Shown here piece after piece: positions 1 through 64,000 of a stretch of DNA of 64,000 nucleotides. The translations under genes and the position numbers were made by a program. Each line of letters opens with the position of its first letter. Position 1 is the stretch's first letter. The stretch comes from Conexibacter woesei Iso977N (GTDB lineage: Bacteria > Actinomycetota > Thermoleophilia > Solirubrobacterales > Solirubrobacteraceae), in the NCBI RefSeq assembly GCF_000424625.1, contig NZ_AUKG01000002.1, forward strand, positions 1,054,001 through 1,118,000, in the 5' to 3' direction. Below the pieces are notes generated by a model. The model saw only the letters and a list, made by a program, of their open reading frames with translations, made no database searches and was not told the origin of the DNA.

Positions 1-824
1 GGTTCCTCAACCCGCGCGGCAACCCGGACGGGCTGCAGGCGGTCGCCGGCACCGGCGCGACCGCGTTCGCGATGGAGGCGATCCCGCGGATCTCGCGTGC
101 CCAGTCGATGGACGCGCTGAGCTCGCAGTCCAACGTCGCGGGCTACAAGTCCGCGCTCCTGGGCGCCGAGCACGCGACGCGGTTCTACCCCATGTTGATG
201 ACCGCCGCGGGCACGATCCCGCCGGCCAAGGTGCTCGTGCTGGGCATCGGCGTCGCGGGCCTGCAGGCGCTGGCCACCGCGCGCCGCCTCGGCGCGCAGA
301 CCACCGGCTACGACGTGCGCCCGGAGACGGCCGAGCAGGTCGAGTCGCTGGGCGCCAAGTGGCTGGACCTCGGCATCGAGGCCGCCGGCGAGGGCGGCTA
401 CGCGCGTGAGCTCACCGAAGAGGAGCGCGCGCAGCAGCAGCAGAACCTGGAGGAGGCGATCAAGGGCTTCGACGTGGTCATCACGACCGCGCTCGTGCCG
501 GGTCGCCCCGCACCGCGCCTGGTCACCGCCGCGGCGGTCGAGGGCATGAAGCCGGGCAGCGTCATCGTCGACCTCGCGGGTGAGACCGGCGGGAACTGCG
601 AGCTGACCGAGCCCGGCCAGGTCGTCGTCAAGCACAACGTCACGATCGTGTCGCCGCTGAACCTCGCGGCGACGATGCCCGAGCACGCCAGCGCGCTCTA
701 CGCGCGCAACCTGCAGGCCCTGATCGATCTCATCGCCGACGACGAGTCCGCCGCCTACGCGCCGGACTTCGAGGACGAGATCATCGCCGGCGCCTGCGTC
801 GTCAAGGACGGGGAGGTCCTCTAG
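1..824 (+). CDS. pntAA: NAD(P) transhydrogenase alpha subunit 1 (partial at 5' end)
   Basis: The reading frame is open from base 3, so the gene starts upstream of the window. It is the soluble NAD(H)-binding domain I of proton-translocating transhydrogenase, which passes hydride between NADH and NADP+ in exchange for proton flow. The visible part shows the Rossmann glycine motif VLGIGVAGLQAL, the QSMDALSSQSN and YKSALLGA segments of the alanine-dehydrogenase/PntA fold, and the VIVDLAGETGGNCE region near the C-terminus. It stops two bases before pntAB. The alpha chain is split into two genes, as in Rhodospirillum and mycobacteria, not fused as in E. coli. Identification is firm; only the N-terminus is missing. 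Confidence 0.95.
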   Translation, partial: FLNPRGNPDGLQAVAGTGATAFAMEAIPRISRAQSMDALSSQSNVAGYKSALLGAEHATRFYPMLMTAAGTIPPAKVLVLGIGVAGLQALATARRLGAQTTGYDVRPETAEQVESLGAKWLDLGIEAAGEGGYARELTEEERAQQQQNLEEAIKGFDVVITTALVPGRPAPRLVTAAAVEGMKPGSVIVDLAGETGGNCELTEPGQVVVKHNVTIVSPLNLAATMPEHASALYARNLQALIDLIADDESAAYAPDFEDEIIAGACVVKDGEVL

Positions 825-826
825 TC

Positions 827-1141
827 ATGCTGCTCACCAACCTGGCGATCCTCGTCCTGGCCGGCTTCGTCGGCTACGCGGTGATCTCGAAGGTCCCGAA
901 CACGCTGCACACGCCGCTGATGTCCGGCACGAACGCCATCCACGGCATCGTCGTGCTCGGCGGCATCGTCCTGCTGGTCAACGGCCTGGCGGACGGGTTC
1001 CTGAACAAGCTGCTGCTGGTCATCGCGGTCGCCTTCGGCACGATCAACGTCGTCGGCGGCTTCCTGGTCACCGACCGGATGCTCGAGATGTTCAAGGCGA
1101 AGCCGAAGGAGCAGGTCGAGGCCGGAGGTGAGGACGCCTGA
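827..1141 (+). CDS. pntAB: NAD(P) transhydrogenase alpha subunit 2 (membrane part)
   Basis: A 104-residue protein with three to four hydrophobic helices that matches the membrane portion of the transhydrogenase alpha chain. The segment TPLMSGTNAIHGIVVLGG is a family hallmark, as is GTINVVGGFLVTDRML. It supplies part of domain II, the proton channel, together with PntB. It begins two bases after the pntAA stop and its last base is the first base of the pntB ATG, so the three genes form one tightly coupled operon. The C-terminal tail after the last helix is charged and probably cytoplasmic. Confidence 0.95.
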   Translation: MLLTNLAILVLAGFVGYAVISKVPNTLHTPLMSGTNAIHGIVVLGGIVLLVNGLADGFLNKLLLVIAVAFGTINVVGGFLVTDRMLEMFKAKPKEQVEAGGEDA

Positions 1142-2553
1142 TGCTCGCATCGACCTTCCTCACGTCGGCGGACTTCCGCTACGTCCTCTACATCGTCTCG
1201 TTCTCCCTGTTCATCTACGGGTTGAGCGGTCTCACCGGTCCGAAGACCGCGGTCCAGGGCAACCGGATCGCGGCGGTCGGCATGGCGATCGCGATCATCG
1301 CGACGCTGCTGGTCCCGGACGTCAACAACATCGTGTTGATCATCCTGGGCGTCGCGATCGGCACCGCGGTGGGTGTCCCGGCGGCGCGTCAGGTCAAGAT
1401 GACCCAGATGCCGCAGATGGTCGCGCTGTTCAACGGCGTGGGCGGCGGCGCGGTCGCGCTGATCGCGTGGGTCGAGTTCCGTGAGTCCGGCGGGTTCGCC
1501 GACGTGCCGACCTACGTGGCGATCTTCTCGTGCTTCGCGGCGATCGTCGGGTCCGTGTCGTTCTGGGGCTCGAACATCGCGTTCGCCAAGCTCCAGGAGC
1601 TGATCGACGGCAAGCCGGTCAAGCCGTTCGGCTCCGCGCAGGTGCTGGTCAACGGCGCGCTGCTGGCGGTCGCGGTGGCGTGTGGGATCGCGATCGTCGC
1701 GGGCTCGCACTCCGAGGGCCTGATCATCGTGCTGCTGGTCGCCGCGGCGATCGTCGGCAACTTCCTCGTGCTGCCGATCGGCGGCGCGGACATGCCGGTC
1801 GTGATCTCGACGCTGAACGCGTTCACGGGCCTGAGCGCGGCGGCGACGGGCATCGCGCTCAACAACACGTCGTTGATCGTCGCGGGCATGATCGTCGGCG
1901 CGTCCGGCACGCTGCTCACGCAGCAGATGGCCGTGGCGATGAACCGGACGATCACGTCGGTGCTGCTCGGCGGCTTCGGCGGCGAGACGACCGCGGCGGC
2001 CGGCGTGGCCGGCGCGTCGGGGACGGTGCGCTCGACGAGCGCGTCGGACGTGGCGATCCAGATGGCCTACGCGCGCCAGGTCGTCGTCGTCCCGGGCTAC
2101 GGCATGGCGGTCTCGCAGGCTCAGCACGCGGTCCGCGAGATGGCGAAGCTGCTGGAGGCCAAGGGCGTCGAGGTCAAGTACGCGATCCACCCGGTCGCGG
2201 GCCGCATGCCGGGGCACATGAACGTGCTGCTCGCCGAGGCCGACGTGCCCTACGAGCAGCTCAAGGAGATGGACGACATCAACGGTGAGTTCAACCGCAC
2301 CGACGTGTCGCTCGTCATCGGCGCCAACGACGTCACCAACCCGGACGCGCGCAACAAGCCCGACTCGCCGATCTACGGCATGCCGATCCTCAACGTGGAC
2401 GAGTCCGCGTCGGTCGTCGTGCTCAAGCGATCGATGTCGTCCGGGTATGCGGGCATCGACAACCCGCTGTTCGTGAACCCCAAGACGTCGATGCTGTTCG
2501 GCGACGCCAAGGGCTCGGTGGCGGACATCACCGAGGAGCTGAAGGCGCTCTAG
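1141..2553 (+). CDS. pntB: NAD(P) transhydrogenase beta subunit
   Basis: A 470-residue protein of normal PntB length. The first 280 residues or so are eight to nine membrane helices of the proton channel; the rest is the NADP(H)-binding domain III, with the motifs VVVPGYGMAVSQAQHA, YAIHPVAGRMPGHMNVLLAEA and GANDVTNPDA, the last two being typical NADP-site loops. It acts in the cytoplasmic membrane to generate NADPH (or to relieve excess NADPH). The ATG overlaps the pntAB stop. A strong hairpin with a pyrimidine tail follows at 2573-2605 and should end the operon. Confidence 0.96.
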   Translation: MLASTFLTSADFRYVLYIVSFSLFIYGLSGLTGPKTAVQGNRIAAVGMAIAIIATLLVPDVNNIVLIILGVAIGTAVGVPAARQVKMTQMPQMVALFNGVGGGAVALIAWVEFRESGGFADVPTYVAIFSCFAAIVGSVSFWGSNIAFAKLQELIDGKPVKPFGSAQVLVNGALLAVAVACGIAIVAGSHSEGLIIVLLVAAAIVGNFLVLPIGGADMPVVISTLNAFTGLSAAATGIALNNTSLIVAGMIVGASGTLLTQQMAVAMNRTITSVLLGGFGGETTAAAGVAGASGTVRSTSASDVAIQMAYARQVVVVPGYGMAVSQAQHAVREMAKLLEAKGVEVKYAIHPVAGRMPGHMNVLLAEADVPYEQLKEMDDINGEFNRTDVSLVIGANDVTNPDARNKPDSPIYGMPILNVDESASVVVLKRSMSSGYAGIDNPLFVNPKTSMLFGDAKGSVADITEELKAL

Positions 2554-2572
2554 CAGCGCCCGGATTGCCGGT

Positions 2573-2605
2573 CCGGCGCCGACTGCGGCGCCGGGCCTCT
2601 TTCCC
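2573..2605 (+). terminator. Intrinsic terminator after pntB
   Basis: A perfect 9-bp stem, CCGGCGCCG paired with CGGCGCCGG around a 4-base ACTG loop (2573-2594), is followed by a T-rich tail (CCTCTTTCCC). It lies 20 bases after the pntB stop. Confidence 0.75.
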
Positions 2606-2622
2606 TGCAGAGGGGTTCGGGG

Positions 2623-2628
2623 TAGCCT
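2623..2628 (+). promoter_or_regulatory. -10 element, leaderless start
   Basis: TAGCCT lies 7 bases before the GTG at 2636 and there is no ribosome-binding site, so transcription would start at or next to the start codon. Confidence 0.45.
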
Positions 2629-2635
2629 GGACGGT

Positions 2636-3022
2636 GTGAGCGCGCTGCCGCTCGAAGTCAAGGCCGTCGTGGCCATCGTGCTCGTCCTTTCCGTCGCCCG
2701 GGCGTTCCTCGGGGTGCCGGCACGCCGCGCCCACGACCGGCTGGCCCGCACGCTCGTCGGCCTGTCGATCTGCCTGTACGTCCTGGCCGGTGAGGCGCTG
2801 CTGGAGAACCAGGACGGCATGGCGGGCGCGTTCGTCATCTGCGGCGTCGAGGCGCTGTGCCTCGCCGCGTGGGTCGCGCGCCGCCGCGACGACGACGACG
2901 GCTGGGACGACGACGGCGGCGGTGGCGGCGACGGTCCCGACGACGACGGCCCGATGCCGATCGACTGGGACGCGTTCGACCGCGCCCGCGACGGCTGGCG
3001 CCCGCGCGAGCCGATCGCTTAG
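2636..3022 (+). CDS. Small membrane protein with acidic tail
   Basis: A 128-residue protein not assigned to a family. It has three predicted helices (about residues 6-25, 40-56 and 61-80), followed by an extremely acidic, glycine-rich linker (RRDDDDGWDDDGG and PDDDGP) and a short basic-acidic end. The GTG start is chosen because it directly follows a -10-like TAGCCT, and because the hydrophobic segment begins at once. It stands alone between the pnt terminator and the DUF1800 gene. No function can be given; the aspartate run could bind cations, but this is only a guess. Confidence 0.65.
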   Translation: MSALPLEVKAVVAIVLVLSVARAFLGVPARRAHDRLARTLVGLSICLYVLAGEALLENQDGMAGAFVICGVEALCLAAWVARRRDDDDGWDDDGGGGGDGPDDDGPMPIDWDAFDRARDGWRPREPIA

Positions 3023-3076
3023 CGCGGACACCCGGACGTCAAGCCTTCCGGGGCGCCGGCCGACCTCCTGGGGAGG

Positions 3077-4699
3077 ATGGTCGCCGCCCTCAAGAAGAAG
3101 AAGCCGAAGGCCAGGGCGCACAGGAAGGCGGCCGTCAGGGTCAAGAAGACGTGCAGGGTCGTGACCAGGAAGGTCCACGGCAGGAAGAAGCGCGTCAAGG
3201 TCTGCACGCCGGTCAGGGCCAGGAAGAAGCCGGCCGCCAGGAGGCCCGCTGCGGCGAGGAGGCCCGCCGCCGTTTCCGGGATCGGCGCCAGGGCGCCCGC
3301 CGCCGCGGTCGTCGCGCCCGCGAGCGCGCCGCCGGTCTCGCAGGCGCCGGTGCCGGTCTTCGCGACGCCCGCGACCGAGCAGCAGATGGAGCGGCTGCTG
3401 TGGCGCGCCGGGTTCGGCCCCACGCCGGGGCAGGCCGCGCAGCTCACGACGCGGTCGCTGGCCGACGTCGTGCTGTCGCTCACGCGCCCGTCCGGCGCCG
3501 CGAACCTCACCGGCCCCGCGCCACGCGACGAGAACGGCGACGCGCTCGCGCCCTACGACGCCTGGGGCCACGACCACCTGTCCTGGATGGACCGCATGAT
3601 CCGCAGCGACCAGCCGCTGGTCGAGCGGATGGCGCTGGTCTGGCACGACTGGTTCGCGACGTCGCTGGAGGGCGGGCCATCGCAGCGCCAGATGCTCGAC
3701 CAGATCGACCTGTTCCGGGCCAAGGGCCTCGGCTCGTTCGACGACCTGCTGACGTCGGTGACCGTCGACCCGGCGATGTTGTTGTGGTTGAACGGGACGT
3801 CCAACAACAAGTGGTCGCCGAACGAGAACTACGCGCGCGAGGTCATGGAGCTGTTCACGCTCGGCGCTGACCGCGGGGCCTACAGCGAGACCGACGTGCG
3901 CGAGATGGCGCGGGCGCTGACCGGGTTCCGGAACGACTGGAGCGCCGAGCTCGGCAACTACAACTTCCGCTACGACGCCTCGTACCACGACACGGGGTCC
4001 AAGACGATCTTCGGCCAGACCGGCGCGTTCACGTGGACCGACGCGGTCCGGCTGGTCGTCACGCACCCGCAGCACGCGTCGTTCTTCTGCACCAAGTTGT
4101 GGTCCTACTTCGTGCCGGTCGCGCCCGACGACGCGACGCTCGCGTCGCTGCAGGGCGTCTACCTCGGCTCGGGCCGGCAGATCCGGCCGGTCGTCGAGGC
4201 GATCCTGCAGCACCCGGCGTTCCTGTCGGGGCCGGAGATGGTGATCCCGCCGGTCGTCTTCAACGCGGGGCTGCTGCGCGCGCTCGGGCGCGGGATCGAC
4301 ACGACCGCGTGGTCGTGGCTGGCGGAGTTCACCGGCCAGCGGCTGCTGATGCCGCCGAACGTGGCGGGCTGGGACGACACGCGCTGGCTCGACACGTCCA
4401 CGATGCGCGGGCGCTGGATGACGGCCAACTACGCGCTGATGCAGTCCACCGTGAACCCGTGGCCGGCGGGCGGCTCGACATACGACCCGGCCGAGGACGC
4501 CGCGACCGCGGTCACGCGCGCGATGGCCGCGTTGGGCAACCCGTCGGTCAGCGCGGAGACGCAGAGGGTGGTCGCGGACTTCGCGGTCGCCGCCGTCTCG
4601 CCGACCGCCAGGTCGTGGGAGCGGTCGCCGCATCGCGCGCTGCGCCAGAACGCGCTGCGGATGCTCATCACGACGTCTCCGGACTACCAGGTCAGTTAG
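3077..4699 (+). CDS. DUF1800 domain secreted protein
   Basis: A 540-residue protein. Residues 1-75 are basic, rich in K/R/A/P, with two cysteines in a lysine/arginine context (KKTCRVV and RVKVCTPV). From about residue 95 it matches the DUF1800 family: RLLWRAGFGPTPGQA, ERMALVWHDWFATS, NENYAREVMELFTLG and PNVAGWDDTRWLDTS are family signatures. DUF1800 proteins are nearly always encoded next to a DUF1501 protein, as here, 7 bases downstream. Biochemical roles of the pair are poorly defined; export is likely for the partner, which has a twin-arginine-like segment. The start at the ATG following GGGGAGG is plausible, but a classical signal peptide is not visible in this protein. Confidence 0.88.
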   Translation: MVAALKKKKPKARAHRKAAVRVKKTCRVVTRKVHGRKKRVKVCTPVRARKKPAARRPAAARRPAAVSGIGARAPAAAVVAPASAPPVSQAPVPVFATPATEQQMERLLWRAGFGPTPGQAAQLTTRSLADVVLSLTRPSGAANLTGPAPRDENGDALAPYDAWGHDHLSWMDRMIRSDQPLVERMALVWHDWFATSLEGGPSQRQMLDQIDLFRAKGLGSFDDLLTSVTVDPAMLLWLNGTSNNKWSPNENYAREVMELFTLGADRGAYSETDVREMARALTGFRNDWSAELGNYNFRYDASYHDTGSKTIFGQTGAFTWTDAVRLVVTHPQHASFFCTKLWSYFVPVAPDDATLASLQGVYLGSGRQIRPVVEAILQHPAFLSGPEMVIPPVVFNAGLLRALGRGIDTTAWSWLAEFTGQRLLMPPNVAGWDDTRWLDTSTMRGRWMTANYALMQSTVNPWPAGGSTYDPAEDAATAVTRAMAALGNPSVSAETQRVVADFAVAAVSPTARSWERSPHRALRQNALRMLITTSPDYQVS

Positions 4700-4706
4700 G
4701 CACATC

Positions 4707-6086
4707 ATGGACTCCTGCTCCTGCAACGACTTCACGCGGTCCCAGCTGCTGCGCGCCACCGCCGCGCGGGCGGGGGCGGGGCTGCCCGCGATCGAGCCGG
4801 GGATGCCGGACCCGGCCGGGACCGGCATGGCGCGGCGCGCGTTCCTGCTGCGCAGCGCGGGGCTGGCGCTGTCGGTCTACGGCGCGTCGAAGCTCGGCCT
4901 GGACCAGCTGGAGGCCGGCGTCGCGCAGGCGTCGGGGGCGGCCGGCCAGCCGGTGCTCGTCAACGTGTTCCTGCCGGGCGGGGTGGACTCGCTGTCGGTG
5001 CTCGCGCCGGTGGGCGACGCGAGGTACGCGACGTTGCGGCCGACGCTGAGGTTGGCGGCCGGCGCGGGGACGACGTTCGCGGAGGACACGCGACTGATGT
5101 GGCATCCGAAGGCGAGCGGGCTGGCGCAGCTGCACGCCGAGGGCAAGGTGTCGGTCTTCCCGGCGGTCGGCTACGACCATCCGGACCAGTCGCACTTCAC
5201 CTCGCGCCACTTCTGGGAGGTCGGCGCGCTCGACACCGGCGGGACGCTGGGGTGGATGGGGCGGTACCTGGATGTCGTCGGCGATCCCGACAACCCGCTC
5301 CAGGGGATCGCGCTGGATGCGTCCTTGGCGCCGTCGCTGGCGTCGTCGCGGGTGCCGGTCGCGGCGATCGACCAGCCGTCGGACTACTCGTTCTGGGCCC
5401 AGGGTGTCGGCGATCCGGTCGCGGCGCCGCTCATGGACGCGTTCGGGAGGCTGGGCTCGATCGGCGGCGGGTCCGACGCGCTGGCGACGGCGCGGACGGT
5501 CGTGCGCCAGACCGACGGCGTGCGCCGGTCGCTGGGGTCGTTCGTGACCGCCGACGGCAGGCCGGGGTACACGTCGCCGGTCACCTACCCGACGGGGTCC
5601 GGGGACCTGGCCGCGCGGTTGGCCGCCTTGGGCGCGATGCTCGCCGCCGGGCTGCCGATCCGCTGCGTGGCGGTGCAGGGCGTGGGGTCGTACGACACGC
5701 ACGCCGACCAGGCGGACACGTTGAGCACCAACTTGGGCAAGACGCTCGATGCGGTCGTGGCGTTCCAGCGCGACCTCGAGGCGCGCGGGCTCGCGGATCG
5801 GGTGCTGATCCAGGTGTGGTCGGAGTTCGGGCGGCGGCCGAGGGAGAACGGCTCCGGGACCGACCACGGCGCCGCGGGCTGCGCGTTCGTCGTCGGGACG
5901 CGGGCCAAGGGGACGATGGTCGGCGAGTTCCCGGGCCTGACGACCCTCGACGCGCAGAGCAACCTGCGCGCGACCAGCGACTTCCGCGGCATGTACTGCG
6001 CGCTGCTGGAGCAGTGGATGGGCGTGGACGCGGCGCAGATCATCCCGGGCGCGGCGAGCATCGCGCGACCGGTGCTGGTGAAGTAG
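4707..6086 (+). CDS. DUF1501 domain protein, probable Tat substrate
   Basis: A 459-residue protein of the DUF1501 family (alkaline-phosphatase/sulfatase-like fold by family knowledge). Near residue 33 the segment ARRAFLLRSAGLALSVYGA resembles a twin-arginine signal placed unusually far from the start; the first 30 residues carry a CSCNDFTRSQLLR stretch. Family motifs are visible: VNVFLPGGVDSLSVL, ALHAEGKVSVFPAVGY-like core, SYDTHADQ and VWSEFGRRPRENGSGTDHGAAG, the last normally holding metal-like ligands. It sits between the DUF1800 gene and a cupredoxin gene (start directly after this stop), so the three are likely one operon for an envelope-located function. The exact reaction is not known. 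Confidence 0.88.
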   Translation: MDSCSCNDFTRSQLLRATAARAGAGLPAIEPGMPDPAGTGMARRAFLLRSAGLALSVYGASKLGLDQLEAGVAQASGAAGQPVLVNVFLPGGVDSLSVLAPVGDARYATLRPTLRLAAGAGTTFAEDTRLMWHPKASGLAQLHAEGKVSVFPAVGYDHPDQSHFTSRHFWEVGALDTGGTLGWMGRYLDVVGDPDNPLQGIALDASLAPSLASSRVPVAAIDQPSDYSFWAQGVGDPVAAPLMDAFGRLGSIGGGSDALATARTVVRQTDGVRRSLGSFVTADGRPGYTSPVTYPTGSGDLAARLAALGAMLAAGLPIRCVAVQGVGSYDTHADQADTLSTNLGKTLDAVVAFQRDLEARGLADRVLIQVWSEFGRRPRENGSGTDHGAAGCAFVVGTRAKGTMVGEFPGLTTLDAQSNLRATSDFRGMYCALLEQWMGVDAAQIIPGAASIARPVLVK

Positions 6087-6746
6087 ATGAAGGCGTTGCT
6101 CGCGGCGCTGGCCATCCTGCTGCTTGCGGTCGTCCCGGCGGCGGAGGCGGCCGGCGCGAAGAGGCCGGCGCGCGTGACGTGCCACTGGGTCAAGGCCACC
6201 AAGAAGCACAGGCGCCACAAGGTCTGCGTCAAGGTCAAGGCCAAGAGCAAGACCACCAAGAAGCCCGCGTCGAGCACGCCGTCGGCGAAGAGGCCTGCGG
6301 CGAGCACGCCCGGGGCGAGCACCTCCGCGGGGACCGCCACGACGCCGGCGGCTGCCGCGACGCCCGCCGCACCGACTCCGGCCGTCGATCCCACCACCTC
6401 GCCCGCGGTCGTCGCGCCGCCGACGACTCCACCCACGTCAGACCCCGCGCCCGCGCCGCTCACCCGCCTCCAGACGACGGCGCGCGAGTGGTCGCTGACG
6501 CTGTCCCGGCCGACGATCGCCGCCGGGGCGCTGAGCCTCCAGCTCGTCAACGCCGGCGAAGACGCCCACGACCTCCACGTCCGGCCCGCCGCCGGCGGCG
6601 CCGACCTCCTGTCGGCGACCACCACCGCCTCCGGCGCGACCACCACGATCTCCGGCTCGCTCCTGGCCGGGACCTACACGCTCTACTGCTCGCTGCCCGG
6701 CCACGAAGCGGCCGGCATGCACGCGACGCTGACCGTCACGCCCTAG
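6087..6746 (+). CDS. Secreted cupredoxin-like protein
   Basis: A 219-residue protein starting immediately after the DUF1501 stop. Residues 1-22 are a Sec signal peptide ending near AEAAG. Residues 25-55 are lysine-rich with two cysteines (VTCHWVK and HKVCVKVK), similar in style to the N-terminus of the DUF1800 protein. Residues 60-125 are a Thr/Pro/Ala-rich linker. The last 90 residues look like a plastocyanin/cupredoxin domain: ligands would be His in GEDAHDLHV, Cys in YTLYCSLPGH, the His of that segment, and Met in AAGMHATL. It would carry or store copper and electrons outside the membrane. Its stop codon overlaps the stop of the convergent DUF1707 gene. Confidence 0.78.
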   Translation: MKALLAALAILLLAVVPAAEAAGAKRPARVTCHWVKATKKHRRHKVCVKVKAKSKTTKKPASSTPSAKRPAASTPGASTSAGTATTPAAAATPAAPTPAVDPTTSPAVVAPPTTPPTSDPAPAPLTRLQTTAREWSLTLSRPTIAAGALSLQLVNAGEDAHDLHVRPAAGGADLLSATTTASGATTTISGSLLAGTYTLYCSLPGHEAAGMHATLTVTP

Positions 6747-7189
6747 AGCCGCTCGGGCGGTCGCGGCGGCGGTGGGAGGTCGGGGTGGTGGCGGTGGCGG
6801 CTGCGGCCGTGGTGGTGGCGGCGGTGGTCGCCGCCGCCGAGCTCGGTCACCAGGCCGAGGACGAAGACGGCGGTCGGGAAGATCGGCCAGGGGAAGCCGC
6901 CGAAGTCGGTCGCGGCGTAGATGACCCACAGGAACGCCGGGATCGCGAGCGCCGAGACGATCCGCTCTCGCCGCCGTCGCCTCTGAGCGGCCAGGTCCAC
7001 CGGCCTCGGCGGCGCCGGCAGATCGGCCTCGAGCCTGACGAGGTCACCCCGCGTCCTCGCGGCGTTGGCCGCAGCGGTCCGCTCCTCGAGCTCCTCCGCA
7101 TCGAGCCGCCCCTCCCGGAAGTGCGCAGCCAACCGGTCGACCACCGCCGCCCGCTCCGCATCACCCACCCGCACATCCAGATCGCTCAT
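6743..7189 (-). CDS. DUF1707 (SHOCT-like) membrane protein with His-rich tail
   Basis: A 148-residue protein. The N-terminal 58 residues (MSDLDVRVGDAERAAVVDRL ... EELEERTAAANAARTRGDLV) are the DUF1707 domain common in actinobacteria; two hydrophobic helices follow (IVSALAIPAFLWVIYAA and WPIFPTAVFVLGLVTEL), then a short His/Arg/Pro-rich tail that could bind metal. The internal ATG at 7189 is chosen over the upstream one because the DUF1707 domain begins there and a TAGGCT hexamer lies 7 bases before it. Its TAG shares the sequence CTAG with the stop of the convergent cupredoxin gene, giving a 4-base overlap. Confidence 0.8.
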   Translation of the reverse strand: MSDLDVRVGDAERAAVVDRLAAHFREGRLDAEELEERTAAANAARTRGDLVRLEADLPAPPRPVDLAAQRRRRRERIVSALAIPAFLWVIYAATDFGGFPWPIFPTAVFVLGLVTELGGGDHRRHHHGRSRHRHHPDLPPPPRPPERL

Positions 7190-7196
7190 CAGCGCC

Positions 7197-7202
7197 AGCC
7201 TA
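7197..7202 (-). promoter_or_regulatory. -10 element, leaderless start
   Basis: On the minus strand TAGGCT lies 7 bases before the ATG at 7189, with no ribosome-binding site between. Confidence 0.45.
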
Positions 7203-7244
7203 ACTAGCCCGCTGTGCTTTTCCGGCGCGGCGAGACGGCCCGGG

Positions 7245-7284
7245 AAAAACAGCGGGGCGGGTGCCACCACGCGCCCGCCCCGCT
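7245..7284 (-). terminator. Intrinsic terminator after the MFS gene
   Basis: On the minus strand an 11-bp stem (AGCGGGGCGGG at 7251-7261 pairing with 7274-7284) is followed by GTTTTTCCC (A-run at 7245-7249 on the plus strand). It lies downstream of the MFS stop at 7350. The inner arm can also pair with CCCGCTGT near 7208, so a second, competing hairpin exists. Confidence 0.7.
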
Positions 7285-7349
7285 CAATGCGAGACCCAAC
7301 TCGGCGAAGGGTCGCGCAGTTGTCGCGCCGCGGTGAGCGGCGCGGGAAG

Positions 7350-8831
7350 TCACGCCGGGATCGGCGAAGGTTGTGGGTCGCCGGACTTGGCGGCCTCGAC
7401 CTGCTCGCGCGAGTCGCGGGAGGAGATCAGGACCGCGGCGAAGAACGCGCCGGCCAGGGCGAAGCCCGTCGCGACGAGGAAGGCGGTCTGGAAGCCCTCG
7501 GTCAGCGCGTGCAACGCCGAGGCGCCGTCGGCGGCGACCGAGTCGGTGCGGTTGTTGGCGATCGACGACAGGATCGCCAGGCCGAGCGCGCCGCCGACCT
7601 GCTGCGACGTGTTGATCAGCCCGGACGCGAGCCCGGCCTCGTCGGGCTTGGTCCCGGTCACCGCGCCGATCGTCACGGCCACGAACGAGAGCCCGAGGCC
7701 GATCGCCGCCAGCAGCGACGGGAACAGCACGTCGCCGAGGTAGCTGCCGCCCGTCGACACGTGTGAGAACCAGTACAGCCCGGCGGCTACGAACAGCAGC
7801 CCCGCGATCAGCGTCGGCTTGAAGCCCAGCCGCGTCACGAGCTGCGAGGCGCCGCCCGCCGAGAAGATGATGAACAACGCCAGCGGCAGGTAGGCGAGGC
7901 CGGTCTTCAGCGCGCTGTAGCCCAGCACCTGCTGCAGGTAGAGCGAGATGAAGAAGAACATCGCGAACAGCGACATGCCGATCAGCAGGCCGACGACGTT
8001 GGACCCGCGCAGGGAGCGCAGGCGGAAGATCGAGAACGGCACCAGCGGCTGCTTGGACCGCTGCTCGACGACGACGAACGCCCCCAGCAGCAGCAGCGAG
8101 ACCGCGCCGAGGCCGAGCGTCTGCGTCGAGGTCCAGCCCGCGTTGTTGGCGTCGACCAGCGCGTAGACGCCGAGCGCCAGGCCCGCGGTCACCGTGAACG
8201 CGCCGAGCAGGTCGAAGTGGCGCGTGGACTCCTCGTCGCGCGACTCCTTCAACAACCGCGGCGCGATCAGCGCGGCGCCGATGCCGATCGGCACGTTGAC
8301 GAACAGCACCCACTCCCAGCCGGCCCACTGCGTGAGCATGCCGCCGAGCAGGACGCCCGCGGCGCCGCCCGAGCCCGCGACCGCACCCCAGACGCCGAGC
8401 GCCTTGTTGCGCTCCGCGCCCTCGGCGAACGTCGTGGTCACGATCGACAGCGCGGCGGGGGAGACCAGCGCGGCCCCGAGCCCCTGGACGCCGCGCGCGA
8501 GGATCAGCCAGATCTCGCTCTGCGCGAGGCCGCCGAGCAGCGACGCCAGCGAGAACAGGACCAGGCCCGCGATGAACATGCGCCGGCGACCGAGGAGGTC
8601 GGCCAGGCGCCCGCCCAGCAGCAGGAAGCCGCCGAACATCAAGGTGTAGGCGTTGACGACCCACGAGAGGTCGTCCTGGTTGAAGTCCAGCGCCTTGCCG
8701 ATCGACGGCAGCGCGACGTTCACGATCGACGCGTCGAGGACGACGACGAACTGCGCGGTCGCGAGCAGCGCGAGCGCGAGCCACTTGTTGTCGGCCTTGG
8801 ACGCCTGGGACTGGGGTGACGCGGATGACAC
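7350..8831 (-). CDS. MFS drug exporter, DHA2 (EmrB/QacA-like) family
   Basis: A 493-residue transporter with about 14 predicted membrane helices, the usual count for the DHA2 drug:H+ antiporter group. The motif C-like and motif A-like segments are visible: FVVVLDASIVNVALPSIG in helix 1 and GGRLADLLGRRRMFIAG between helices 2 and 3. The GTG start at 8831 is preferred to upstream codons because it has AAAGGA about 11 bases upstream and removes a hydrophilic stretch that would lie over the promoter. A TetR gene is transcribed divergently and a palindrome overlaps this gene's -35 and -10, so it is probably repressed by that TetR and induced by its substrate. The substrate cannot be predicted. Confidence 0.88.
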   Translation of the reverse strand: MSSASPQSQASKADNKWLALALLATAQFVVVLDASIVNVALPSIGKALDFNQDDLSWVVNAYTLMFGGFLLLGGRLADLLGRRRMFIAGLVLFSLASLLGGLAQSEIWLILARGVQGLGAALVSPAALSIVTTTFAEGAERNKALGVWGAVAGSGGAAGVLLGGMLTQWAGWEWVLFVNVPIGIGAALIAPRLLKESRDEESTRHFDLLGAFTVTAGLALGVYALVDANNAGWTSTQTLGLGAVSLLLLGAFVVVEQRSKQPLVPFSIFRLRSLRGSNVVGLLIGMSLFAMFFFISLYLQQVLGYSALKTGLAYLPLALFIIFSAGGASQLVTRLGFKPTLIAGLLFVAAGLYWFSHVSTGGSYLGDVLFPSLLAAIGLGLSFVAVTIGAVTGTKPDEAGLASGLINTSQQVGGALGLAILSSIANNRTDSVAADGASALHALTEGFQTAFLVATGFALAGAFFAAVLISSRDSREQVEAAKSGDPQPSPIPA

Positions 8832-8908
8832 GGGGAAGCGATCCTTTCGGGATCGTGTCTGCGGGGGAGAGAGCGAGTGCGAAGTGGGGAGCTCCGCGGG
8901 GTGTCGGA

Positions 8909-8939
8909 GACAATACGGAGACCCGGTTCCGGTTGTCAA
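8909..8939 (-). promoter_or_regulatory. MFS promoter overlapped by a palindromic operator
   Basis: On the minus strand TTGACA (8934-8939) and TATTGT (8910-8915) are separated by 18 bases, a good sigma-70-type promoter for the MFS gene. An imperfect inverted repeat, GACAATACGGA (8909-8919) with TCCGGTTGTC (8928-8937), covers both elements. This is the expected binding place for the divergently encoded TetR repressor. Confidence 0.6.
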
Positions 8940-8966
8940 GACCCGGCGCTACGATGCGGTCAGCTG

Positions 8967-9548
8967 ATGACCTCGATGGAGGACAGACCGCTTCGGGCCG
9001 ACGCGCGGCGCAACCGCGAGCGCATCGTCGACGCGGCGCGCGAGCTGTTCGCCGAGTGCGGCCACGGCACGCAGATGGACGACGTCGCCAAGCGCGCGCA
9101 GGTCGGCGTCGGGACCGTCTACCGCCACTTCCCGACCAAGACCGCGCTGATCGGCGAGCTGCTGGCGACGAAGTTCCGGGCCCACGCCGAGGCGGCGCGG
9201 CGCTGGGCCGCCGAGCGCCCCGACGACGCCTGGGCCTCCTTCGAGGGCTGGCTGCGCGAGTCGTTCTGCTCGATCGCCCAGGACGCGACGCTCCAGCAGC
9301 GCGTGACGTGGATCGACGACGAGGAGGTCCTCGCCGTCGCCGAGCCCGAGCGCCAGGCGCTGATCGCCGTCTGCGCCGAGCTGATCGCCCGCGCCCACGC
9401 GCAGGGGACCCTGCGCGCCGACTTCACCGTGGACGACATCCCGGCCGTGATGTGCGCGGTCGGCGCCGTGTTCGGCGCGACGTCGCTGCCGCCGAGCGGT
9501 CCTGAGCGCTTCGTCGAAGTGATCGTGGCGGGCCTGCGCGCTTCCTGA
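8967..9548 (+). CDS. TetR/AcrR family transcriptional regulator
   Basis: A 193-residue protein with the classic TetR N-terminal helix-turn-helix: RERIVDAARELFAECG, then MDDVAKRAQVGVGTVYRHFP and TKTALIGEL. The C-terminal ligand-binding half is variable and ends in FVEVIVAGLRAS. The ATG at 8967 is chosen because the HTH begins shortly after it; the ATG at 8976 is also possible. It is divergent from the MFS exporter with a shared control region of about 135 bases, which strongly suggests that it represses the exporter, and maybe itself. The cupin gene starts 12 bases downstream. Confidence 0.88.
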   Translation: MTSMEDRPLRADARRNRERIVDAARELFAECGHGTQMDDVAKRAQVGVGTVYRHFPTKTALIGELLATKFRAHAEAARRWAAERPDDAWASFEGWLRESFCSIAQDATLQQRVTWIDDEEVLAVAEPERQALIAVCAELIARAHAQGTLRADFTVDDIPAVMCAVGAVFGATSLPPSGPERFVEVIVAGLRAS

Positions 9549-9560
9549 GAGGATCGCGTG

Positions 9561-10073
9561 ATGGCCGAGGCCGGCGATCGCTTCCCGATGCCCGACGGCA
9601 GCGTCTACGTGGTGCGCTCGCCCGCGGCGGCCAGCGACGGCGCGTTCGTCGAGATGGACTTCATCCTGCCGTCGCACTGCGTGCCCCCGCCGCCGCACGT
9701 GCACCGCGAGCAGGTCGAGGAGTACGAGGTGCTGGAGGGCGCGCTCGACGTCGTGATCGACGGCGCGTGGACGACGTTGCGCGCCGGCGACCGCGCGAGC
9801 GTCCCGGTCGGCGCCGTCCACACGTTCGCCAACCGCAGCGGCACGACCGTGCGCGTGCGCAACTGGCACCGGCCGGCCAAGCGCTTCGAGGACTTCATCG
9901 CGCAGACGAGCGGGACGCTGGCGGCCCACGGCGTGACCCGGCGGCGCGATCCGCGCGTCTACCTGCTGCTGTCGCAGGTGATGCTCGACCACGCCGAGAC
10001 GCTGGCGCCCGCGCGGCGGCGCGAGGCGCTGCCGATGCGGGCGATGGCCGCGGTCGCGCGACGGTTCTTGTAG
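9561..10073 (+). CDS. Cupin domain protein
   Basis: A 170-residue protein with one cupin barrel. Motif 1 is PPPPHVHREQVEEYEVLEG (two His and two Glu as possible metal ligands) and motif 2 is RASVPVGAVHTFANRSG. The C-terminal 60 residues are helical and basic. GAGAGGA lies 7 bases before the ATG at 9561, which is preferred over the adjacent GTG. It probably is co-transcribed with the TetR gene. Cupins range from isomerases to small-molecule sensors, so no reaction is assigned. It converges on the SDR gene with a 6-base gap. Confidence 0.8.
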   Translation: MAEAGDRFPMPDGSVYVVRSPAAASDGAFVEMDFILPSHCVPPPPHVHREQVEEYEVLEGALDVVIDGAWTTLRAGDRASVPVGAVHTFANRSGTTVRVRNWHRPAKRFEDFIAQTSGTLAAHGVTRRRDPRVYLLLSQVMLDHAETLAPARRREALPMRAMAAVARRFL

Positions 10074-10079
10074 GACTCG

Positions 10080-11144
10080 CTACTTCTCGTGCGCCGGCCG
10101 GTAGGCCGGGTCGTCCTGGTGGGCCTTGAAGAAGGCCACCATGTTGCCGACGTACTCCGGGAAGCGCGGGCAGCGCAGGCCGTTGCGGCCCAGGATGTCC
10201 GCCGCCTGGGCGGTGTCGAACGTCACCGGGTGGTTGAGGTAGCGGATCGACTCGCGCGGCGGCCCGCCGAACAGCTTGCGGATCGGCTTGAACTTCAGCG
10301 AGCGGTCCACGACGCCGGGCGGCAGCGGCAGCTTCGGCTCCTTGCCGGCGTACTCGACGGCCAGCAGGCGCGCCAGCTCGTGCGAGGAGACCGGCTCGGG
10401 GTCGACGAGGTGCAGCGTGTGGCCGACCGCCTCGTCGTCGCGCGAGCCCGCCGCGATCGCGTCGACGACGAAGTCGACCGGGACCACGTTGAACGACGCG
10501 TCGCCGCGGCCGATCTGCAGCAGCGGGCCCTTCGCGGCCTGGTAGGTGCGCAGCAGGTAGTAGGGGCCGTCGAACTTCTGCGTCTCGCCGGTCTGCGAGT
10601 CGCCGACCACGATCGCCGGGCGGTAGATCGTCGTCGGGATCGTGTCCATCGTCGCCCGGACCAGGACCTCGGCGGCGAACTTGGTCGACTCGTAGAAGTT
10701 CTTGAACGTCTGGCCCTTGGCGAGGTCGTCCTCGAGGACGAAGCCCGAGCGCGTGCCGGCCACGTAGGCGGTCGAGATGTAGTGGTGGCGCTCCAAGTTG
10801 GTGCACTTGGCGCAGAAGTCCAGGACGTGCTGGGTGCCTTCGACGTTGACGCGCTCGGCCAGCTCCTCGCCGACCGCGAGGTCGTAGACCGCGGCAAGGT
10901 GGAAGACCTTCACGACTTCTGCTGTGAGTCGCGCGTAGGTCCGCTCGTCCAGGCCGAGCCTGGCGTCGGTGATGTCGCCGGGCTGGATGTCGACGCCGTC
11001 GGGCGCCATCTGCTTGGCGCGCGCGACCATCCGCGGCTCCACGAGCGCGACGATCCGCGCCTCGTCGTCGTCTTCCAGCAGTCGCGGGACGAGCCGCCCG
11101 GCGAGGAAGCCGGGAAAGCCGGTCAGGAGGTAGGTCCGGGGCAT
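10080..11144 (-). CDS. Extended SDR / NAD-dependent epimerase-like protein
   Basis: A 354-residue extended short-chain dehydrogenase. The nucleotide-binding motif is TGFPGFLAGRLVPRL at the N-terminus; the catalytic pair is in FKNFYESTKFAAE (YxxxK), and HYISTAYVAG supplies the active-site serine region. The overall pattern (long form, TGFPGFL, DGPYYLL, FNVVPVDFVVDAI) resembles the NAD_binding_4/male-sterility group that acts on fatty acyl or sterol-like substrates, but the substrate is not evident. The minus-strand sequence TAGGTT lies 10 bases before the start, again suggesting a very short or absent leader. It stands alone. Confidence 0.8.
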   Translation of the reverse strand: MPRTYLLTGFPGFLAGRLVPRLLEDDDEARIVALVEPRMVARAKQMAPDGVDIQPGDITDARLGLDERTYARLTAEVVKVFHLAAVYDLAVGEELAERVNVEGTQHVLDFCAKCTNLERHHYISTAYVAGTRSGFVLEDDLAKGQTFKNFYESTKFAAEVLVRATMDTIPTTIYRPAIVVGDSQTGETQKFDGPYYLLRTYQAAKGPLLQIGRGDASFNVVPVDFVVDAIAAGSRDDEAVGHTLHLVDPEPVSSHELARLLAVEYAGKEPKLPLPPGVVDRSLKFKPIRKLFGGPPRESIRYLNHPVTFDTAQAADILGRNGLRCPRFPEYVGNMVAFFKAHQDDPAYRPAHEK

Positions 11145-11328
11145 GACCCGGGGGAACCTAGCCGTTCAGTCGAGTTCGCGAGTTCAGACGGTGGTCCGAG
11201 CGGGCCGGATCGTGGATGCCGGAGGCGATGCGCGCGGTGAGTCGTGCTGGTGGCCCGGCGATCCGCGCGCATCGGTTCCGGCGCCGCGAGACGGTTCGGT
11301 CGGGCCGCCGGCTTCTCGCGAGCTCGAC

Positions 11329-12000
11329 CTAGTCGACCAGGCGTCGTTCCGCCGCCCAGCGGGAGAGCTCGTGGCGGGTCGAGAGCTGGAGCTTGCGCAG
11401 GACGGCGGAGACGTGGGCCTCGACGGTCTTGACCGAGATGCCGAGGCGCTGGGCGATCTCCTTGTAGAGGTAGCCGCGGGCGATGTGGCGCAGGACCTCG
11501 CGCTCGCGGGGCGTGAGCTGGTCGAGGTCGGCGTCGCTCGCCGCCGCGGCCGCCGGAGCGGCGGCGCCGGAGGAGAACGCGTCGAGCACGAAGCCGGCCA
11601 GGCGCGGGGAGAAGACCGCGTCGTCGTCCTGGACGCGGCGGATCGCGTCGGCCAGCTCGGCGGGCGCGATCGTCTTGGTCACGTAGCCGCGGGCGCCCGC
11701 CCGGATCACGGCGATCACGTCCTCGGGGTCGTCGCTGACGCTCAGCGCCAGGCACTTCGCGCCCGGCGCCTCGAGCGCCAGCCGGCGCAGGATCTCCACG
11801 CCCCCGCCGCCGGGGAGGTGGACGTCGAGCAGGACGACGTCCGGCGTTCGCTCGACCACCTCGCGGACCGCGCTGTCCACGTCGCCGGCCTCGCCGACCA
11901 CCTCGACGAGCCCGTCGAGCTCGGCTCGGACGCCGGCGCGGAAGATCGCATGGTCGTCGACCAGGACGACCCGGGGAAGTTGTACGTCTTGCTCAGTCAT
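11329..12000 (-). CDS. NarL/LuxR-family response regulator
   Basis: A 223-residue regulator. The receiver domain shows the acidic pair VLVDDHAIF, phospho-acceptor Asp in DVVLLDVHLPGG, Thr/Ser in LALSVSDD and Lys in YVTKTIAP. After an alanine-rich linker the LuxR HTH is LTPREREVLRHIARGYLYKE ... SVKTVEAHVSAVLRKL. The ATG at 12000 overlaps the end of the kinase gene by 8 bases, so the two are translationally coupled and form a two-component pair. It is the last gene of a minus-strand operon that begins with PspC-domain proteins, so it most likely controls genes for envelope stress, as in LiaR-like systems. Confidence 0.92.
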   Translation of the reverse strand: MTEQDVQLPRVVLVDDHAIFRAGVRAELDGLVEVVGEAGDVDSAVREVVERTPDVVLLDVHLPGGGGVEILRRLALEAPGAKCLALSVSDDPEDVIAVIRAGARGYVTKTIAPAELADAIRRVQDDDAVFSPRLAGFVLDAFSSGAAAPAAAAASDADLDQLTPREREVLRHIARGYLYKEIAQRLGISVKTVEAHVSAVLRKLQLSTRHELSRWAAERRLVD

Positions 12001-13303
12001 CCAGCACCAGCTCCACTTCCGTGCCCGTTCCGGGCGTGCTGTGCACGGCGCCGTGGCCACCGTGCCGGGCCATCCGGCCCACGATCGACTCCTTCACTCC
12101 ACGCCGATCATCGCCGACCGCGCCGACGTCGAAGCCGCTTCCGCGATCGCGCACGAACACCTCCGTGCGCCCGCCGGCGACCTCCATGAACAGCGCGATC
12201 GGCTCCTCGCTGCCGGAATGCCGGACCGCGTTGGCCAGCGCCTCGCGCGCCGCGGCGACCAGCGCCCGGTGGCGGTCGTCCAGCTCGTGGTCGCCGACGA
12301 TCACGACCTCGACCGGGACGCCGTGTGCCTCCTCGACCTCGGCGGCCGCGGCGCGCAGCGCGTCGGCCAGGCACTCGTCGGGCCGCGCCTCGGGCGCGCC
12401 GCTCAGCCACGTGCGCAGCTCGCGCTCCTGCCTGCGCGCGAGCGTCGCGACCGCGCGCGGGTCGTCGGCGCGCTTCTGGACCAGCGCGAGCGTCTGGAGC
12501 ACCGAGTCGTGCAGGTGCGCCGCGACCTCCGCCCGCTCCTGCGAGCGGATCCGGGCGGCACGCTCGTCGTTGATGTTGCGCACCAGGCGCAGCCAGAACG
12601 GCGCGAGCACGAGGCCCAGGCCGATCCCGACGACGACGACCGACAGCACCAGGTCGCGCGTGCCGCGCAGCGCGCCGTTGGCCTGGAGGAACAGCAGCAC
12701 CGCGCCGACGACGAGCGCGATCCCGAAGCCGCCCTGGTAGATCGAGCGCAGCCGCTCCGGGATCCCGGAGCCGAGGACCATGCGCGCCTGCTCGTCGGCG
12801 GCGGTCTCGGCGTCCGACGGCTCGCCGGGCGCCGCCGCCGACGGCAGCGTGTCTTCTGCGCGCGGCGAGCGCGGCTCCGGCTCGACCGCGCCGCGGCGCC
12901 CGAGCGTCTGGCGCCACAGCAGCGCCAGGCCGGACGCGGCGAGCACGAGCGGCCACGTCACCGCGTCGCTCCACCAGAACCCCAGCTCGCGCACGGCGAG
13001 CAGCGCGCCCAGCGTGATGCAGCCGACGCCGAACGTGATCTGCCACGCGCCCGGCCGTGCCCGCAGCCGCTGGGCGATCGGCGGCGCGCCGTCGCTGGTC
13101 GGCATCAGCAGCAGGCCGGCGAGGTAGGCCGGGATGCCGATCCCGGACGCCGGGACCAGCACCAGCAGGACGATCCGGACGATGATCCGGTCGACGCCCA
13201 TCCAGCGCCCGAGGCCCGCCGCGACGCCCGCGATGACCTTGTTGTCGAGGTCACGCTGCAGCGGCGGGCGGGCGCGCTTGGTGCTGGGCGCGGCGTCGCT
13301 CAA
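11993..13303 (-). CDS. Sensor histidine kinase with N-terminal PspC domain
   Basis: A 436-residue kinase. Residues 15-68 form a PspC domain (DNKVIAGVAAGLGRWMGVDRII, then a helix). More helices follow near 88-105, 117-130, 192-208 and 217-238. The HisKA_3 motif AAHLHDSVLQTL places the phospho-accepting His at about 265, and the HATPase domain shows ALANAVRHSG, RDRGSGFD and STPGTGTEVELVL. PspC fused to a NarL-type kinase is a known actinobacterial arrangement. It lies after a separate PspC/LiaF-like protein and a small membrane protein, and overlaps the LuxR-type regulator. The input is probably membrane damage or perturbation. Confidence 0.92.
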   Translation of the reverse strand: MSDAAPSTKRARPPLQRDLDNKVIAGVAAGLGRWMGVDRIIVRIVLLVLVPASGIGIPAYLAGLLLMPTSDGAPPIAQRLRARPGAWQITFGVGCITLGALLAVRELGFWWSDAVTWPLVLAASGLALLWRQTLGRRGAVEPEPRSPRAEDTLPSAAAPGEPSDAETAADEQARMVLGSGIPERLRSIYQGGFGIALVVGAVLLFLQANGALRGTRDLVLSVVVVGIGLGLVLAPFWLRLVRNINDERAARIRSQERAEVAAHLHDSVLQTLALVQKRADDPRAVATLARRQERELRTWLSGAPEARPDECLADALRAAAAEVEEAHGVPVEVVIVGDHELDDRHRALVAAAREALANAVRHSGSEEPIALFMEVAGGRTEVFVRDRGSGFDVGAVGDDRRGVKESIVGRMARHGGHGAVHSTPGTGTEVELVLDD

Positions 13304-13307
13304 GCCG

Positions 13308-13490
13308 TCACGCCCCGTCCCGCTTGGCCAGCCCGCCGACGAGCAGCACGAGGCCGACGACGCACAGCACGAGCGGGGCGAGCGACCCGAAGTCGAGGTT
13401 CAGCGAGCCTGCCTGGTCGAGGAGGAGCACGGTTCCGAGGACGGCGATCGAGAGGCCGGAGATCAGGGTCGCGAGGTTGGGCCGGATCAC
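13308..13490 (-). CDS. Small two-helix membrane protein
   Basis: A 60-residue protein made of two hydrophobic helices (about residues 6-24 and 37-54), joined by a short loop and ending in KRDGA. The GTG start overlaps the TGA of the upstream PspC/LiaF-like gene by four bases (GTGA), and the kinase gene starts 4 bases after its stop. This coupling makes the ORF convincing in spite of its size. It resembles the paired-helix membrane units seen in LiaF-like proteins and might modulate the kinase; that is inference. Confidence 0.7.
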   Translation of the reverse strand: MIRPNLATLISGLSIAVLGTVLLLDQAGSLNLDFGSLAPLVLCVVGLVLLVGGLAKRDGA

Positions 13491-14704
13491 ACGCGCTCAC
13501 CTGCGCAGCCGGCGCTCGCGAGCGTGGCGCCGATGTCGTCGGAGAGGCGGCGGTGGTGGCCGTGGTCCCAGCCGTCGCGGTTGTGGCGGACCTCGACCGC
13601 GCCGATGCCCATCCTCGCGTCGAGGACCAGGCGCCGCGCGCCCGGCGAGCGGGCGATCGTGCCGCGCTGGGTGTCGACGTCGGCGCCGCCGTCGTCGGTC
13701 CCGAGCACGCCGACGTAGCCGAGGCCCGTCTTGGCGTGCGACTGCACGCAGACGTCGTTCGGGACCAGGACCAGCGCGTGGCCGGTGCCGACGTCGACCT
13801 TCAGGTTGATGGTGTCGCCCTTGGGCCACTGCGTGTCGCGCAGGTCGACGACGAGCTCGCCGACGCCGAGGCGGTAGTCGGGCCGGACGTCGGCGATCGT
13901 CGCGGGCGAGTAGTTGCGGCTGCCGACGCCGTGGTGGACGTCGACACCCGCGGCGGTCACGACGCCGGCCGGGACCGCCAGCGCCAGCGCGGGGAGCGCC
14001 AGCCAGCGGGCGCGGCGGGCCTGGCCGTCCTGGAACGAGAGCGCGACCATCGCGACGCCGAGCACGACGACGACGATCGCGATCCCGGTCCCGCCGCCGG
14101 CCGCGGTGGCGATCGCGCCGCCGACCGCGAGCACGAGCACGCCGAGCACGATCCCGGACAGGATCAGCGCGGCGCCCGCGATCCGGGCGGCCGCCGGTTG
14201 GTTCTCACCGCGGTTGGCGAGCAGCCGTTGACCGGCGATCGCGAGGATCGCGACGACGACCAGGGTCGGGACCGCCGCGCCGAAGATCCAACCCGAGGAC
14301 CAGCCGAAGCCGCCGTCGAGCAGCACGGCAGCACCGATCACGATGATCGCGGCGCCGGCGATCGTCGAGAAGCGGCCAGGCCGGCCTGCGATGGGGCGAC
14401 CGCTGCCGTCGTCGTCCGGGACCAGCAGCAGCGCCGCGACGTAGGCGACCGCCGAGATGCCGCCCGCGAACAGCAGCGCGACCGCCGCGATCCGGACGAT
14501 CAGCGGGTCGATGTTGAAGTACTTGGCGAGGCCGCTGCAGACGCCGCCGACGACGCGGTCGTCGCGGGAGCGCAGGAGGCGGCGCGGGGAGGAGCTGCCG
14601 CCTGCGGGTCCGTCGGTGCGCGGCGCGTCAGCATGCGGCGCCTGCGTCGTGGGCTGCTCGGCGGGGTCGGGCTCGGGGGAGGTGGGAGGGGTCGTGTCGG
14701 GCAT
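13487..14704 (-). CDS. PspC domain / LiaF-like membrane protein
   Basis: A 405-residue protein: a Pro/Thr-rich cytoplasmic N-terminus (1-45), a PspC domain (RDDRVVGGVCSGLAKYFNIDPL, about 47-97), several membrane helices to about residue 250, and a C-terminal extracytoplasmic or cytoplasmic beta domain (GVGELVVDLRDTQW, KVDVGTGHALVLVPNDV, MGIGAVEVRHNRDG) that matches the repeat style of LiaF/DUF4097-like toastrack folds. The start at 14704 follows GGTGG and is preferred to the ATG at 14740. It heads an operon of four overlapping genes ending in a two-component system, so it is the probable partner or inhibitor of the kinase. Confidence 0.82.
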   Translation of the reverse strand: MPDTTPPTSPEPDPAEQPTTQAPHADAPRTDGPAGGSSSPRRLLRSRDDRVVGGVCSGLAKYFNIDPLIVRIAAVALLFAGGISAVAYVAALLLVPDDDGSGRPIAGRPGRFSTIAGAAIIVIGAAVLLDGGFGWSSGWIFGAAVPTLVVVAILAIAGQRLLANRGENQPAAARIAGAALILSGIVLGVLVLAVGGAIATAAGGGTGIAIVVVVLGVAMVALSFQDGQARRARWLALPALALAVPAGVVTAAGVDVHHGVGSRNYSPATIADVRPDYRLGVGELVVDLRDTQWPKGDTINLKVDVGTGHALVLVPNDVCVQSHAKTGLGYVGVLGTDDGGADVDTQRGTIARSPGARRLVLDARMGIGAVEVRHNRDGWDHGHHRRLSDDIGATLASAGCAGERV

Positions 14705-14751
14705 GCCACCAAGATCGCCTGGCCCGCTCGCGCGCGCCATCGGGGATGACC

Positions 14752-15087
14752 CTAGAGCGGCTCGGGGATGTCCCCCAGGGGTTCCAGCTCGGCGGCCAGC
14801 GCGGCGTCGGGCCGGCCGGCCTCCAGGTAGCCGAGGATCCGCTCGGCGTGCTGGACCTCGAAGCGCGCCTCGAGCAGGCGGGAGAGCGTCGCGATCTCGC
14901 GCAGCAGCGCCAATCCCTCTACGAGTTCACGCGCGCGCACGTAGGCCCCGACGGTCCGAGATTCGCCCCCCTCCGGATCGTCGAAGAACCCCGCGCCGTC
15001 CACGCGGCGCACCGAGCCGCGGATCGCCGCGGCGTGGTGGTCCTCGGCGGGGTCGGCGACGAACAGGACGAGGTAGGCATCCGGCAT
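14752..15087 (-). CDS. Hypothetical helical protein
   Basis: A 111-residue protein without a recognised family. It begins MPDAYLVLFVADPAEDHHAA, then predicts mainly amphipathic helices (ARELVEGLALLREIATLSRL, ILGYLEAGRPDAALAAELE). The ATG at 15087 is chosen because sequence upstream is the divergent glpD control region; TACCGT lies 10 bases before it. The 36-base gap to the glpD start must hold both promoters or the two share one. No function is offered. Confidence 0.55.
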   Translation of the reverse strand: MPDAYLVLFVADPAEDHHAAAIRGSVRRVDGAGFFDDPEGGESRTVGAYVRARELVEGLALLREIATLSRLLEARFEVQHAERILGYLEAGRPDAALAAELEPLGDIPEPL

Positions 15088-15123
15088 GGCCTGACCGACG
15101 GTACTGCGACACTCCGATCCCAG

Positions 15124-16785
15124 ATGATGGATCGCGCCGACGCCGTGGCCGCCCTCGCGGCCGACGAGTTCGACGTCGTCGTGGTCGGCGGCGGGATCAC
15201 CGGCGCCGGCGTCGCGCTCGACGCCGCCACCCGCGGGTTCTCCGTGGCGCTCGTCGAGCGCCACGACTACGCGTCCGGGACGAGCTCGCGGTCGTCGAAG
15301 CTCGTCCACGGCGGCCTGCGCTACCTACAGAACTTCGACCTCGGCCTGGTCCGCGAGGCGCTGATCGAGCGCCAGATCATGGTCGGCCTTGCGCCGCACC
15401 TCGTCAAGCCGCTGCCGCTGATCGTCCCGGCCTTCGGCGGCGCGCGGCCCGACCGCATGATGGGCATGGGGCTCAACCTCTACGACGTCATGTCGGTGGA
15501 CAAGCTGCGCTCGCCGCTGCGGCGGAGGAACCGCGAGCCGGACCCCAACGAGGCGTGGTCGCCGGACCGCCACCGGATCATCGACGCCGGCGAGGTCGCC
15601 GAGGGCCTCCCGGCGCTCGCGCCGCGCGAGCCGACCTCGGGCTACCTGTTCTACGACTGCCAGACCGACGACTCGCGCCTGGTCCTGACCGTGCTCGGCG
15701 AGGCCGAGCGCTTCGGGGCCGTGTGCGCCAACGGGCTGGAGGTCACGTCGCTGCTGGAGACCGGCGGCCGCGCCCGCGGCGTGCACGTGCGCGACCACGT
15801 GAGCGGCGAGACGTTCCCGGTCCGGGCCGCGAACGTCGTCAACGCGACCGGCGTCTGGGCCGACCGCCTGCGCCCCGGCGAGCTGCACGACGAGGCCGAG
15901 GTGCCGACCATCCGCCCGTCGCGCGGCACGCACGTCACGTTCCGGCGCGAGGACCTGCCGCTCAACGTCGGCGCGATCGTCCCGGCGGGCGGCGGGCGCT
16001 TCATCTTCGCGCTGCCGTGGCTCGGAGGCTCGCTCGTCGGGACCACCGACACCGATTACGACGCGACCGACCTCGACCACGTCAAGCCCGCCGACGAGGA
16101 CCTCGAGTACCTGTTGGAGGCCGTCAACGAGTTCTTCGCGACCGAGCTGACGCAGTCCGACATCACCGGCGCCTACGCGGGCGTGCGGCCGCTGATCTCC
16201 TCGAGCGAGGCGACCCCGGGCAAGTCGGTGGACATCTCGCGCAAGGCCGAGCTGTACGAGACCTCGTCCGGGATGGTCACGATCACCGGCGGCAAGCTGA
16301 CGACCTACCGGCGGATGGCGAAGATGGCCGTCGACCGGCTGGTCGAGCGCGACGCCCGCGACGCGCCGTGCCGGACCCACGAGATCCCGCTCGGCCAGGC
16401 GATCGAGGCATCCGAGCTGCCGCGCGTCGAGGGCGTCCACGACGACGCCTACGCGCCGCTGGCCGCGCGCTACGGGCACGCCGCCCACGACGTCCTGGCG
16501 ATCGCCGCCGAGTCCGGCGCCTACGCGCAGCCGGCGGTCCCGGGCCAGCCGGACCTGCTGGCCGAGGTCGTCCACGCGGCGCGCCGCGAGCAGGCCCGCA
16601 CGGTCGGCGACGCGCTGCTGCGCCGGACCCGTCTGGGCCTGACCGACGCGCGCGGCGCGCGGGCCGCGGCCGAGCGTGTCGCGGGCGCGATGGCGGGCGA
16701 CCTGGGGTGGGACGAGCGGGCCGTCGACGCCGCCGCCGACGCGTTCCTGCGCGAGGCCGCGGCCGAGGGCAACGTCCCCGGCTGA
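15124..16785 (+). CDS. glpD: Glycerol-3-phosphate dehydrogenase, FAD-dependent
   Basis: A 553-residue protein of normal GlpD/DAO family length. The FAD-binding motif is DVVVVGGGITGAGVALDAA, followed by GTSSRSSKLVHGGLRYL, the hallmark of aerobic glycerol-3-phosphate dehydrogenases. GAYAGVRPLI and GGKLTTYRRMA mark the C-terminal side of the fold, and a DAO_C helical domain completes it. It oxidises sn-glycerol 3-phosphate to dihydroxyacetone phosphate and feeds electrons to the quinone pool at the membrane. Two adjacent ATGs (15124, 15127) are equally possible starts. No glpF or glpK is next to it, so regulation by glycerol is not visible here. Confidence 0.93.
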   Translation: MMDRADAVAALAADEFDVVVVGGGITGAGVALDAATRGFSVALVERHDYASGTSSRSSKLVHGGLRYLQNFDLGLVREALIERQIMVGLAPHLVKPLPLIVPAFGGARPDRMMGMGLNLYDVMSVDKLRSPLRRRNREPDPNEAWSPDRHRIIDAGEVAEGLPALAPREPTSGYLFYDCQTDDSRLVLTVLGEAERFGAVCANGLEVTSLLETGGRARGVHVRDHVSGETFPVRAANVVNATGVWADRLRPGELHDEAEVPTIRPSRGTHVTFRREDLPLNVGAIVPAGGGRFIFALPWLGGSLVGTTDTDYDATDLDHVKPADEDLEYLLEAVNEFFATELTQSDITGAYAGVRPLISSSEATPGKSVDISRKAELYETSSGMVTITGGKLTTYRRMAKMAVDRLVERDARDAPCRTHEIPLGQAIEASELPRVEGVHDDAYAPLAARYGHAAHDVLAIAAESGAYAQPAVPGQPDLLAEVVHAARREQARTVGDALLRRTRLGLTDARGARAAAERVAGAMAGDLGWDERAVDAAADAFLREAAAEGNVPG

Positions 16786-16900
16786 GGACGTGCAGCACGA
16801 CGTACGTCGGGCGCGCACCGTAACTTCTCGGGGCCCCGCGGTTTCCCCGACACGACCGCAGCACCGTCTGAACCCCCTTGTAGGAGCCGTCTCGCCGACC

Positions 16901-18757
16901 ATGCGCCGCCGCCTGGCCTTCATCGTCACGACCATCGCCGTCCTCGCAGTGCCCGTGGGCTCTGCTCAGGCCGCCTTCTTCAAGGCGGACGCGGTCGACG
17001 GTCCGTCCGCCGACATCAAGTCGGTGGGCGACATGGACATCGCCCGCGACGGCACCGGCGCGGTCGCCTACGTCAAGGCCGACGGTGGCGTCAACCACAT
17101 CTTCGTCTCGCGCCTCGTCGGCGGCTCGTGGCAGGCGCCCGAGCGCGTCGACGGCGGGCTCGACGCGTCGGCCTCCACGCCGGCGGTCGCCGCTTCCGAC
17201 GGCGGCCGGCTGGTCGTCGTCTACGAGGACGGCGGGAGCGTCTACGCGACCGTCCGCCAGGCCGGTGCGCCGGGCTTCAACGCGCCGCAGCTGATCGGCC
17301 AGGGCGGTGAGACGCCGGACGTCGACATGTCGTTCAACGGCAACGCCTACGCGGTCTTCACGATCAACGGCGACGTCGTCGGCGCGCGGCTGGACCGGAC
17401 CGGCGTGAACTTCGTCGGCCTGACCGCGCCGTTCGACACCGCCCAGGGCAACACCGCGGGCGTCGGCACCGGGCGCCCGAAGATCGCGGTCTCGGCCGAC
17501 GGCACGGGCGTCGTCGTGTGGGGCGAGAACGGCCACGTCTACGCGCGCCGCGTGTTCAACACCGCGCCGTCGACGTCGGTCCTGGACCTCAACCTGTCCG
17601 ACCTCGAGGGCCATCCCGGCGGCACCGCCGACCTGCCCGACGTCGACATCGAGGACGACTCGTCCTACGCGTGGGTCGCGTTCCGCCAGCAGTTCGACAA
17701 CGGCGTGCGCCGCGCGATCGGCGTGCGCCTGCGCGGCTCGCGCACCGATCCGCCGGTCGCCTACGACGGGCTCGGCTGGTCCGGCGTGTCGGCCGACGAC
17801 CCGCCGCGCGTCGACATCAACGGCAAGGGCGTCGGCGTGTTGACGTCCGGCGCGTCGAACGGGACCGCGCTGTCGGCGATCCTCAAGGACGACATCCTGA
17901 ACCCGGCGCGCGCGATCGGCGGCACGGGCGGCGCGACCGAGCCGGTCGGCGCCGTCGCCGAGACCTACGACCGCGCGGTCGGCTGGTACAACCAGAGCGA
18001 CCAGACGATCCAGGGCGCGTTCTACGACGACAAGTCGTCGTCGCGGCTGGTGCCGGGCCCGGGCCCGACCACGCCGCTGAGCAACCCGGACTTCGGCACC
18101 GTCGACCCGGCCGGCGGCTTCGACGTCGCGGGCGACCGCACCGGCGACTTCGCGTTCGCGTTCATCCAGCAGCTGCCCGACGGCGGGCGCCGCCTGGCGA
18201 TCGCCTCCTACGACCGGCTGCCGGGGTCGTTCGCGATCTCGACGTCGTCGAAGCTGTGGCGCAACGTCATCAGGACGCCGCTGGCGTGGGGGACGGCGCT
18301 GGAGCTGTGGGGGAACCTGACCTACACGGTGCTGATCGACGGCAGGCAGGTCGCGCAGTCGCAGACGACGAAGCTGACGCTGCCGGCGGGCGCGGTCCCG
18401 GACGGGCTGCACACCTGGCGCGTGGTCGCGACCGACCGCCGCGGGCAGTCGGTGACGACGGTCGTCAAGCCGCTGAAGATCGACACGACCGCGCCGACCG
18501 TGACGTTCGCGGCCAGGCGCAAGAAGCGCGTCGAGACCGTGACGGCCAGGGCCGCCGATGTGATCCCGCCGTCCGGCAAGGCCGCGGGGATCAGGTACGT
18601 GCGGATCGACTGGGGCGACGGCTCGGCGTTCACGCAGGCGACGAAGGCGACGCACACCTACGCCAGGGGCGGCACGTACACGGTCCGGGTCAGCGCGACC
18701 GACGGGGCCGGGAACGTGGCGGTCGCCGAGCGCGAGATCCACGTGAGCAAGAAGTAG
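16901..18757 (+). CDS. Secreted beta-propeller-like protein with C-terminal PKD domain
   Basis: A 618-residue exported protein. Residues 1-25 are a signal peptide ending in GSAQA. Residues 30-420 consist of recurring short strands with patterns such as DIARDGTGAVAYVKADGG, AVSADGTGVVVWGENG and DRTGDFAFAFIQ, typical of sequence repeats in beta-propellers. The end has an Ig-like part and a PKD domain (IDWGDGSAFTQATKATHTYA, GTYTVRVSATDGAGN). The likely site is the cell surface or medium; the ligand is unknown. TAACTT near 16819 could be the -10 with a leader of about 70 bases. A similar propeller-like protein without PKD is encoded at 57836-59188. Confidence 0.75.
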   Translation: MRRRLAFIVTTIAVLAVPVGSAQAAFFKADAVDGPSADIKSVGDMDIARDGTGAVAYVKADGGVNHIFVSRLVGGSWQAPERVDGGLDASASTPAVAASDGGRLVVVYEDGGSVYATVRQAGAPGFNAPQLIGQGGETPDVDMSFNGNAYAVFTINGDVVGARLDRTGVNFVGLTAPFDTAQGNTAGVGTGRPKIAVSADGTGVVVWGENGHVYARRVFNTAPSTSVLDLNLSDLEGHPGGTADLPDVDIEDDSSYAWVAFRQQFDNGVRRAIGVRLRGSRTDPPVAYDGLGWSGVSADDPPRVDINGKGVGVLTSGASNGTALSAILKDDILNPARAIGGTGGATEPVGAVAETYDRAVGWYNQSDQTIQGAFYDDKSSSRLVPGPGPTTPLSNPDFGTVDPAGGFDVAGDRTGDFAFAFIQQLPDGGRRLAIASYDRLPGSFAISTSSKLWRNVIRTPLAWGTALELWGNLTYTVLIDGRQVAQSQTTKLTLPAGAVPDGLHTWRVVATDRRGQSVTTVVKPLKIDTTAPTVTFAARRKKRVETVTARAADVIPPSGKAAGIRYVRIDWGDGSAFTQATKATHTYARGGTYTVRVSATDGAGNVAVAEREIHVSKK

Positions 18758-18760
18758 GAC

Positions 18761-19522
18761 TTGGGGTCGCCGGACGTCCTGACGCGGCTGGACGGCGAGG
18801 GCGGGCGGTCGGCCCGCGAGGTCGTCGCGGCGCTGGGGCTGTCCGCCGCGGTGACGGCGGGTGGACGGCCGCGGGTGGTCGCCGACATGGTGGCCTCGGT
18901 CGACGGGCGCGCGGCGGTCGACGGGCGCTCGGTGGCGCTGGGCAACCCGGCGGACCGCGCGCTGCTGCGGGAGCTGCGTTGCGCCGCCGACGCGATCCTC
19001 GTCGGGACGGGGACGCTGCGCGCGGAGCGGTACGCGTCGCTGCTGGATGACGACCAGCGCGCGCGGCGGGTGGCTTCCGGGCGCGCCGAGCACCCGATCG
19101 TCGCGACGGTCTCGCGGCGGCTGGAGCTGCCGGTCGACGAGGCGCCGCTGTTCGGCGAGCCGGGCGTGCCGATCGTGGTGTTCACGGAGTCCTCCGCGGC
19201 CCCGCCGCCCGTGGCGGCTGCGCTCACGGTCGTCCGCTTCGCACCCGGAACGCTCACGCTGGCCGGCGCGCTGGGCGCGCTCGCCACGGACTCCGGCGTC
19301 CGGGGCGTGCTCTGCGAGGGCGGTCCGTCGCTGCTGCGCCGCCTGATCGCCGAGGACGCGCTCGACGACCTGCTGCTGACCGTCGCGCCGCTGGCCGTCG
19401 GCGGCGCCGGCCCCGGGATCCTCGACGGCGACGTGCTCGGCCCGCCCGCGCCACGCCTGGCGCTGCGCGACGTGCACCGGTCGGAGGACCACCTCTTCCT
19501 CCATTACGGTCTGCAGCCGTGA
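18761..19522 (+). CDS. RibD C-terminal domain reductase (DHFR-like fold)
   Basis: A 253-residue protein consisting of one RibD_C domain: VVADMVASVDGRAAVDGRS, then LRCAADAILVGTGTLRAERY, GVRGVLCEGGPSLLRRLI and a terminal strand DHLFLHYG. The family reduces pyrimidine or pteridine rings with NADPH. It lacks a deaminase domain, so it is not a full RibD. The TTG start lies 3 bases after the PKD gene's stop and has AGGA close by. Its TGA overlaps the GTG of folP (GTGA), so it is made together with dihydropteroate synthase; a role as the dihydrofolate reductase of this pathway is an attractive inference. Confidence 0.82.
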   Translation: MGSPDVLTRLDGEGGRSAREVVAALGLSAAVTAGGRPRVVADMVASVDGRAAVDGRSVALGNPADRALLRELRCAADAILVGTGTLRAERYASLLDDDQRARRVASGRAEHPIVATVSRRLELPVDEAPLFGEPGVPIVVFTESSAAPPPVAAALTVVRFAPGTLTLAGALGALATDSGVRGVLCEGGPSLLRRLIAEDALDDLLLTVAPLAVGGAGPGILDGDVLGPPAPRLALRDVHRSEDHLFLHYGLQP

Positions 19523-20415
19523 ACCTCGTCCTCCGCGACCGCTCCTTCGCCCTCCGGCCCGGCCGGCCGCTGGTGATGGGCATCGTCAACGCCAACCCGG
19601 ACTCGTTCAGCGACGCGGTCCGGACGACGACGCTCGACGCGCAGGTGGCGCTGGCGGTCCGGCTGTGCGAGGAGGGCGCGGACGTCATCGACGTCGGCGG
19701 CGAGTCGGGCGTCACGTACACCGGCGTGACGGCGGAGGAGGTCGAGCGGGATCGCGTCGTCCCGCTGGTGGAGCGGCTCGTCGCGGAGGGGATCTGCGTG
19801 TCGGTCGACACGTGGAAGGTCCCGGTCGCCGAGGCCGCGCTGGCGGCGGGCGCGCACGTGCTCAACGACGTCTCCGGGCTGCGAGATGTAGGCCTTGCCC
19901 GTGCGGCGGCGAAGCACGACGCGTCGCTGGTCGTCATGCACACGCGCGCCGAGCCCAAGGTGGAGCACTTCGCCGACTACGGCGGCCGTGTCGTCGAGGA
20001 CGTCGTGTCGTTCGTGCATGAGCGGTGTGAGATCGCGATGGCTGAGGGCGTCAGCGCGGCGCGGCTGATCGTCGATCCGGGCCCGGACTTCGCGAAGTCG
20101 CCCGCGGAGAGCGTGGAAGTGCTCCGGGAGATCGATGCGCTCCGTGCGCTGGGACATCCCTGGCTGGCGGCGGTGTCGCGCAAGTACTTCCTGGCCGCGA
20201 TCACCGGGCGGCCGCCGGCCGAGCGGCTGGCGGGCACGCTGGCGGCGGTCGGCTTCGCGGCCGATCGCGGCGCGGCGATGGTCCGGGTGCACGACGTCGC
20301 GGCGACGGTGGACTTCCTGGCGGTGCGTTCGGTCCTGAACGGTGTGGAGGAGATCGGCGCGTTCGACGCCGACGACGACGCGCTGAAGTGGATCCGGGCG
20401 ACACCCTCGCCCTGA
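19519..20415 (+). CDS. folP: Dihydropteroate synthase family protein
   Basis: A 298-residue TIM-barrel protein. DHPS signatures are MGIVNANPDSFSDAV, GADVIDVGGESG, SVDTWKVPVAEAAL, HVLNDVSGL, VVMHTRAEP, IVDPGPDFAKSPAESVEVL, SRKYFLAAITGRPPAERL and MVRVHDV. It would join 6-hydroxymethyl-pterin diphosphate to p-aminobenzoate. It departs from the textbook enzyme in loop 2 (GGESGVTYTG where GGESTRPG is usual) and in DPGPDFAK for DPGIGFGK. Thus it may be a divergent DHPS or a paralogue of the FolP2 kind. The GTG start overlaps the stop of the RibD_C gene. Confidence 0.82.
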   Translation: MNLVLRDRSFALRPGRPLVMGIVNANPDSFSDAVRTTTLDAQVALAVRLCEEGADVIDVGGESGVTYTGVTAEEVERDRVVPLVERLVAEGICVSVDTWKVPVAEAALAAGAHVLNDVSGLRDVGLARAAAKHDASLVVMHTRAEPKVEHFADYGGRVVEDVVSFVHERCEIAMAEGVSAARLIVDPGPDFAKSPAESVEVLREIDALRALGHPWLAAVSRKYFLAAITGRPPAERLAGTLAAVGFAADRGAAMVRVHDVAATVDFLAVRSVLNGVEEIGAFDADDDALKWIRATPSP

Positions 20416-20481
20416 CATCCGCGCGAGGTCGTCGGACGTCTGCCCGGCGAGTTCGCTACGGTCCGGCGGACTGGAGAGTCG

Positions 20482-20510
20482 CCGGCTCGCTGCATTGCAA
20501 CGCGAGCCGG
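20482..20510 (+). promoter_or_regulatory. Leader hairpin upstream of the Rho-like gene
   Basis: A perfect 9-bp stem, CCGGCTCGC with GCGAGCCGG, closes an 11-base A/T-containing loop in the 132-base gap before 20548. No T-run follows. It could be a structured leader; Rho genes are autoregulated in other bacteria, but the mechanism here is not visible. Confidence 0.4.
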
Positions 20511-20547
20511 ACGCCCACCGACACCTGTAACAACGAGGAGGACCAAC

Positions 20548-22014
20548 ATGTCCGTCATCACCCGTTCCGCCCTTGAGGCGTCCCCGCTCGCCGACCTGCA
20601 CGCGATCGCGTCCGAGCTCGGCATCGACGGCTTCCGCCGCCTGCGCAAGGCCGACTTGGTGAACAAGATCATCGAGCAGCAGGGTGGGGAGGAGGCCGTC
20701 GCGGCGGCCGCCGCCGAGGCCGGCGAGGACACCGCCGAGGAGAAGCCGAGGCGCACGCGTTCCCGCGGTGGCCGCGGCACGCGCTCGCGCAAGAGGGACG
20801 ACGAGGAAGAGGGCACGACCGACGAGGGCGCGGGCGAGGCCGACGAGGACGTCGTCGCGACCGAGGACGTGGCGGTCGAGGAGGCCATCGAGGAGGAGGC
20901 CGCCGAGGCCGACGTCGAGACCGAGGCCGAGGCCGAGGAGGTCAGGCCGCGCCGCCGCTCGCGTGGCGGCCGGGGCCGTGGGCGCGACCGGGATCGCGAC
21001 CGCGATGAGGACGACTCCTCCGCCGACGAGGCGCCGGAGCCGCGCGGTGGGCGTGACCGCGACCGGGATCGGGACCGCGATCGCGGCGACGACCGGGACC
21101 GCGACGCCGACGCGCGCGTCATCGAGGGCACCGTCGAGCTGCTGCCCAACGGGTCCGGGTTCGTGCGCCTCACGCCGCCGGAGCCGTCCGACGACGACGT
21201 CTACGTCTCGGCCGCGCAGGTGCGCCGCTGCGAGCTCGTCTCCGGCGACGCCGTCGGCGGGCCGGTGCGCGAGCCGCGCCGCTCGGAGCGCTACCCGTCG
21301 CTGATCCGGATCGACACGATCAACGGGCGCCCGGCCGACGAGGTCGCCGAGGGCACGCACTTCGACGACCTGCCGTGCGCGCTGCCGTCCGAGCGCCTGG
21401 CGCTGGGGTCCGACGACGCGACGCTCAAGGCGGTCGAGTGGCTGACGCCGATCGGCAAGGGCTCGCGCGTCACGATCACCGGCGCCGCGCACGCCGGCAA
21501 GTCCGAGGCCTTGAAGCGCCTGGCGGGCGCCGTTCGCGGGATCGAGGGCCTCGAGGTCCACGTGGTCCTGGCGGCCGTCCGCCCGGAGGAGTGCGCGGAG
21601 TGGCGCGCCGGTGAGATCGAGCCCGTCGCCGCGCTGTCGCTGGGCGCGTCGGCCGACGCGTCGGGCCAGGCGGTCGAGCGTGCGATCGACACCGCCAAGC
21701 GCATCACGGCGCGCGGCGGCGACGTCGTCGTCCTGATCGACGGCCTGGACGCGCTGGCGCCGCACGCGGCGCGCCGCGCCCTGGCGGCCGCCCGCAACGT
21801 CGTGGACGGCGGCTCGCTGACGATCGTCGCGACCGCGTCGGAGCCGGTCGGCGGCGAGACCACGATCATCGCGCTGGACCGCACGCTGACGCAGACGAGG
21901 CGCTTCCCGGCGATCGACCTGGTCGCCTCGGGCACGATCCGCCCGGAGCTCCTGGTCGGCGACGCGGGCGCCGACGCCATCGCGCAGGCCCGCGCCCAGG
22001 CGCTTGGCGCCTAG
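20548..22014 (+). CDS. rho: Rho-like transcription terminator, catalytically atypical
   Basis: A 488-residue protein with GAGGAGGA before the ATG. Residues 5-45 are the Rho N domain (ADLHAIASELGIDGFRRLRK); 60-190 a long acidic then RD-repeat, arginine-rich insert as in actinobacterial Rho; 190-260 the RNA-binding cold-shock-like domain (GTVELLPNGSGFVRL, DDVYVSAAQVRRCEL). The ATPase half starts with a P-loop GAAHAGKS (312-319) and Walker B DVVVLID (392-398). Compared with E. coli Rho, the catalytic DERPEE is AVRPEE, the segment holding the Q-loop (TGGVDANAL) is deleted, the R-loop (EEFKGTGNMEL) is shortened, and about 60 C-terminal residues are absent. Either a divergent lineage-specific Rho or a regulatory paralogue. 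Confidence 0.82.
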   Translation: MSVITRSALEASPLADLHAIASELGIDGFRRLRKADLVNKIIEQQGGEEAVAAAAAEAGEDTAEEKPRRTRSRGGRGTRSRKRDDEEEGTTDEGAGEADEDVVATEDVAVEEAIEEEAAEADVETEAEAEEVRPRRRSRGGRGRGRDRDRDRDEDDSSADEAPEPRGGRDRDRDRDRDRGDDRDRDADARVIEGTVELLPNGSGFVRLTPPEPSDDDVYVSAAQVRRCELVSGDAVGGPVREPRRSERYPSLIRIDTINGRPADEVAEGTHFDDLPCALPSERLALGSDDATLKAVEWLTPIGKGSRVTITGAAHAGKSEALKRLAGAVRGIEGLEVHVVLAAVRPEECAEWRAGEIEPVAALSLGASADASGQAVERAIDTAKRITARGGDVVVLIDGLDALAPHAARRALAAARNVVDGGSLTIVATASEPVGGETTIIALDRTLTQTRRFPAIDLVASGTIRPELLVGDAGADAIAQARAQALGA

Positions 22015-22472
22015 CGCACGCCTGATCGAACGCTCGACCCTCGCCGCCGGCGCACTCGCGCTGGCGGCGTCGTCGTTCCTGCCCCTGCTCGCGCCGTGGA
22101 CGGACCCGCGCTGCGGCTGGACGTGCTACACGCCGCTCGCGCCCGGGGAGAGCCCGCCCGCTCCTCCGCGCCCGATCTCCGGGACGACGTTGTGGGACAC
22201 GCGCCCGTCGCTCGCCGTCCTGACCCTCGCGGCGGCGGCGCTCGCGGTCGTTGTCGGCCTGACGGTGCGCCATCTGCGCGCGACGCGTCGCGGCAGGGGC
22301 AGTGGTCCTCACGGTCGCGCTCCTGGTCGCTGACACGGCGCACCTCTCGGGTGCGGTGATCCGCCACCGTGACGTGCTCTACACCACGGCGTGGCTCGCT
22401 CTGCCGGTGGCCGGCGGCCTGGTCGCCGCGTTGGCGCTCGCGCTCGGCGACGAGCGTCAGCGCGGGACGTAG
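22004..22472 (+). pseudogene. Membrane protein split by a probable frameshift
   Basis: Two overlapping frames together look like one four-helix membrane protein. Frame A runs from the TTG at 22004 (overlapping the rho end) to 22333 and gives helices LAAGALALAASSFLPLLAP and LAVLTLAAAALAVVVGL; its last 15 residues are Arg/Gly-rich nonsense. Frame B, readable from about 22280 to the TAG at 22470-22472, gives VAAGAVVLTVALLVAD and TTAWLALPVAGGLVAALALA. A one-base change between about 22280 and 22300 would join them. Alternatively they are two small coupled genes (a GTG is present at 22302). I cannot tell a sequencing indel from a real mutation. Confidence 0.45.
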
Positions 22473-22930
22473 GCGACCCGGCCCCACGAGGGCTCGGGCG
22501 CCAGCTCGACGGGCTCGCCGTCGCGGTCCGGCTGGACGTACATGAAGGAGCTGGTCTCGGCGTCGAACTCGACGTCGAGCTCGCCCTCCTTGACGCGCTG
22601 GTCGAGCCAGGCGGAGCGGAAGACGAGGCGGCGCAGCCAGTGCACGAGCGAGCGGTCCGACGGGCCGACCAGCTCGGGCCAGCAGTCGTTGACGTGCTCG
22701 CCGAGGCCGGAGGCCGGCTCCTGGATCTCGCCGTTGACGGAGAGCGTCACGAGGTCCTCGAGCTCGGGGTCGTCCAAGCGGCCGGAGACGAACCCCAGCT
22801 TGTTGGCGGCCTGCTCGCAGCGCTCGCGGAAGTCGCGCTCGTTGAAGGTGAACCGGAGTTCGCCGTATTCGAGGACGAAGTCCTCTCCGCTGTCGTAGTT
22901 GCCTCGGCGTGCGTCGTTCATGAAGGTCAT
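22457..22930 (-). CDS. Hypothetical acidic protein
   Basis: A protein of about 157 residues without a recognised family: GNYDSGEDFVLEYGELRFTF, NKLGFVSGRLDDPELEDLV, HWLRRLVFRSAWLDQRVKEG and SWGRVAYVPR are distinctive segments. It is soluble and acidic, with beta-strand-rich halves. The start is uncertain: ATGs exist at 22921, 22930, 22981 and 23014; 22930 is used because the conserved-looking part begins soon after. Its 3' end overlaps the end of the split membrane protein frame by 16 bases (convergent). It is divergent from the response regulator at 23139. Confidence 0.55.
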   Translation of the reverse strand: MTFMNDARRGNYDSGEDFVLEYGELRFTFNERDFRERCEQAANKLGFVSGRLDDPELEDLVTLSVNGEIQEPASGLGEHVNDCWPELVGPSDRSLVHWLRRLVFRSAWLDQRVKEGELDVEFDAETSSFMYVQPDRDGEPVELAPEPSWGRVAYVPR

Positions 22931-23138
22931 GCGTGGTTCAGTCGCGCCGAGGTGGACGGCGGCTCCCGAAGTCGTCGGCATCGTATGCCCGATCCCTTCG
23001 GATTCGCAGGTCATGGGATGGATCTTGCAGTCCGTCCGCCGGACCTGCCGTCCGTCGTACCGGTCCCGGGGGATTCGCGTTCGGACCGATCGTCCCTTGT
23101 GGGGGGAGAGTTCTTGCGTCCCCGACCCTAGAGGGGGC

Positions 23139-23912
23139 ATGACCCTCGAGACCCGCCCCACGATCCTGATCGCCGAAGACGACCCCGGGACGCGGAGGTT
23201 CCTGGGCGACCAGCTGACGCTGGACGACTGCGACGTCGTCTCGACCGACGACGCGGGCGGCGCGTTACGCGCGCTGGCGACGAAGTTCCCGGACCTGCTG
23301 CTGCTCGACGTCTCGCTGGCGGAGGGGACGTCGGGGCTCGACGTGCTGCGCACGGTGCGCGCCGCCGACAGGGCGACGTCGAGGATCGACCCCTACATCC
23401 CGATCCTGATGCTGTCGGGGCGAAGTCGGACGACCGAGCGCGTCCGGGCGATGGAGCTGGGCGCGGATGCGTACCTGTGCAAACCATTCGCGTATGCCGA
23501 AGTGCACTCGCACGTCCGCGCGCTGCTGCGGCGGGCGGCGGGGCGCGACCGGACGGCGCGGGTGCGCGTCGGGGCGCTGGAGATCGACCCGGGCGCGCGG
23601 ATGGCGTGGCTGTCGGGGCGGCCGGTGAGGTTGACGTCCACCGAGTTCACGCTGCTGCGCGCGCTGGCGGCGGCGCCGGCGACGGTCCGGACCAAGAACG
23701 AGCTGGTCAGGGCGGTGTGGGGCTACGAGGGGCGGACCACGAGCCGCACGCTGGACTCCCACATCTGCCGCCTGCGGGCGAAGCTGCGGACGCCGGACGC
23801 GACGTTCATCCACAACGCGTGGGGGATCGGCTACCGCCTCGTCGACGACCCCGTCGCGCCGCCGGAGCTCGTGCCGTCCCGCCGTCACGCGTTCGCCGCG
23901 GTCGCGCGCTGA
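23139..23912 (+). CDS. OmpR/PhoB-family response regulator
   Basis: A 257-residue regulator. The receiver domain shows ILIAEDDPGTRRFL, the phospho-acceptor in PDLLLLDVSLAEG, and Lys in DAYLCKPFAYAEV. The winged-helix domain covers the last 100 residues (GRPVRLTSTEFTLLRALA, LVRAVWGYEGRTTSRTLDSHICRLRAKL, WGIGYRL). AGAGGGGG precedes the ATG by 4 bases. The stop overlaps the ATG of a small histidine kinase (TGATG). Together with the tad genes downstream it probably controls pilus expression, which is inferred from position only. Confidence 0.92.
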   Translation: MTLETRPTILIAEDDPGTRRFLGDQLTLDDCDVVSTDDAGGALRALATKFPDLLLLDVSLAEGTSGLDVLRTVRAADRATSRIDPYIPILMLSGRSRTTERVRAMELGADAYLCKPFAYAEVHSHVRALLRRAAGRDRTARVRVGALEIDPGARMAWLSGRPVRLTSTEFTLLRALAAAPATVRTKNELVRAVWGYEGRTTSRTLDSHICRLRAKLRTPDATFIHNAWGIGYRLVDDPVAPPELVPSRRHAFAAVAR

Positions 23913-24613
23913 TGGTCGTGCTGCTCCTGATCTGCGCGCTGTTCGCGCTGCCGCCCGCCGTGGCGACCGCGACGACGCTGGCCGCCGTGGCGGTCGCGGC
24001 GCTGCATTGGTGGCTGGCGCGCCGCCTGCGCCGCCGCGCGACCCGGACGGCCCACGAGGTCCGCCAGCCGCTGACCGCCGCGCTGCTGGCGCTCCACGGC
24101 GCCGCACGTCGCGGCGAGGTGCCGCCCCGCGTCGTCGCGTCGTTGGAGCTGGAGCTGCGTCGCGCGGCCTTCGCGCTGTCGGACCCGTCGGAGGCCACGC
24201 CCGCCGACGTCGACCTCCACGACCTCCTCACCGCGCAGGCCCAGACCTGGCGCGAGGTCGCGGCGGCGCACGGCGCGACGCTGGTCCTCGAGCCTGGCCC
24301 CGGAACGCCGGTCGTGCACGCCGACACGCTCCGTCTGGCCCAGGTGACGAGCAACGTCCTGGCCAACGCGATCGAGCACGGGGGAGGGCAGATCACGATC
24401 CGCACCGTCGCGATCGGCGACCGCATCCGCATCGAGGTCACCGACGGCGGCCCCGGACTCCCGTCCTCCATCGCCGAGCTCTCCCGCCGCCCCCGCGGCC
24501 CCCACGGCCACGGCCTCTCCATCGCCACCTCGGCACTCCGCCACACCCAAGGCCACCTCTCACCCAACCCCTCCGGCATCACCATCGACCTCCCAGCCAA
24601 AGCCACCCCATGA
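23912..24613 (+). CDS. Small membrane-anchored sensor histidine kinase
   Basis: A 233-residue kinase, much shorter than usual. It has two N-terminal helices (LLLICALFALPPAVATATTL and an adjoining segment) with practically no external sensor loop, then HisKA with the phospho-accepting His in TAHEVRQPLTAALLAL, and an HATPase domain with N-box NVLANAIEHGG, G1 EVTDGGPGLP and G2 GPHGHGLSIA. The missing sensor domain suggests that it senses the membrane itself or a partner. It is coupled to the preceding regulator by a TGATG overlap. The last 60 codons lie in a C-rich, G-poor stretch. Confidence 0.88.
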   Translation: MVVLLLICALFALPPAVATATTLAAVAVAALHWWLARRLRRRATRTAHEVRQPLTAALLALHGAARRGEVPPRVVASLELELRRAAFALSDPSEATPADVDLHDLLTAQAQTWREVAAAHGATLVLEPGPGTPVVHADTLRLAQVTSNVLANAIEHGGGQITIRTVAIGDRIRIEVTDGGPGLPSSIAELSRRPRGPHGHGLSIATSALRHTQGHLSPNPSGITIDLPAKATP

Positions 24614-24708
24614 CCACCCCAACCCACCCAACAACACCCGACACCGCCACTCCTCGCTGCGCCATCGCCCTGCGCGCGGCCGGCCCATCGACGGAGGCGG
24701 CGCCATGA
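24610..24708 (+). CDS. Possible 32-residue coupling ORF
   Basis: An ATG overlaps the kinase stop (ATGA), and the ORF ends in a TGA that overlaps the ATG of the SAF-domain gene (ATGA again). The peptide is Thr/Pro/Ala-rich (MTTPTHPTTPDTATP...) and shows no domain. It may only keep ribosomes moving between two genes or may be chance. Two similar gap-filling ORFs are present in this locus at 29941 and 30902. Confidence 0.25.
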   Translation: MTTPTHPTTPDTATPRCAIALRAAGPSTEAAP

Positions 24709-25382
24709 CCCGCCGTCGCCGCACCGCGGCGCTGCTCGGCCTGGCGGCGCTCCTGGGCGGCCTCGCGGCGTCGGACGTCGCGGGCCGCGAGGCCGCGCTG
24801 GACCGGGCTCTCGGGCCGACCGTCACGGTCGTCGTCGCGCGCACCCAGATCACCGCGGGCACGACGCTCGACACCCGGAGGCTCACGGTCCGCCGCGTCC
24901 CCGCACGCTTCGCGCCGCACCTGGCCTACGCCTCACCCGACATCGTCGCCGGCGCCCGCGCGGCGGCCGACCTCCAGCCGGGCGAGGACCTCACACCCGC
25001 CGCGATCGACGACGGCTCCACGCCGGCCGGTGCTCCCGTCCGTCCGGGCGAGCGCGTCGCCGAGCTGGTCGCGGACGGCCCGGGGTCGCTGATCCACCCG
25101 GGTTCGCGCGTCGACGTCCTCGTCACCCGCTCCGGCGCCGACGGCGCGTCGGGCACGACCTCCGTGGCCCTCGAGGACGCCGAGGTGCTCGCCGCCCACG
25201 CCCAGCCCGACGACGCCGGCCACACCACCCGCGTCGCGGTCTCGCTGCGCACGACCGCGCGCCAGGCCGTCTACCTCGCCGCGGCACAGTCCTTCGCCCG
25301 CGACCTGCGCCTCCTGCCGCGCGCCACGGGCGACCGCCGCCACGGCCTGGCGGGCACGACGATCGGCTCCGACCTGCGATGA
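24705..25382 (+). CDS. SAF-domain protein, CpaB/RcpC-like pilus assembly
   Basis: A 225-residue protein with an N-terminal membrane helix (TAALLGLAALLGGLAASDV), then a SAF domain: VVVARTQITAGTTLDTRRLTV and AGARAAADLQPGEDLTPAAI. The C-terminal half (PGSLIHPGSRVDVLVTR, DAEVLAAHAQ, TTRVAVSLRTTARQAVYLAAA) matches CpaB/RcpC, which in tad systems sits in the envelope near the secretin or pilus channel. In this Gram-positive-type genome it would help guide the pilus across the wall. GGAGG is 9 bases before the ATG. It is followed by the calcium-binding secreted protein. Confidence 0.8.
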   Translation: MTRRRRTAALLGLAALLGGLAASDVAGREAALDRALGPTVTVVVARTQITAGTTLDTRRLTVRRVPARFAPHLAYASPDIVAGARAAADLQPGEDLTPAAIDDGSTPAGAPVRPGERVAELVADGPGSLIHPGSRVDVLVTRSGADGASGTTSVALEDAEVLAAHAQPDDAGHTTRVAVSLRTTARQAVYLAAAQSFARDLRLLPRATGDRRHGLAGTTIGSDLR

Positions 25383-25519
25383 CCGGCGCGATCGCACCCG
25401 ATCCCCACCGGTCGAGGTCCTTGCGCGGACGTCTTTGCACCCTCGGCCAACCGTCCAGCCCGGGGTCCCCACCTCAAGGCTTCCTGAGCACGACCGATAC
25501 CCCGGGCCGAGGCCAACTC

Positions 25520-27292
25520 ATGCTGCGAATCCTTCGTTCCCTTTCTCCCGCCCTCGCGGTCGCCGTTCTTGCGGCTCCCGCGGCTGCCCACGCCGCACCG
25601 GTCGTGAAGAAGGCCGGTGCCGCGACGTCGAAGAAGGCGTCCACGAAGAAGTCTGCGAAGACCAAGAAGAAGACGGTCAAGGCCGTCTACCCGACGGTCA
25701 ACTCGATCTCGCCCCGCAAGATCCAGATCGGCCAGAAGCTCACGGTCAAGGGCACCGGCTTCAAGCCGGGCAAGGGCAAGAGCAGCGTCGCCTTCTACAA
25801 GACCGGCCAGCCGGTCATCTTCGTCAAGGCCGACTCGGCGACCGCGACCAAGCTCGTCGTCACGATCACGCCGAAGGTCGCCGCGCTGCTCGTCGTCAAG
25901 AACGACGTGCCGGTCGCGACGCTCCTGCGCCTGCGCGTCATCGGCACGAAGATGAGCCGCACCTGGACGAAGAACAGCCGCTCGCCGATCGTCTCGCCGC
26001 TCCCGAACGCGCCGGTCGGCCAGGGTGGGTCGCTGACCGCTCAGCAGGCCGCGGCGCAGGTCTACCAGAGCTGCCAGGACAACGCGAAGACCAATCCTGC
26101 CGGCGACAACGACGCCGACAACATCGACAACGCCACCGAGCTGGCCAACTCGATGGATCCGTGCAACGTGGACACCGACGGCGACGGCATCTCCGACGGC
26201 TACGAGTACCGCTCGGCCGAGGACCTCAACGGCCACTCGGCGCCGCACTACCCGTCGACGCGCCCGTGGCCGAACCCGCTCGACCCGACCGACATCAACT
26301 CGGACTTCGACGGCGACGGCCTCATGATGTGGCAGGAGAACAAGCTCTGGAAGGCCGCCACCGGTGGCGCCTTCCCGCTGACCGCCTACAGCGACGGCAC
26401 CCAGAACTCCGGCGGCAAGGTCCCGGTGACGGAGGCCACCAAGTGGCTCGACCTCGACGGTGACGGCAACCTCACCGACGACGAGCGCGACGAGGACAAC
26501 GACGGCCTCTCCAACTTCGTCGAGTTCAACTCCACCGGCACCCAGGCCTGGTGGAAGTCGGTCCAGTGGGATGTCAAGCCGCACGTCGGTATCGCCAGGT
26601 ACACCGAGAGGCCCTACACCGCTCGCCTGTTCAACGACGTTGACGCGAGCAACCCGGACACCGACGGCGACGGCATCCCGGACGGCGCCGACGACCAGGA
26701 CAACGACGGCTGGCCGAACTTCGTCGAGATGCAGCTGGACCGCGATGAGGTCGGCTACCGGGTGAACCCGTACAACCCGTGCCTGCCGAACCCGCACGCC
26801 TCGGTCTGCAGCCGTCACGTCCCGATGGACCCGTCGCAGCGCTGGGCTCCGTGGGACGCGGTCAACGACACGACCACCAGCCAGATGCCGGAGGACGCGA
26901 TCCCGTTCAGCTGGCCGGCTCAGATCAACTACAGCAACTGGTCGACGGCCTCCCCCAACCCGAGCCCGGCTCCGGCGACGCTGCCGCCCCTGAACACGCC
27001 GTGGAACACGCCGGGCACTTGGTACGGGGGCAGCGCCTACCAGGGCGACCTGGACGCCATCCACGACCCCTACGTCGCCGCAGCGGACCCCGCCGATCCT
27101 GCCGCCGTCAGGGCCGCTGATGCTGCCGGCTGGGTGGCCGCGCTCGCGAAGCTGCCCGGGTTCTCGTCGGACCCCCGCTACCCGGACCCGTACCCGAACG
27201 TCTGGCAGCCGATCGCCTTCGGCTCCTGGGATCCGGCCCCGTGGTTCACGTCGGCGTGGGGCAACGCGATGGCCGGCGGCGAGCAGGGCTAG
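25520..27292 (+). CDS. Secreted protein with IPT/TIG domain and calcium-binding repeats
   Basis: A 590-residue protein. Residues 1-26 are a signal peptide ending in AHAAP; 30-52 are lysine-rich (SKKASTKKSAKTKKK). Residues 55-140 look like an IPT/TIG fold (YPTVNSISPRKIQIGQKLTV, VKGTGFKPGKG). The rest carries EF-hand/thrombospondin type 3-like loops: NVDTDGDGISDGYEYRS, SDFDGDGLMM, LDGDGNLTDDERDEDNDGLS and NPDTDGDGIPDGADDQDNDG. Calcium-stabilised surface adhesin or matrix protein is a reasonable inference. The ATG at 25520 is chosen because the signal peptide starts there. It lies inside the tad region, followed by a strong terminator. Confidence 0.78.
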   Translation: MLRILRSLSPALAVAVLAAPAAAHAAPVVKKAGAATSKKASTKKSAKTKKKTVKAVYPTVNSISPRKIQIGQKLTVKGTGFKPGKGKSSVAFYKTGQPVIFVKADSATATKLVVTITPKVAALLVVKNDVPVATLLRLRVIGTKMSRTWTKNSRSPIVSPLPNAPVGQGGSLTAQQAAAQVYQSCQDNAKTNPAGDNDADNIDNATELANSMDPCNVDTDGDGISDGYEYRSAEDLNGHSAPHYPSTRPWPNPLDPTDINSDFDGDGLMMWQENKLWKAATGGAFPLTAYSDGTQNSGGKVPVTEATKWLDLDGDGNLTDDERDEDNDGLSNFVEFNSTGTQAWWKSVQWDVKPHVGIARYTERPYTARLFNDVDASNPDTDGDGIPDGADDQDNDGWPNFVEMQLDRDEVGYRVNPYNPCLPNPHASVCSRHVPMDPSQRWAPWDAVNDTTTSQMPEDAIPFSWPAQINYSNWSTASPNPSPAPATLPPLNTPWNTPGTWYGGSAYQGDLDAIHDPYVAAADPADPAAVRAADAAGWVAALAKLPGFSSDPRYPDPYPNVWQPIAFGSWDPAPWFTSAWGNAMAGGEQG

Positions 27293-27325
27293 CGCCCCCG
27301 CGTAACCGACCCTCAGAAGTTCCAT

Positions 27326-27358
27326 CACTTGGCCCGGCGGCGTCCGCCGGGCCAAGTG
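27326..27358 (+). terminator. Strong terminator hairpin after the calcium-binding protein gene
   Basis: A perfect 15-bp stem, CACTTGGCCCGGCGG with CCGCCGGGCCAAGTG, closes a 3-base CGT loop. No T-run follows on either strand, but the stem is exceptionally stable. It separates the secreted-protein gene from the MFS gene. Confidence 0.65.
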
Positions 27359-27361
27359 CGT

Positions 27362-27367
27362 TAACTT
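27362..27367 (+). promoter_or_regulatory. -10 element, leaderless start
   Basis: TAACTT lies 8 bases before the GTG at 27376, directly after the terminator hairpin; no ribosome-binding site is present. Confidence 0.45.
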
Positions 27368-27375
27368 GCCCGCGC

Positions 27376-28743
27376 GTGCGGCGTCTGCTCCTGCTCCTCT
27401 GCGCGATCGTGTTCGTCGACACGGTCCTCTACGCCGTCGTCGCGCCGCTGCTGCCGCACTACGCCGACGACCTCGGCCTGTCGAAGGCCTCCGCCGGGAT
27501 CCTGCTGGCCGCCTACCCGGCCGGGACGCTCGTGGCGTCGCTGCCGAGCGGCCTGCTCGCCGCCCGCGTCGGCCCACGCCGGACCGTCCTGCTCGGCCTC
27601 GTCCTGCTCTGCGGGGCGAGCCTCGCCTTCGCCCTCGGCCGCAGCGCCACCGCCCTCGACTCCGCCCGCCTCGTCCAGGGCCTGGCCGGTGCCTGCACCT
27701 GGGCGGGCGCCCTCTCCTGGCTGGTCACCAGCTCACCACCATCTCGTCGCGGCGAGCTGATCGGCACCGTCTTCGGCGCCGCGATCGTCGGCGCCCTGTT
27801 CGGCCCCATCCTCGGCGCAACCGCCACCGCTCTCGGCACCACCCCCGTCTTCGGCACCCTCACCCTCCTCATCGCCACCCTGACCCTTCTCGCCGCCCAC
27901 GAGCCCGAGCCACCCACCACACCCGACGCTCTCGCCACCGACGACTCCACCTCCTCCGCCGCGCCTACCGCCCTCGGGGTGACCGCGGCCGCCCCTTCCT
28001 CCGCACCCGACGCTCTCGCCACCCACGCGGCGTCCCCTGCGCCCGCGCCCGAGCACATCCACTCCGCCGGACCCGGCACTCTCGCCTCCACGCCGCCGCC
28101 CGCCCCCGACGCACCCGGCACGCCACCACGCACCACCGCCCAACCCGCGTCCCTCCGCGCCACCCTCGCCTCGCGCCGCGTCCGCCTTGGCATGTGGCTC
28201 GTCGTCATCCCCGGCCTCGGCTTCGGCGTGCTCGACGTCCTCGTCCCGCTCCGCCTCGACCACCTCGGCGTCGGCCAGGCCGGCATCGCCGCGACGTTCC
28301 TCATCGCCGCCGCCGGCGAGGCCCTCCTCAGCCCGCTCGTCGGCCGCGTCGCCGACCGCCACGGCCCGGGCCGCCCGATCCGCGCCGGCCTCATCGCCTC
28401 AGCGTTGTTGGTGCTCTTGATCCCGGTCCCCGACACCGCGCCGTTGACCATCATCTTGATGGTCCTCGCCACCGGGGCGTTCGGCATCTTCTGGGCACCG
28501 TCGATGTCGATGCTCTCCGCCGCGGCCGAACGGATCGGCACCCACCAGGGCATCGCGTTCGGTCTCGTCAACCTCGCCTGGGCGGCGGGGATGGTCACCG
28601 GCGCGGCGGGCGGTGGCGCGCTGGCGAAGTCGACCTCGGATGCCGTCCCGTGCATCGTCCTCGCCGCGATCTGCCTGGCCACGTTCGCCGCACGTCCGCG
28701 ACCGGACACCCCTGGGGGAGAACCCACGCCCGCCCACCCCTAG
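27376..28743 (+). CDS. MFS transporter with a long low-complexity central loop
   Basis: A 455-residue transporter with 12 predicted helices. Motif A is GLLAARVGPRRTVLLG after helix 2, and the second half begins LGMWLVVIPGLGFGVLDVLV. Between helices 6 and 7 a cytoplasmic loop of about 100 residues is made of Ala/Pro/Thr/Ser with repeated PDALAT-type units (PDALATDD, PDALATHA, PDAPGTPP). The GTG is chosen because the first helix begins at once and TAACTT is 8 bases upstream. The cpaF ATG comes 7 bases after its stop, so it may be transcribed with the tad genes. Substrate unknown. Confidence 0.85.
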   Translation: MRRLLLLLCAIVFVDTVLYAVVAPLLPHYADDLGLSKASAGILLAAYPAGTLVASLPSGLLAARVGPRRTVLLGLVLLCGASLAFALGRSATALDSARLVQGLAGACTWAGALSWLVTSSPPSRRGELIGTVFGAAIVGALFGPILGATATALGTTPVFGTLTLLIATLTLLAAHEPEPPTTPDALATDDSTSSAAPTALGVTAAAPSSAPDALATHAASPAPAPEHIHSAGPGTLASTPPPAPDAPGTPPRTTAQPASLRATLASRRVRLGMWLVVIPGLGFGVLDVLVPLRLDHLGVGQAGIAATFLIAAAGEALLSPLVGRVADRHGPGRPIRAGLIASALLVLLIPVPDTAPLTIILMVLATGAFGIFWAPSMSMLSAAAERIGTHQGIAFGLVNLAWAAGMVTGAAGGGALAKSTSDAVPCIVLAAICLATFAARPRPDTPGGEPTPAHP

Positions 28744-28750
28744 AGAGGGC

Positions 28751-29944
28751 ATGGACCAAGCCCTCGACGCCCTCGCCGACCGTCTCCACGACCGCCTGCT
28801 CGCCGACGCCGGCGACGCCCGCGGTAGCCCCCTGCCGGAGCGCATCGACGCCCTCGTCGACCGCGAGGCCGGCCTGCTCGACGCGCCCATCCGCGCGGAT
28901 CTCGCCGCGCGCGTCGCGCGCCGCTCGTTCGGCCTCGGCCCGCTCGAGCCGCTGCTCGCCGACCCCGACGTCGACGAGATCATGGTCAACGGCGCCGGCC
29001 GCCGCGTCTGGGTCGAGCGCGCCGGTCGGCTGGGGGAGAGCGACGTCCGCTTCGCCGACGAGGCCGAGCTCCGCCACGCCATCGAGCGGATCCTCGCGCC
29101 GCTCGGCCGCCGCGCCGACGAGGCCGAGCCGATGGTCGACGGCCGCCTCAGGGACGGCTCGCGCGTCAACGTCGTGCTGCCGCCGCTTGCGGTCGACGGC
29201 CCCGTGCTCACGATCCGCCGCTTCCGCGCGCGCCCGCTCGACGCCGACGCGCTCACCGACACCGGCACCTGGACCGCCGACGTGCGCGCCTTCCTGGCCG
29301 GCGCCGTCGCGGCGCGGCGCAACATCGTGGTGTCGGGCGGGACCGGCTCCGGCAAGACCACCACCTTGAACGCGATGTCCTCGTTCATCGACCCCGGCGA
29401 GCGCATCGTCACGATCGAGGACACGGCCGAGCTCAAGCTCCAGCAGCCGCACGTCGTGCGGCTGGAGGCCCGCCCGCCGAACGTCGAGGGCCGCGGCGCG
29501 GTGACGCTCCGCGATCTCCTCCGCAACGCGCTGCGCATGCGACCCGACCGCATCGTGATCGGCGAGATCCGCGGCGGCGAGGCCCTCGAGATGCTCGCCG
29601 CGATGACGACCGGCCACGACGGCTCGCTCTCGACCGTCCACGCCGGCTCGCCGACCGAGGCCCTCCGCCGCATCGAGACCCTCTCCTTGATGGCCGACAT
29701 CGACCTCCCGCTCGCCGCGATCCGCGACCAGCTCGCCGACGCCATCCACCTCATCGTCCACCAATCCCGAACCCCCAGCGGCGCCCGCACCATCACCACC
29801 ATCTCCGAAGTCCTCCGCATCGCCTCCGGCCCAGCCACCCACGACATCTACACCTCCAAACCAACCCCAACCTGGTACCACCCAACCAACCCCGCCCTCA
29901 CCACCCTCACACCCCTCATCCACAACCTCGACAACCCCCGATGA
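28751..29944 (+). CDS. cpaF: Tad/Flp pilus assembly ATPase CpaF (TadA)
   Basis: A 397-residue secretion ATPase. The N-terminal domain has RRSFGLGPLEPLLADPDVDEIMVNG, typical of CpaF. Walker A is SGGTGSGKTTT (about 195-204), the Asp box is IVTIEDTAEL, and Walker B is RIVIGEIRGGEALEML (about 268-282), followed by the His box TGHDGSLSTVHAGSP. It powers assembly of a Flp-type pilus with TadB and TadC. GAGAGGGC precedes the ATG. The last 40 codons lie in a strongly C-rich, G-poor segment and encode an unusual Thr/Pro-rich tail. The stop overlaps the ATG of a 37-residue ORF. Confidence 0.93.
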   Translation: MDQALDALADRLHDRLLADAGDARGSPLPERIDALVDREAGLLDAPIRADLAARVARRSFGLGPLEPLLADPDVDEIMVNGAGRRVWVERAGRLGESDVRFADEAELRHAIERILAPLGRRADEAEPMVDGRLRDGSRVNVVLPPLAVDGPVLTIRRFRARPLDADALTDTGTWTADVRAFLAGAVAARRNIVVSGGTGSGKTTTLNAMSSFIDPGERIVTIEDTAELKLQQPHVVRLEARPPNVEGRGAVTLRDLLRNALRMRPDRIVIGEIRGGEALEMLAAMTTGHDGSLSTVHAGSPTEALRRIETLSLMADIDLPLAAIRDQLADAIHLIVHQSRTPSGARTITTISEVLRIASGPATHDIYTSKPTPTWYHPTNPALTTLTPLIHNLDNPR

Positions 29945-30054
29945 CCGCCCCTCACACCGCCCATCCTCGGCGGCACCGTCTCTCGCGTTCGGGGCGCGGC
30001 GTGATCGCGGCGCGGCTTGCTTCCCTCGAGTGGTCCGGCAGCGGTGCCACGTGA
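29941..30054 (+). CDS. Possible 37-residue coupling ORF between cpaF and tadB
   Basis: The ATG overlaps the cpaF stop (ATGA) and its TGA shares its last base with the tadB ATG (TGATG), so the ORF exactly spans the gap. The peptide begins MTAPHTAHPRRHRLSRSG and has no recognisable domain. It may exist to couple translation, or may be a relic. Confidence 0.3.
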   Translation: MTAPHTAHPRRHRLSRSGRGVIAARLASLEWSGSGAT

Positions 30055-30905
30055 TGGCGCCGCTGCTCGCGGCCCTTGCCGCCGTAGCCGGCGTGTTCGG
30101 CGCGTGGGACGCGCTGACCGTCATCGAGCAGGCGCGACCCGCGGCGGCACTGGGGCGGGTCGTCGCACCGCTGCGCCTCGCCGGACGCGCTGGGCGCCCA
30201 CCGACAACGGCGGAACGCCGCCGCCTCGCGACCCTCGGCGCTGCGACGCTGCTCGCCGGCGGCTGGCTGCTCGCCGGCCCGCTGCTCGGGATCCTCCTCG
30301 CCGCGGCGGGCCCGGCGGCGATCGGCCGCCTGCTCGCGGCACGTCATCGCCGCTGGCGCCGCGCGCTCGCCGACAGCGTCCCAATCGTCGCCCGCGCTCT
30401 GGCCGACGCGCTCTCCGGCGGTCACAGCCTCCGCGGGGCGGTGGAGGACGTCGGCCGCTCCAGGGCGATCCCCGGCCCCGCCGGAGTCGAGCTCGCGGCC
30501 GCCGCCCATCGCCTCGCCCTCGGCGCGCCGACCGAGACGATCCTCGCCGACCTCCGCACCCGCGCCGCCGACCCGGCCTGGGACACGCTCATCGCCGCAA
30601 CCCTCCTCCAGCGCGACACCGGCGGCGACCTCGCCACGCTCCTGCGGTCGATCGCCGCCTCGCGCGAGCACGCCCGTCGCATCGAAGCCGACGCTCACAC
30701 CACGACCGCGCAGGCCCGCGCCACCGCCCGCCTCGTCGCCTCCATGCCACTCGCAGCACTCGCCCTGTCCGAGCTGATCGCCCCCGGCACGCTCCTCGCC
30801 CTTCTCACCGACCCGATCGCGCGCCTGCTGCTCCTCGCCGGCCTCACCCTCGCCGCGGCGTCCTTCCTCGCGATCTCACGGCTCGCACATCTCGGAGAGT
30901 CATGA
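30054..30905 (+). CDS. tadB: Tad pilus inner-membrane platform protein TadB
   Basis: A 283-residue T2SSF-domain protein. Helices lie near the N-terminus (LLAALAAVAGVFGAWDAL), around residues 65-90 and at the C-terminus (two helices near LLLLAGLTLAAASFLAI). The cytoplasmic T2SSF core has DSVPIVARALADALSGGHSLRGAVEDV and DTGGDLATLLRSIAASREHARRIEADA, typical of TadB. It forms the membrane platform driven by CpaF. The ATG at 30054 overlaps the preceding ORF's stop; its own TGA overlaps the ATG of another gap ORF. Confidence 0.85.
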   Translation: MAPLLAALAAVAGVFGAWDALTVIEQARPAAALGRVVAPLRLAGRAGRPPTTAERRRLATLGAATLLAGGWLLAGPLLGILLAAAGPAAIGRLLAARHRRWRRALADSVPIVARALADALSGGHSLRGAVEDVGRSRAIPGPAGVELAAAAHRLALGAPTETILADLRTRAADPAWDTLIAATLLQRDTGGDLATLLRSIAASREHARRIEADAHTTTAQARATARLVASMPLAALALSELIAPGTLLALLTDPIARLLLLAGLTLAAASFLAISRLAHLGES

Positions 30906-31129
30906 CCATCATGCTGCCGCGGCTTCGAGCGCACCCGACTGTTGGCCATCGTGACGACGCTCACAGCCTCAAGCACACCATGTCGCTCCAACTCCCAGCA
31001 ACGGCGCCGTCACCCGTGCAAGAACATCATGTTGCCCCGGCCTCCGGGACGTGCCTGTCGTCAGCCGCCGAGGCGATGCCGCGAAACCAAGTCCATCAGG
31101 TTGTCATGGCCCTGGGCGGTTCCGGCTGA
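30902..31129 (+). CDS. Possible 75-residue ORF filling the tadB-tadC gap
   Basis: The ATG overlaps the tadB stop (ATGA) and the TGA overlaps the tadC ATG (TGATG). The peptide (MTIMLPRLRAHPTVGHRDDA...) is hydrophilic, His-rich and without a helix, so it is not a pilin. Its first 15 bases repeat the start of tadC with one mismatch, and a further copy of ATCATG[C/T]TGCC lies at 31026. The base composition is visibly less G+C-rich than the neighbours. It could be a duplicated and decayed gene start that still couples translation. Confidence 0.35.
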   Translation: MTIMLPRLRAHPTVGHRDDAHSLKHTMSLQLPATAPSPVQEHHVAPASGTCLSSAAEAMPRNQVHQVVMALGGSG

Positions 31130-31971
31130 TGGCCATCATGCTGGCCGCGACCGCGGGCGTCCTGCTGGGATTCGGCCTCGTGGACCTCGCGACGCTCGTC
31201 GTCGAACGCCGTCGTGTGGCCGCGGGCCATATCGGCAACACCGGCCGCCTGGCACGCGTTGCTGCGTTGCTGGTCCGGCTCGGTCGCCGCATCGGCGCTC
31301 CGGCCGCGCCACGAGACCTCGACGCACGCCTCGCCGCGGCCGGGCTCGCGAACACGATCACCACCGCCGACGCGATGTCGATCAAGGCCGGGGCGGGGGT
31401 GGCAGCGGCGCTGCTCACGACGCCGTTCGTCTTGGCGTTCCCGCTCCGCTTGGCGCTTGTCGCGCTACCCGCGTGCGCGGCCGCCGGGTTCCTCGCGCCC
31501 GACCTCGTCCTCACGCGCCGTGCACGCCGACGAGCGGAGCGCGCAACGCTGGAGCTCGCCGACGCGCTCGACCTCCTCCGGGTCGCGGTCGCAGCAGGCC
31601 TGCCGACCCAACGCGCGCTGACGGAGGTCGGCCGCCGCCACCGCGGCCTCGTCGCCGACGAGCTCCGCGCGACCGCCGATCGCCTCGACCTGGGCCTCCC
31701 GCACAGCACCGCCCTCGCGGCCCTCGAACGCTCGCTGCCGCTGCCCGCGATCAGCCAGCTCACCGCCGCGATCTCCCGCGCCGATCGCCACGGAGCCCCG
31801 CTGACACCCGCCCTCTCAGCCCTCGCCACCGAATCCCGGGCAACCCGCGCCCGCACCCTCCAGAACCGCGCTGCCCGCGCCGCACCCCGCATCCAGCTGA
31901 CGATCGCCCTCCTCCTCGTCCCGGCCGTCCTGCTCATCGTCGCCGCCGGCCTCGTCCACAGCCTGACCTGA
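31129..31971 (+). CDS. tadC: Tad pilus inner-membrane platform protein TadC
   Basis: A 280-residue T2SSF-domain protein, partner of TadB. The first helix is MLAATAGVLLGFGLVDLATL, two helices lie near 95-125 (LLTTPFVLAFPLRLALVALP) and one at the end (LTIALLLVPAVLLIVAAGL). The core motif is ELADALDLLRVAVAAGLPTQRALTEV and AISRADRHGAPLTPALSALA. No TadE/TadF, prepilin peptidase or Flp pilin gene follows; the next gene is metabolic, so the rest of the machinery must be elsewhere. Confidence 0.85.
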   Translation: MAIMLAATAGVLLGFGLVDLATLVVERRRVAAGHIGNTGRLARVAALLVRLGRRIGAPAAPRDLDARLAAAGLANTITTADAMSIKAGAGVAAALLTTPFVLAFPLRLALVALPACAAAGFLAPDLVLTRRARRRAERATLELADALDLLRVAVAAGLPTQRALTEVGRRHRGLVADELRATADRLDLGLPHSTALAALERSLPLPAISQLTAAISRADRHGAPLTPALSALATESRATRARTLQNRAARAAPRIQLTIALLLVPAVLLIVAAGLVHSLT

Positions 31972-32037
31972 CCCGCGCCTCCGCCTCTTACGTCCGCCCA
32001 CCGTCGGTCCTCCGTCGCGGCTGCACTCGCGCTGGTG

Positions 32038-32103
32038 TCGCTCCGCTGCGCGTCGGCTCCCCGTCCGCCCGCCATCGCTCCGCCGCCCGTCGGCTCCCGT
32101 CCG
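32038..32103 (+). repeat. Imperfect direct repeat in a C-rich intergenic region
   Basis: Two copies of about 29 bases (32038-32067 and 32075-32103) share TCGCTCCG, CGTCGGCTCCC and GTCCG with a few differences. They lie within the 226-base, C-rich gap between tadC and the nicotinate phosphoribosyltransferase gene. The gap has no gene and no clear hairpin; its C-rich, G-poor look suits a Rho-dependent end for the tad operon. Confidence 0.35.
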
Positions 32104-32184
32104 TTCGGCCCGGCGTCGCACCGCCAGGGTCCCGCCGCCGCTCCGCCAACCCACCCGCCACCCGCGCCGTCGCGCGCTTCTCGC

Positions 32185-32190
32185 TAGGTT
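32185..32190 (+). promoter_or_regulatory. -10 element, leaderless start
   Basis: TAGGTT lies 7 bases before the ATG at 32198 and there is no ribosome-binding site. Confidence 0.5.
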
Positions 32191-32197
32191 CCCGCCG

Positions 32198-33286
32198 ATG
32201 GCGCCGGATCCGCTGCGACTTGACCCTGCCACCTTCCAGCTGCCCGTCGGCCGGTTGCGGGCCGGGTACTACAGCGACGCGTACTTCAGGTCGACGAAGG
32301 AGCTGCTCGAGGCGCAGGACCGGCATCCGCGGGTCCTGATGCAGGTCTTCCAGAAGCAGGAGTCGTTGCTCGGCGGAGTGGACGAGGCGATCGCCGTCCT
32401 GAAGGTCGGTGCCGGCCACATCGGATCCGACGGCGTGTGGGTCCCGGCGTGGGATGACCTCGTCGTCCACGCCCTCTACGAGGGTGACCGGATCGAGCCG
32501 CGCGAGACCGTCATGACGATCGAGGGCGACTACGCGCAGTTCGCGCACCTCGAGACCGTCTACCTCGGCTGCATGGCCCGTCGGTCGCTGGTCATGCGCA
32601 ACGTGAGGGCCGTCGTCGACGCCGCCCGCGGCAAGGACATCATGTTCTTCCCCGCTCGCCACGACCACTGGCTCGTCCAGACCGGCGACGGCTGGGCGGC
32701 GCACATCGCCGGCGCGATCGGCGTCTCGACCGACGCCCAGGCCTCCTGGTGGGGCGGTCGCGGCATCGGCACGGTGCCGCACGCGCTGATCGCCGCCTAC
32801 GGCGGGGACACCGTCGCCGCCGCCCGCGCCTTCGCCGACCGCTACAAGGACACCATCAACGTCACCGTGTTGGTTGACTTCGAGAACGACTCGGCCCGGA
32901 CCGCCGTCGAGGTCGCCGACGCCCTCGGCCCCGACCTCTGGGGCGTCCGCCTCGACACCTCCGAGACGCTCGTCGACGAAGCCCTCGCCGACCTCGGCGA
33001 CGACGCCCCGCGCGGCGTCAACGTCGAACTCGCCCGCCGCGTCCGCACCGCGCTCGACGACGCCGGCCACTCCCGCGTGAAGATCGTCGCCTCCGGCGGC
33101 TTCGACGCGACCAAGATCCAGGACTTCGAGGACCAGGGCGCGCCGGTCGACGCCTACGGCGTCGGCTCCTCGCTCCTCCGCGGCCAGAACGACTTCACCG
33201 CCGACATCGTCCGTGTCGACGGCAACCCGATCTCGAAGGTCGGTCGCGAAGAGCGCCCGAACCCTCGCCTCGTCCGCGTCGCCTAG
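32198..33286 (+). CDS. pncB: Nicotinate phosphoribosyltransferase family protein
   Basis: A 362-residue protein of the nicotinate/quinolinate PRTase family. Recognisable parts are GYYSDAYFRSTKELLEAQ at the N-terminus, MTIEGDYAQFAHLETVYLGC, the active-site region FFPARHDHWLVQTGDGWAAH (with the HD-type segment), NVTVLVDFENDS and KIVASGGFDATKIQDFEDQG, followed by DAYGVGSSLLRG for phosphate binding. It converts nicotinate and PRPP to nicotinate mononucleotide for NAD salvage. It is shorter than E. coli PncB and is closer to the archaeal/actinobacterial type. It is a single-gene unit with a leaderless-type start and a very strong terminator. Confidence 0.88.
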   Translation: MAPDPLRLDPATFQLPVGRLRAGYYSDAYFRSTKELLEAQDRHPRVLMQVFQKQESLLGGVDEAIAVLKVGAGHIGSDGVWVPAWDDLVVHALYEGDRIEPRETVMTIEGDYAQFAHLETVYLGCMARRSLVMRNVRAVVDAARGKDIMFFPARHDHWLVQTGDGWAAHIAGAIGVSTDAQASWWGGRGIGTVPHALIAAYGGDTVAAARAFADRYKDTINVTVLVDFENDSARTAVEVADALGPDLWGVRLDTSETLVDEALADLGDDAPRGVNVELARRVRTALDDAGHSRVKIVASGGFDATKIQDFEDQGAPVDAYGVGSSLLRGQNDFTADIVRVDGNPISKVGREERPNPRLVRVA

Positions 33287-33314
33287 CCGCCCGGAAGAGA
33301 GCGGCGAGCCGCGC

Positions 33315-33354
33315 CGCGCCGGGCGCGCCGCCTGGAGGCGGCGCGCCCGGCGCG
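33315..33354. terminator. Bidirectional hairpin between pncB and the DUF3352 gene
   Basis: A perfect 18-bp stem, CGCGCCGGGCGCGCCGCC (33315-33332) with its complement at 33337-33354 around a TGGA loop, sits between two convergent genes and can end transcription from both sides. Confidence 0.7.
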
Positions 33355-33359
33355 TGGTG

Positions 33360-34973
33360 CTACGGGACAGAGACCGCGGCCTTGAGGTGGATCGCGTTGT
33401 CGGTCTTCGTGAGGCCGGCGGCGGCGGGGCCGAAGGTGTCGAGGGTTGGCTTGGCCTTGGCCCACTTGGCGTCGTTGCCCGCGAAGGACGACAACAACGT
33501 GACGACCTGGGGTGTGTCGAGGAACAGCGAGGGCTTGGTGTCGCCCAGCAGGCCGGCGGCCGTCTTGTAGGGCTCGGTCCCGCTCAGCGGAGAGCCGCCC
33601 GCCAGTGCGTCCCTTGCCGCGCCGGAGCCGATGGCGACAACGAACTTGTCGTCCTTGGCCGCGACGTCGATCGCGCCGCCCGGCACCGAAGGCTCGCGCA
33701 CCGAGAACCCGACCGCACCGCCCGACGAGGACACCGCGCCCGCGCTCACGCCCAAGCCCTTCAACAACTTCCGGATCTTCGGCACCGCGGCCCGCGACGC
33801 GGCCGGGTCCTTGGAGTGGACGACCAGCGCCCCGGACAACGACGACTTCGTCGTCCCGCGCACGAACAGCGCGGCGTCGCCCATCCACGACAACAAGTCC
33901 TTCTGGACGTCGATCCCAAGCTGCGACTTCAACCCGTCCAACAGCGTCGCCGGGTCCATGCCGCCCGTCACGCCGCTGGCGGCGCCGCTCCTCAGCGCAC
34001 CGTTGACGGCACCTCCGACGTCCCCGATCCCGAGGCTCAGCCACGACCCCGCGGGGACCGCCGCCGCGGCACCCGGACCGTCGCCGCCGCTCGCGGCCCT
34101 CGCCGCGCCGGCCTTCAGCCCGACCGCCGCCGCGTCGAGCTGCACCGCGTCCTTCGCCACATTCAGCGACGCCGCCACCGACTGCAGCCCGGACCCCGCC
34201 AGCAGCTGCTGGACGACCCTCAGACCCTGCGCATTACCGGAGGACAGCGACCCGCTCGCCACGCCCGCGAACAAGTTGAAGAACTTCAGCGGGTCGGCGT
34301 ACAAGAACCCGAGACCATCCGTCCCGACCGCGTCGCGCGCCGACTTGAACGCGCCCGCGTCCGCCAGCTTCGCGCCCGACTGCGCGTCGACCGCCGACTT
34401 GAAGGCCTTGTCGGTCCCGACCAGCACAACGTGGTTGACAACGGCCGCGGCGAGGTCGTCGCTCGCCTTGTACTGGTACTTGACGTCGCGGTAGGTCTCG
34501 GTCTTGCCGTCCTTCACGCGCGCGTCGACGAACTTCTGCGCCGCGTCGTCGTCCTTGGACGCGACGGCCAGCACGATGTCCGGGTCGTCGCGCCTCGCGC
34601 TCAGGCCCATCAGCGCCAGCCCGGCGCGCTGCCCGAGCCACGGCGCGATGTCCCTCTCGTACGACGCGCCCCTGTCGCCGATCGCGTCGTCGAGCCAGCC
34701 GACGACCGTGCCCGCCGGGTCGCTCGTCCGCAGGACCTTGCCGGCGACCGACTTGGCGTTGTCGGCCAGGTCGCCCGACGGCTGCACCTGCAGCTCGACG
34801 TAGACGGGCGCCGACGCCGGCAGGAACGCCGCGGGATCCGCGCCCGCGTTCCCGCCGCCACCGCTCGACCCGGATGAGTCGCCGCACCCGGCGACCGGAA
34901 CCGCAGCGGCGATGGCCGCCAGCACAGCAACCGCGGCGCGCTTCCGACGCCGCGGCAGGAGGGAGGAGGTCAT
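33360..34973 (-). CDS. DUF3352 lipoprotein
   Basis: A 537-residue exported protein. The N-terminus has an RRRK charge cluster, a hydrophobic core and a lipobox (AAVPVAGC), so it should be lipid-anchored; a Ser/Gly-rich spacer follows. The remainder fits DUF3352: FLPASAPVYVELQVQPSGDL, YERDIAPWLGQRAGLALMG, DDLAAAVVNHVVLVGTDKAF, SWLSLGIGDVGGAVNGAL and SWMGDAALFVRG. DUF3352 proteins are common in Solirubrobacterales and cyanobacteria, without a known function. The ATG at 34973 follows TAGGAT by 7 bases on the minus strand. Codon use is lysine-AAG/aspartate rich as in its neighbours. Confidence 0.82.
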   Translation of the reverse strand: MTSSLLPRRRKRAAVAVLAAIAAAVPVAGCGDSSGSSGGGGNAGADPAAFLPASAPVYVELQVQPSGDLADNAKSVAGKVLRTSDPAGTVVGWLDDAIGDRGASYERDIAPWLGQRAGLALMGLSARRDDPDIVLAVASKDDDAAQKFVDARVKDGKTETYRDVKYQYKASDDLAAAVVNHVVLVGTDKAFKSAVDAQSGAKLADAGAFKSARDAVGTDGLGFLYADPLKFFNLFAGVASGSLSSGNAQGLRVVQQLLAGSGLQSVAASLNVAKDAVQLDAAAVGLKAGAARAASGGDGPGAAAAVPAGSWLSLGIGDVGGAVNGALRSGAASGVTGGMDPATLLDGLKSQLGIDVQKDLLSWMGDAALFVRGTTKSSLSGALVVHSKDPAASRAAVPKIRKLLKGLGVSAGAVSSSGGAVGFSVREPSVPGGAIDVAAKDDKFVVAIGSGAARDALAGGSPLSGTEPYKTAAGLLGDTKPSLFLDTPQVVTLLSSFAGNDAKWAKAKPTLDTFGPAAAGLTKTDNAIHLKAAVSVP

Positions 34974-34980
34974 GCGCCGA

Positions 34981-34986
34981 ATCCTA
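34981..34986 (-). promoter_or_regulatory. -10 element, leaderless start
   Basis: On the minus strand TAGGAT lies 7 bases before the ATG at 34973. Confidence 0.45.
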
Positions 34987-35540
34987 CGACCGTCCCCGCA
35001 CCCCCGAGCCGGTGGACAACCCACACGCGCCAGGCGGCCAGCATCCGCCGCGCCCGACTCGACCCGCGACGGGAGGCGCGCGCGAGGAGGGACGGCGGCG
35101 GCGAGCGGCGTGGCGCGCGCGGGGGTCAGGGGCGAAGTGAGAAGCAGGGGCGCGTCGGAGGCACGGCGCGCGGAGGTGGAGGGCGAAGTCGAGCGCGGCA
35201 GGGCGCGCGGAGGAAGTGGCGCGAGGGCGAGGGCGAGCGATGGCGGACCGCGACTGGGAGGCGTGGCCGGGATGGCGCGCGCTCGCAGGGGCGCGCTCGC
35301 GGGTGGCGCGCTCGCGCGCGTGCGGCGCGGCTCGAACCCGGGCGTCGGATTCCTCCCACGACGCCCCACCTGGAGCACACCGGACGGACGGAACGGCCCG
35401 AAACCGGCAACCGGTGTTGCGGCCGCCCGAAATGCACGAGCACGTGCAGTTCGGCGACGCCAGATCTCCCACCGTCACCCACCGTCGAAAACCCACCAAC
35501 AGAGCCAAATCTCAGACCACGCACACCCGTCGGACGTCCG
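34987..35540. other. Long non-coding stretch upstream of the dcw cluster
   Basis: About 550 bases without a believable gene. 35080-35330 is purine-rich on the plus strand with repeated GGCGCGCGGAGG and GGCGCGCTCGCG units; from about 35400 the sequence becomes more A+T-containing and pyrimidine-mixed. ORFs here have unnatural Arg/Ala composition. I searched by eye for RNase P, tmRNA, SRP and tRNA landmarks and found none convincing. Confidence 0.5.
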
Positions 35541-35567
35541 TGGGTGGGGGAAAGTGTGGAATTGGTG

Positions 35568-35596
35568 TTGCATCGTGGGGGAGGGTGGGATAGAAA
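35568..35596 (+). promoter_or_regulatory. mraZ promoter with MraZ-box repeats in the spacer
   Basis: TTGCAT (35568-35573) and TAGAAA (35591-35596) are 17 bases apart. The spacer holds TGGGG (35576) and TGGGA (35586) separated by exactly 5 bases, the TGGGN-N5 pattern bound by MraZ in other bacteria; further GTGGG units lie at 35540 and 35544. Binding here would block the promoter, so mraZ would repress its own operon. Confidence 0.6.
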
Positions 35597-35608
35597 GCTG
35601 CCTGCGGA

Positions 35609-35660
35609 CCGGGGTGGAGGAGCTCCTCCCACTCCTCCACCCCGGCCCCTCTTCTTGTTC
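35609..35660 (+). terminator. Terminator-like attenuator hairpin in the mraZ leader
   Basis: A perfect 14-bp stem, CCGGGGTGGAGGAG (35609-35622) with CTCCTCCACCCCGG (35632-35645), closes a 9-base loop and is followed by CCCCTCTTCTTGTTC. It starts about where transcription from the mraZ promoter would begin and lies entirely before the mraZ ATG, so it can lower read-through into the whole cluster. Confidence 0.6.
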
Positions 35661-35683
35661 GCAATGCAGCCGCACCCGTCCAC

Positions 35684-36136
35684 ATGGACACCTCGTTCAC
35701 CGGCCAGGCCGACTACACCCTCGACGCCAAGAACCGCCTCACGGTTCCTGCGCGGTATCGAGGCGCCCTGGAATCCGGCCTCGTCCTCGCCAAGGACATC
35801 GAGACCTGCGTCGCGATCTGGCCGACCGCCGGCTACGACGACTTCCGTCGCGCGGCGCTCCAGGACGTGCACCCGATGAGCCAGCGCGGGCGCAAGATCA
35901 TGACCTTCTTCTCCGCCAACTCGATGCCGGGGGCCCTCGACTCCGCGGGCCGCGTCCCGCTCCAGCCGTTCCTGCTGGACCACGGCAAGCTCACCGACTC
36001 CCGCGACGTGACCGTCGTGGGCGCGGGCGACCACCTCCAGATCTGGAACCGCGAGGCCTGGCAGGCCTACAACGACCAGCTCGCGGCCGACATCTTCGAC
36101 ATCTCCGCGGCGTTCGACACGCCCGCCTCCGCGTGA
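35684..36136 (+). CDS. mraZ: Division/cell wall cluster transcriptional repressor MraZ
   Basis: A 150-residue protein with two SpoVT/AbrB-like halves: FTGQADYTLDAKNRLTVPARYR and GALDSAGRVPLQPFL, each with the conserved D-x-x-R core. It binds TGGGN repeats upstream of its own gene and tunes the dcw operon. No Shine-Dalgarno sequence precedes the ATG; the nearby ATG at 35664 is out of frame. Translation may thus be weak or depend on processing of the leader. Its TGA overlaps the ATG of rsmH. Confidence 0.95.
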   Translation: MDTSFTGQADYTLDAKNRLTVPARYRGALESGLVLAKDIETCVAIWPTAGYDDFRRAALQDVHPMSQRGRKIMTFFSANSMPGALDSAGRVPLQPFLLDHGKLTDSRDVTVVGAGDHLQIWNREAWQAYNDQLAADIFDISAAFDTPASA

Positions 36137-37107
36137 TGCTCACTATCCCTTATGACATGACCGCCTCACATGTCCCGGTCCTCGCCGGCGAGCTGATCGA
36201 GGCGCTCGACCCGCAGCCCGGCCAGATCGCCGTCGACTGCACGTTCGGCGCCGGTGGCCACGCCCGTCTCGTCGCGGAGCGCATCGGCCCGTCCGGCACG
36301 CTGATCGCCATCGATCGCGACGAGACCGCGCGCGCCCATTTCGACACCTTCGCCCACGAGGTCGCGTGCACCACGCGCTTCGTCCACGCCTCGTTCGCCG
36401 AGGGCCTCAGGCAGCTCCTGCAGGAGGGCGTCCGCGCCGACCTCGTCTACGTCGACCTCGGCATCTCCTCGATGCAGGTCGACACCTGGGAGCGCGGCTT
36501 CTCCTACAGCTACGACGCGCCGCTCGACATGCGCATGGACGGGACCCAGGAGCTCGACGCCAGGACCGTCGTCAACACCTGGCCCGAGCGCCGGATCATG
36601 CAGATCCTGCGCGAGTACGGCGATGAGCGCTTCGCAAGGCAGATCGCTCGCGAGATCGTGAAGGTCCGCGAGGACCAGGCGATCGACACGACCTCCGCGC
36701 TGGTCGACATCATCAACAACGCGATCCCCGCGCGCGCCCGCTTCGCCGGTGGCCATCCCGCCAAGCGCAGCTTCCAGGCGATCCGGATCGCGGTCAACGA
36801 CGAGCTGGGGCAGGTCGACGAGGCCCTCCCGCTCGCCTGGCAGATCCTCAGGACGAATGGCCGCTTTGCAGGCATTTCCTTCCACAGCGGCGAAGACCGC
36901 CGTGTGAAGCGCTTCCTCGCCGACCGCGCGCAGGGGTGCACGTGCCCGCCGGAGCTCCCGGTGTGCGTGTGCGGCCGGACGCCGGAGGCGGAGTTGATCG
37001 GCCGCGGCATCGCGCCGTCGGCCGGCGAGGTCGCAAGCAACCCCCGTTCGGCGTCCGCCCGGATGCGCGCCGCTCGCAAGCTCAGGGAAGAGGAGCACTC
37101 AGCATGA
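36136..37107 (+). CDS. rsmH: 16S rRNA (cytosine(1402)-N4)-methyltransferase
   Basis: A 323-residue enzyme. It shows HVPVLAGELIEAL, the SAM-binding FGAGGHARLVAERI, LGISSMQVDTWERGFSYSYD with DAPLDMRMD, GGHPAKRSFQAIRIAVNDEL and FHSGEDRRVKRFL, then a Cys-containing segment (CTCPPELPVCVCG) and NPRSASARMRAARK, all characteristic of RsmH (MraW). It methylates C1402 in the decoding centre of 16S rRNA. Two starts are possible: ATG 36136 (overlapping the mraZ stop) and ATG 36157, right before the conserved core. The stop overlaps the ATG of the FtsL-like gene. Confidence 0.95.
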   Translation: MLTIPYDMTASHVPVLAGELIEALDPQPGQIAVDCTFGAGGHARLVAERIGPSGTLIAIDRDETARAHFDTFAHEVACTTRFVHASFAEGLRQLLQEGVRADLVYVDLGISSMQVDTWERGFSYSYDAPLDMRMDGTQELDARTVVNTWPERRIMQILREYGDERFARQIAREIVKVREDQAIDTTSALVDIINNAIPARARFAGGHPAKRSFQAIRIAVNDELGQVDEALPLAWQILRTNGRFAGISFHSGEDRRVKRFLADRAQGCTCPPELPVCVCGRTPEAELIGRGIAPSAGEVASNPRSASARMRAARKLREEEHSA

Positions 37108-38078
37108 CCCCGCCGCCCGCCGCCACCGCCGGAGGGACCCGGGCGCTGCCGCGCACCGCCGTCCCGCGCGCACCCCGCCGCGTCAGCGGCCCCGCCAAGC
37201 CCAACCGCCGCGACGGTGGAGGCGCAAGCGCAGGCGCCATCCGCGACCGCCGCGACGACTCCGCGCGCCGCGCACGCACCCGCGGCGCCACCGCCGGCGA
37301 TCCCTTCGTCGTCCGCGCGCTGCACCGCACGCAGCGGATGGCCGACTCCCGCTTCCTGGACCGCCTGATCCGCGGCCGCCTGTGGATCCCGCTCGTCGCG
37401 GTCGGCCTCATGGGCATCGTGTTCATGCAGGTCACGATGTTGAAGTTCAACGCCGGGATCGGCCGCGCGGTCACCTCCGCCGCGACCCTCGAGCAGCAGA
37501 ACGCGACGATGCGGGCCGACCTCTCCCGCCAGGAGTCCGGCGACCGCATCGCCACGGTCGCCCACAGCCTCGGCATGGTCGTCCCCGCCGACGGCACGAC
37601 CGCCTACGTCGCTGCCGCCCGCGGGCAGGCGCACAAGGCCGTCACCAAGATGACGCCCGCCGACGCCTCCGCCGTCCAGCGCACGCAGGCCGGCGCGCAG
37701 CTCGCGCAGGGCCAGGCCGCCGGGACCCAGACGACGGGCAGCGCGACCGCCGCGCCGACGCCCGCCCAGGCGCAGGTCCAGGCCGCGACCGGCACGCAGC
37801 AGCCGGTGACCCCGGTCACCCCGAGCACCTCGACTTCCACGGGCGCCTCCGCGACGGGCACCACCGGGACGACGGCGCAGACGCCGTCGACCGCCGTCGC
37901 CCAGGCGCCCGCCGGTGGCACCGCCACCACCGCTTCGACCGGGACCGGAACAGGCACCACCGCCGCCGGGACCACGAGTGGGGGTACCGCGGCCGCGGGC
38001 ACCACAGCCGCAGCCGCGGGCACCGCCCCGCAACAGCAACCGCAGACCACCGGCGCCACCGCCGCGCCGCAGGGGTAG
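37104..38078 (+). CDS. ftsL: FtsL-like division protein with long low-complexity tail
   Basis: A 324-residue bitopic membrane protein in the ftsL position. Residues 1-90 are basic and cytoplasmic, the helix is about 92-112 (LWIPLVAVGLMGIVFMQVTML), and 118-145 is a short coiled coil (TLEQQNATMRADLSRQESGD) followed by IATVAHSLGMVVPADG, matching FtsL/FtsB-type divisome proteins. Unlike ordinary FtsL (about 100-120 residues), it continues for some 150 residues of Thr/Ala/Gly/Gln low complexity outside the membrane. The ATG overlaps the rsmH stop; ftsI begins 6 bases after its end. Assignment rests on topology and synteny. Confidence 0.78.
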   Translation: MTPPPAATAGGTRALPRTAVPRAPRRVSGPAKPNRRDGGGASAGAIRDRRDDSARRARTRGATAGDPFVVRALHRTQRMADSRFLDRLIRGRLWIPLVAVGLMGIVFMQVTMLKFNAGIGRAVTSAATLEQQNATMRADLSRQESGDRIATVAHSLGMVVPADGTTAYVAAARGQAHKAVTKMTPADASAVQRTQAGAQLAQGQAAGTQTTGSATAAPTPAQAQVQAATGTQQPVTPVTPSTSTSTGASATGTTGTTAQTPSTAVAQAPAGGTATTASTGTGTGTTAAGTTSGGTAAAGTTAAAAGTAPQQQPQTTGATAAPQG

Positions 38079-38084
38079 GCCGCC

Positions 38085-39746
38085 ATGGTCCTGGTCGAAC
38101 GCCGCATCGGCCTGCTCTTCGCGTTCTTCCTGTCCTTGATCGTCCTGGCCGGGATGCGCTCGCTCCAGCTCGGCACGCTCAAGGGCGGCTCGCTCAGGGC
38201 CGCCGCGGCCATGCAGCAGGTCAAGACGATCGACGTCCCTGCACACCGCGGCACGATCACCGACCGCAAGGGCGTCGAGCTCGCGGTCTCCGAGGCCGCC
38301 AGCGACATCACCGCGACGCCCTACCTCGTCAAGGACAAGCTCAAGGTCGCGAGCAGGATCGCGCCGCTCCTGGGCCTCAGCCCCGAGGACACGCTCAAGA
38401 AGCTCTCGTCGCCCGGCGGCTACGTCTGGCTCGGCCACCGCGTCCCCGGCCCGCAGGCCGACAGGATCGCCGCGATGAGGATCGACGGCATCGACCTCGC
38501 GCCGACGCAGCGCCGCGTCTACCCACGCGACTGGCTCGCCTCGCAGGTCCTGGGCAGCATCAACCTCGCGGGCACCGGCTACTCCGGCGTCGAGGAGGAG
38601 CTGAACTCCAGGCTCTCCGGGACCGACGGCCAGCGCCGCGTCGTCAAGGACGGCGCGGGCGCCGACATCAAGGTCCAGAACACCAGGGTCGGCCGTGCCG
38701 GTGCCAAGGTGGAGCTGTCGCTCGACGCCAACATCCAGGACAAGGTCGAGGACGTCCTGAAGGGCATCGGCAAGACCTACCGCCCGCTGGGCGCGACCGC
38801 GATGGTCACCGACCCGAGGACCGGCGAGATCCTCGCGCTGGCCAACTGGCCGCAGGTCAACGCCAACGCGCCGACGCAGGCCCCGGACTACGCGAACCAG
38901 AACCGCGCGGTCGGCTACACCTATGAGCCTGGTTCCACGTTCAAGGCCGTGACGGTCGCGGGCGCACTCGAGGACGGGCTGGTCACGCCCGACACCTCGT
39001 TCTACCTGCCGTCGCAGATCACGATGTACGACAAGGTCATCAAGAACGCCGAGCCGCGCCCGGCGGAGAACATGACCGTCAGCCAGATCCTGGCGCAGTC
39101 CGACAACGTCGGCGCGATCACGATCGGCCGCAAGCTCGGCGCGTCGCGCTTCGACTACTACGTGCGCAAGTTCGGCTTCGGCAAGAGGACCGGCACCGAC
39201 CTCCCCGGCGAGGAGCAGGGCATCGTGCTCCCGCTCTCCAAATACTCGGGAACGTCGATGGGCAACCTCCCGATCGGCCAGGGCGAGTCGGTCACGCCCG
39301 CCCAGATCGCGCAGTTCTACGGCGCCATCGCCAACGGCGGGATCCTCAAGACCCCGCACGTGGTCCGCCGCGTGGACGGCAGGCTCGTCACGCACACCAC
39401 GAACAAGCGCATCATGAAGGCCTCGACGGCCGCTGCGCTGCGCCAGATGCTCGAGGGCGTCTTCAGGGAGGGCGGCACCGCGCACGCCGTCCAGATCCCG
39501 GGCTACACGCTGGCGGGCAAGACCGGCACGGCCAACAAGGTCGACCACGCCACCGGCACCTACTCCGACAGGAACTACATCGCGTCGTTCGTCGGCTTCG
39601 CCCCGGCCAACAACCCCAAGTTGCTGATCTCGGTGATGGTCGATCAGCCCGCGGGCGGCTCGATCTTCGGCGCGGAGGTCGCGGCGCCGGCGTTCGGGAA
39701 GATCGCGAGCTTCGCGCTCGGCTACGAGAAGATCCCGCCGCAGTAG
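38085..39746 (+). CDS. ftsI: Peptidoglycan transpeptidase FtsI / PBP3-type
   Basis: A 553-residue class B penicillin-binding protein. One N-terminal helix (residues 8-24) anchors it; the pedestal domain shows HRGTITDRKGVELAVS and QRRVYPRDWLASQVLG. The transpeptidase has the catalytic Ser284-x-x-Lys287 (EPGSTFK), SDN at 339-341 and KTGT at 479-482. There is no PASTA domain at the end. It cross-links septal peptidoglycan with FtsW. It stands between ftsL and murE in the conserved order. Confidence 0.94.
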   Translation: MVLVERRIGLLFAFFLSLIVLAGMRSLQLGTLKGGSLRAAAAMQQVKTIDVPAHRGTITDRKGVELAVSEAASDITATPYLVKDKLKVASRIAPLLGLSPEDTLKKLSSPGGYVWLGHRVPGPQADRIAAMRIDGIDLAPTQRRVYPRDWLASQVLGSINLAGTGYSGVEEELNSRLSGTDGQRRVVKDGAGADIKVQNTRVGRAGAKVELSLDANIQDKVEDVLKGIGKTYRPLGATAMVTDPRTGEILALANWPQVNANAPTQAPDYANQNRAVGYTYEPGSTFKAVTVAGALEDGLVTPDTSFYLPSQITMYDKVIKNAEPRPAENMTVSQILAQSDNVGAITIGRKLGASRFDYYVRKFGFGKRTGTDLPGEEQGIVLPLSKYSGTSMGNLPIGQGESVTPAQIAQFYGAIANGGILKTPHVVRRVDGRLVTHTTNKRIMKASTAAALRQMLEGVFREGGTAHAVQIPGYTLAGKTGTANKVDHATGTYSDRNYIASFVGFAPANNPKLLISVMVDQPAGGSIFGAEVAAPAFGKIASFALGYEKIPPQ

Positions 39747-39758
39747 GGCGGGAACCGG

Positions 39759-41219
39759 GTGCGCGCTATGGTCGCCGCGATGCTCTTGGGCGACCTCTTC
39801 GGGGACCGCACGCTGCCGCCGGTGGACGTCACCTCGCTCGCGTTCGACGCGCGCGCGGTCCGGCCCGGCGCGCTGTTCTTCTGCGTGCGCGGGATGACCA
39901 CCGACGGCCACAAGTACGCGCCGGACGCGCTCGCCAACGGCGCGGTCGCGCTGGTCGTCGACCACCCGCTGAACCTGGGCCTCCCGGAGGTCCTCGTCGA
40001 CGACGTGCGCGCCGCGATGGCGCCCGCCGCCAAGCGCTTCAACGGCGACCCGACGGCCGCACTCGCGATGGTCGGCGTGACCGGCACGTCGGGCAAGACG
40101 ACCACGACCTGGCTCACGCGCGCGCTGCTGGAGGCCGCCGGCAGGCAGACCGGCCTGATCGGGACCGTCACCGCGTGGATCGGCGGCGTCGAGGAGGACG
40201 TGGTCCGGACGACGCCGGAGGCGATCGACCTCCAGCGCCGGTTCCGCGCGATGACCGAGGCCCACCCGCCCGACGCGGCGTGCGTCATGGAGGTCTCGTC
40301 GCACGCCCTCAGCCTGCACCGCGCCGACGGGATCGACTGGGACGTCGCCGCGTTCACGAACCTCTCGCAGGACCACCTGGACTTCCACAGCGACATGGAG
40401 GACTACTTCCTCGCCAAGCGCAGGCTGTTCGAGGTCGCCTCCGCGCAGGGCGCGACGCTGATCGCCTGCGCCGACGACCCCTACGGCGCGCGCCTGGCGC
40501 GCGAGTTCCCGGGCACGGTCACGATCGGCATCGACGCCGAGGACGCGCAGGTGCGCGCGACCGACCTCCGGCCTGGCTTCACCCACACCGACTTCCGCGT
40601 CGGCGACCTCGAGCTGCGCGCGCCGCTGCCCGGGCGCTTCAACGTGCTCAACGCACTGGTCGCGGTCGCCGCGGCGCGCGCGCTGGGCGTGGACGACGCG
40701 ACGATCGCCGCGGCGCTGCCGCAGGTCCCGGGCGTCCCGGGGCGCTTCGAGCCGGTCGCCGCCGGACAGGACTTCGCCGTGATCGTCGACTACGCGCACA
40801 AGCCCGAGGCGGTCCGCAACGTGCTGGAGACGGCACGCGACCTTGCGCGCGAGCGCGGTGACGGGCGCGTGATCGTCGTCGTCGGCGCGGGCGGCGACCG
40901 CGACACCTCCAAGCGCGCCGTCATGGGCCGCGCCGCCGCCGAGGGCGCCGACCTGGTCGTGCTGACCTCCGACAACCCGCGCAGCGAGGACCCGGAGACG
41001 ATCATCGACATGGTCGCCGAGGGCGCGGGCGACGGCGCGATCCGGATCACCGACCGCCGCGCCGCGATCGAGCACGCGATCGGCGCCGCCCGGACCGGCG
41101 ACGTCGTCGTCATCGCGGGCAAGGGGCACGAGACCTACCAGGAAGTGAACGGCGAGAAGCACCCGTTCGACGACCGCGACGTCGCACGGGAGGCGCTCGG
41201 TGCGCGGCTGGAGCGCTGA
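39759..41219 (+). CDS. murE: UDP-N-acetylmuramoyl-tripeptide synthetase MurE
   Basis: A 486-residue Mur ligase. The ATP loop is VTGTSGKTTTTW; EVSSHALSLHR, TNLSQDHLDFHSDMEDYF and VDYAHKPEAV are family signatures. The amino-acid specificity motif is DNPRSEDP, which is the form found in ligases that add meso-diaminopimelate, so the wall should be of the DAP type. The GTG at 39759 has AGGGCGGGA upstream; ATGs at 39768 and 39780 are alternatives. It overlaps murF by 20 bases. Confidence 0.94.
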   Translation: MRAMVAAMLLGDLFGDRTLPPVDVTSLAFDARAVRPGALFFCVRGMTTDGHKYAPDALANGAVALVVDHPLNLGLPEVLVDDVRAAMAPAAKRFNGDPTAALAMVGVTGTSGKTTTTWLTRALLEAAGRQTGLIGTVTAWIGGVEEDVVRTTPEAIDLQRRFRAMTEAHPPDAACVMEVSSHALSLHRADGIDWDVAAFTNLSQDHLDFHSDMEDYFLAKRRLFEVASAQGATLIACADDPYGARLAREFPGTVTIGIDAEDAQVRATDLRPGFTHTDFRVGDLELRAPLPGRFNVLNALVAVAAARALGVDDATIAAALPQVPGVPGRFEPVAAGQDFAVIVDYAHKPEAVRNVLETARDLARERGDGRVIVVVGAGGDRDTSKRAVMGRAAAEGADLVVLTSDNPRSEDPETIIDMVAEGAGDGAIRITDRRAAIEHAIGAARTGDVVVIAGKGHETYQEVNGEKHPFDDRDVAREALGARLER

Positions 41220-42495
41220 CCGGATCGCCGAGGCCGCAGGCGCGCGCCTCGTCGAGCCCGGCACCGCGACCGAGGGCCCGACCCGCGCGGTCATCGACTC
41301 GCGCCACGCCGGCCGCGGCGACCTGTTCGTCGGCCTGCCCGGCGAGCGCGTGGACGGCGGGCGCTTCGCCGCCGACGTCCTGGCCGCCGGCGCCTGGGGC
41401 GTCCTGGTCGGCGAGGGCTGGAGCGGCATCGACAGCTTCGACGGCGCGATCCTCGTCGCGCTGGATCCGCTGCGCGCGCTGCAGGACCTCGCCAACGCCT
41501 GGCGCCACGAGCTCGGCGCGCAGGTCATCGGGATCACCGGCTCGACCGGCAAGACCTCCACGAAGGACCTGACCGCCGCGATGGTCGACCAGCAGCGCCG
41601 CGTCGTCGCCACGCCGCTGAACCTCAACACCGAGATCGGCCTGCCGCTGACGATCCTCGGCGCGCCCGCCGGCACCGAGGTGCTGGTCCTCGAGATGGCG
41701 ATGCGCGGCGCCGGGCAGATCGCCGAGCTGGCCCGGATCGCCGAGCCCGACGTCGGCGTGATCGTCAACGTCGGGCCGGTCCACCTGGAGCTGCTCGGGA
41801 CGATCGAGGCGATCGCCGCCACCAAGTCCGAGCTGATCGAGCACCTCCCGGAGGGCGGCACCGCGATCGTCCCGGCGGGCGAGCCGCTGCTCACGACGCA
41901 CCTCGAGCAGCTGCCCGAGGGCGTCAGGACGGTGACCTTCGGCCCGAAGGGCGATCTCGACGCACTTCCGGACGGCCTCGACATCGGCTTCGACAGCGCC
42001 CACATGCGCCTCAACGCCCTGGCCGCGCTGGCCGCCGCGCGCGCCGTCGGGGTCGAGCCGACCGGCCGCCTGGAGGTCGCGCTGAGCGAGCTGCGCGGGC
42101 AGCGCCGGGAGCTGCCCGGAGGCGTCGCCGTCATCGACGACTGCTACAACGCCAACCCGATGTCGATGCGCGCCGCCCTCGACGACCTTGCCGCGTCCGC
42201 TCCCGGACGCCGCTTGGCCGTGCTCGGAGACATGCTGGAGCTGGGCCCGGACGAGGTCCGCTTCCACGAGGAGGTCGGCGCCCACGCGCGCGCCGCCGGC
42301 GTGGACCTGCTCGTCACGGTCGGCCCGCTGGCCGCCGCGATGGGGCCGGCGTTCGGGGGCGAGACGCTGCAGGTCGAGCGCGCCGCCGACGTCGCCGCCG
42401 CGCTGAAGCCGCGCCTCGCCGAGGGCGACACCGTCCTCGTCAAGGCCTCGCGTGGCGTCGGCCTGGAAGTCGTCGCCAAGGACCTGGCGGCGTAG
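41200..42495 (+). CDS. murF: UDP-N-acetylmuramoyl-tripeptide-D-alanyl-D-alanine ligase MurF
   Basis: A 431-residue Mur ligase that adds D-Ala-D-Ala to complete the cytoplasmic pentapeptide precursor. The ATP-binding loop is ITGSTGKTSTKDL; other signatures are ATPLNLNTEIGLPLTIL, LEMAMRGAGQIAELARIAEP, VNVGPVHLELLGT and IDDCYNANPMSMRAAL. The GTG start lies inside the end of murE (20-base overlap), which indicates translational coupling. The mraY GTG comes 2 bases after its stop. Confidence 0.94.
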   Translation: MRGWSADRIAEAAGARLVEPGTATEGPTRAVIDSRHAGRGDLFVGLPGERVDGGRFAADVLAAGAWGVLVGEGWSGIDSFDGAILVALDPLRALQDLANAWRHELGAQVIGITGSTGKTSTKDLTAAMVDQQRRVVATPLNLNTEIGLPLTILGAPAGTEVLVLEMAMRGAGQIAELARIAEPDVGVIVNVGPVHLELLGTIEAIAATKSELIEHLPEGGTAIVPAGEPLLTTHLEQLPEGVRTVTFGPKGDLDALPDGLDIGFDSAHMRLNALAALAAARAVGVEPTGRLEVALSELRGQRRELPGGVAVIDDCYNANPMSMRAALDDLAASAPGRRLAVLGDMLELGPDEVRFHEEVGAHARAAGVDLLVTVGPLAAAMGPAFGGETLQVERAADVAAALKPRLAEGDTVLVKASRGVGLEVVAKDLAA

Positions 42496-42497
42496 CG

Positions 42498-43466
42498 GTG
42501 GGCGAGGTCCTGATCGCAGGGATGGCGTCCCTGCTCATCTGCATCTTCCTGAGCCCGAAGTTCATCTCGTACCTGCGCCGCCGCGAGTTCGGCCAGAACA
42601 TCCGCGAGGAGGGGCCGGAAGGCCACCACGAGAAGGCCGGGACGCCCACGATGGGCGGCATCATCATCTTCACGGCGATCAGCGTGCCGTTCCTGCTGCT
42701 GAGCGACTACGACTGGCGCTCGGTCGGCGTCTACCTCGCGGCGGTGCTGTCGGCGCTGATCGGCTTCGCCGACGACTTCACGAAGATCATCCGCCGGCGC
42801 TCGCTGGGCCTGAGCGGCAAGGCGAAGCTCGGCGGCCAGGTCGCCATCAGCATCATGTTGTGGTACATCGCCACGCAGAAGGCCGACCTGCCCGCGACGC
42901 TGCGGCTGCGCACGATCGACGCGACCGTCGACCTCGGCGCGTTCTACCCGTTCTTCATCTACCTGGTGGTCGCCGGCACGACCAACGCGGTCAACCTGAC
43001 CGATGGCCTCGACGGCCTCGCCGCCGGATGCACCGCGATCGTGATCCTGGCCTACATCGGGATCACGTTCATCACCGCCGGCCAGCACGACCTGTCGCTG
43101 CTCGCGGGCTGCCTGGTCGGCGCGTGCGTCGGGTTCCTGTGGTTCAACGCGTTCCCGGCGACGATCTTCATGGGGGACACGGGGTCGCTCGGGTTAGGTG
43201 GGGCGATCGCGGGCCTGGCCGTGATGACCAAGACCGAGGAGATCCTCGTCCTCGCGGGCGGCATCTTCGTGGTCGAGGCGCTGAGCGTCCTGATCCAGGT
43301 CTTCAGCTTCCAGACGTTCCGCAAGCGCGTGTTCCTGATGGCGCCGATCCACCATCACTTCGAGATCTTGGGGTGGTCGGAGACGAAGATCATCCTGCGC
43401 TTCTGGATCATCGCCGCGATCTGCGCGGCCTCCGCCTTCACGATCTACCAGCAGTCGATCGCCTAG
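42498..43466 (+). CDS. mraY: Phospho-N-acetylmuramoyl-pentapeptide transferase MraY
   Basis: A 322-residue, ten-helix membrane enzyme. It moves phospho-MurNAc-pentapeptide to undecaprenyl phosphate to make lipid I. The key aspartate motifs are GFADDFTKI and TNAVNLTDGLDGLAAG; GHHEKAGTPTMGGIII, FMGDTGSLGLGG and APIHHHFEILGWSE (the HHH loop) are diagnostic. The stop TAG shares CTAG with the stop of a convergent metallophosphoesterase gene. Confidence 0.96.
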   Translation: MGEVLIAGMASLLICIFLSPKFISYLRRREFGQNIREEGPEGHHEKAGTPTMGGIIIFTAISVPFLLLSDYDWRSVGVYLAAVLSALIGFADDFTKIIRRRSLGLSGKAKLGGQVAISIMLWYIATQKADLPATLRLRTIDATVDLGAFYPFFIYLVVAGTTNAVNLTDGLDGLAAGCTAIVILAYIGITFITAGQHDLSLLAGCLVGACVGFLWFNAFPATIFMGDTGSLGLGGAIAGLAVMTKTEEILVLAGGIFVVEALSVLIQVFSFQTFRKRVFLMAPIHHHFEILGWSETKIILRFWIIAAICAASAFTIYQQSIA

Positions 43467-44974
43467 GGCTTCGCCCGCAGCTGCTTGTCGACCCGGACGC
43501 GCCGCGCCGACGCGTTGCCGTCGCCCGGGTCGATCGTCACCTGGTCGACGGCCAGCGGCAGCGGCGTCGGCTGCAGCCGGTAGGTGACGATCGCCAGCGT
43601 GTAGTCGGCGTTGTCGGTCAGGTTGCCGGTGCCGCCCGCGCCGATCGTGCCGCCGTTGATCTCCAGCAGATTCGGGTCGGCCTGCAGGAACAGCCTGTGC
43701 GTGTGGGCGTCGAGGATCGTGATCGGGTGGTCGGGCGGGTCGCGGCGCAGGTCCTCCAGGACGCCCGCCGCGACCTGCGGCTCGTGAACGACCACGACGT
43801 CGACCCTCGACTCCACCGTCTCGAACCAGCGCCGAAACTCCTCGACCGCCGCGTTGGTCAACCCGACCCTGTACTTGTCCTCGTAGTCCTGGCCCGCGCG
43901 GCGCAGGAACGGGTCGGTGAAGCCCGCCATCCGCAGCCCGCCGACCTTGACGACCACCGGCCCGTGCGAGCCGTCGGGCTTCAGCCGGCCGAACTGGGTC
44001 AGGACGATCGCGCCGTCCGCGGCCAAGTCCTTCAACAACGTGTCGGAGTCGTGGTTGCCGCCGACGACGACCGTCGGCGACCCCATCTTCGCGACGCGCG
44101 CGATCAGCGACGACTCCAGCGGCGTGCCCTTGTCGGTCAGGTCGCCGTCGAAGATCAGCGGCAGCCCGCGCGTCGCGCGCTGCAGCGCCGGGAGCGCGAG
44201 CACGTTGTTGTGGAGGTCGCTCGCCAGGACGAACCGCGGGCGCCCGCTCAGCTCGGGCTGCGCGCCCGGGGAGACGACGAGGCGCGCGAGGCCGACGAGC
44301 TGGCCGTTGATGTCCTGGTCCAGCGCGGTCTGCGACCGCTTCAGCGACTGCAGCGCGTCGAGCGCGCGCGGGAGGTCCGGGCCGTGGGCGTAGTACGTGG
44401 GGTCGGCGATCCGGCCGCGCGGCGCGATCAGGACCGCGGTGGCGATGACTGCGGCCAGCGACGTGACGACCGCCGTGAGGATCGACCAGCGCAGCCGCGT
44501 GCCCTGCCCGACGCCCTTCAGCGCCGCGCCGACCAGGACGCCGAGCACGATCCCCGCGACCAGGGCGATCAACAACAGGCGCCTGAGCGCCGAGGTGATC
44601 GCGTCGGTCGCCTCGGCCTTGACGTTGTTGACGTCCAGCTCGTGGCCGCGCGCGAGCGTCTCGGCCGCGCCGCGGTTGACCGCCCGGACCTCGATCGTCA
44701 GCCGTGCCGGCGCCCGGACGCCCGCGAAGCGCGCGCCCCAGTCGACCAGCGGCACGTAGACGTCGAGCGCGCCGTGGTGCAACGGCGACACGCCGACGTC
44801 GATCGTCCCGACCGACAGCGTCTTCTCCTGGGTGACCAGGGCAAGCGCGCCGACCGTCCCGGTCAGGGCGGCGAGGGCGACGAGGAGGAGGGCGATGGTC
44901 CGGCGGAGTCGGGCCACTCCGCGTGGTGCTGCCCAATCGGGGGCGAGCCAAGCGTCGGAGCGTTGCGCGACCAT
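43463..44974 (-). CDS. Membrane-anchored metallophosphoesterase
   Basis: A 503-residue protein on the strand opposite to the dcw genes. It has an N-terminal helix (ALLLVALAALTGTVGALALV), an extracytoplasmic part, two more helices near 150-200, and a calcineurin-like phosphoesterase domain: VLASDLHNN (D-x-H), IFDGDLTDKG (G-D), VVGGNHDSD (GNHD), VVVHEP and DAHTHR. All five metal-site blocks are present, so it should be active on phosphomono- or diesters. It is divergent from murD by 21 bases and tail-to-tail with mraY. Location suggests, but does not prove, a role in lipid-carrier or wall-precursor turnover. Confidence 0.82.
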   Translation of the reverse strand: MVAQRSDAWLAPDWAAPRGVARLRRTIALLLVALAALTGTVGALALVTQEKTLSVGTIDVGVSPLHHGALDVYVPLVDWGARFAGVRAPARLTIEVRAVNRGAAETLARGHELDVNNVKAEATDAITSALRRLLLIALVAGIVLGVLVGAALKGVGQGTRLRWSILTAVVTSLAAVIATAVLIAPRGRIADPTYYAHGPDLPRALDALQSLKRSQTALDQDINGQLVGLARLVVSPGAQPELSGRPRFVLASDLHNNVLALPALQRATRGLPLIFDGDLTDKGTPLESSLIARVAKMGSPTVVVGGNHDSDTLLKDLAADGAIVLTQFGRLKPDGSHGPVVVKVGGLRMAGFTDPFLRRAGQDYEDKYRVGLTNAAVEEFRRWFETVESRVDVVVVHEPQVAAGVLEDLRRDPPDHPITILDAHTHRLFLQADPNLLEINGGTIGAGGTGNLTDNADYTLAIVTYRLQPTPLPLAVDQVTIDPGDGNASARRVRVDKQLRAKP

Positions 44975-44995
44975 CGGTAGCGTGCGGGACTCACG

Positions 44996-46339
44996 ATGAC
45001 GCCGCGCCCGCCGCTTCCCCCTGGCCCGTTCCTCGTCGTCGGCCTCGCCCGCTCGGGCCAGGCCGCCGCCGCGCTGCTGCATGCGCGCGGGGAGGAGGTG
45101 ATCGCGACCGACCGCTCGCCGGCCGAGCGGCTGGGCGCCACCGCGCTGCTGCCGCCCGAGGTCGAGCTGCACGCCGGGGTCGACGGCGTCGCGCTGCTGG
45201 AGCGCGTCCGCTGCGTGGTCAAGTCGCCCGGCGTCCCGCAGACCGCGCCGGTGATCCAGGCCGCGCGCGGGCGCGGCATCCCCGTGATCGGCGAGCTGGA
45301 GCTGGCCTGGCGCTGCACGCCCAACGAGGTGATCGCGGTCACCGGGACCAACGGCAAGACGACGACGACCGAGCTGCTCGGCCACCTGCACCGCGAGGCC
45401 GGCGTGCCGGTCGCGGTCGTCGGCAACGTCGGGACCGCCTACTCGTCGCTCGCCCTACATCCTGAACAACACGATCCCCGAGCGGTCGTGGTCTGCGAGT
45501 GCTCCTCGTTCCAGCTGGAGGACACGGTCGCCTTCGCGCCCGAGGCGGCGGTGATCCTGAACCTGGAGCGCGACCACCTCGACCGCCACGGCACCGTCGA
45601 GGCATACCACCGGGCCAAGTTGAAGGTCTTCGGCAACCAGGGCAACGACGACATCGCGGTCGCGCCCGAGGACCTCGGCGTGGTCGACCTCGGCGGCTGC
45701 GCGCGCCGCGTCCTGACCGGCGACTCGCCCGAGGCCGAGCTGTCGCTGCGCGCCGGCACCTTGTGGTGGGACAACACGCCGTTGCTGCGCACCGAGGAGC
45801 TCGCGCTGCGCGGCCCGCACAACGTCCGCAACGCGATGGCCGCCGCGGCGGTCGCGCTGGCGCGCGGCCTGGACCCGGACGCGGTCCGCAACGGCCTCAG
45901 GACCTTCGCCGGCGTGCCCCACCGCCTGGAGGAGGTCGCCGAGCGCGACGGCATCACCTACATCAACGACTCCAAGGCCACCAACGTGCCCGCGGCGCTC
46001 GTCGGGCTCGCGTCGTTCGAGGGCCAGCCGGTCCACGTGATCCTCGGCGGCAGCGGCAAGGACGAGGACTTCGCACCGCTGCGCCCGGCCGTGCAGCAGC
46101 ACTGCGCCAACGGTGGCGGGGCGTACCTGATCGGCGCCGAGGCGCCGCGCCTTCATGAAGCACTTCAAGGCGCCGCGCCTCTCCACGACTGCGGCACGCT
46201 CGACGCCGCGGTCGCGCAGGCGCGCGCCAACGCCCGGCCCGGCGACGTCATCCTGCTGTCGCCCGCCTGCGCCTCCTACGACCAGTACAAGAACTTCGAG
46301 GAGCGCGGGGAGGCTTTTCGGGAGGCGGCGCGAATGTAG
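44996..46339 (+). CDS. murD: UDP-N-acetylmuramoylalanine-D-glutamate ligase MurD
   Basis: A 447-residue Mur ligase. The N-terminal nucleotide-sugar domain starts PFLVVGLARSGQAAAALLHARG, the ATP loop is VTGTNGKTTTTELLG, and ILNLERDHLDRHGTVEAYHRAK and INDSKATNVPAAL are MurD signatures. It adds D-Glu to UDP-MurNAc-L-Ala. It restarts the dcw order after the antisense insertion; TAGCGT at 44978-44983 may give it its own promoter with a leader of only a few bases. ftsW follows 6 bases after its stop. Confidence 0.94.
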   Translation: MTPRPPLPPGPFLVVGLARSGQAAAALLHARGEEVIATDRSPAERLGATALLPPEVELHAGVDGVALLERVRCVVKSPGVPQTAPVIQAARGRGIPVIGELELAWRCTPNEVIAVTGTNGKTTTTELLGHLHREAGVPVAVVGNVGTAYSSLALHPEQHDPRAVVVCECSSFQLEDTVAFAPEAAVILNLERDHLDRHGTVEAYHRAKLKVFGNQGNDDIAVAPEDLGVVDLGGCARRVLTGDSPEAELSLRAGTLWWDNTPLLRTEELALRGPHNVRNAMAAAAVALARGLDPDAVRNGLRTFAGVPHRLEEVAERDGITYINDSKATNVPAALVGLASFEGQPVHVILGGSGKDEDFAPLRPAVQQHCANGGGAYLIGAEAPRLHEALQGAAPLHDCGTLDAAVAQARANARPGDVILLSPACASYDQYKNFEERGEAFREAARM

Positions 46340-46345
46340 GGCCTG

Positions 46346-47593
46346 ATGGCTCGCCGCCGCCATCCCCACCCGATCGAGCACAGCATCTTGATCACCGCCA
46401 CCCTCTGCCTCCTGGCCGTGGGTTCGGTGATGGTGTTCTCCGCCTCGTCCTCGCGCTCCCTGCTCTCCGGGCAGGGGGACGGCACGTCGTTCATGGTCAA
46501 GTACGTGATCTACGGCGCGATCGGGTTCGGCCTGATGCAGCTGATCGCGCGCCGCGGGCTCGACGTCATCCTCAAGATCACGCAGCCGCTGCTGCTCGGC
46601 TCGTTCGTCTGCCTCGTGCTCGTCAAGACGCCGCTGGGCGTCAGCGTCAACGGCGCGACGCGCTGGCTCGGCGCCGGGCCGCTCGTCTTCCAGCCGTCGG
46701 AGCTGATGAAGCTCGCGCTCGTCCTCTACGCGGCCAAGCTGCTCGCCGAGCGCCCGAAGGTCCTGACGCGCCCGCAGTTCCTGGCGCCGCTCGGGATGGT
46801 CGCGGGCAGCGCGGTGCTGCTGATCGCCTCGCAGCCGGACCTCGGGACCGCGCTGGTCATCAGCTTCACGATGTGCGCGATCCTCGTCGCCGCGGGGATG
46901 CCGATCCGCTGGCTGCTGATCGGGATCGCCGTCGGCGCCGTGCTCGTCCTGCTGTTCGCGCTCGCCGAGCCCTACCGGCGCGACCGCCTGATGTCGTTCA
47001 TGGACCCGTGGGCGCACGCGGGCGACGAGGGCTTCCAGGCGGTCCAGGGCCAGATCGCGCTCGGCTCGGGCGGGCTGCACGGCCGCGGCCTGGGGCAGTC
47101 GCTGCAGAAGAACCTGTTCCTGCCCGAGGCCCACACGGACTTCATCCTCGCGATCATCGGCGAGGAGCTCGGCGTCATCGGGATCTGGGCGATCCTGTTC
47201 CTGTACGGGTTGGTCGCCTACGCGGGCCTGCGCGTCGCCAAGAACGCGAGGGGCAACTACGCCAAGCTGCTCGCGGCGGGGATCACCTCGCTGTTCCTCT
47301 CGCAGGCGATGTTGAACATGTTCACGGTGCTCGGCCTCGCGCCGCTGACCGGCGTGCCGCTGCCGTTCATCTCCTACGGGTCGACCAACCTCATCGTGTT
47401 GCTCGCGGGCATGGGCGTCCTACTCAACGTCGCGGCGGGCGGGAACGTGAAGCTGCGCGTGGTCCCGGATGTGGCAGGGTCTCGGAGAGATGGCAGCAGC
47501 TCCCGGAACAGGTCCAACAGTCCTCATCGCGGCGGGCGGCACGGCGGGGCACGTCGTGCCGGCGCTGGCGGTCGCAGACGCGCTGCGGGCTGA
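46346..47593 (+). CDS. ftsW: Septal peptidoglycan polymerase FtsW
   Basis: A 415-residue SEDS-family protein with about ten helices. Signatures are GSVMVFSASSSRSLL, GATRWLGAGPLVFQPSELMKLAL, QPDLGTALVIS, LGSGGLHGRGLGQSLQKNLFLPEAHTDFILAIIGEELGV in part, and GLAPLTGVPLPFISYGSTN. The catalytic region between helices 7 and 8 is complete. It polymerises lipid II at the septum with FtsI. The last 40 residues are Arg/Gly/Ser-rich, hydrophilic, and encoded where the frame overlaps murG by about 100 bases. Confidence 0.93.
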   Translation: MARRRHPHPIEHSILITATLCLLAVGSVMVFSASSSRSLLSGQGDGTSFMVKYVIYGAIGFGLMQLIARRGLDVILKITQPLLLGSFVCLVLVKTPLGVSVNGATRWLGAGPLVFQPSELMKLALVLYAAKLLAERPKVLTRPQFLAPLGMVAGSAVLLIASQPDLGTALVISFTMCAILVAAGMPIRWLLIGIAVGAVLVLLFALAEPYRRDRLMSFMDPWAHAGDEGFQAVQGQIALGSGGLHGRGLGQSLQKNLFLPEAHTDFILAIIGEELGVIGIWAILFLYGLVAYAGLRVAKNARGNYAKLLAAGITSLFLSQAMLNMFTVLGLAPLTGVPLPFISYGSTNLIVLLAGMGVLLNVAAGGNVKLRVVPDVAGSRRDGSSSRNRSNSPHRGGRHGGARRAGAGGRRRAAG

Positions 47594-48587
47594 CGGCGCG
47601 CGGGTCGTCTTCGTCGGCGGAGAGCGCGCCGAGAAGACGCTGGTGCCGGAGGCCGGCTACGAGCTGCGGCCGATCGCGGTCGAGGGCCTGTCGCGCACGA
47701 ACCCGCTGAAGGCGGCGCGCGGGGTGATCAAGGCGGCCTACGCGGTGCGCGCGGCGCAGAAGATCCTCCGCGACGTCCGGCCGGACGCCGTGATGGGCGG
47801 CGGCGGCTACGTCGCCGGGCCGGTCGGCGCGGCAGCCGCGGCGGGCAGGATCCCGCTGGTGCTGACCGAGGCCGACTCGCACCTCGGGCTGACCAACAAG
47901 CTGCTGGCGGGGCGCGCGAAGCGCGTGTGCCTGGCGTTCCCGCTGGAGGGCCGCGAGGACCCGGCGAAGTACCTGGTGACCGGCCGGCCGGTGCCGCCGC
48001 CGTTCGCGGACCGGGCCGCGGCGCGCGCGCAGTTCGGGCTGGGCGCGGGGGACACGTGCGTGCTCGTCTTCGGCGGCTCGCTCGGTGCGAGGTCGATCAA
48101 CGAGGCGTCGGTCGACGCGTTCCGCGATGCCCCGTTCCGGGTCCTGCACGCGTGCGGCAGGCGCGACTACGAGGTGCTGCGCGAGCGACTCGGCTCGCCG
48201 CCGCCGAGGAACTACGACCTGCGCGAGTACATCTCGCCCTTCGGCCCGGCGCTGGCCGCCGCCGACCTGACGCTGGCGCGGGCGGGCGGCTCGATCTTCG
48301 AGGTCGCCGCGGCCGGCCTGCCCGCGGTGCTGGTCCCGTACCCGCACGCCGCCGCCGACCACCAGACCGCCAACGCGAGGTGGATGACCGACGCCGGGGC
48401 CGCGGTCGTGATCCGCGACGAGGACGTCACGCCGCAGAAGCTCGACGACGTGGTCGGCGCGCTGCTCCAGGACCCCGCGAAGCTCTCCGCGATGGCGCAG
48501 GCCTCCCGCGCCCTCGCGCGCCCCGACGCGGCGCGCGACATCGCGAACGAGGTGCTCGCCGCTGCCGCTGCGAAGGCGCGGGCGTGA
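47490..48587 (+). CDS. murG: UDP-GlcNAc:lipid I N-acetylglucosaminyltransferase MurG
   Basis: A 365-residue GT-B glycosyltransferase that makes lipid II on the inner face of the membrane. The N-terminal glycine loop is LIAAGGTAGHVVPALAVA; VMGGGGYVAGPVGAAA, VFGGSLGARSINEA, ISPFGPALAAADLTLARAGGS and PAVLVPYPHAAADHQTANA (donor site) are all present. The ATG at 47490 has AGGG 10 bases upstream; an in-frame ATG at 47469 is possible. Either way it lies inside ftsW. The stop overlaps the GTG of murC. Confidence 0.95.
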   Translation: MAAAPGTGPTVLIAAGGTAGHVVPALAVADALRADGARVVFVGGERAEKTLVPEAGYELRPIAVEGLSRTNPLKAARGVIKAAYAVRAAQKILRDVRPDAVMGGGGYVAGPVGAAAAAGRIPLVLTEADSHLGLTNKLLAGRAKRVCLAFPLEGREDPAKYLVTGRPVPPPFADRAAARAQFGLGAGDTCVLVFGGSLGARSINEASVDAFRDAPFRVLHACGRRDYEVLRERLGSPPPRNYDLREYISPFGPALAAADLTLARAGGSIFEVAAAGLPAVLVPYPHAAADHQTANARWMTDAGAAVVIRDEDVTPQKLDDVVGALLQDPAKLSAMAQASRALARPDAARDIANEVLAAAAAKARA

Positions 48588-49894
48588 GCGGCTCCGCCGG
48601 CGAACGTCCCTGGGCGGGCCGGAAGGTCCACCTCGTCGGCGTCGGCGGCGCCGGCATGTCCGGCTGGGCGCGGGTGGCGGTGCAGCTGGGCGCGACCGTC
48701 TCGGGCTCCGACCGCGCGGAGTCGCCGAACCTCGACAGGCTGCGGGCGCTCGGCGTCACGGTCCACGTCGGCCACGACGCGGCCAACGTCCCGGCGGAGG
48801 CCGACGTCTTCGTCTCGACCGCGATCCCGGCCGACAACCCGGAGCGCGTCGCGCGCGCCCAGCCGCGCGCCGAGCTGCTGCGCGAGCTGACGTCGCTCAA
48901 GCAGGTCATCGCGGTCGCGGGCGCGCACGGCAAGACGACGACGACCTCGATGGTCGCCCACGCGCTGCTCGGCGCCGGCGCGTCGCCGGGCTACCTGATC
49001 GGCGGCGCGCTGCGCACGACCGGCGAGAACGCCGACTGGGGCGACGGCGACTGGCTCGTCGTCGAGGCCGACGAGTCGGACCGCTCGATGCTCGCGCTCG
49101 ACGTCGACGTCGCGGTCGTCCTGAACATCGAGCTCGACCACCACGCGACCTACGGCGGCTCGCTCGCGGGCCTGCACGCCGCGTTCGACGAGTTCCGCCA
49201 GCACGCGCCCCGCCGGGTCGTCGCGCCGGAGCTCGCGCGCGCGGGTGACCACACGTTCAGCCCGCAAGACCTACAACTCGAAGCCGGCGGCTCGCGCTTC
49301 ACCTGGCGCGGGCGCGAGGTCGTCCTGCAGGTCCCCGGCGAGCACAACGCGCGCAACGCCGCCGCGGCGCTGGAGGCGATCGCGGTCGCCGAGGCCGCCG
49401 ACCTGGACCAAGCCGTCGCCGCGCTGGCCAGCTTCGCGGGCGCGGGGCGGCGCTTCGAGCGCCTCGGCACGACCGCGTCCGGAGCCGAGGTCGTCGACGA
49501 CTACGCCCACCACCCGACCGAGGTCGCCGCGACGATCGCCGCCGCGCGCTCGCTGCAGCCCAAGCGCCTCGTCGCCGTCTTCCAGCCCCACCTCTTCTCG
49601 CGCACCTCCGAGTTCCACCGCGAGTTCGGCGCGGCGCTGGCGCAGGCCGACGTCGCGGTCGCCCTCGACGTCTATCCCGCCCGCGAGCGGCAAGAGGACT
49701 TCTCCGGCATCACCGGCAGGCTGATCGCCGAGTCCGCCGCCGACCACGGCGCCGGCCGTCCCGTCTTCTGGCTCCCGACGCTCACGACCGCCGAGACCGT
49801 CCTGGCGCCCCGCCTGCGCGCCGGCGACCTCGTCCTGGTCATGGGCGCCGGGGACGTCGACAAGCTCGGCCGCGCGCTCGTCGCCGGCACATAG
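48584..49894 (+). CDS. murC: UDP-N-acetylmuramate-L-alanine ligase MurC
   Basis: A 436-residue Mur ligase. It shows VHLVGVGGAGMSGWARVAVQ, the ATP loop VAGAHGKTTTTSM, VVEADESDRSMLALDVDVAV, NIELDHHATYG and VVDDYAHHPTEVAATI, and ends in VLVMGAGDVDKLG. It adds L-Ala to UDP-MurNAc, the first peptide step. The GTG start overlaps the murG stop (GTGA). murB, which often follows or is fused with murC, is not here; the next gene is ftsQ after a 60-base gap. Confidence 0.95.
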   Translation: MSGSAGERPWAGRKVHLVGVGGAGMSGWARVAVQLGATVSGSDRAESPNLDRLRALGVTVHVGHDAANVPAEADVFVSTAIPADNPERVARAQPRAELLRELTSLKQVIAVAGAHGKTTTTSMVAHALLGAGASPGYLIGGALRTTGENADWGDGDWLVVEADESDRSMLALDVDVAVVLNIELDHHATYGGSLAGLHAAFDEFRQHAPRRVVAPELARAGDHTFSPQDLQLEAGGSRFTWRGREVVLQVPGEHNARNAAAALEAIAVAEAADLDQAVAALASFAGAGRRFERLGTTASGAEVVDDYAHHPTEVAATIAAARSLQPKRLVAVFQPHLFSRTSEFHREFGAALAQADVAVALDVYPARERQEDFSGITGRLIAESAADHGAGRPVFWLPTLTTAETVLAPRLRAGDLVLVMGAGDVDKLGRALVAGT

Positions 49895-49954
49895 GTCGTC
49901 GCCTTCCTGACGACGAGGAAGGTCCCCGCTGCCCCGCGGCGAACTTCGGACCGG

Positions 49955-50782
49955 ATGCACCGCGCCGCCGCCATGCCGCGGGCCCGCACGCTGCCGCGCC
50001 CTTCGCGCGCCGTCGTCTGGGCCGTCGCCCTCCTCGCCCTCGTGATCGCGGGCGGGCTGTGGCTGCGCGACTCCTCGCTCGTCGCCGTCAACAGGGTCAC
50101 GGTCACCGGGCTCACCGGCCCGCAGGCCGCGAAGATCAGCAGCCAGCTCGAGGCCGCGGCGCGCGACATGACCACGCTGCACGTCCGCGGCGACCAGCTG
50201 CGCGCGGTCACCGAGCCCTACCCGGTCGTCAAGGACGTCCGGGTCTCCACCGACTTCCCGCACGGCCTGAAGATCGACGTCGTCGAGAACACGCCGGTCG
50301 CGGCGATCTCCGTCAACGGGTCCAGGACGCCCGTCAGCGCCGACGGCAAGATCATCCGCGGGGCCTCCCAGAGCGACCTGCCGATCGTCCCGCTGAAGGT
50401 CGCGCCGACCGGCGCGACCGTCGCCGACGCCACCGCCCGCCACGCGATCGCGGCGCTCGCCGCGGCGCCCGAGGCGCTCCGCGCCCGGGTCACGCGCGCG
50501 TCCACGACGCGCGACGGCGGCCTCACCCTCGAACTTCGCAACGGCCCGGACCTGCGCTTCGGCGGCGCCGATCGCCTCGACGCCAAGTGGGCCGCGGCCG
50601 CCGCGGTGCTGTCCTCCGGGCAGTCCGCGGGCGCCACCTACCTCGACCTCCGCTACCCCGAGCGGCCTGCCGCCGGGGGCCTGGAGGACCCGACGACGCA
50701 ACGCGATCCGGAAGCCGTGAACTCGGCGGATCCCACGTCAACCACGGTGTCGCCGCAGACGACGGCGCCGGTCACGCCATAG
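49955..50782 (+). CDS. ftsQ: Cell division protein FtsQ
   Basis: A 275-residue bitopic protein: short basic cytoplasmic part, one helix ([19 protein letters not shown]), a POTRA domain ([49 protein letters not shown] in parts), then the FtsQ beta domain ([33 protein letters not shown]) and a Thr/Pro-rich end. It recruits FtsB/FtsL to the divisome. Alternative start ATG at 49973. A hairpin follows its stop and ftsZ has its own promoter. Confidence 0.9.
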
Positions 50783-50800
50783 CCAACCTCAACCTCAGCC

Positions 50801-50827
50801 TGAGCCTTCGAAACGCCCTAAGGCTCA
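50801..50827 (+). terminator. Weak hairpin between ftsQ and ftsZ
   Basis: TGAGCCTT and AAGGCTCA form a perfect 8-bp stem with an 11-base loop, 19 bases after ftsQ. No T-run follows, so it may slow rather than stop transcription. The surrounding 200-base gap is less G+C-rich than the genes. Confidence 0.4.
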
Positions 50828-50882
50828 AGCCCAAGTCGAGACTTCTTCAAACTGCAAGCAAGATTGCGCTCTAGACTCCGCG

Positions 50883-50912
50883 TTGACACACGCGATTGCC
50901 GATGCGTACCGT
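50883..50912 (+). promoter_or_regulatory. Putative ftsZ promoter
   Basis: A consensus TTGACA (50883-50888) is followed after 18 bases by TACCGT (50907-50912). Transcription would start near 50919, giving ftsZ a leader of about 70 bases and expression apart from the cluster promoter. Confidence 0.55.
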
Positions 50913-50987
50913 GCATCGGCCGAGGGCGCGCAAAGAGCGCGAGAACTCTCGACGCTACCTAGAGGGTCGGACAGGAACTTCAAGCAC

Positions 50988-52064
50988 ATGGAAAGCGGCA
51001 GCTACCTCGCAGTCATCAAGGTCGTCGGCGTCGGCGGCGGCGGGACCAATGCGGTCAACCGCATGGTCGACGCGGGCCTGCGCGGCGTCGAGTTCGTTGC
51101 GGCGAACACCGACGCGCAGGCGCTCGCCATGTGCGACGCCGACATCAAGCTGAACATCGGCCACGAGCTCACCAAGGGCCTCGGCGCCGGCGCGAACCCG
51201 GACGTGGGCTTCGGCGCCGCGGCCGAGTCGCGGGACGACATCAAGGAGGCGCTGAAGGGCGCCGACATGGTGTTCGTCACCGCGGGCGAGGGCGGTGGCA
51301 CCGGCACCGGTGCGGCCCCCGTCATCGCGGAGATCGCCAAGAACGAGATCGGGGCGCTCACCGTGGGCGTCGTCACCAAGCCGTTCGAGTTCGAGGGCAC
51401 GCGGCGCATGCGGTCGGCCGAGGAGGGCATCCAGCGCCTCCGCGAGGTCGTCGACACGCTGATCGTGATCCCGAACGAGAAGCTGCTGGCGCTCGTCGAG
51501 CGGCGCACGACGATCCTCGAGGCGTTCCGCGAGGCCGACAACGTCCTGCGCCAGGGCGTCCAGGGCATCACGGACCTGATCACGATCCCGGGGCTCATCA
51601 ACCTCGACTTCGCCGACGTCCGCACGATCATGGAGAACGCCGGCTCGGCGCTCATGGGCATCGGCCAGTCCGGCGGGGAGACCCGCGCGGCCGACGCCGC
51701 CAAGACCGCCATCTCGAGCCCGCTGCTGGAGCAGTCGGTCGAGGGCGCGACGGGCATCCTGCTGAACATCACGGGCGGGCCGGACATCGGCCTGTTCGAG
51801 GTCAACGAGGCGGCCGAGATCGTCCAGGGCGCGGCGGACTCCGACGCGAACATCATCTTCGGCTCGGTCATCGACGAGTCGCTCGGCGACGAGGTCCGCG
51901 TGACCGTCATCGCCACCGGGTTCGACCACGGCCGCGCGCGGCCGCGCCAGGCCCGTGAGGAGACGCGCCAGACCGCGCGTCGCCAGGACCGCTCTCCGCG
52001 GGTCGAGCGCGAGTCGCTCGAGATCCGCGACGACGAGATCGACATCCCTCCGTTCCTCCGATAG
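50988..52064 (+). CDS. ftsZ: Cell division GTPase FtsZ
   Basis: A 358-residue tubulin homologue that forms the Z ring. GTP-binding segments are [27 protein letters not shown] and the tubulin signature [18 protein letters not shown] (GGGTGTG at 102-108); the T7 synergy loop is [13 protein letters not shown] shortish basic linker precedes the C-terminal peptide [10 protein letters not shown], the docking site for membrane tethers. The ATG at 50988 is chosen because the conserved fold begins there; AGGA lies about 12 bases upstream. A strong terminator follows. Confidence 0.97.
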
Positions 52065-52081
52065 GGGGAGCGGCAGGGGTG

Positions 52082-52119
52082 GCTCAGCGGGTCCGGAACC
52101 GGACCCGCTGAGCTCTTTC
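52082..52119 (+). terminator. Intrinsic terminator after ftsZ
   Basis: A perfect 15-bp stem, GCTCAGCGGGTCCGG with CCGGACCCGCTGAGC (52082-52113), is followed by TCTTTC, 17 bases after the ftsZ stop. It closes the dcw cluster. Confidence 0.8.
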
Positions 52120-52271
52120 GCGCGTCCGAACCCCTCCAAAGACCAGGAATCGGTCTTCATGCGGACGGCAGAATCCCAAGAACCGGGGATAGCGCCGACA
52201 GCAGGAAGTGACGACACTTAAGGGGACACTCCCGTTCCACCTTCGTCACCCCGGCAAGGACGCAGACGCCA

Positions 52272-52406
52272 ATGCAAGACATGACCACGGATGAGCTCGC
52301 CGAGCTCCTCGCCCAGCTCGAACTGAGCACCGAGGATTCCCGCGACGAGCTCCTGACGGACTTCCTCGTCCGCCCGTACCCGACGAAGGTCACGCAGGAC
52401 AACTAG
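52272..52406 (+). CDS. Small acidic protein (44 residues)
   Basis: An ORF too short for usual gene finders: it begins MQDMTTDELAELLAQLELS and ends in PYPTKVTQDN. AAGGA lies about 12 bases before the ATG. The first two thirds predict one amphipathic acidic helix, and the codon use is like that of real genes here (third positions nearly all G or C). No family is recognised. It is tail-to-tail with the Cys-rich protein at 52453. Confidence 0.45.
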   Translation: MQDMTTDELAELLAQLELSTEDSRDELLTDFLVRPYPTKVTQDN

Positions 52407-52452
52407 TCCCGCCGGCGGCGCGCGCGTTGCCGCGCCGCGTCGTCCGTCGTCT

Positions 52453-52686
52453 CTACGCCGTGGCGGAGGCCGTGAGGCCCTGGCGCGCGGCGTCCAGCGA
52501 CTCCAGCGTGCGCGTCACCGAGTCCGGGAGCGTGCGGGAGAAGCGGCCGCCGACGAAGACGTCCTCGACGAGCGTGGCCACCAGGTTGGTGGTCTCCTCG
52601 CGCCGTGCCGCGCGCGCCCGGGCAGCGACCAGCACGGGGCAGTCGTTGCAGCGGGGGCAGGAGCGGCAGCAGCTCTTGGACGGCAT
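52453..52686 (-). CDS. Small Cys-rich (zinc-ribbon-like) actinobacterial protein
   Basis: A 77-residue protein with five cysteines near the N-terminus (MPSKSCCRSCPRCNDCPVLV), then a helical, Arg/Glu-rich body. The CC-x-x-C-x-x-C-x-x-C pattern could bind zinc or an iron-sulfur cluster. Similar short proteins with an N-terminal CCRS-type motif occur in actinobacteria, but I do not know a function. It is divergent from the ferritin gene, with possible iron-regulator sites in the 111-base gap. Confidence 0.6.
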   Translation of the reverse strand: MPSKSCCRSCPRCNDCPVLVAARARAARREETTNLVATLVEDVFVGGRFSRTLPDSVTRTLESLDAARQGLTASATA

Positions 52687-52710
52687 GCGCCGCGAAATGT
52701 AGCAGCTGTA

Positions 52711-52757
52711 GGGCGACCTAACGAGGGCGCCCTAACACGAATTTCGGCGGCCCTAAG
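52711..52757. promoter_or_regulatory. CCTAA repeats upstream of ferritin (possible IdeR/DtxR site)
   Basis: GGGCGACCTAAC (52711), GGGCGCCCTAAC (52725) and GGCGGCCCTAAG (ending 52757) repeat the half-site CCTAA[C/G] with spacings of 14 and 21 bases, just upstream of the ferritin -35. TAGGGCGACCTA (52709-52720) is also palindromic. CCTAA/TTAGG are the half-sites of the iron regulator IdeR, which activates ferritin in mycobacteria from upstream sites. Confidence 0.45.
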
Positions 52758-52760
52758 TTG

Positions 52761-52789
52761 TTGATTATCTTGGTCGGGGTGGGTAGGGT
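52761..52789 (+). promoter_or_regulatory. Ferritin promoter, leaderless
   Basis: TTGATT (52761-52766) and TAGGGT (52784-52789) are separated by 17 bases, and the ATG starts 8 bases after the -10, so the transcript should begin at or next to the start codon. Confidence 0.6.
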
Positions 52790-52797
52790 CCCCGGCC

Positions 52798-53295
52798 ATG
52801 CCTTCCGAGCGCTTCGTCGACGCCCTGAACGCCCAGATCTCCAAGGAGTTCGCGGCCGCCCATCAGTACACGGCCATCGCCGCGTACTACGCGGACGAGA
52901 CCTGGCCGCAGCTCGCCGCGTTCTTCTACAAGCAGGCCGACGAGGAGCGCGAGCACGCGCTCAAGATGATCAACTACCTGCTCGACACCGACTCGGCCGT
53001 GAACATGACCGGCGTCGACCAGCCCAAGACGAAGTTCGGCGACCACATCGAGCCGATCAAGCTGGCGCTGGAGCAGGAGAGGTCGGTGACGGTCTCGATC
53101 TCCGAGCTCGTCGGGATCGCGCGCGAGACCAACGACTACCGCTCCGAGCAGTTCCTCGACTGGTTCCTGGAGGAGCAGACCGAGGAGGAGTCCTCGATGT
53201 CGGACCTCCTGACGGTCGCCGAGCGCACCGCGTCGGTGCCGCTGCTGCTCGAGGAGTGGCTGGCGCGCGAGACGCCGGGCGCCCACAAGGACTAG
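52798..53295 (+). CDS. Bacterial non-haem ferritin
   Basis: A 165-residue four-helix-bundle protein of normal ferritin length. The ferroxidase site is visible: Glu in LNAQISKEFAAAHQY (first helix), the pair in KQADEEREHALKM (Glu and His), and Glu in KLALEQERSVTVSI; EEQTEEESSMSDLL is the fourth-helix part. It oxidises Fe(II) and stores it as a mineral core in a 24-mer. The gene is monocistronic or reads into gcvT, which starts 53 bases later with its own -10. Confidence 0.93.
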   Translation: MPSERFVDALNAQISKEFAAAHQYTAIAAYYADETWPQLAAFFYKQADEEREHALKMINYLLDTDSAVNMTGVDQPKTKFGDHIEPIKLALEQERSVTVSISELVGIARETNDYRSEQFLDWFLEEQTEEESSMSDLLTVAERTASVPLLLEEWLARETPGAHKD

Positions 53296-53336
53296 CGCCA
53301 CCGCGCCGCCGCCGCTGAGTCGGCGGGGCTGCTTGC

Positions 53337-53342
53337 TAGCCT
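53337..53342 (+). promoter_or_regulatory. -10 element for gcvT, leaderless
   Basis: TAGCCT lies 6 bases before the GTG at 53349. With only 53 bases after ferritin there is no room for a glycine riboswitch. Confidence 0.5.
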
Positions 53343-53348
53343 CGCCGC

Positions 53349-54422
53349 GTGGCCGCCGCAACCCCAGACACCGCGCTGAAGCGCACCCCGCTGTATGACC
53401 GGCACGTCGCCGCGGGCGCGAAGCTGGTCCCGTTCGCGGGCTGGGAGATGCCCGTCCAGTACGAAGGCGTCAAGCAGGAGCACCTCGCGACGCGCGCGAC
53501 CGCGGGCGTCTTCGACGTCTCGCACATGGGCGAGATCGCGACGTCCGGCCCGGACGCCGAGGCGTTCCTGCAGCACATCCTCAGCAACGACGTCACGAAG
53601 CTCCAGACCGGCGGCGCGCAGTACAGCGTGCTCTGCCGCGAGGACGGCGGCGTGCTCGACGACCTCTTCACCTACCGCCTCGGCGCGACCGACTTCCTGA
53701 CGGTCACCAACGCGTCCAACCACGAGAAGGACTTCGCGTGGTTCGCCAAGCAGGCGGAGGGCTTCGACGTCGAGGTCACCGACGTCGCCGCCAACTACGC
53801 GATGCTCGCCGTCCAGGGCCCGCAGGCGCGCGAGATCGTCGGCGCGATCAGCGACAGCCCGCTGCCCGACCGCTTCACGTGCCGCCACAAGATGCTGCGC
53901 GGCCAGAAGGTCCTGGTCTGCGGCACCGGCTACACCGGCGAGGACGGGGTCGAGCTGCTGCTCGACCCGGCCGACGCGCCGATGATCTGGGACGAGGTCG
54001 TGCGCCGGGGCGCGGTCCCGGCCGGCCTGGCCGCGCGCGACACGCTGCGCCTGGAGGTCGGCTACCACCTCTACGGCAACGACCTGATGGAGGAGCGCGG
54101 GCCGATCGAGGCCGGCCTCGGCTGGGCCGTCAAGGAGGACACCGGCTTCATCGGGTCCGACGCGGTGCGCGCCGTCCGCGACGCCGGTCCGTCCGAGAAG
54201 TTGGTGGCCTTCACGATGGAGTCGGGGATCGCCCGCCAGGGCAACCCGGTCGTCGGCGGGGGCGAGGTGACGTCGGGCACGATGTCGCCGTCGCTGGAGA
54301 TCGGCATCGGCATGGCCTACGTACCCGCAGAGCGTGCCGAGGTTGGAACCGAGCTCGAGATCGACGTCCGCGGCAAGGTCCGCCGCGCCGTCGTCGCGAG
54401 GAAGCCCCTCTACAAGAAGTAG
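53349..54422 (+). CDS. gcvT: Aminomethyltransferase, glycine cleavage T protein
   Basis: A 357-residue protein. It shows LVPFAGWEMPVQYEGVKQEH, VFDVSHMGEI, YSVLCREDGGVLDDLFTYRL, the folate-contact region LTVTNASNHEKDFAW, GTGYTGEDGVELLLDP and LGARDTLRLEVGYHLYGND-like AARDTLRLE. It passes the methylene group from aminomethyl-GcvH to tetrahydrofolate, releasing ammonia. It is the first of four consecutive glycine cleavage genes; lpd (L protein) is not here. Confidence 0.95.
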   Translation: MAAATPDTALKRTPLYDRHVAAGAKLVPFAGWEMPVQYEGVKQEHLATRATAGVFDVSHMGEIATSGPDAEAFLQHILSNDVTKLQTGGAQYSVLCREDGGVLDDLFTYRLGATDFLTVTNASNHEKDFAWFAKQAEGFDVEVTDVAANYAMLAVQGPQAREIVGAISDSPLPDRFTCRHKMLRGQKVLVCGTGYTGEDGVELLLDPADAPMIWDEVVRRGAVPAGLAARDTLRLEVGYHLYGNDLMEERGPIEAGLGWAVKEDTGFIGSDAVRAVRDAGPSEKLVAFTMESGIARQGNPVVGGGEVTSGTMSPSLEIGIGMAYVPAERAEVGTELEIDVRGKVRRAVVARKPLYKK

Positions 54423-54425
54423 GCT
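54420..54425 (+). promoter_or_regulatory. -10 element for gcvH overlapping the gcvT stop
   Basis: TAGGCT begins with the TAG stop of gcvT and ends 8 bases before the gcvH ATG. There is no ribosome-binding site, so gcvH may be read from a leaderless transcript as well as from gcvT read-through. Confidence 0.4.
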
Positions 54426-54433
54426 GCCGCGCC

Positions 54434-54820
54434 ATGGCCGACGCGTCCTACCCCACAGAGCTTCTCTACCACGCCGAGCACGACTGGGCCCGCATCGACG
54501 GCGACACCGCCGTCTTCGGGATCACCTGGTACGCCCAGGACGCCCTGGGCGAGGTCGTGTTCTTCGACCCGCCGCAGGTCGGCTCGACGGTCACCGCCGG
54601 CGAGTCCTACGCCGAGGTGGAGTCCGTCAAGGCCGTGTCCGACGTGGTCGCGCCGCTGAGCGGCGAGATCATCGAGGTCAACCCGGGCCTCGGCGACACC
54701 CCCGAGAACATCAACAACGACCCGTACGGCGACGGCTGGATGGTCAAGGTCAGGCTCTCCGAAGAGAGCCAGACCGGCGACCTGCTCGACGCCGCCGCCT
54801 ACGAGGCCACGCTCTCCTAA
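54434..54820 (+). CDS. gcvH: Glycine cleavage H protein
   Basis: A 128-residue lipoyl-carrier protein of normal length. The lipoylation site is Lys66 in YAEVESVKAVSDVVAP; GEVVFFDPPQVGSTV, EIIEVNPGL, PENINNDPYGDGWMVKV are the other conserved parts. It shuttles the aminomethyl group between the P, T and L proteins. The start follows the gcvT stop by 11 bases. Confidence 0.96.
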   Translation: MADASYPTELLYHAEHDWARIDGDTAVFGITWYAQDALGEVVFFDPPQVGSTVTAGESYAEVESVKAVSDVVAPLSGEIIEVNPGLGDTPENINNDPYGDGWMVKVRLSEESQTGDLLDAAAYEATLS

Positions 54821-54841
54821 GCCCCACACCGAAGGACGCTC

Positions 54842-56227
54842 TTGACGCAGTACACCGCTGTGACCGACGCCGATCTGGCGGAGATGCTCTCCGCGATCGG
54901 CGTCAGCTCCATCCAGGAGCTGTTCGACCGCCAGATCCCCGCCGACGTGCGGCTGGGGCGCCCGCTGGACCTGCCCGCGGGCCTGCCCGAGCAGGAGGTG
55001 TACGCCCACCTGCGCGACCTCGCTGCGAGGAACGTCTCCGCCGAGGACGAGATCACGTTCCTCGGCGCCGGGATGTACGACCACTACGTCCCGGCGGTCA
55101 TCGACATGCTGCTCGGGCGGTCGGAGTTCCTGACGCCCTACACGCCCTACCAGCCGGAGGTCTCGCAGGGCAACCTCCAGGCGATGTTCGAGTACCAGAC
55201 GGCGATCTCCGAGTTAACGGGGCTGCCGGTCTCGAACGCGTCGGTCTACGAGGGGCCGTCGGCGGTGGCGAGCGCCGGCTACCTCGCGCGGCTCGCCAAC
55301 GGCAAGCCGAAGTTCGTGGTGTCGCGCGGGCTGCACCCGCATTCGCGCGAGACGCTGGCGACCTACGCGCACGGCTTCGGCGCGGAGGTCGTCGAGGTGC
55401 CGCTGAAGGACGGCGTCACCGATCACGAGGCGTGGGCCGCGGCGATCGACGGCGACACCGGCGCGGTGTTCTTCCAGCAGCCGAACTTCCTCGGCGCGGT
55501 CGAGGACGCGGCGGCGCTGAGCGCTGCCGCGAAGGACTCGCCGGCGGTCGTGGTCGGCCAGTACGACCCGATCCCGCTGGGCATCTTGAAGCCGCCGGGC
55601 GAATGCGGCGTAGATGTATGTGTCGGTGAGGGCCAGGCGCTCGGCAACCGCCTCGACTTCGGCGGGCCGTCGTTCGGCTTCTTCGCCGCGACCGAGGCGT
55701 ACCTGCGCCGGATGCCGGGCCGCATCGCGGGGGAGACCGTCGACGCCGACGGCCGCCGCGGGTTCGTGCTGACGCTGCAGACGCGCGAGCAGCACATCCG
55801 GCGCGAGAAGGCCACGTCGAACATCTGCACCGCTCAGGCGTTGAACGCGCTCGCCGGTGTCGTGTACCTGTCGTGGCTGGGCCGCCAGGGGCTCGTCGAG
55901 CTGGGCGAGCTGCTGCTGCAGCGCACGCACTACGCGCGGGAGCAGCTGGTGGCGCTGGACGGCGTGGCCGCGTTGCACGAGCAGCCGGTCGTCCGCGAGT
56001 TCGCGGTGTCGCTCGAGGGTGTGGACGTCGCCGCGGTGATCCGCCGCTGCCAGGACGCGGGCGTCAACCCGGGCTACGCGCTCGGGCGGGAGTACGACGA
56101 GTTCCCGGACGGGTTGTTGGTGGCCTTGACCGAGCAGCGCTCGAAGGCCGACATCGACCGCCTCGTCGAGGTGCTCGGCGCCGCCGTGGCGGCCGAGCGT
56201 GGCGCGACCGTGGGGGCGTCGGCATGA
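54842..56227 (+). CDS. gcvPA: Glycine dehydrogenase (decarboxylating) subunit 1
   Basis: A 461-residue protein corresponding to the N-terminal half of P protein. Signatures are AEMLSAIGVSSIQELFD, FLGAGMYDHYVPAVIDMLL, FLTPYTPYQPEVSQGNLQAMFEYQ, NASVYEGPSAVA and GGPSFGFFAA. The TTG at 54842 has AAGGA 6 bases upstream, which decides the start. With GcvPB it forms the split, PLP-dependent P protein that decarboxylates glycine. Its TGA overlaps the gcvPB ATG. Confidence 0.95.
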   Translation: MTQYTAVTDADLAEMLSAIGVSSIQELFDRQIPADVRLGRPLDLPAGLPEQEVYAHLRDLAARNVSAEDEITFLGAGMYDHYVPAVIDMLLGRSEFLTPYTPYQPEVSQGNLQAMFEYQTAISELTGLPVSNASVYEGPSAVASAGYLARLANGKPKFVVSRGLHPHSRETLATYAHGFGAEVVEVPLKDGVTDHEAWAAAIDGDTGAVFFQQPNFLGAVEDAAALSAAAKDSPAVVVGQYDPIPLGILKPPGECGVDVCVGEGQALGNRLDFGGPSFGFFAATEAYLRRMPGRIAGETVDADGRRGFVLTLQTREQHIRREKATSNICTAQALNALAGVVYLSWLGRQGLVELGELLLQRTHYAREQLVALDGVAALHEQPVVREFAVSLEGVDVAAVIRRCQDAGVNPGYALGREYDEFPDGLLVALTEQRSKADIDRLVEVLGAAVAAERGATVGASA

Positions 56228-57810
56228 ACCAGCCGATCAACGACAACAAGCTGCACGGCGATCCGGGGATCGAGGCGCACCCGCTGCACCACGAGATCCC
56301 GGTGAGCGCTGCCGGGGCCACCCCGATGCAGCGCGACCGCGCGACGACGATCTTCGAGAAGGGCGCCGCGGGGCGGCGTGCGTTCGTGGCTCCGGCCGTG
56401 GACGTCCCGGAGGTCGACGGGGCCAAGCTGCTGCCGCCGGCGTTCCGGCGCGACGCGGAGGCGCGCCTGCCCGAGGTGAGCGAGCCGGAGCTGGTCCGCC
56501 ACTACGTGAAGCTGTCGCGGCGCAACTTCGACCTCGACACGGGCTTCTACCCGCTGGGGTCGTGCACGATGAAGCACAACCCGCGGTTGCACGAGCGGGT
56601 CGCGTCGCTGGCCGGGCACTCGCGGCTGCACCCGCTGCAGTCGCCGGAGCGCGCGCAGGGCGCGCTGGAGTTGATGTACAACCTGGAGCGCGCGCTGGGT
56701 GAGGTAAGCGGGCTGCCGCACGTCTCGCTGCAGCCGTCGGCCGGCTCGCACGGCGAGCTCGCGGGCGTCCTGCTGACGCGGGCGTTCCACGAGGACCGCG
56801 GCCAGGTGCGCAAGAAGGTCCTGACGCCCGACACCGCGCACGGGACCAACCCGGCGACGGTGACGATGGCGGGCTTCGAGGTCGTCAAGGTCGGGACCAA
56901 CGAGGACGGCGGCGTCGACCTCGACGACCTCCGGGCCAAGGCCGACGAGACCGTCGCCTGCCTGATGTTGACCAACCCCAACACCTTGGGCGTGTTCGAC
57001 CCCAACATCACGGAGATCGCGAAGATCGTCCATGACGTGGGGGCGACCCTGTACTACGACGGCGCGAACCTGAACGCCATCATGGGCAAGGCGCGGCCGG
57101 GGGACATGGGCTTCGACATCGTGCATTTCAACCTGCACAAGTCGTTCACGCAGCCGCACGGCGGTGGCGGTCCGGGCTCCGGCCCGATCGCGGTGAGCGA
57201 GCGGATGAAGCCGTACCTGATGAACCCGCGGATCGTGAAGGCCGACGACGGGTCGTTCGACCTCGACGACCACGGCTACGAGAAGTCGATCGGCCGTCTG
57301 CGTGGGTTCCAGGGCAACTACGGGTGCTTCGTGCGGTCCTACGCCTACATCTGCTCGCTCGGGGCGGAGGGGCTGACGGACGCGTCGGAGACCGCGGTGC
57401 TCAACGCCAACTACCTGCTGGCGAAGCTGAAGGCGCTCGGCGTCCTCGACCACCTCCCGCTGGCGTTCGGGGAGGTCTGCATGCACGAGTTCGTGTTGAG
57501 CGGGTCGCCGATGAAGCGCGACCTCGGCATCAAGACGCTGGACTTGGCCAAGCGGCTGCTGGACCACGGCTACCACCCGCCGACGGTCTACTTCCCGCTG
57601 CTGGTCGACGAGGCGCTGCTGGTCGAGCCGACCGAGACCGAGACCAAGGAGACCCTCGACGGCTTCGCCGAAGCCCTCGCGGCGATCCTGACCGAGGCGG
57701 GCACCGACCCGCTGATCGCGCAGAACGCGCCCTACACGACGCCGGTGCGCCGCCTCGACGAGGCGGCCGCCGCGAAGCGGCCGGTCATCCGCCAGCCGCT
57801 CCCGGCCTAG
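56224..57810 (+). CDS. gcvPB: Glycine dehydrogenase (decarboxylating) subunit 2
   Basis: A 528-residue protein corresponding to the C-terminal half of P protein. It contains DTGFYPLGSCTMKHNPRLHE, LQPSAGSHGELAGVLL, DTAHGTNPATVTMAGFEVV, YYDGANLNAIMG and the PLP lysine (about 306) in FNLHKSFTQPHGGGGPGSGP. It is a little longer than usual (about 480-500) because of a 40-residue N-terminal extension. It is coupled to gcvPA by an ATGA overlap and ends at a strong convergent terminator. Confidence 0.95.
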   Translation: MNQPINDNKLHGDPGIEAHPLHHEIPVSAAGATPMQRDRATTIFEKGAAGRRAFVAPAVDVPEVDGAKLLPPAFRRDAEARLPEVSEPELVRHYVKLSRRNFDLDTGFYPLGSCTMKHNPRLHERVASLAGHSRLHPLQSPERAQGALELMYNLERALGEVSGLPHVSLQPSAGSHGELAGVLLTRAFHEDRGQVRKKVLTPDTAHGTNPATVTMAGFEVVKVGTNEDGGVDLDDLRAKADETVACLMLTNPNTLGVFDPNITEIAKIVHDVGATLYYDGANLNAIMGKARPGDMGFDIVHFNLHKSFTQPHGGGGPGSGPIAVSERMKPYLMNPRIVKADDGSFDLDDHGYEKSIGRLRGFQGNYGCFVRSYAYICSLGAEGLTDASETAVLNANYLLAKLKALGVLDHLPLAFGEVCMHEFVLSGSPMKRDLGIKTLDLAKRLLDHGYHPPTVYFPLLVDEALLVEPTETETKETLDGFAEALAAILTEAGTDPLIAQNAPYTTPVRRLDEAAAAKRPVIRQPLPA

Positions 57811-57820
57811 CCACGCCGCC

Positions 57821-57857
57821 GCGCCTGCACCGCCGCTAGCTCGCGGCGGTCAGGCGC
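57821..57857. terminator. Bidirectional terminator between gcvPB and the minus-strand operon
   Basis: ACCGCCGC pairs with GCGGCGGT around TAGCTC, and after one bulged C the stem continues GCGCCTG with CAGGCGC. It spans the stop of the minus-strand gene and serves both converging units. Confidence 0.65.
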
Positions 57858-59188
57858 GCCAGGCGCGGCTGGTTGCTCGCCGTCGCCGTCCTGCACTGCC
57901 ACGACCCGAGGCCGTCGCCGGAGGTCGAGAGCGTCAGGACCGGCGCCGCGCAGCTCCTGTCGCCCGACCGCTGCGGCAGCTGGTGGTAGGTCCCGGGCGG
58001 GTCGCTGGACGACGACGAGCGCGCCGCGAGGATCCGGGTCGGGCTGCCGCCGGCGGTGCCGTCGTCCCAGAGGATCACGACGCGGCCGGAGGCGTCGACG
58101 CCGGCGTTGAGGGCGCGCACCGCCCGCCGGCTCGCCGGCCCGATGTCGCGCTGCCTGCCCCAGGTCCCGGCCGACGAGCGCAGGATCAGCCCCGGCGTGC
58201 CGCCCGCCTTGCCGCCGGTGCCCTGCAGGAAGAACACCGCCAGGCGCCCGTTCAGCGACCCGGCGACGCTCGGCGCGATGCCCGACGGCAGCGTCGTCAG
58301 CAGCCGCGGCGTGGTCAGCGCGGTGCCGCCTGCGGCGAGGTCGGCGGCCCGGACGGTCAGCGCGCCGGGCAGGACGCCCTCGCTCCAGACGACCGTCAGC
58401 CCGCCGCCGGCCTGGACGACCGCGTCGGCCCGGGCGACGTTGGCGGTGCTCAGCGGCACGGCGGTGGGCGCCGGGAACGTCCCGTCGCCCGCGTCGCCGC
58501 GCGTCACCTCCAGCGTCGTCGTCCCGGTCGGCGAGCCCAGGACCGTCGGGGTCGCCGTCCACGTCACGACCGGCCGCGCGCTGCCGTCGATCCCGACGCT
58601 CACGTTGGCGATCGCCGCGTCGGTCGTCGCGGCGGCGAACGTCACGACCTGTGGCGCGGCCCCGTTGCGCAGCGTCGCGATCTTCACGACCGCGGGCGAG
58701 AACTCGGCCCACGCGACGGTTCCGGTGCCGTCGGGCGCGACCGCGTCGGCCAGCGCGGTCACGCCGCCGGACGATGGCAGCACCGCCGCGGTGCGCGGCA
58801 GCGCGGTGCGCGCGCCGAGCGCCGCCGCGAGGCCGATCGGGCCCTGCTGCTGGGCGTCCAGCGACCACGCGGTCACGAGGTGGCCGCTGGGGTTGACGTC
58901 GACCGCGGTCAGCCCGACGCCCGGCTGACCGCCGGCGTCGACCGTCACCGCGCTGCCCTGCGTCGCGTCGGACTTGATCGCCCGCATCTGCGCGACGCGG
59001 GCCTGCGTCGCCCCGCTGCCGGCGAACAGCTGCACGCCCTGGCCGTTGGGCCCGGCCGCGTAGAGCCCGACCGGCACGACCGACGCCGTGTGCGGCGTCG
59101 ACCACCCCGGCGCGCCGGCGTGCGCCGCCGCGGGCAGCGCACCTCCGGCGACGAGCAGCACGACGAGACCGACACGTAGGGGTTGCAT
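57836..59188 (-). CDS. Secreted repeat (propeller-like) protein
   Basis: A 450-residue exported protein of unknown role. Residues 1-24 are a signal peptide (LVVLLVAGGALPAAAHA). The rest consists of recurring strands with patterns such as SGHLVTAWSLDAQQQG, DGTGTVAWAEFSPAVV, ASGRVVILWDDGTAGG and GDGLGSWQCR, typical of beta-propeller repeats, similar in style to the first part of the PKD protein at 16901. Two cysteines near the end may form a disulfide. GGAGG lies 10 bases before the ATG. It is 18 bases downstream of the MMPL gene and probably co-transcribed. Confidence 0.7.
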   Translation of the reverse strand: MQPLRVGLVVLLVAGGALPAAAHAGAPGWSTPHTASVVPVGLYAAGPNGQGVQLFAGSGATQARVAQMRAIKSDATQGSAVTVDAGGQPGVGLTAVDVNPSGHLVTAWSLDAQQQGPIGLAAALGARTALPRTAAVLPSSGGVTALADAVAPDGTGTVAWAEFSPAVVKIATLRNGAAPQVVTFAAATTDAAIANVSVGIDGSARPVVTWTATPTVLGSPTGTTTLEVTRGDAGDGTFPAPTAVPLSTANVARADAVVQAGGGLTVVWSEGVLPGALTVRAADLAAGGTALTTPRLLTTLPSGIAPSVAGSLNGRLAVFFLQGTGGKAGGTPGLILRSSAGTWGRQRDIGPASRRAVRALNAGVDASGRVVILWDDGTAGGSPTRILAARSSSSSDPPGTYHQLPQRSGDRSCAAPVLTLSTSGDGLGSWQCRTATASNQPRLARLTAAS

Positions 59189-59206
59189 CGAGACCGGACC
59201 TCCGGC

Positions 59207-61483
59207 TCAGGGTGGGGTGGGGACGGATTCGGACGCTGGCTCGGCGACTGGTGCGGGCTCGGGCGCGGCGGCGGCCGCAGCGGCGGCGCGGTCGCGCTCG
59301 GCGAACCACTCCGCGCCCTCGATCGAGAAGTCGGGCAGCAGCCGGTCCAGCCAGCGCGGGAACCACCAGTTGGCGTTCCCGAGCAGCGTCATGACCGACG
59401 GGACCAGCAGGCAGCGCACGACGGTCGCGTCGACCGCCACCGCGATGCCCATGCCGACGCCGAACTGCTTGACGGTCGGGTCGCCGTTCAAGATGAACGC
59501 GAAGAAGACGCTCACCATGATCAGCGCCGCCGAGGTGATCACGCGGCCGGTGTGCGCGACGCCGTCGATGACCGCCTGGCGGTTGTCGTGGGTGCGCTCC
59601 CAGGCCTCCTTGATGTGGGTCATCAGGAAGACCTCGTAGTCCATCGACAACCCGAACAGGATCGCGAACATCATCAACGGCACGTAGCTGACGATCGCCA
59701 CCGTGTCGCTCAGCCCGACGACGCCGATCAACCACCCCTTCTCGAACACCGCGCTGACGACGCCGAACGCGGCGCCGATCGAGATGAGGTTCATGATCCC
59801 CGCCGTCAGCGGGATCACCAGCGAGCGGAAGGCCAGGACCAGCAGCAGGAAGCTCAGGCCGACGACGACCGCGATCGTCAGCACCAGCCGGCCGGAGATC
59901 TCGTCGGCGAGGTCGACGTAGCCCGCGGTCGTCCCGCCGACGTGCGCGGTCATGTGCTGGTCCTTGGTCGCCGCCGGGAGCGTCGTGGCGCGCAGGTGGC
60001 GGACGAGCTGCTCGGTGGCCCTGTCGGCGGGCGCGGACTTCGGCGTGACCGTGAAGACGGCCGCGGTCCCGTCGCCGTTGACCGACGGCGGCGCGACCGA
60101 GGCGACGTCGGCGGCGCTCGCGAGGTCCCTGCCGAGCGCGGCCAGCCGCGGGTCCTGCGCGCCGCCCTTCGCGGGCTGCGCCGACAGGTCGACGGCGACC
60201 AGCAGCGGGCCGTTGCTGCCCGCGCCGAACGCGGTCGTCATGCCGTCGTAGGCGCGCCGCGCCTGCGTGTCGTTCGGCAGCGCGCCGTTGTCCTGCTGGC
60301 CGAGGTAGAGCGACAGCGCCGGCAGCGCGAGCGCGAGCAGGATGATCAGCGCCACGACCGTCCCGAGCGCGGGCCGCCGCGCGACGCCCTCGGCCCAGCG
60401 CTCCCAACCGTGGGGGCGGCCGTCGGCCGGGGCGGTGCGCTCGTGGCGCCCGCGGCCGCGCAGCGCCAACGCGTCGATCCGGTCGCCGAGCATCGCCAGG
60501 AGCGCGGGCAGCAGCGTCGTCGCGGCGGCCATCGCGACGAGCACGACGATCGCCGCGGTGTAGCCGAGCGTCGTCACCAGCGGGATCCCGACGACGGCCA
60601 GCGACAGCAGCGCGACGATCACGGTCGTGCCGGCGAAGACGACCGCGCCGCCGGACGTCGCGGTCGCGCGGGCGACCGACTCCAGCGTCGGCAGGCCCGC
60701 GCGGCGCTGCTCCTGGTGGCGGGTGACGATGAACAGCGCGTAGTCGATCCCGACGCCGAGGCCGATCATCGTCGCGAGCGTGGGCGCGACGGTCGGGACG
60801 TCGCCGACGTGGCTGATCAGCGTGATGATCGACAGGCCGCTGACGAGGCCGAGCAGCGCGGTGGCGATCGGCAGGCCCATCGCGACGAAGGTGCCGAACG
60901 TGAGCAGCAGGACGAGGACCGCCATGGTGAGGCCGACGGCCTCGCTGGAGTGCGTCTCGGGCTTGGAGACCTTCTGGCCGACGTAGCCGCCGAAGGCCAC
61001 CGACAGCCCCGGGTCCCTCAACCTGTCGCCGAGCGCGACGATGCGGTGCGCGTCGTCGGTCGTGAGGTCGCTCGGAGCGGCGCGGAGGTTGAGGGCGATG
61101 ACGCCGATCTGCTGGTCCTTGGAGAGCAGCGATGCGCCCTGCGTGGAGAGCGGGCTGGTGGCGGCGCGCACGTCCGGGTCGGCGGCGAACGCGGCGGTCG
61201 CGGCGGCGATCGGCTTGTTGTAGGTGTCGTCGGTGACCTTCCTGCCGGCGGGCGCGGTCAACACCACCGGGTTGGTCCCGTTGGCCTGCTGGGGGAAGCG
61301 CGCGGTCAGGACGTCGGTCGCGTCCTGGCTGTCGCTGCCGGGCAGCGTGAGGTTGTCGCTGGTGTTGGGCCCCGCGGCGCGCGCGAGGACCGCGAGCGCG
61401 ACGGCGACCACGACCCAGGCGGCGACGACCGCGCGGCGATGGCGGACGCAGAACCCGCCGAGCGCGTAGAGCAGCGGCGTCAC
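59207..61483 (-). CDS. MMPL-family RND-type transporter
   Basis: A 758-residue membrane protein with two sets of helices, each preceded by a large external loop, as in MmpL lipid exporters. Helix 1 is AVVAAWVVVAVALAVLARA. The proton-relay Asp-Tyr pairs are visible in IGLGVGIDYALFIVTRHQEQ and LFGLSMDYEVFLMTHIKEAW. It likely exports a lipid or hydrophobic compound. The GTG start overlaps the stop of the subtilisin-like protease gene (GTGA), so the two are translationally coupled. C-terminal tail is Ala/Pro-rich. Confidence 0.88.
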   Translation of the reverse strand: MTPLLYALGGFCVRHRRAVVAAWVVVAVALAVLARAAGPNTSDNLTLPGSDSQDATDVLTARFPQQANGTNPVVLTAPAGRKVTDDTYNKPIAAATAAFAADPDVRAATSPLSTQGASLLSKDQQIGVIALNLRAAPSDLTTDDAHRIVALGDRLRDPGLSVAFGGYVGQKVSKPETHSSEAVGLTMAVLVLLLTFGTFVAMGLPIATALLGLVSGLSIITLISHVGDVPTVAPTLATMIGLGVGIDYALFIVTRHQEQRRAGLPTLESVARATATSGGAVVFAGTTVIVALLSLAVVGIPLVTTLGYTAAIVVLVAMAAATTLLPALLAMLGDRIDALALRGRGRHERTAPADGRPHGWERWAEGVARRPALGTVVALIILLALALPALSLYLGQQDNGALPNDTQARRAYDGMTTAFGAGSNGPLLVAVDLSAQPAKGGAQDPRLAALGRDLASAADVASVAPPSVNGDGTAAVFTVTPKSAPADRATEQLVRHLRATTLPAATKDQHMTAHVGGTTAGYVDLADEISGRLVLTIAVVVGLSFLLLVLAFRSLVIPLTAGIMNLISIGAAFGVVSAVFEKGWLIGVVGLSDTVAIVSYVPLMMFAILFGLSMDYEVFLMTHIKEAWERTHDNRQAVIDGVAHTGRVITSAALIMVSVFFAFILNGDPTVKQFGVGMGIAVAVDATVVRCLLVPSVMTLLGNANWWFPRWLDRLLPDFSIEGAEWFAERDRAAAAAAAAPEPAPVAEPASESVPTPP

Positions 61484-62730
61484 GGGGTGCCCTGCAGCGC
61501 GCGATCAAGGTCGAGGCGGCCGCCGCTGGCGACCTTGCCGTTCAGCGCTGGGAGCCTGTCGACGCTGCTGAGCAGGCGCGAGCGGATCGTCCTGTAGGAC
61601 GCGTCGGGGTCCTTGGCGCGCAGCATCGCGGCCGCGGCGGTGACGAACGGCGCGGCCATCGACGTGCCGCTGAGCGTCTTGTAGCGGTCGGTCGGGTAGG
61701 TGGACAGGATGCCGTCGCCGGGCGCGGCGAGGTCGACCTTCCTGGCGTCGAAGTTCGAGAAGCTGGCGAGCGTGTCGTCGGCGGTCGTGGCCGCGACGCT
61801 GATGATGTTGTCGAAGCCGTAGGACGCGGGGTAGGAGGGGTCGGCGTCGAGGTCCTTGCCGTCGTTGCCGGCGGCGACGACGAGCAGGATGCCCCTGTCC
61901 TTGACGGCCTGCACGGCGTCGTGGAGGGACCTGGAGGCGGTCGGCGCGCCGAACGAGCAGTTGATGATCTTGGCGCCGGAGCGCGCGGCGTACTGCATCC
62001 CGGCGATCGCGTCGGAGGTCGAGCCGCGGCCGCGGGAGTCCATGAAGCGGACCGGGACGATCCTGGTGGTCCAGCACGTCCCGGCGATCCCGGTCGCGTT
62101 GTTGGTGCGGCCGCCGACGATGCCGGCGACGTGGGTGCCGTGTCCGTCCTCGTCGCTGGCCGAGTCCCGGCCCTTGGGGATGTTGACGCCGTAGTAGTCG
62201 TCGACGTAGCCGTTGTGGTCGTCGTCCTTGTTGTTGCCCTTGATCTCGTGCGGGTTGTGCCAGATGTTGGCCTTGAGGTCCGGGTGGGCGTACTCGACGC
62301 CGGAGTCGAGCGTGGCGACCTTCGCGCACGACGTGCGGGTGTCCCAGGCCTGGCGCGCGGAGATCGAGCCGGTGCCGTTGCCGAGGGCGTACTGGCGCAG
62401 GAGGTCCGGGTCGTCCGGCGTCTCGCTGGAGCGCAGGACGTAGTCGGGCTCGACCCAGCGGATGTCGCGGCGACGCTCGAGCGCCCGGCGCAGGACCGCG
62501 AGCGCGACGCCGTGGCGGGGGCGGACGGCGACGGCGTCGATCGACGGCAGGTCGCGTGCGACGCGACCGCCAACCTTCCTGATGATCAATGCTCTGCTTT
62601 GCGCAGCAGTGGCAGTTGCGAACTGCGCGATCAGTTGATCGCTCACCGTGTCCGGTGCACCCGCACGTGCCGGAGACAGATGGACCTGCGACAGGGCCAC
62701 CGCCACGACGACCAACGTCGCGGCTCTCAC
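61480..62730 (-). CDS. Secreted subtilisin-like (S8) serine protease
   Basis: A 416-residue protease. Residues 1-23 are a signal peptide; 25-100 an inhibitor-I9-like propeptide (DQLIAQFATATAAQSRALI ... IRWVEPDYVLR); the catalytic triad is Asp142 (ATLDSGV), His197 (DGHGTHVAG) and Ser357 (LSGTSMAAP), with oxyanion Asn289 (VAAGND). NNKDDDHNGYVDDYYG looks like a calcium loop. There is no C-terminal helix, so it is not a mycosin of the ESX type. Start GTG lies 6 bases after TAGCCT on the minus strand. It is coupled to an MMPL transporter gene. Confidence 0.92.
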   Translation of the reverse strand: MRAATLVVVAVALSQVHLSPARAGAPDTVSDQLIAQFATATAAQSRALIIRKVGGRVARDLPSIDAVAVRPRHGVALAVLRRALERRRDIRWVEPDYVLRSSETPDDPDLLRQYALGNGTGSISARQAWDTRTSCAKVATLDSGVEYAHPDLKANIWHNPHEIKGNNKDDDHNGYVDDYYGVNIPKGRDSASDEDGHGTHVAGIVGGRTNNATGIAGTCWTTRIVPVRFMDSRGRGSTSDAIAGMQYAARSGAKIINCSFGAPTASRSLHDAVQAVKDRGILLVVAAGNDGKDLDADPSYPASYGFDNIISVAATTADDTLASFSNFDARKVDLAAPGDGILSTYPTDRYKTLSGTSMAAPFVTAAAAMLRAKDPDASYRTIRSRLLSSVDRLPALNGKVASGGRLDLDRALQGTP

Positions 62731-62736
62731 GTCGCC

Positions 62737-62742
62737 AGGCTA
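62737..62742 (-). promoter_or_regulatory. -10 element, leaderless start of the protease gene
   Basis: On the minus strand TAGCCT lies 6 bases before the GTG at 62730; it would drive the protease-MMPL-secreted protein operon. Confidence 0.45.
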
Positions 62743-62771
62743 CAGGCGGCGCGCGCCGCCGTGGCGAATCT

Positions 62772-63302
62772 TCAGCGGCGAGGGCGCTCGAAGCGGCGCA
62801 CGTTGTCGTCTGCTGCGGGCTCCTCGGCCGGTTGTGCTGTGGGTTGACTCGAGCGGTTGGCGTAGGTGCACAGGGCGGTGAAGCCGGACTGCAGCCAGTC
62901 GTTGGCGCCCGCGAGCGCGAGCACCGGGACGACCACCTGCGCCTCGCGCGGCCGCAGCATCCGCATGCCGACGAGCCCCAGAGCACTCCACGATCCCACA
63001 CAACGCGTGCAGCTCAGCAGCTCACCCGTCGCGTACCGCAGCCGTCGTCCCTTCGGCCGCCGCTGCCCATCCGGCCGCTCCTCCACGAACGGCTCCCGGA
63101 CCCACGAATCCACCTTCTCCTTGGCCACCAACTTGGCCAACGCGAACGTCGCGAGCCCCAACGCCGGCAGCTCACCCACCGCGATCGGCCTGCCACCCCT
63201 CACCCGCACGGCAATGACCACCGCACCGGTCAGCGCGCCGTACCCGGCACTCAAAGCGGCGTAGTCGATCGGCTTCGTCGGCGTCCGGCTGACGGGCTCC
63301 AT
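62772..63302 (-). CDS. DUF1360 family membrane protein
   Basis: A 176-residue protein. Helices lie near residues 14-32, 45-60 and 120-135. The segment ALAKLVAKEKVDSWVREPFVEE and GELLSCTRCVGSWSALGL are the DUF1360 signature, with a C-x-x-C pair. The C-terminal 40 residues are polar and low in complexity. Family function is unknown. TAGCGC lies 7 bases before the ATG on the minus strand. Confidence 0.78.
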   Translation of the reverse strand: MEPVSRTPTKPIDYAALSAGYGALTGAVVIAVRVRGGRPIAVGELPALGLATFALAKLVAKEKVDSWVREPFVEERPDGQRRPKGRRLRYATGELLSCTRCVGSWSALGLVGMRMLRPREAQVVVPVLALAGANDWLQSGFTALCTYANRSSQPTAQPAEEPAADDNVRRFERPRR

Positions 63303-63345
63303 CCCCCCCGCGCTACCCGAGCCCGGGGTCGCCGACGCACACGAA

Positions 63346-63386
63346 TGACCGCCGCGGATCGAAGCACTTTCGAGTAGTGGCGGTCA
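63346..63386. repeat. Two-stem inverted repeat in the intergenic region
   Basis: TGACCGCC (63346) pairs with GGCGGTCA (63379-63386); inside, TCGAA pairs with TTCGA, leaving a symmetric 5x5 internal loop and a 5-base end loop. It lies between divergent genes, in the otherwise featureless 237-base gap 63303-63539. Confidence 0.4.
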
Positions 63387-63539
63387 CACCGTCTCGCTGT
63401 TCAAATGCACCAGGCGCGTTCTCGCGAGGCTGGTCGCTGCCAAACGGCCGCAAATTGCGGCTTCTCTGAGCCCTGCAGCGAAGATACGACTTGTACGTCG
63501 TGGTGGATCTGGCCGGCGTCCGTTTGGGTCCCCGGCGCA

Positions 63540-63797
63540 GTGCAGCCACCCGACGAGATCCTCGCCAGGAACCTCCGCAAGGTCCGGGACCAGCTCGACC
63601 TCAGCCAGGAGGCCGTTGCCGCCGGTGCCGGCATGTCGGCGCGGGCGTACCAGCGCCTCGAGAGCGGCAGGTCCAACCCGACGCTGCGGACGCTGGTCCG
63701 GGTCGCCGCGAGCCTGAGGACCACGGTCGCAGCGCTCACGCACGGCGTGTCCCCGGACCCTGAGGCGGAGGATCCGGCCGCCGAACCCAAGACGTAG
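63540..63797 (+). CDS. Small XRE-family HTH regulator
   Basis: An 85-residue protein that is nearly all helix-turn-helix: LARNLRKVRDQLDLSQEAVA, AAGAGMSARAYQRLESGRSN and PTLRTLVRVAASLRTTVAAL. The GTG at 63540 is chosen because the HTH starts at once and upstream translation (Cys/Trp-rich) is not protein-like. The palindrome ACGAC-N6-GTCGT at 63486-63501 could be its operator. Single-domain regulators of this type often control neighbouring accessory genes; the neighbour to the right is outside the window. Confidence 0.72.
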   Translation: MQPPDEILARNLRKVRDQLDLSQEAVAAGAGMSARAYQRLESGRSNPTLRTLVRVAASLRTTVAALTHGVSPDPEAEDPAAEPKT

Positions 63798-64000
63798 GAC
63801 AACGCGGAAGAGGCGCCACGACGCTCGCTGCCGGACGCTTTCCGTCCTCGGGGCGCAGTAGCTTCGTGGCCACATAGCTGCCAAGGCCTAGCTCGGGCAG
63901 CGACCAGCCTCGTTCCGTCCTGCCGGGCACCCGGCCCAACTGCCCAAAGTGAACCTATCTTCGGGGCGAGGCGTCTTCCATGTCCGTACTTCGCTGCCAC
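63798..64000. other. Unannotated window end
   Basis: 203 bases with lower G+C than the rest and no ORF with natural composition on either strand. I see no promoter, terminator or RNA motif I would defend. Confidence 0.4.

What the first reader, a model, noticed from the sequence alone, without database searches (positions are those of the whole stretch)
20548..22014. Rho homologue lacking the catalytic Glu, Q-loop, R-loop and C-terminus
Seen: a P-loop (GAAHAGKS) and Walker B (DVVVLID) are kept, but the DERPEE segment reads AVRPEE, the stretch with TGGVDANAL of E. coli Rho is absent (LIDGLDAL runs almost directly into AAARN), the EEFKGTGNMEL part is cut to a few residues, and the protein ends soon after SGTIRPELL. 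Known: the Glu of DERPE activates water for ATP hydrolysis, and the Q- and R-loops grip RNA in the ring channel. Inference: this Rho may bind nucleotide and RNA but hydrolyse ATP poorly or not translocate. It may be a pausing factor, a subunit of a mixed ring, or a lineage-specific minimal Rho with another catalytic residue.
Basis: partly seen in the sequence, partly recalled or inferred. Interest (0 to 1): 0.72.

Follow-up and report, generated by a model that had tools for sequence, protein, structure and literature searches.

The report
Sole Rho factor without its motor
In a whole order of soil bacteria the only copy of Rho, the ring-shaped motor that pulls RNA out of RNA polymerase to end transcription, has lost the parts that burn ATP and grip RNA but still keeps its RNA-binding face, so these bacteria either use Rho without a motor or are slowly discarding it.

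Summary
The 488-aa ORF at 20548-22014 is the only Rho of its genome and the vertical orthologue of ordinary Rho. It keeps Rho_N, the cold-shock-like RNA-binding domain, Walker A Lys and Walker B Asp. It lacks the catalytic Glu (DER to AVR), the Arg finger, the Q-loop, the R-loop and the C-terminal helices. The same holds across the order Solirubrobacterales. All four families lack Q-loop, R-loop and Arg finger, and each has a different broken ATP site. No sampled member has both Walker A Lys and catalytic Glu. In the window's own family, 87 of 89 sequences keep Walker A Lys, 89 of 89 keep Walker B Asp and none keeps the catalytic Glu, the pattern of a nucleotide-binding, non-hydrolysing subunit. 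Sister families have normal Rho or none. At least three other Actinomycetota lineages lost the motor independently. Most likely role: an ATP-bound, non-translocating RNA-binding protein acting on nascent RNA or RNA polymerase (inferred). Main rivals are slow decay, and reuse as another kind of RNA-binding protein.

The parts
20548..22014 (+). rho gene, motor-less Rho, 488 aa, only Rho of the genome
   Evidence: ORF; only Rho or Rho RNA-binding-domain match in the genome
20572..20682 (+). Rho_N domain (aa 9-45)
   Evidence: Pfam PF07498 E 2.7e-10, over cut-off
20686..21117 (+). Low-complexity linker rich in Arg, Glu, Asp and Gly (RGG and RD runs), aa 47-190, poorly conserved
   Evidence: sequence and conservation
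21124..21336 (+). Cold-shock/S1-like primary RNA-binding domain (aa 193-263); F64, R66, D78, Y80, R88, E108 and R109 equivalents kept, F62 to Ser
   Evidence: Pfam PF07497 E 1.6e-21; residue counts
21481..21504 (+). Walker A GAAHAGKS (aa 312-319), Lys kept
   Evidence: alignment (K in 87 of 89 family members)
21574..21591 (+). AVRPEE (aa 343-348) in place of DERPEE: catalytic Glu lost, Arg valve and EE kept
   Evidence: alignment (0 of 89 have Glu)
21721..21741 (+). Walker B DVVVLID (aa 392-398), Asp kept
   Evidence: alignment (D in 89 of 89)
21742..21798 (+). Junction where the Q-loop segment (E. coli about 272-291) is deleted
   Evidence: alignment
21826..21864 (+). Junction where the R-loop segment (E. 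coli about 322-335) is deleted; family-specific invariant GGET
   Evidence: alignment
21928..22011 (+). SGTIRPELL and truncated C-terminus; Arg finger (E. coli R366) is Ile here; E. coli C-terminal helices absent
   Evidence: alignment (R366 equivalent L, I, M or V in 89 of 89)

Best explanation
This is the vertically inherited, only Rho of Solirubrobacterales, from which the motor has been removed by evolution. Shown by sequence: the secondary RNA grip (Q- and R-loops) and the Arg finger are absent in all four families, so they were probably lost in the common ancestor; each family then broke the ATP site in its own way. In the window's family the nucleotide pocket (Walker A Lys, Walker B Asp) and the primary RNA-binding domain stay under selection while the hydrolysis residues are gone. 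Inferred: the protein binds ATP or ADP as a structural or switch ligand, binds nascent or free RNA through its cold-shock domain and Arg-rich linker, and acts without translocating. It may act by docking on RNA polymerase (the Rho N-terminal domain carries known RNAP contacts) to pause or destabilise it, or by sheltering RNA. I put 0.95 on motor loss and about 0.45 on the ATP-bound, RNA/RNAP-acting role.
For: No second Rho in the genome. Residue table: catalytic Glu in 0 of 89, Arg finger in 0 of 89, Walker A Lys in 87 of 89, Walker B Asp in 89 of 89, E108 and R109 kept and K115 Arg in 89 of 89. Purifying selection is stronger on the RNA-binding domain than on the ATPase domain (median dN/dS 0.37 against 0.53 in the family; normal Rho about 0.1 in both). 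Fold model pLDDT 93 matches E. coli Rho residues 48-390 (Z 28, 296 of 300 residues, rmsd 4.9) and next F1 alpha chains. Orthology: transaldolase-like gene directly upstream of normal rho (13 of 14 in family f9) and of motor-less rho in f3, f2 and f1; all four families share a downstream neighbour. The order is monophyletic in the RpoB tree and in the Rho tree. Experimental precedent for Glu mutants: PMC4499133. N-terminal domain carries RNAP contacts: PMC8828861.
Against: Selection is relaxed about fivefold compared with normal Rho. Families f2 and f4 lack the Walker A Lys, and f4 has also lost most primary-site residues, so ATP binding is not needed order-wide. Some related lineages lost the gene altogether. 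Nothing here shows expression, RNA binding, ring formation or RNAP contact.
Confidence: 0.55

Rival explanations
1. A decaying gene: Rho-dependent termination became dispensable in this class, the motor went first, and the rest is on its way out.
For: dN/dS 0.45-0.5 against about 0.1 in normal Rho; several families of the class (f5, f7, f10) and one genus of f3 have no detectable Rho; f4 has lost Walker A and most RNA-binding residues.
Against: The gene is intact in nearly all of the many genera sampled across an order; 28 ATPase-domain positions are at least 97% identical across 89 sequences, K318 and D398 among them; the RNA-binding domain is the better conserved part.
Confidence: 0.25
2. 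Reused as another kind of RNA-binding protein, such as an RNA chaperone or condensate scaffold built on the cold-shock domain and the Arg-rich disordered linker, with the ATPase fold only as a scaffold.
For: RGG and RD-rich linker and conserved RNA-binding domain; Rho of Bacteroides forms condensates (abstract of PMC13269538); f2 and f4 lack the Walker A Lys.
Against: In the window's family the nucleotide pocket is almost invariant.
Confidence: 0.2
3. Still a working terminator ATPase, with a replacement catalytic acid such as E437 (GGET) and another way to grip RNA.
For: Walker A, Walker B and Arg valve kept; GGET invariant in the family.
Against: Arg finger, Q-loop, R-loop and C-terminal helices are all gone; other families of the order lost Walker A instead.
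Confidence: 0.05
4. A regulatory subunit of a mixed ring with a full-length Rho.
For: Would explain a non-catalytic Rho, as in F1 alpha/beta; no direct evidence.
Against: No second Rho in this genome, and only one Rho RNA-binding-domain match per genome in the order, bar one weak below-cut-off match in G024.
Confidence: 0.01

Closest known systems
Transcription termination factor Rho (TIGR00767/NF006886; E. coli and M. tuberculosis Rho)
   Same: Domain order Rho_N, RNA-binding domain, RecA-type ATPase fold; shared gene neighbourhood with normal Rho of the same class; Walker A and B in this family
   Different: No catalytic Glu, Arg finger, Q-loop, R-loop or C-terminal helices; far below the family's score cut-off
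Catalytic-Glu mutants of Rho (EcRho E211A, MtbRho E386A; PMC4499133)
   Same: Nucleotide and RNA sites kept, hydrolytic Glu removed
   Different: Natural and order-wide; also lacks Arg finger and secondary RNA site
F1-ATPase alpha (non-catalytic) subunit
   Same: RecA-type fold; binds nucleotide but does not hydrolyse it (established knowledge); second-best fold match
   Different: Has no catalytic partner subunit here; not a member of that family
Rho short-form paralogue (NF041509)
   Same: Rho-like
   Different: 131.9 bits against a cut-off of 628

Membership tests
Transcription termination factor Rho (functional motor) | Rho_N and cold-shock-like RNA-binding domain | tested here: met
   Both Pfam models over cut-off
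Transcription termination factor Rho (functional motor) | Score over the curated equivalog cut-off | tested here: not met
   180.7 of 509.45 bits (TIGR00767), 192.5 of 315 (NF006886)
Transcription termination factor Rho (functional motor) | Walker A Lys and Walker B Asp | tested here: met
   K318, D398 in the window; Walker A Lys absent in f2, f3, f4
Transcription termination factor Rho (functional motor) | Catalytic Glu (E211) | tested here: not met
   V344; 0 of 89 in the family
Transcription termination factor Rho (functional motor) | Arg finger (R366) | tested here: not met
   I464; L, I, M or V in 89 of 89
Transcription termination factor Rho (functional motor) | Q-loop and R-loop of the secondary RNA site | tested here: not met
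   Q-loop columns and R-loop Lys absent in all sampled members of the four families
Transcription termination factor Rho (functional motor) | Rho fold of the core | tested here: met
   Model pLDDT 93; Z 28 to E. coli Rho
Transcription termination factor Rho (functional motor) | Common descent with ordinary Rho of the class | tested here: met
   Shared transaldolase-rho neighbourhood; Rho tree
Transcription termination factor Rho (functional motor) | Hexameric ring, RNA-stimulated ATPase, transcript release | not testable with these tools
   Needs purified protein
F1-ATPase alpha-type non-catalytic subunit (works like) | Nucleotide pocket kept, catalytic Glu absent | tested here: met
F1-ATPase alpha-type non-catalytic subunit (works like) | Forms a mixed ring with a catalytic homologue | tested here: not met
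   No second Rho

The most novel reading that the evidence does not exclude
Solirubrobacterales use a natural, ATP-binding but non-hydrolysing Rho that acts on RNA polymerase or nascent RNA without translocating. This would make the disputed translocation-independent step of Rho action testable in a living lineage, and similar motor-less Rho arose several times in Actinomycetota.
Probability: 0.3. Interest if true: 0.9.

Novelty: new variant of a known kind. Interest (0 to 1): 0.72.

Why it matters
Rho is treated as an essential motor in many bacteria, and its catalytic residues are described as highly conserved in divergent Rho factors (PMC8828861). An order whose only Rho has lost the hydrolysis and translocation parts, kept next to sister families with normal Rho or none, is a natural experiment. 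It asks whether Rho has a useful function without translocation and how transcription ends when the motor is gone. It also means that annotation as 'transcription termination factor Rho' would mislead for this group.

Tried and rejected
Second Rho in the genome: none found; the hits at C1:512k and C2:296-299k are a FliI-like ATPase and, by score and gene arrangement, the ATP synthase alpha and beta genes. Assembly error or pseudogene: rejected, same anatomy in 89 sequences. Origin by transfer or from a paralogue: not supported, since the neighbourhood is shared with normal Rho. Conserved downstream neighbour (P0001, no Pfam match) as partner: rejected, because it occurs in the class regardless of Rho state. 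Compensation by U-tract terminators: not seen in 60-kb samples (5 against 3.8 expected in the window, 3-5 in other motor-less genomes, 2 against 2.5 in a Rho-less one, 23 against 10.5 in one normal-Rho genome); downstream hairpins without U-tracts are modestly enriched, as in normal-Rho relatives (small samples, home-made gene calls, GC differs). Literature: 10 searches of open PMC papers found no description of this; the phyletic survey of Rho (10.1099/mic.0.067462-0) was not held, so prior mention cannot be excluded. Structure coordinates were not at hand, so pocket and ring geometry were not measured.

Full report
What was checked. The 488-aa ORF at 20548-22014 carries Rho_N (aa 9-45), a low-complexity linker rich in Arg, Glu and Asp, the Rho RNA-binding domain (aa 193-263) and a shortened RecA-type domain. 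It scores 181 bits against TIGR00767, whose cut-off is 509. I add the loss of the Arg finger, and of R353 in nearly all relatives.

No other Rho. Searches of the whole genome (5.70 Mb, 9 contigs, 96.6% complete) with ATP-synt_ab, with the protein itself, with TIGR00767 and with the Rho RNA-binding model find only this one Rho; the remaining hits are a FliI-like ATPase and the two ATP-synthase-type genes.

Distribution. None of 61 genomes of the genus, family and order has a Rho over the TIGR00767 cut-off; all but four drafts of 65-78% completeness carry a Rho-like gene under it. Of 199 genomes of the class, 42 (families f6, f8, f9) have a Rho over the cut-off, and the listed members of f5, f7 and f10 show no Rho with either the whole-protein or the RNA-binding model (the few weak whole-protein hits there cover only the ATPase region). 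Named relatives from the genome scan are mostly records titled Solirubrobacterales, Solirubrobacteraceae, Solirubrobacter, Conexibacter, Paraconexibacter and Patulibacter; the names of the other families were not available.

Residues (E. coli numbers). Family f1, the window's (89 distinct sequences): K184 kept in 87, D265 in 89, R212 in 88, E211 in 0, R366 in 0, R353 in 3; Q-loop and R-loop absent. Family f2 (10): K184 0, E211 0. Family f3 (9): E211 8, K184 0 (Arg in 8). Family f4 (4): neither, and most RNA-binding residues gone. Q-loop, R-loop Lys and Arg finger are absent in all four. The RNA-binding residues F64, R66, D78, Y80, R88, E108 and R109 are largely kept in f1, f2 and f3; F62 is Ser in f2 and in nearly all of f1. 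The RpoB tree makes the order one clade (100/99) with f1 beside f2+f3+f4, so the simplest history is loss of the RNA-gripping loops and Arg finger in the common ancestor, then different damage to the ATP site. That history is inference.

Descent. In family f9 a transaldolase-like gene lies directly upstream of normal rho in 13 of 14 loci; the same gene lies upstream of motor-less rho in 3 of 9 f3, 3 of 10 f2 and 16 of 93 f1 loci. A dihydropteroate-synthase-like gene is upstream in 68 of 93 f1 loci, and one downstream neighbour is shared by all four families. The Rho tree separates the order from all other Rhos at 100/99. This is the orthologue of ordinary Rho.

Selection. Nei-Gojobori dN/dS for the two core domains has medians 0.37 (RNA-binding) and 0.53 (ATPase) in f1, against 0.11 and 0.09 in normal Rho of the class. 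Values are rough because of high GC and partial saturation; the comparison between groups is the useful part. Selection is relaxed but not absent, and it now favours the RNA-binding domain.

Fold. The AlphaFold2 model of aa 189-488 (pLDDT 93, pTM 0.89) matches E. coli Rho residues 48-390 (Z 28, rmsd 4.9, 32% identity) and then F1 alpha chains.

Mechanism. In M. tuberculosis Rho, replacing the catalytic Glu abolishes hydrolysis and unwinding without a drastic change in ATP or RNA binding or oligomer state, and termination needs a hydrolysis-competent site; the E. coli E211A mutant also loses hydrolysis but not ATP binding (PMC4499133). Here the in-trans Arg finger and the RNA-gripping loops are gone as well, so a translocating motor is very unlikely. 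In f1 the nucleotide pocket is nearly invariant, which argues for a bound nucleotide with a structural or switch role. Rho N-terminal domains carry RNAP contacts (PMC8828861), and E. coli complexes led others to propose an allosteric step before translocation (PMC9908020). A non-translocating role on RNA or RNAP fits, but it is inference, with decay and another RNA-binding role as rivals.

Elsewhere. In 396 Actinomycetota genomes (90% complete or more requested), 334 have a Rho over the cut-off. Inspecting low scorers gave independent motor damage: all five f35 genomes (Walker A AGRT, ADGT, ADGA or lost), G420 of f63 (GGRS, Arg finger lost) and G324 of f20 (AGTT). The Rho tree places these with their own families, not with the order. 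Motor loss with the RNA-binding domain kept has therefore recurred.

Termination without the motor. In 60-kb samples, motor-less and Rho-less genomes show no excess of U-tract terminators; hairpins without U-tracts downstream of convergent genes are modestly enriched, as in normal-Rho relatives. These are exploratory.

Limits. No biochemistry, expression data or complex prediction; pocket geometry not measured; the main published survey of Rho distribution was not held, so prior notice of these proteins cannot be excluded.

Noticed in passing
L203, L204, L205, L210, L219, L221, L222: Independent loss of the Rho motor in other Actinomycetota (f63 G420, f20 G324, f35 G373/G261/G505/G464/G457): Walker A Lys to Arg or Thr, or whole motif lost; f35 shows a gradient ending in loss of Walker A, Walker B Asp and the C-terminus (G261).
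   Followed up: partly
class families f5, f7, f10; genus g44 of f3: The high-quality genomes listed for these groups show no Rho at all, so the class holds normal, motor-less and absent Rho side by side.
   Followed up: partly
window 22460-22927 (-), P0001: Uncharacterised acidic protein without Pfam match, 64-88% identical across the order and usually next to rho; present in most of the class (not seen in the listed f6 and f9 genomes) regardless of Rho state.
   Followed up: yes
window 15001-35000; L223-L240: Almost no U-tract intrinsic terminators beyond chance in motor-less and Rho-less genomes; how transcription ends there is open.
   Followed up: partly
L050 (G035): The rho gene of this single-contig genome appears split over two frames, possibly a frameshifted or decaying copy.
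   Followed up: no
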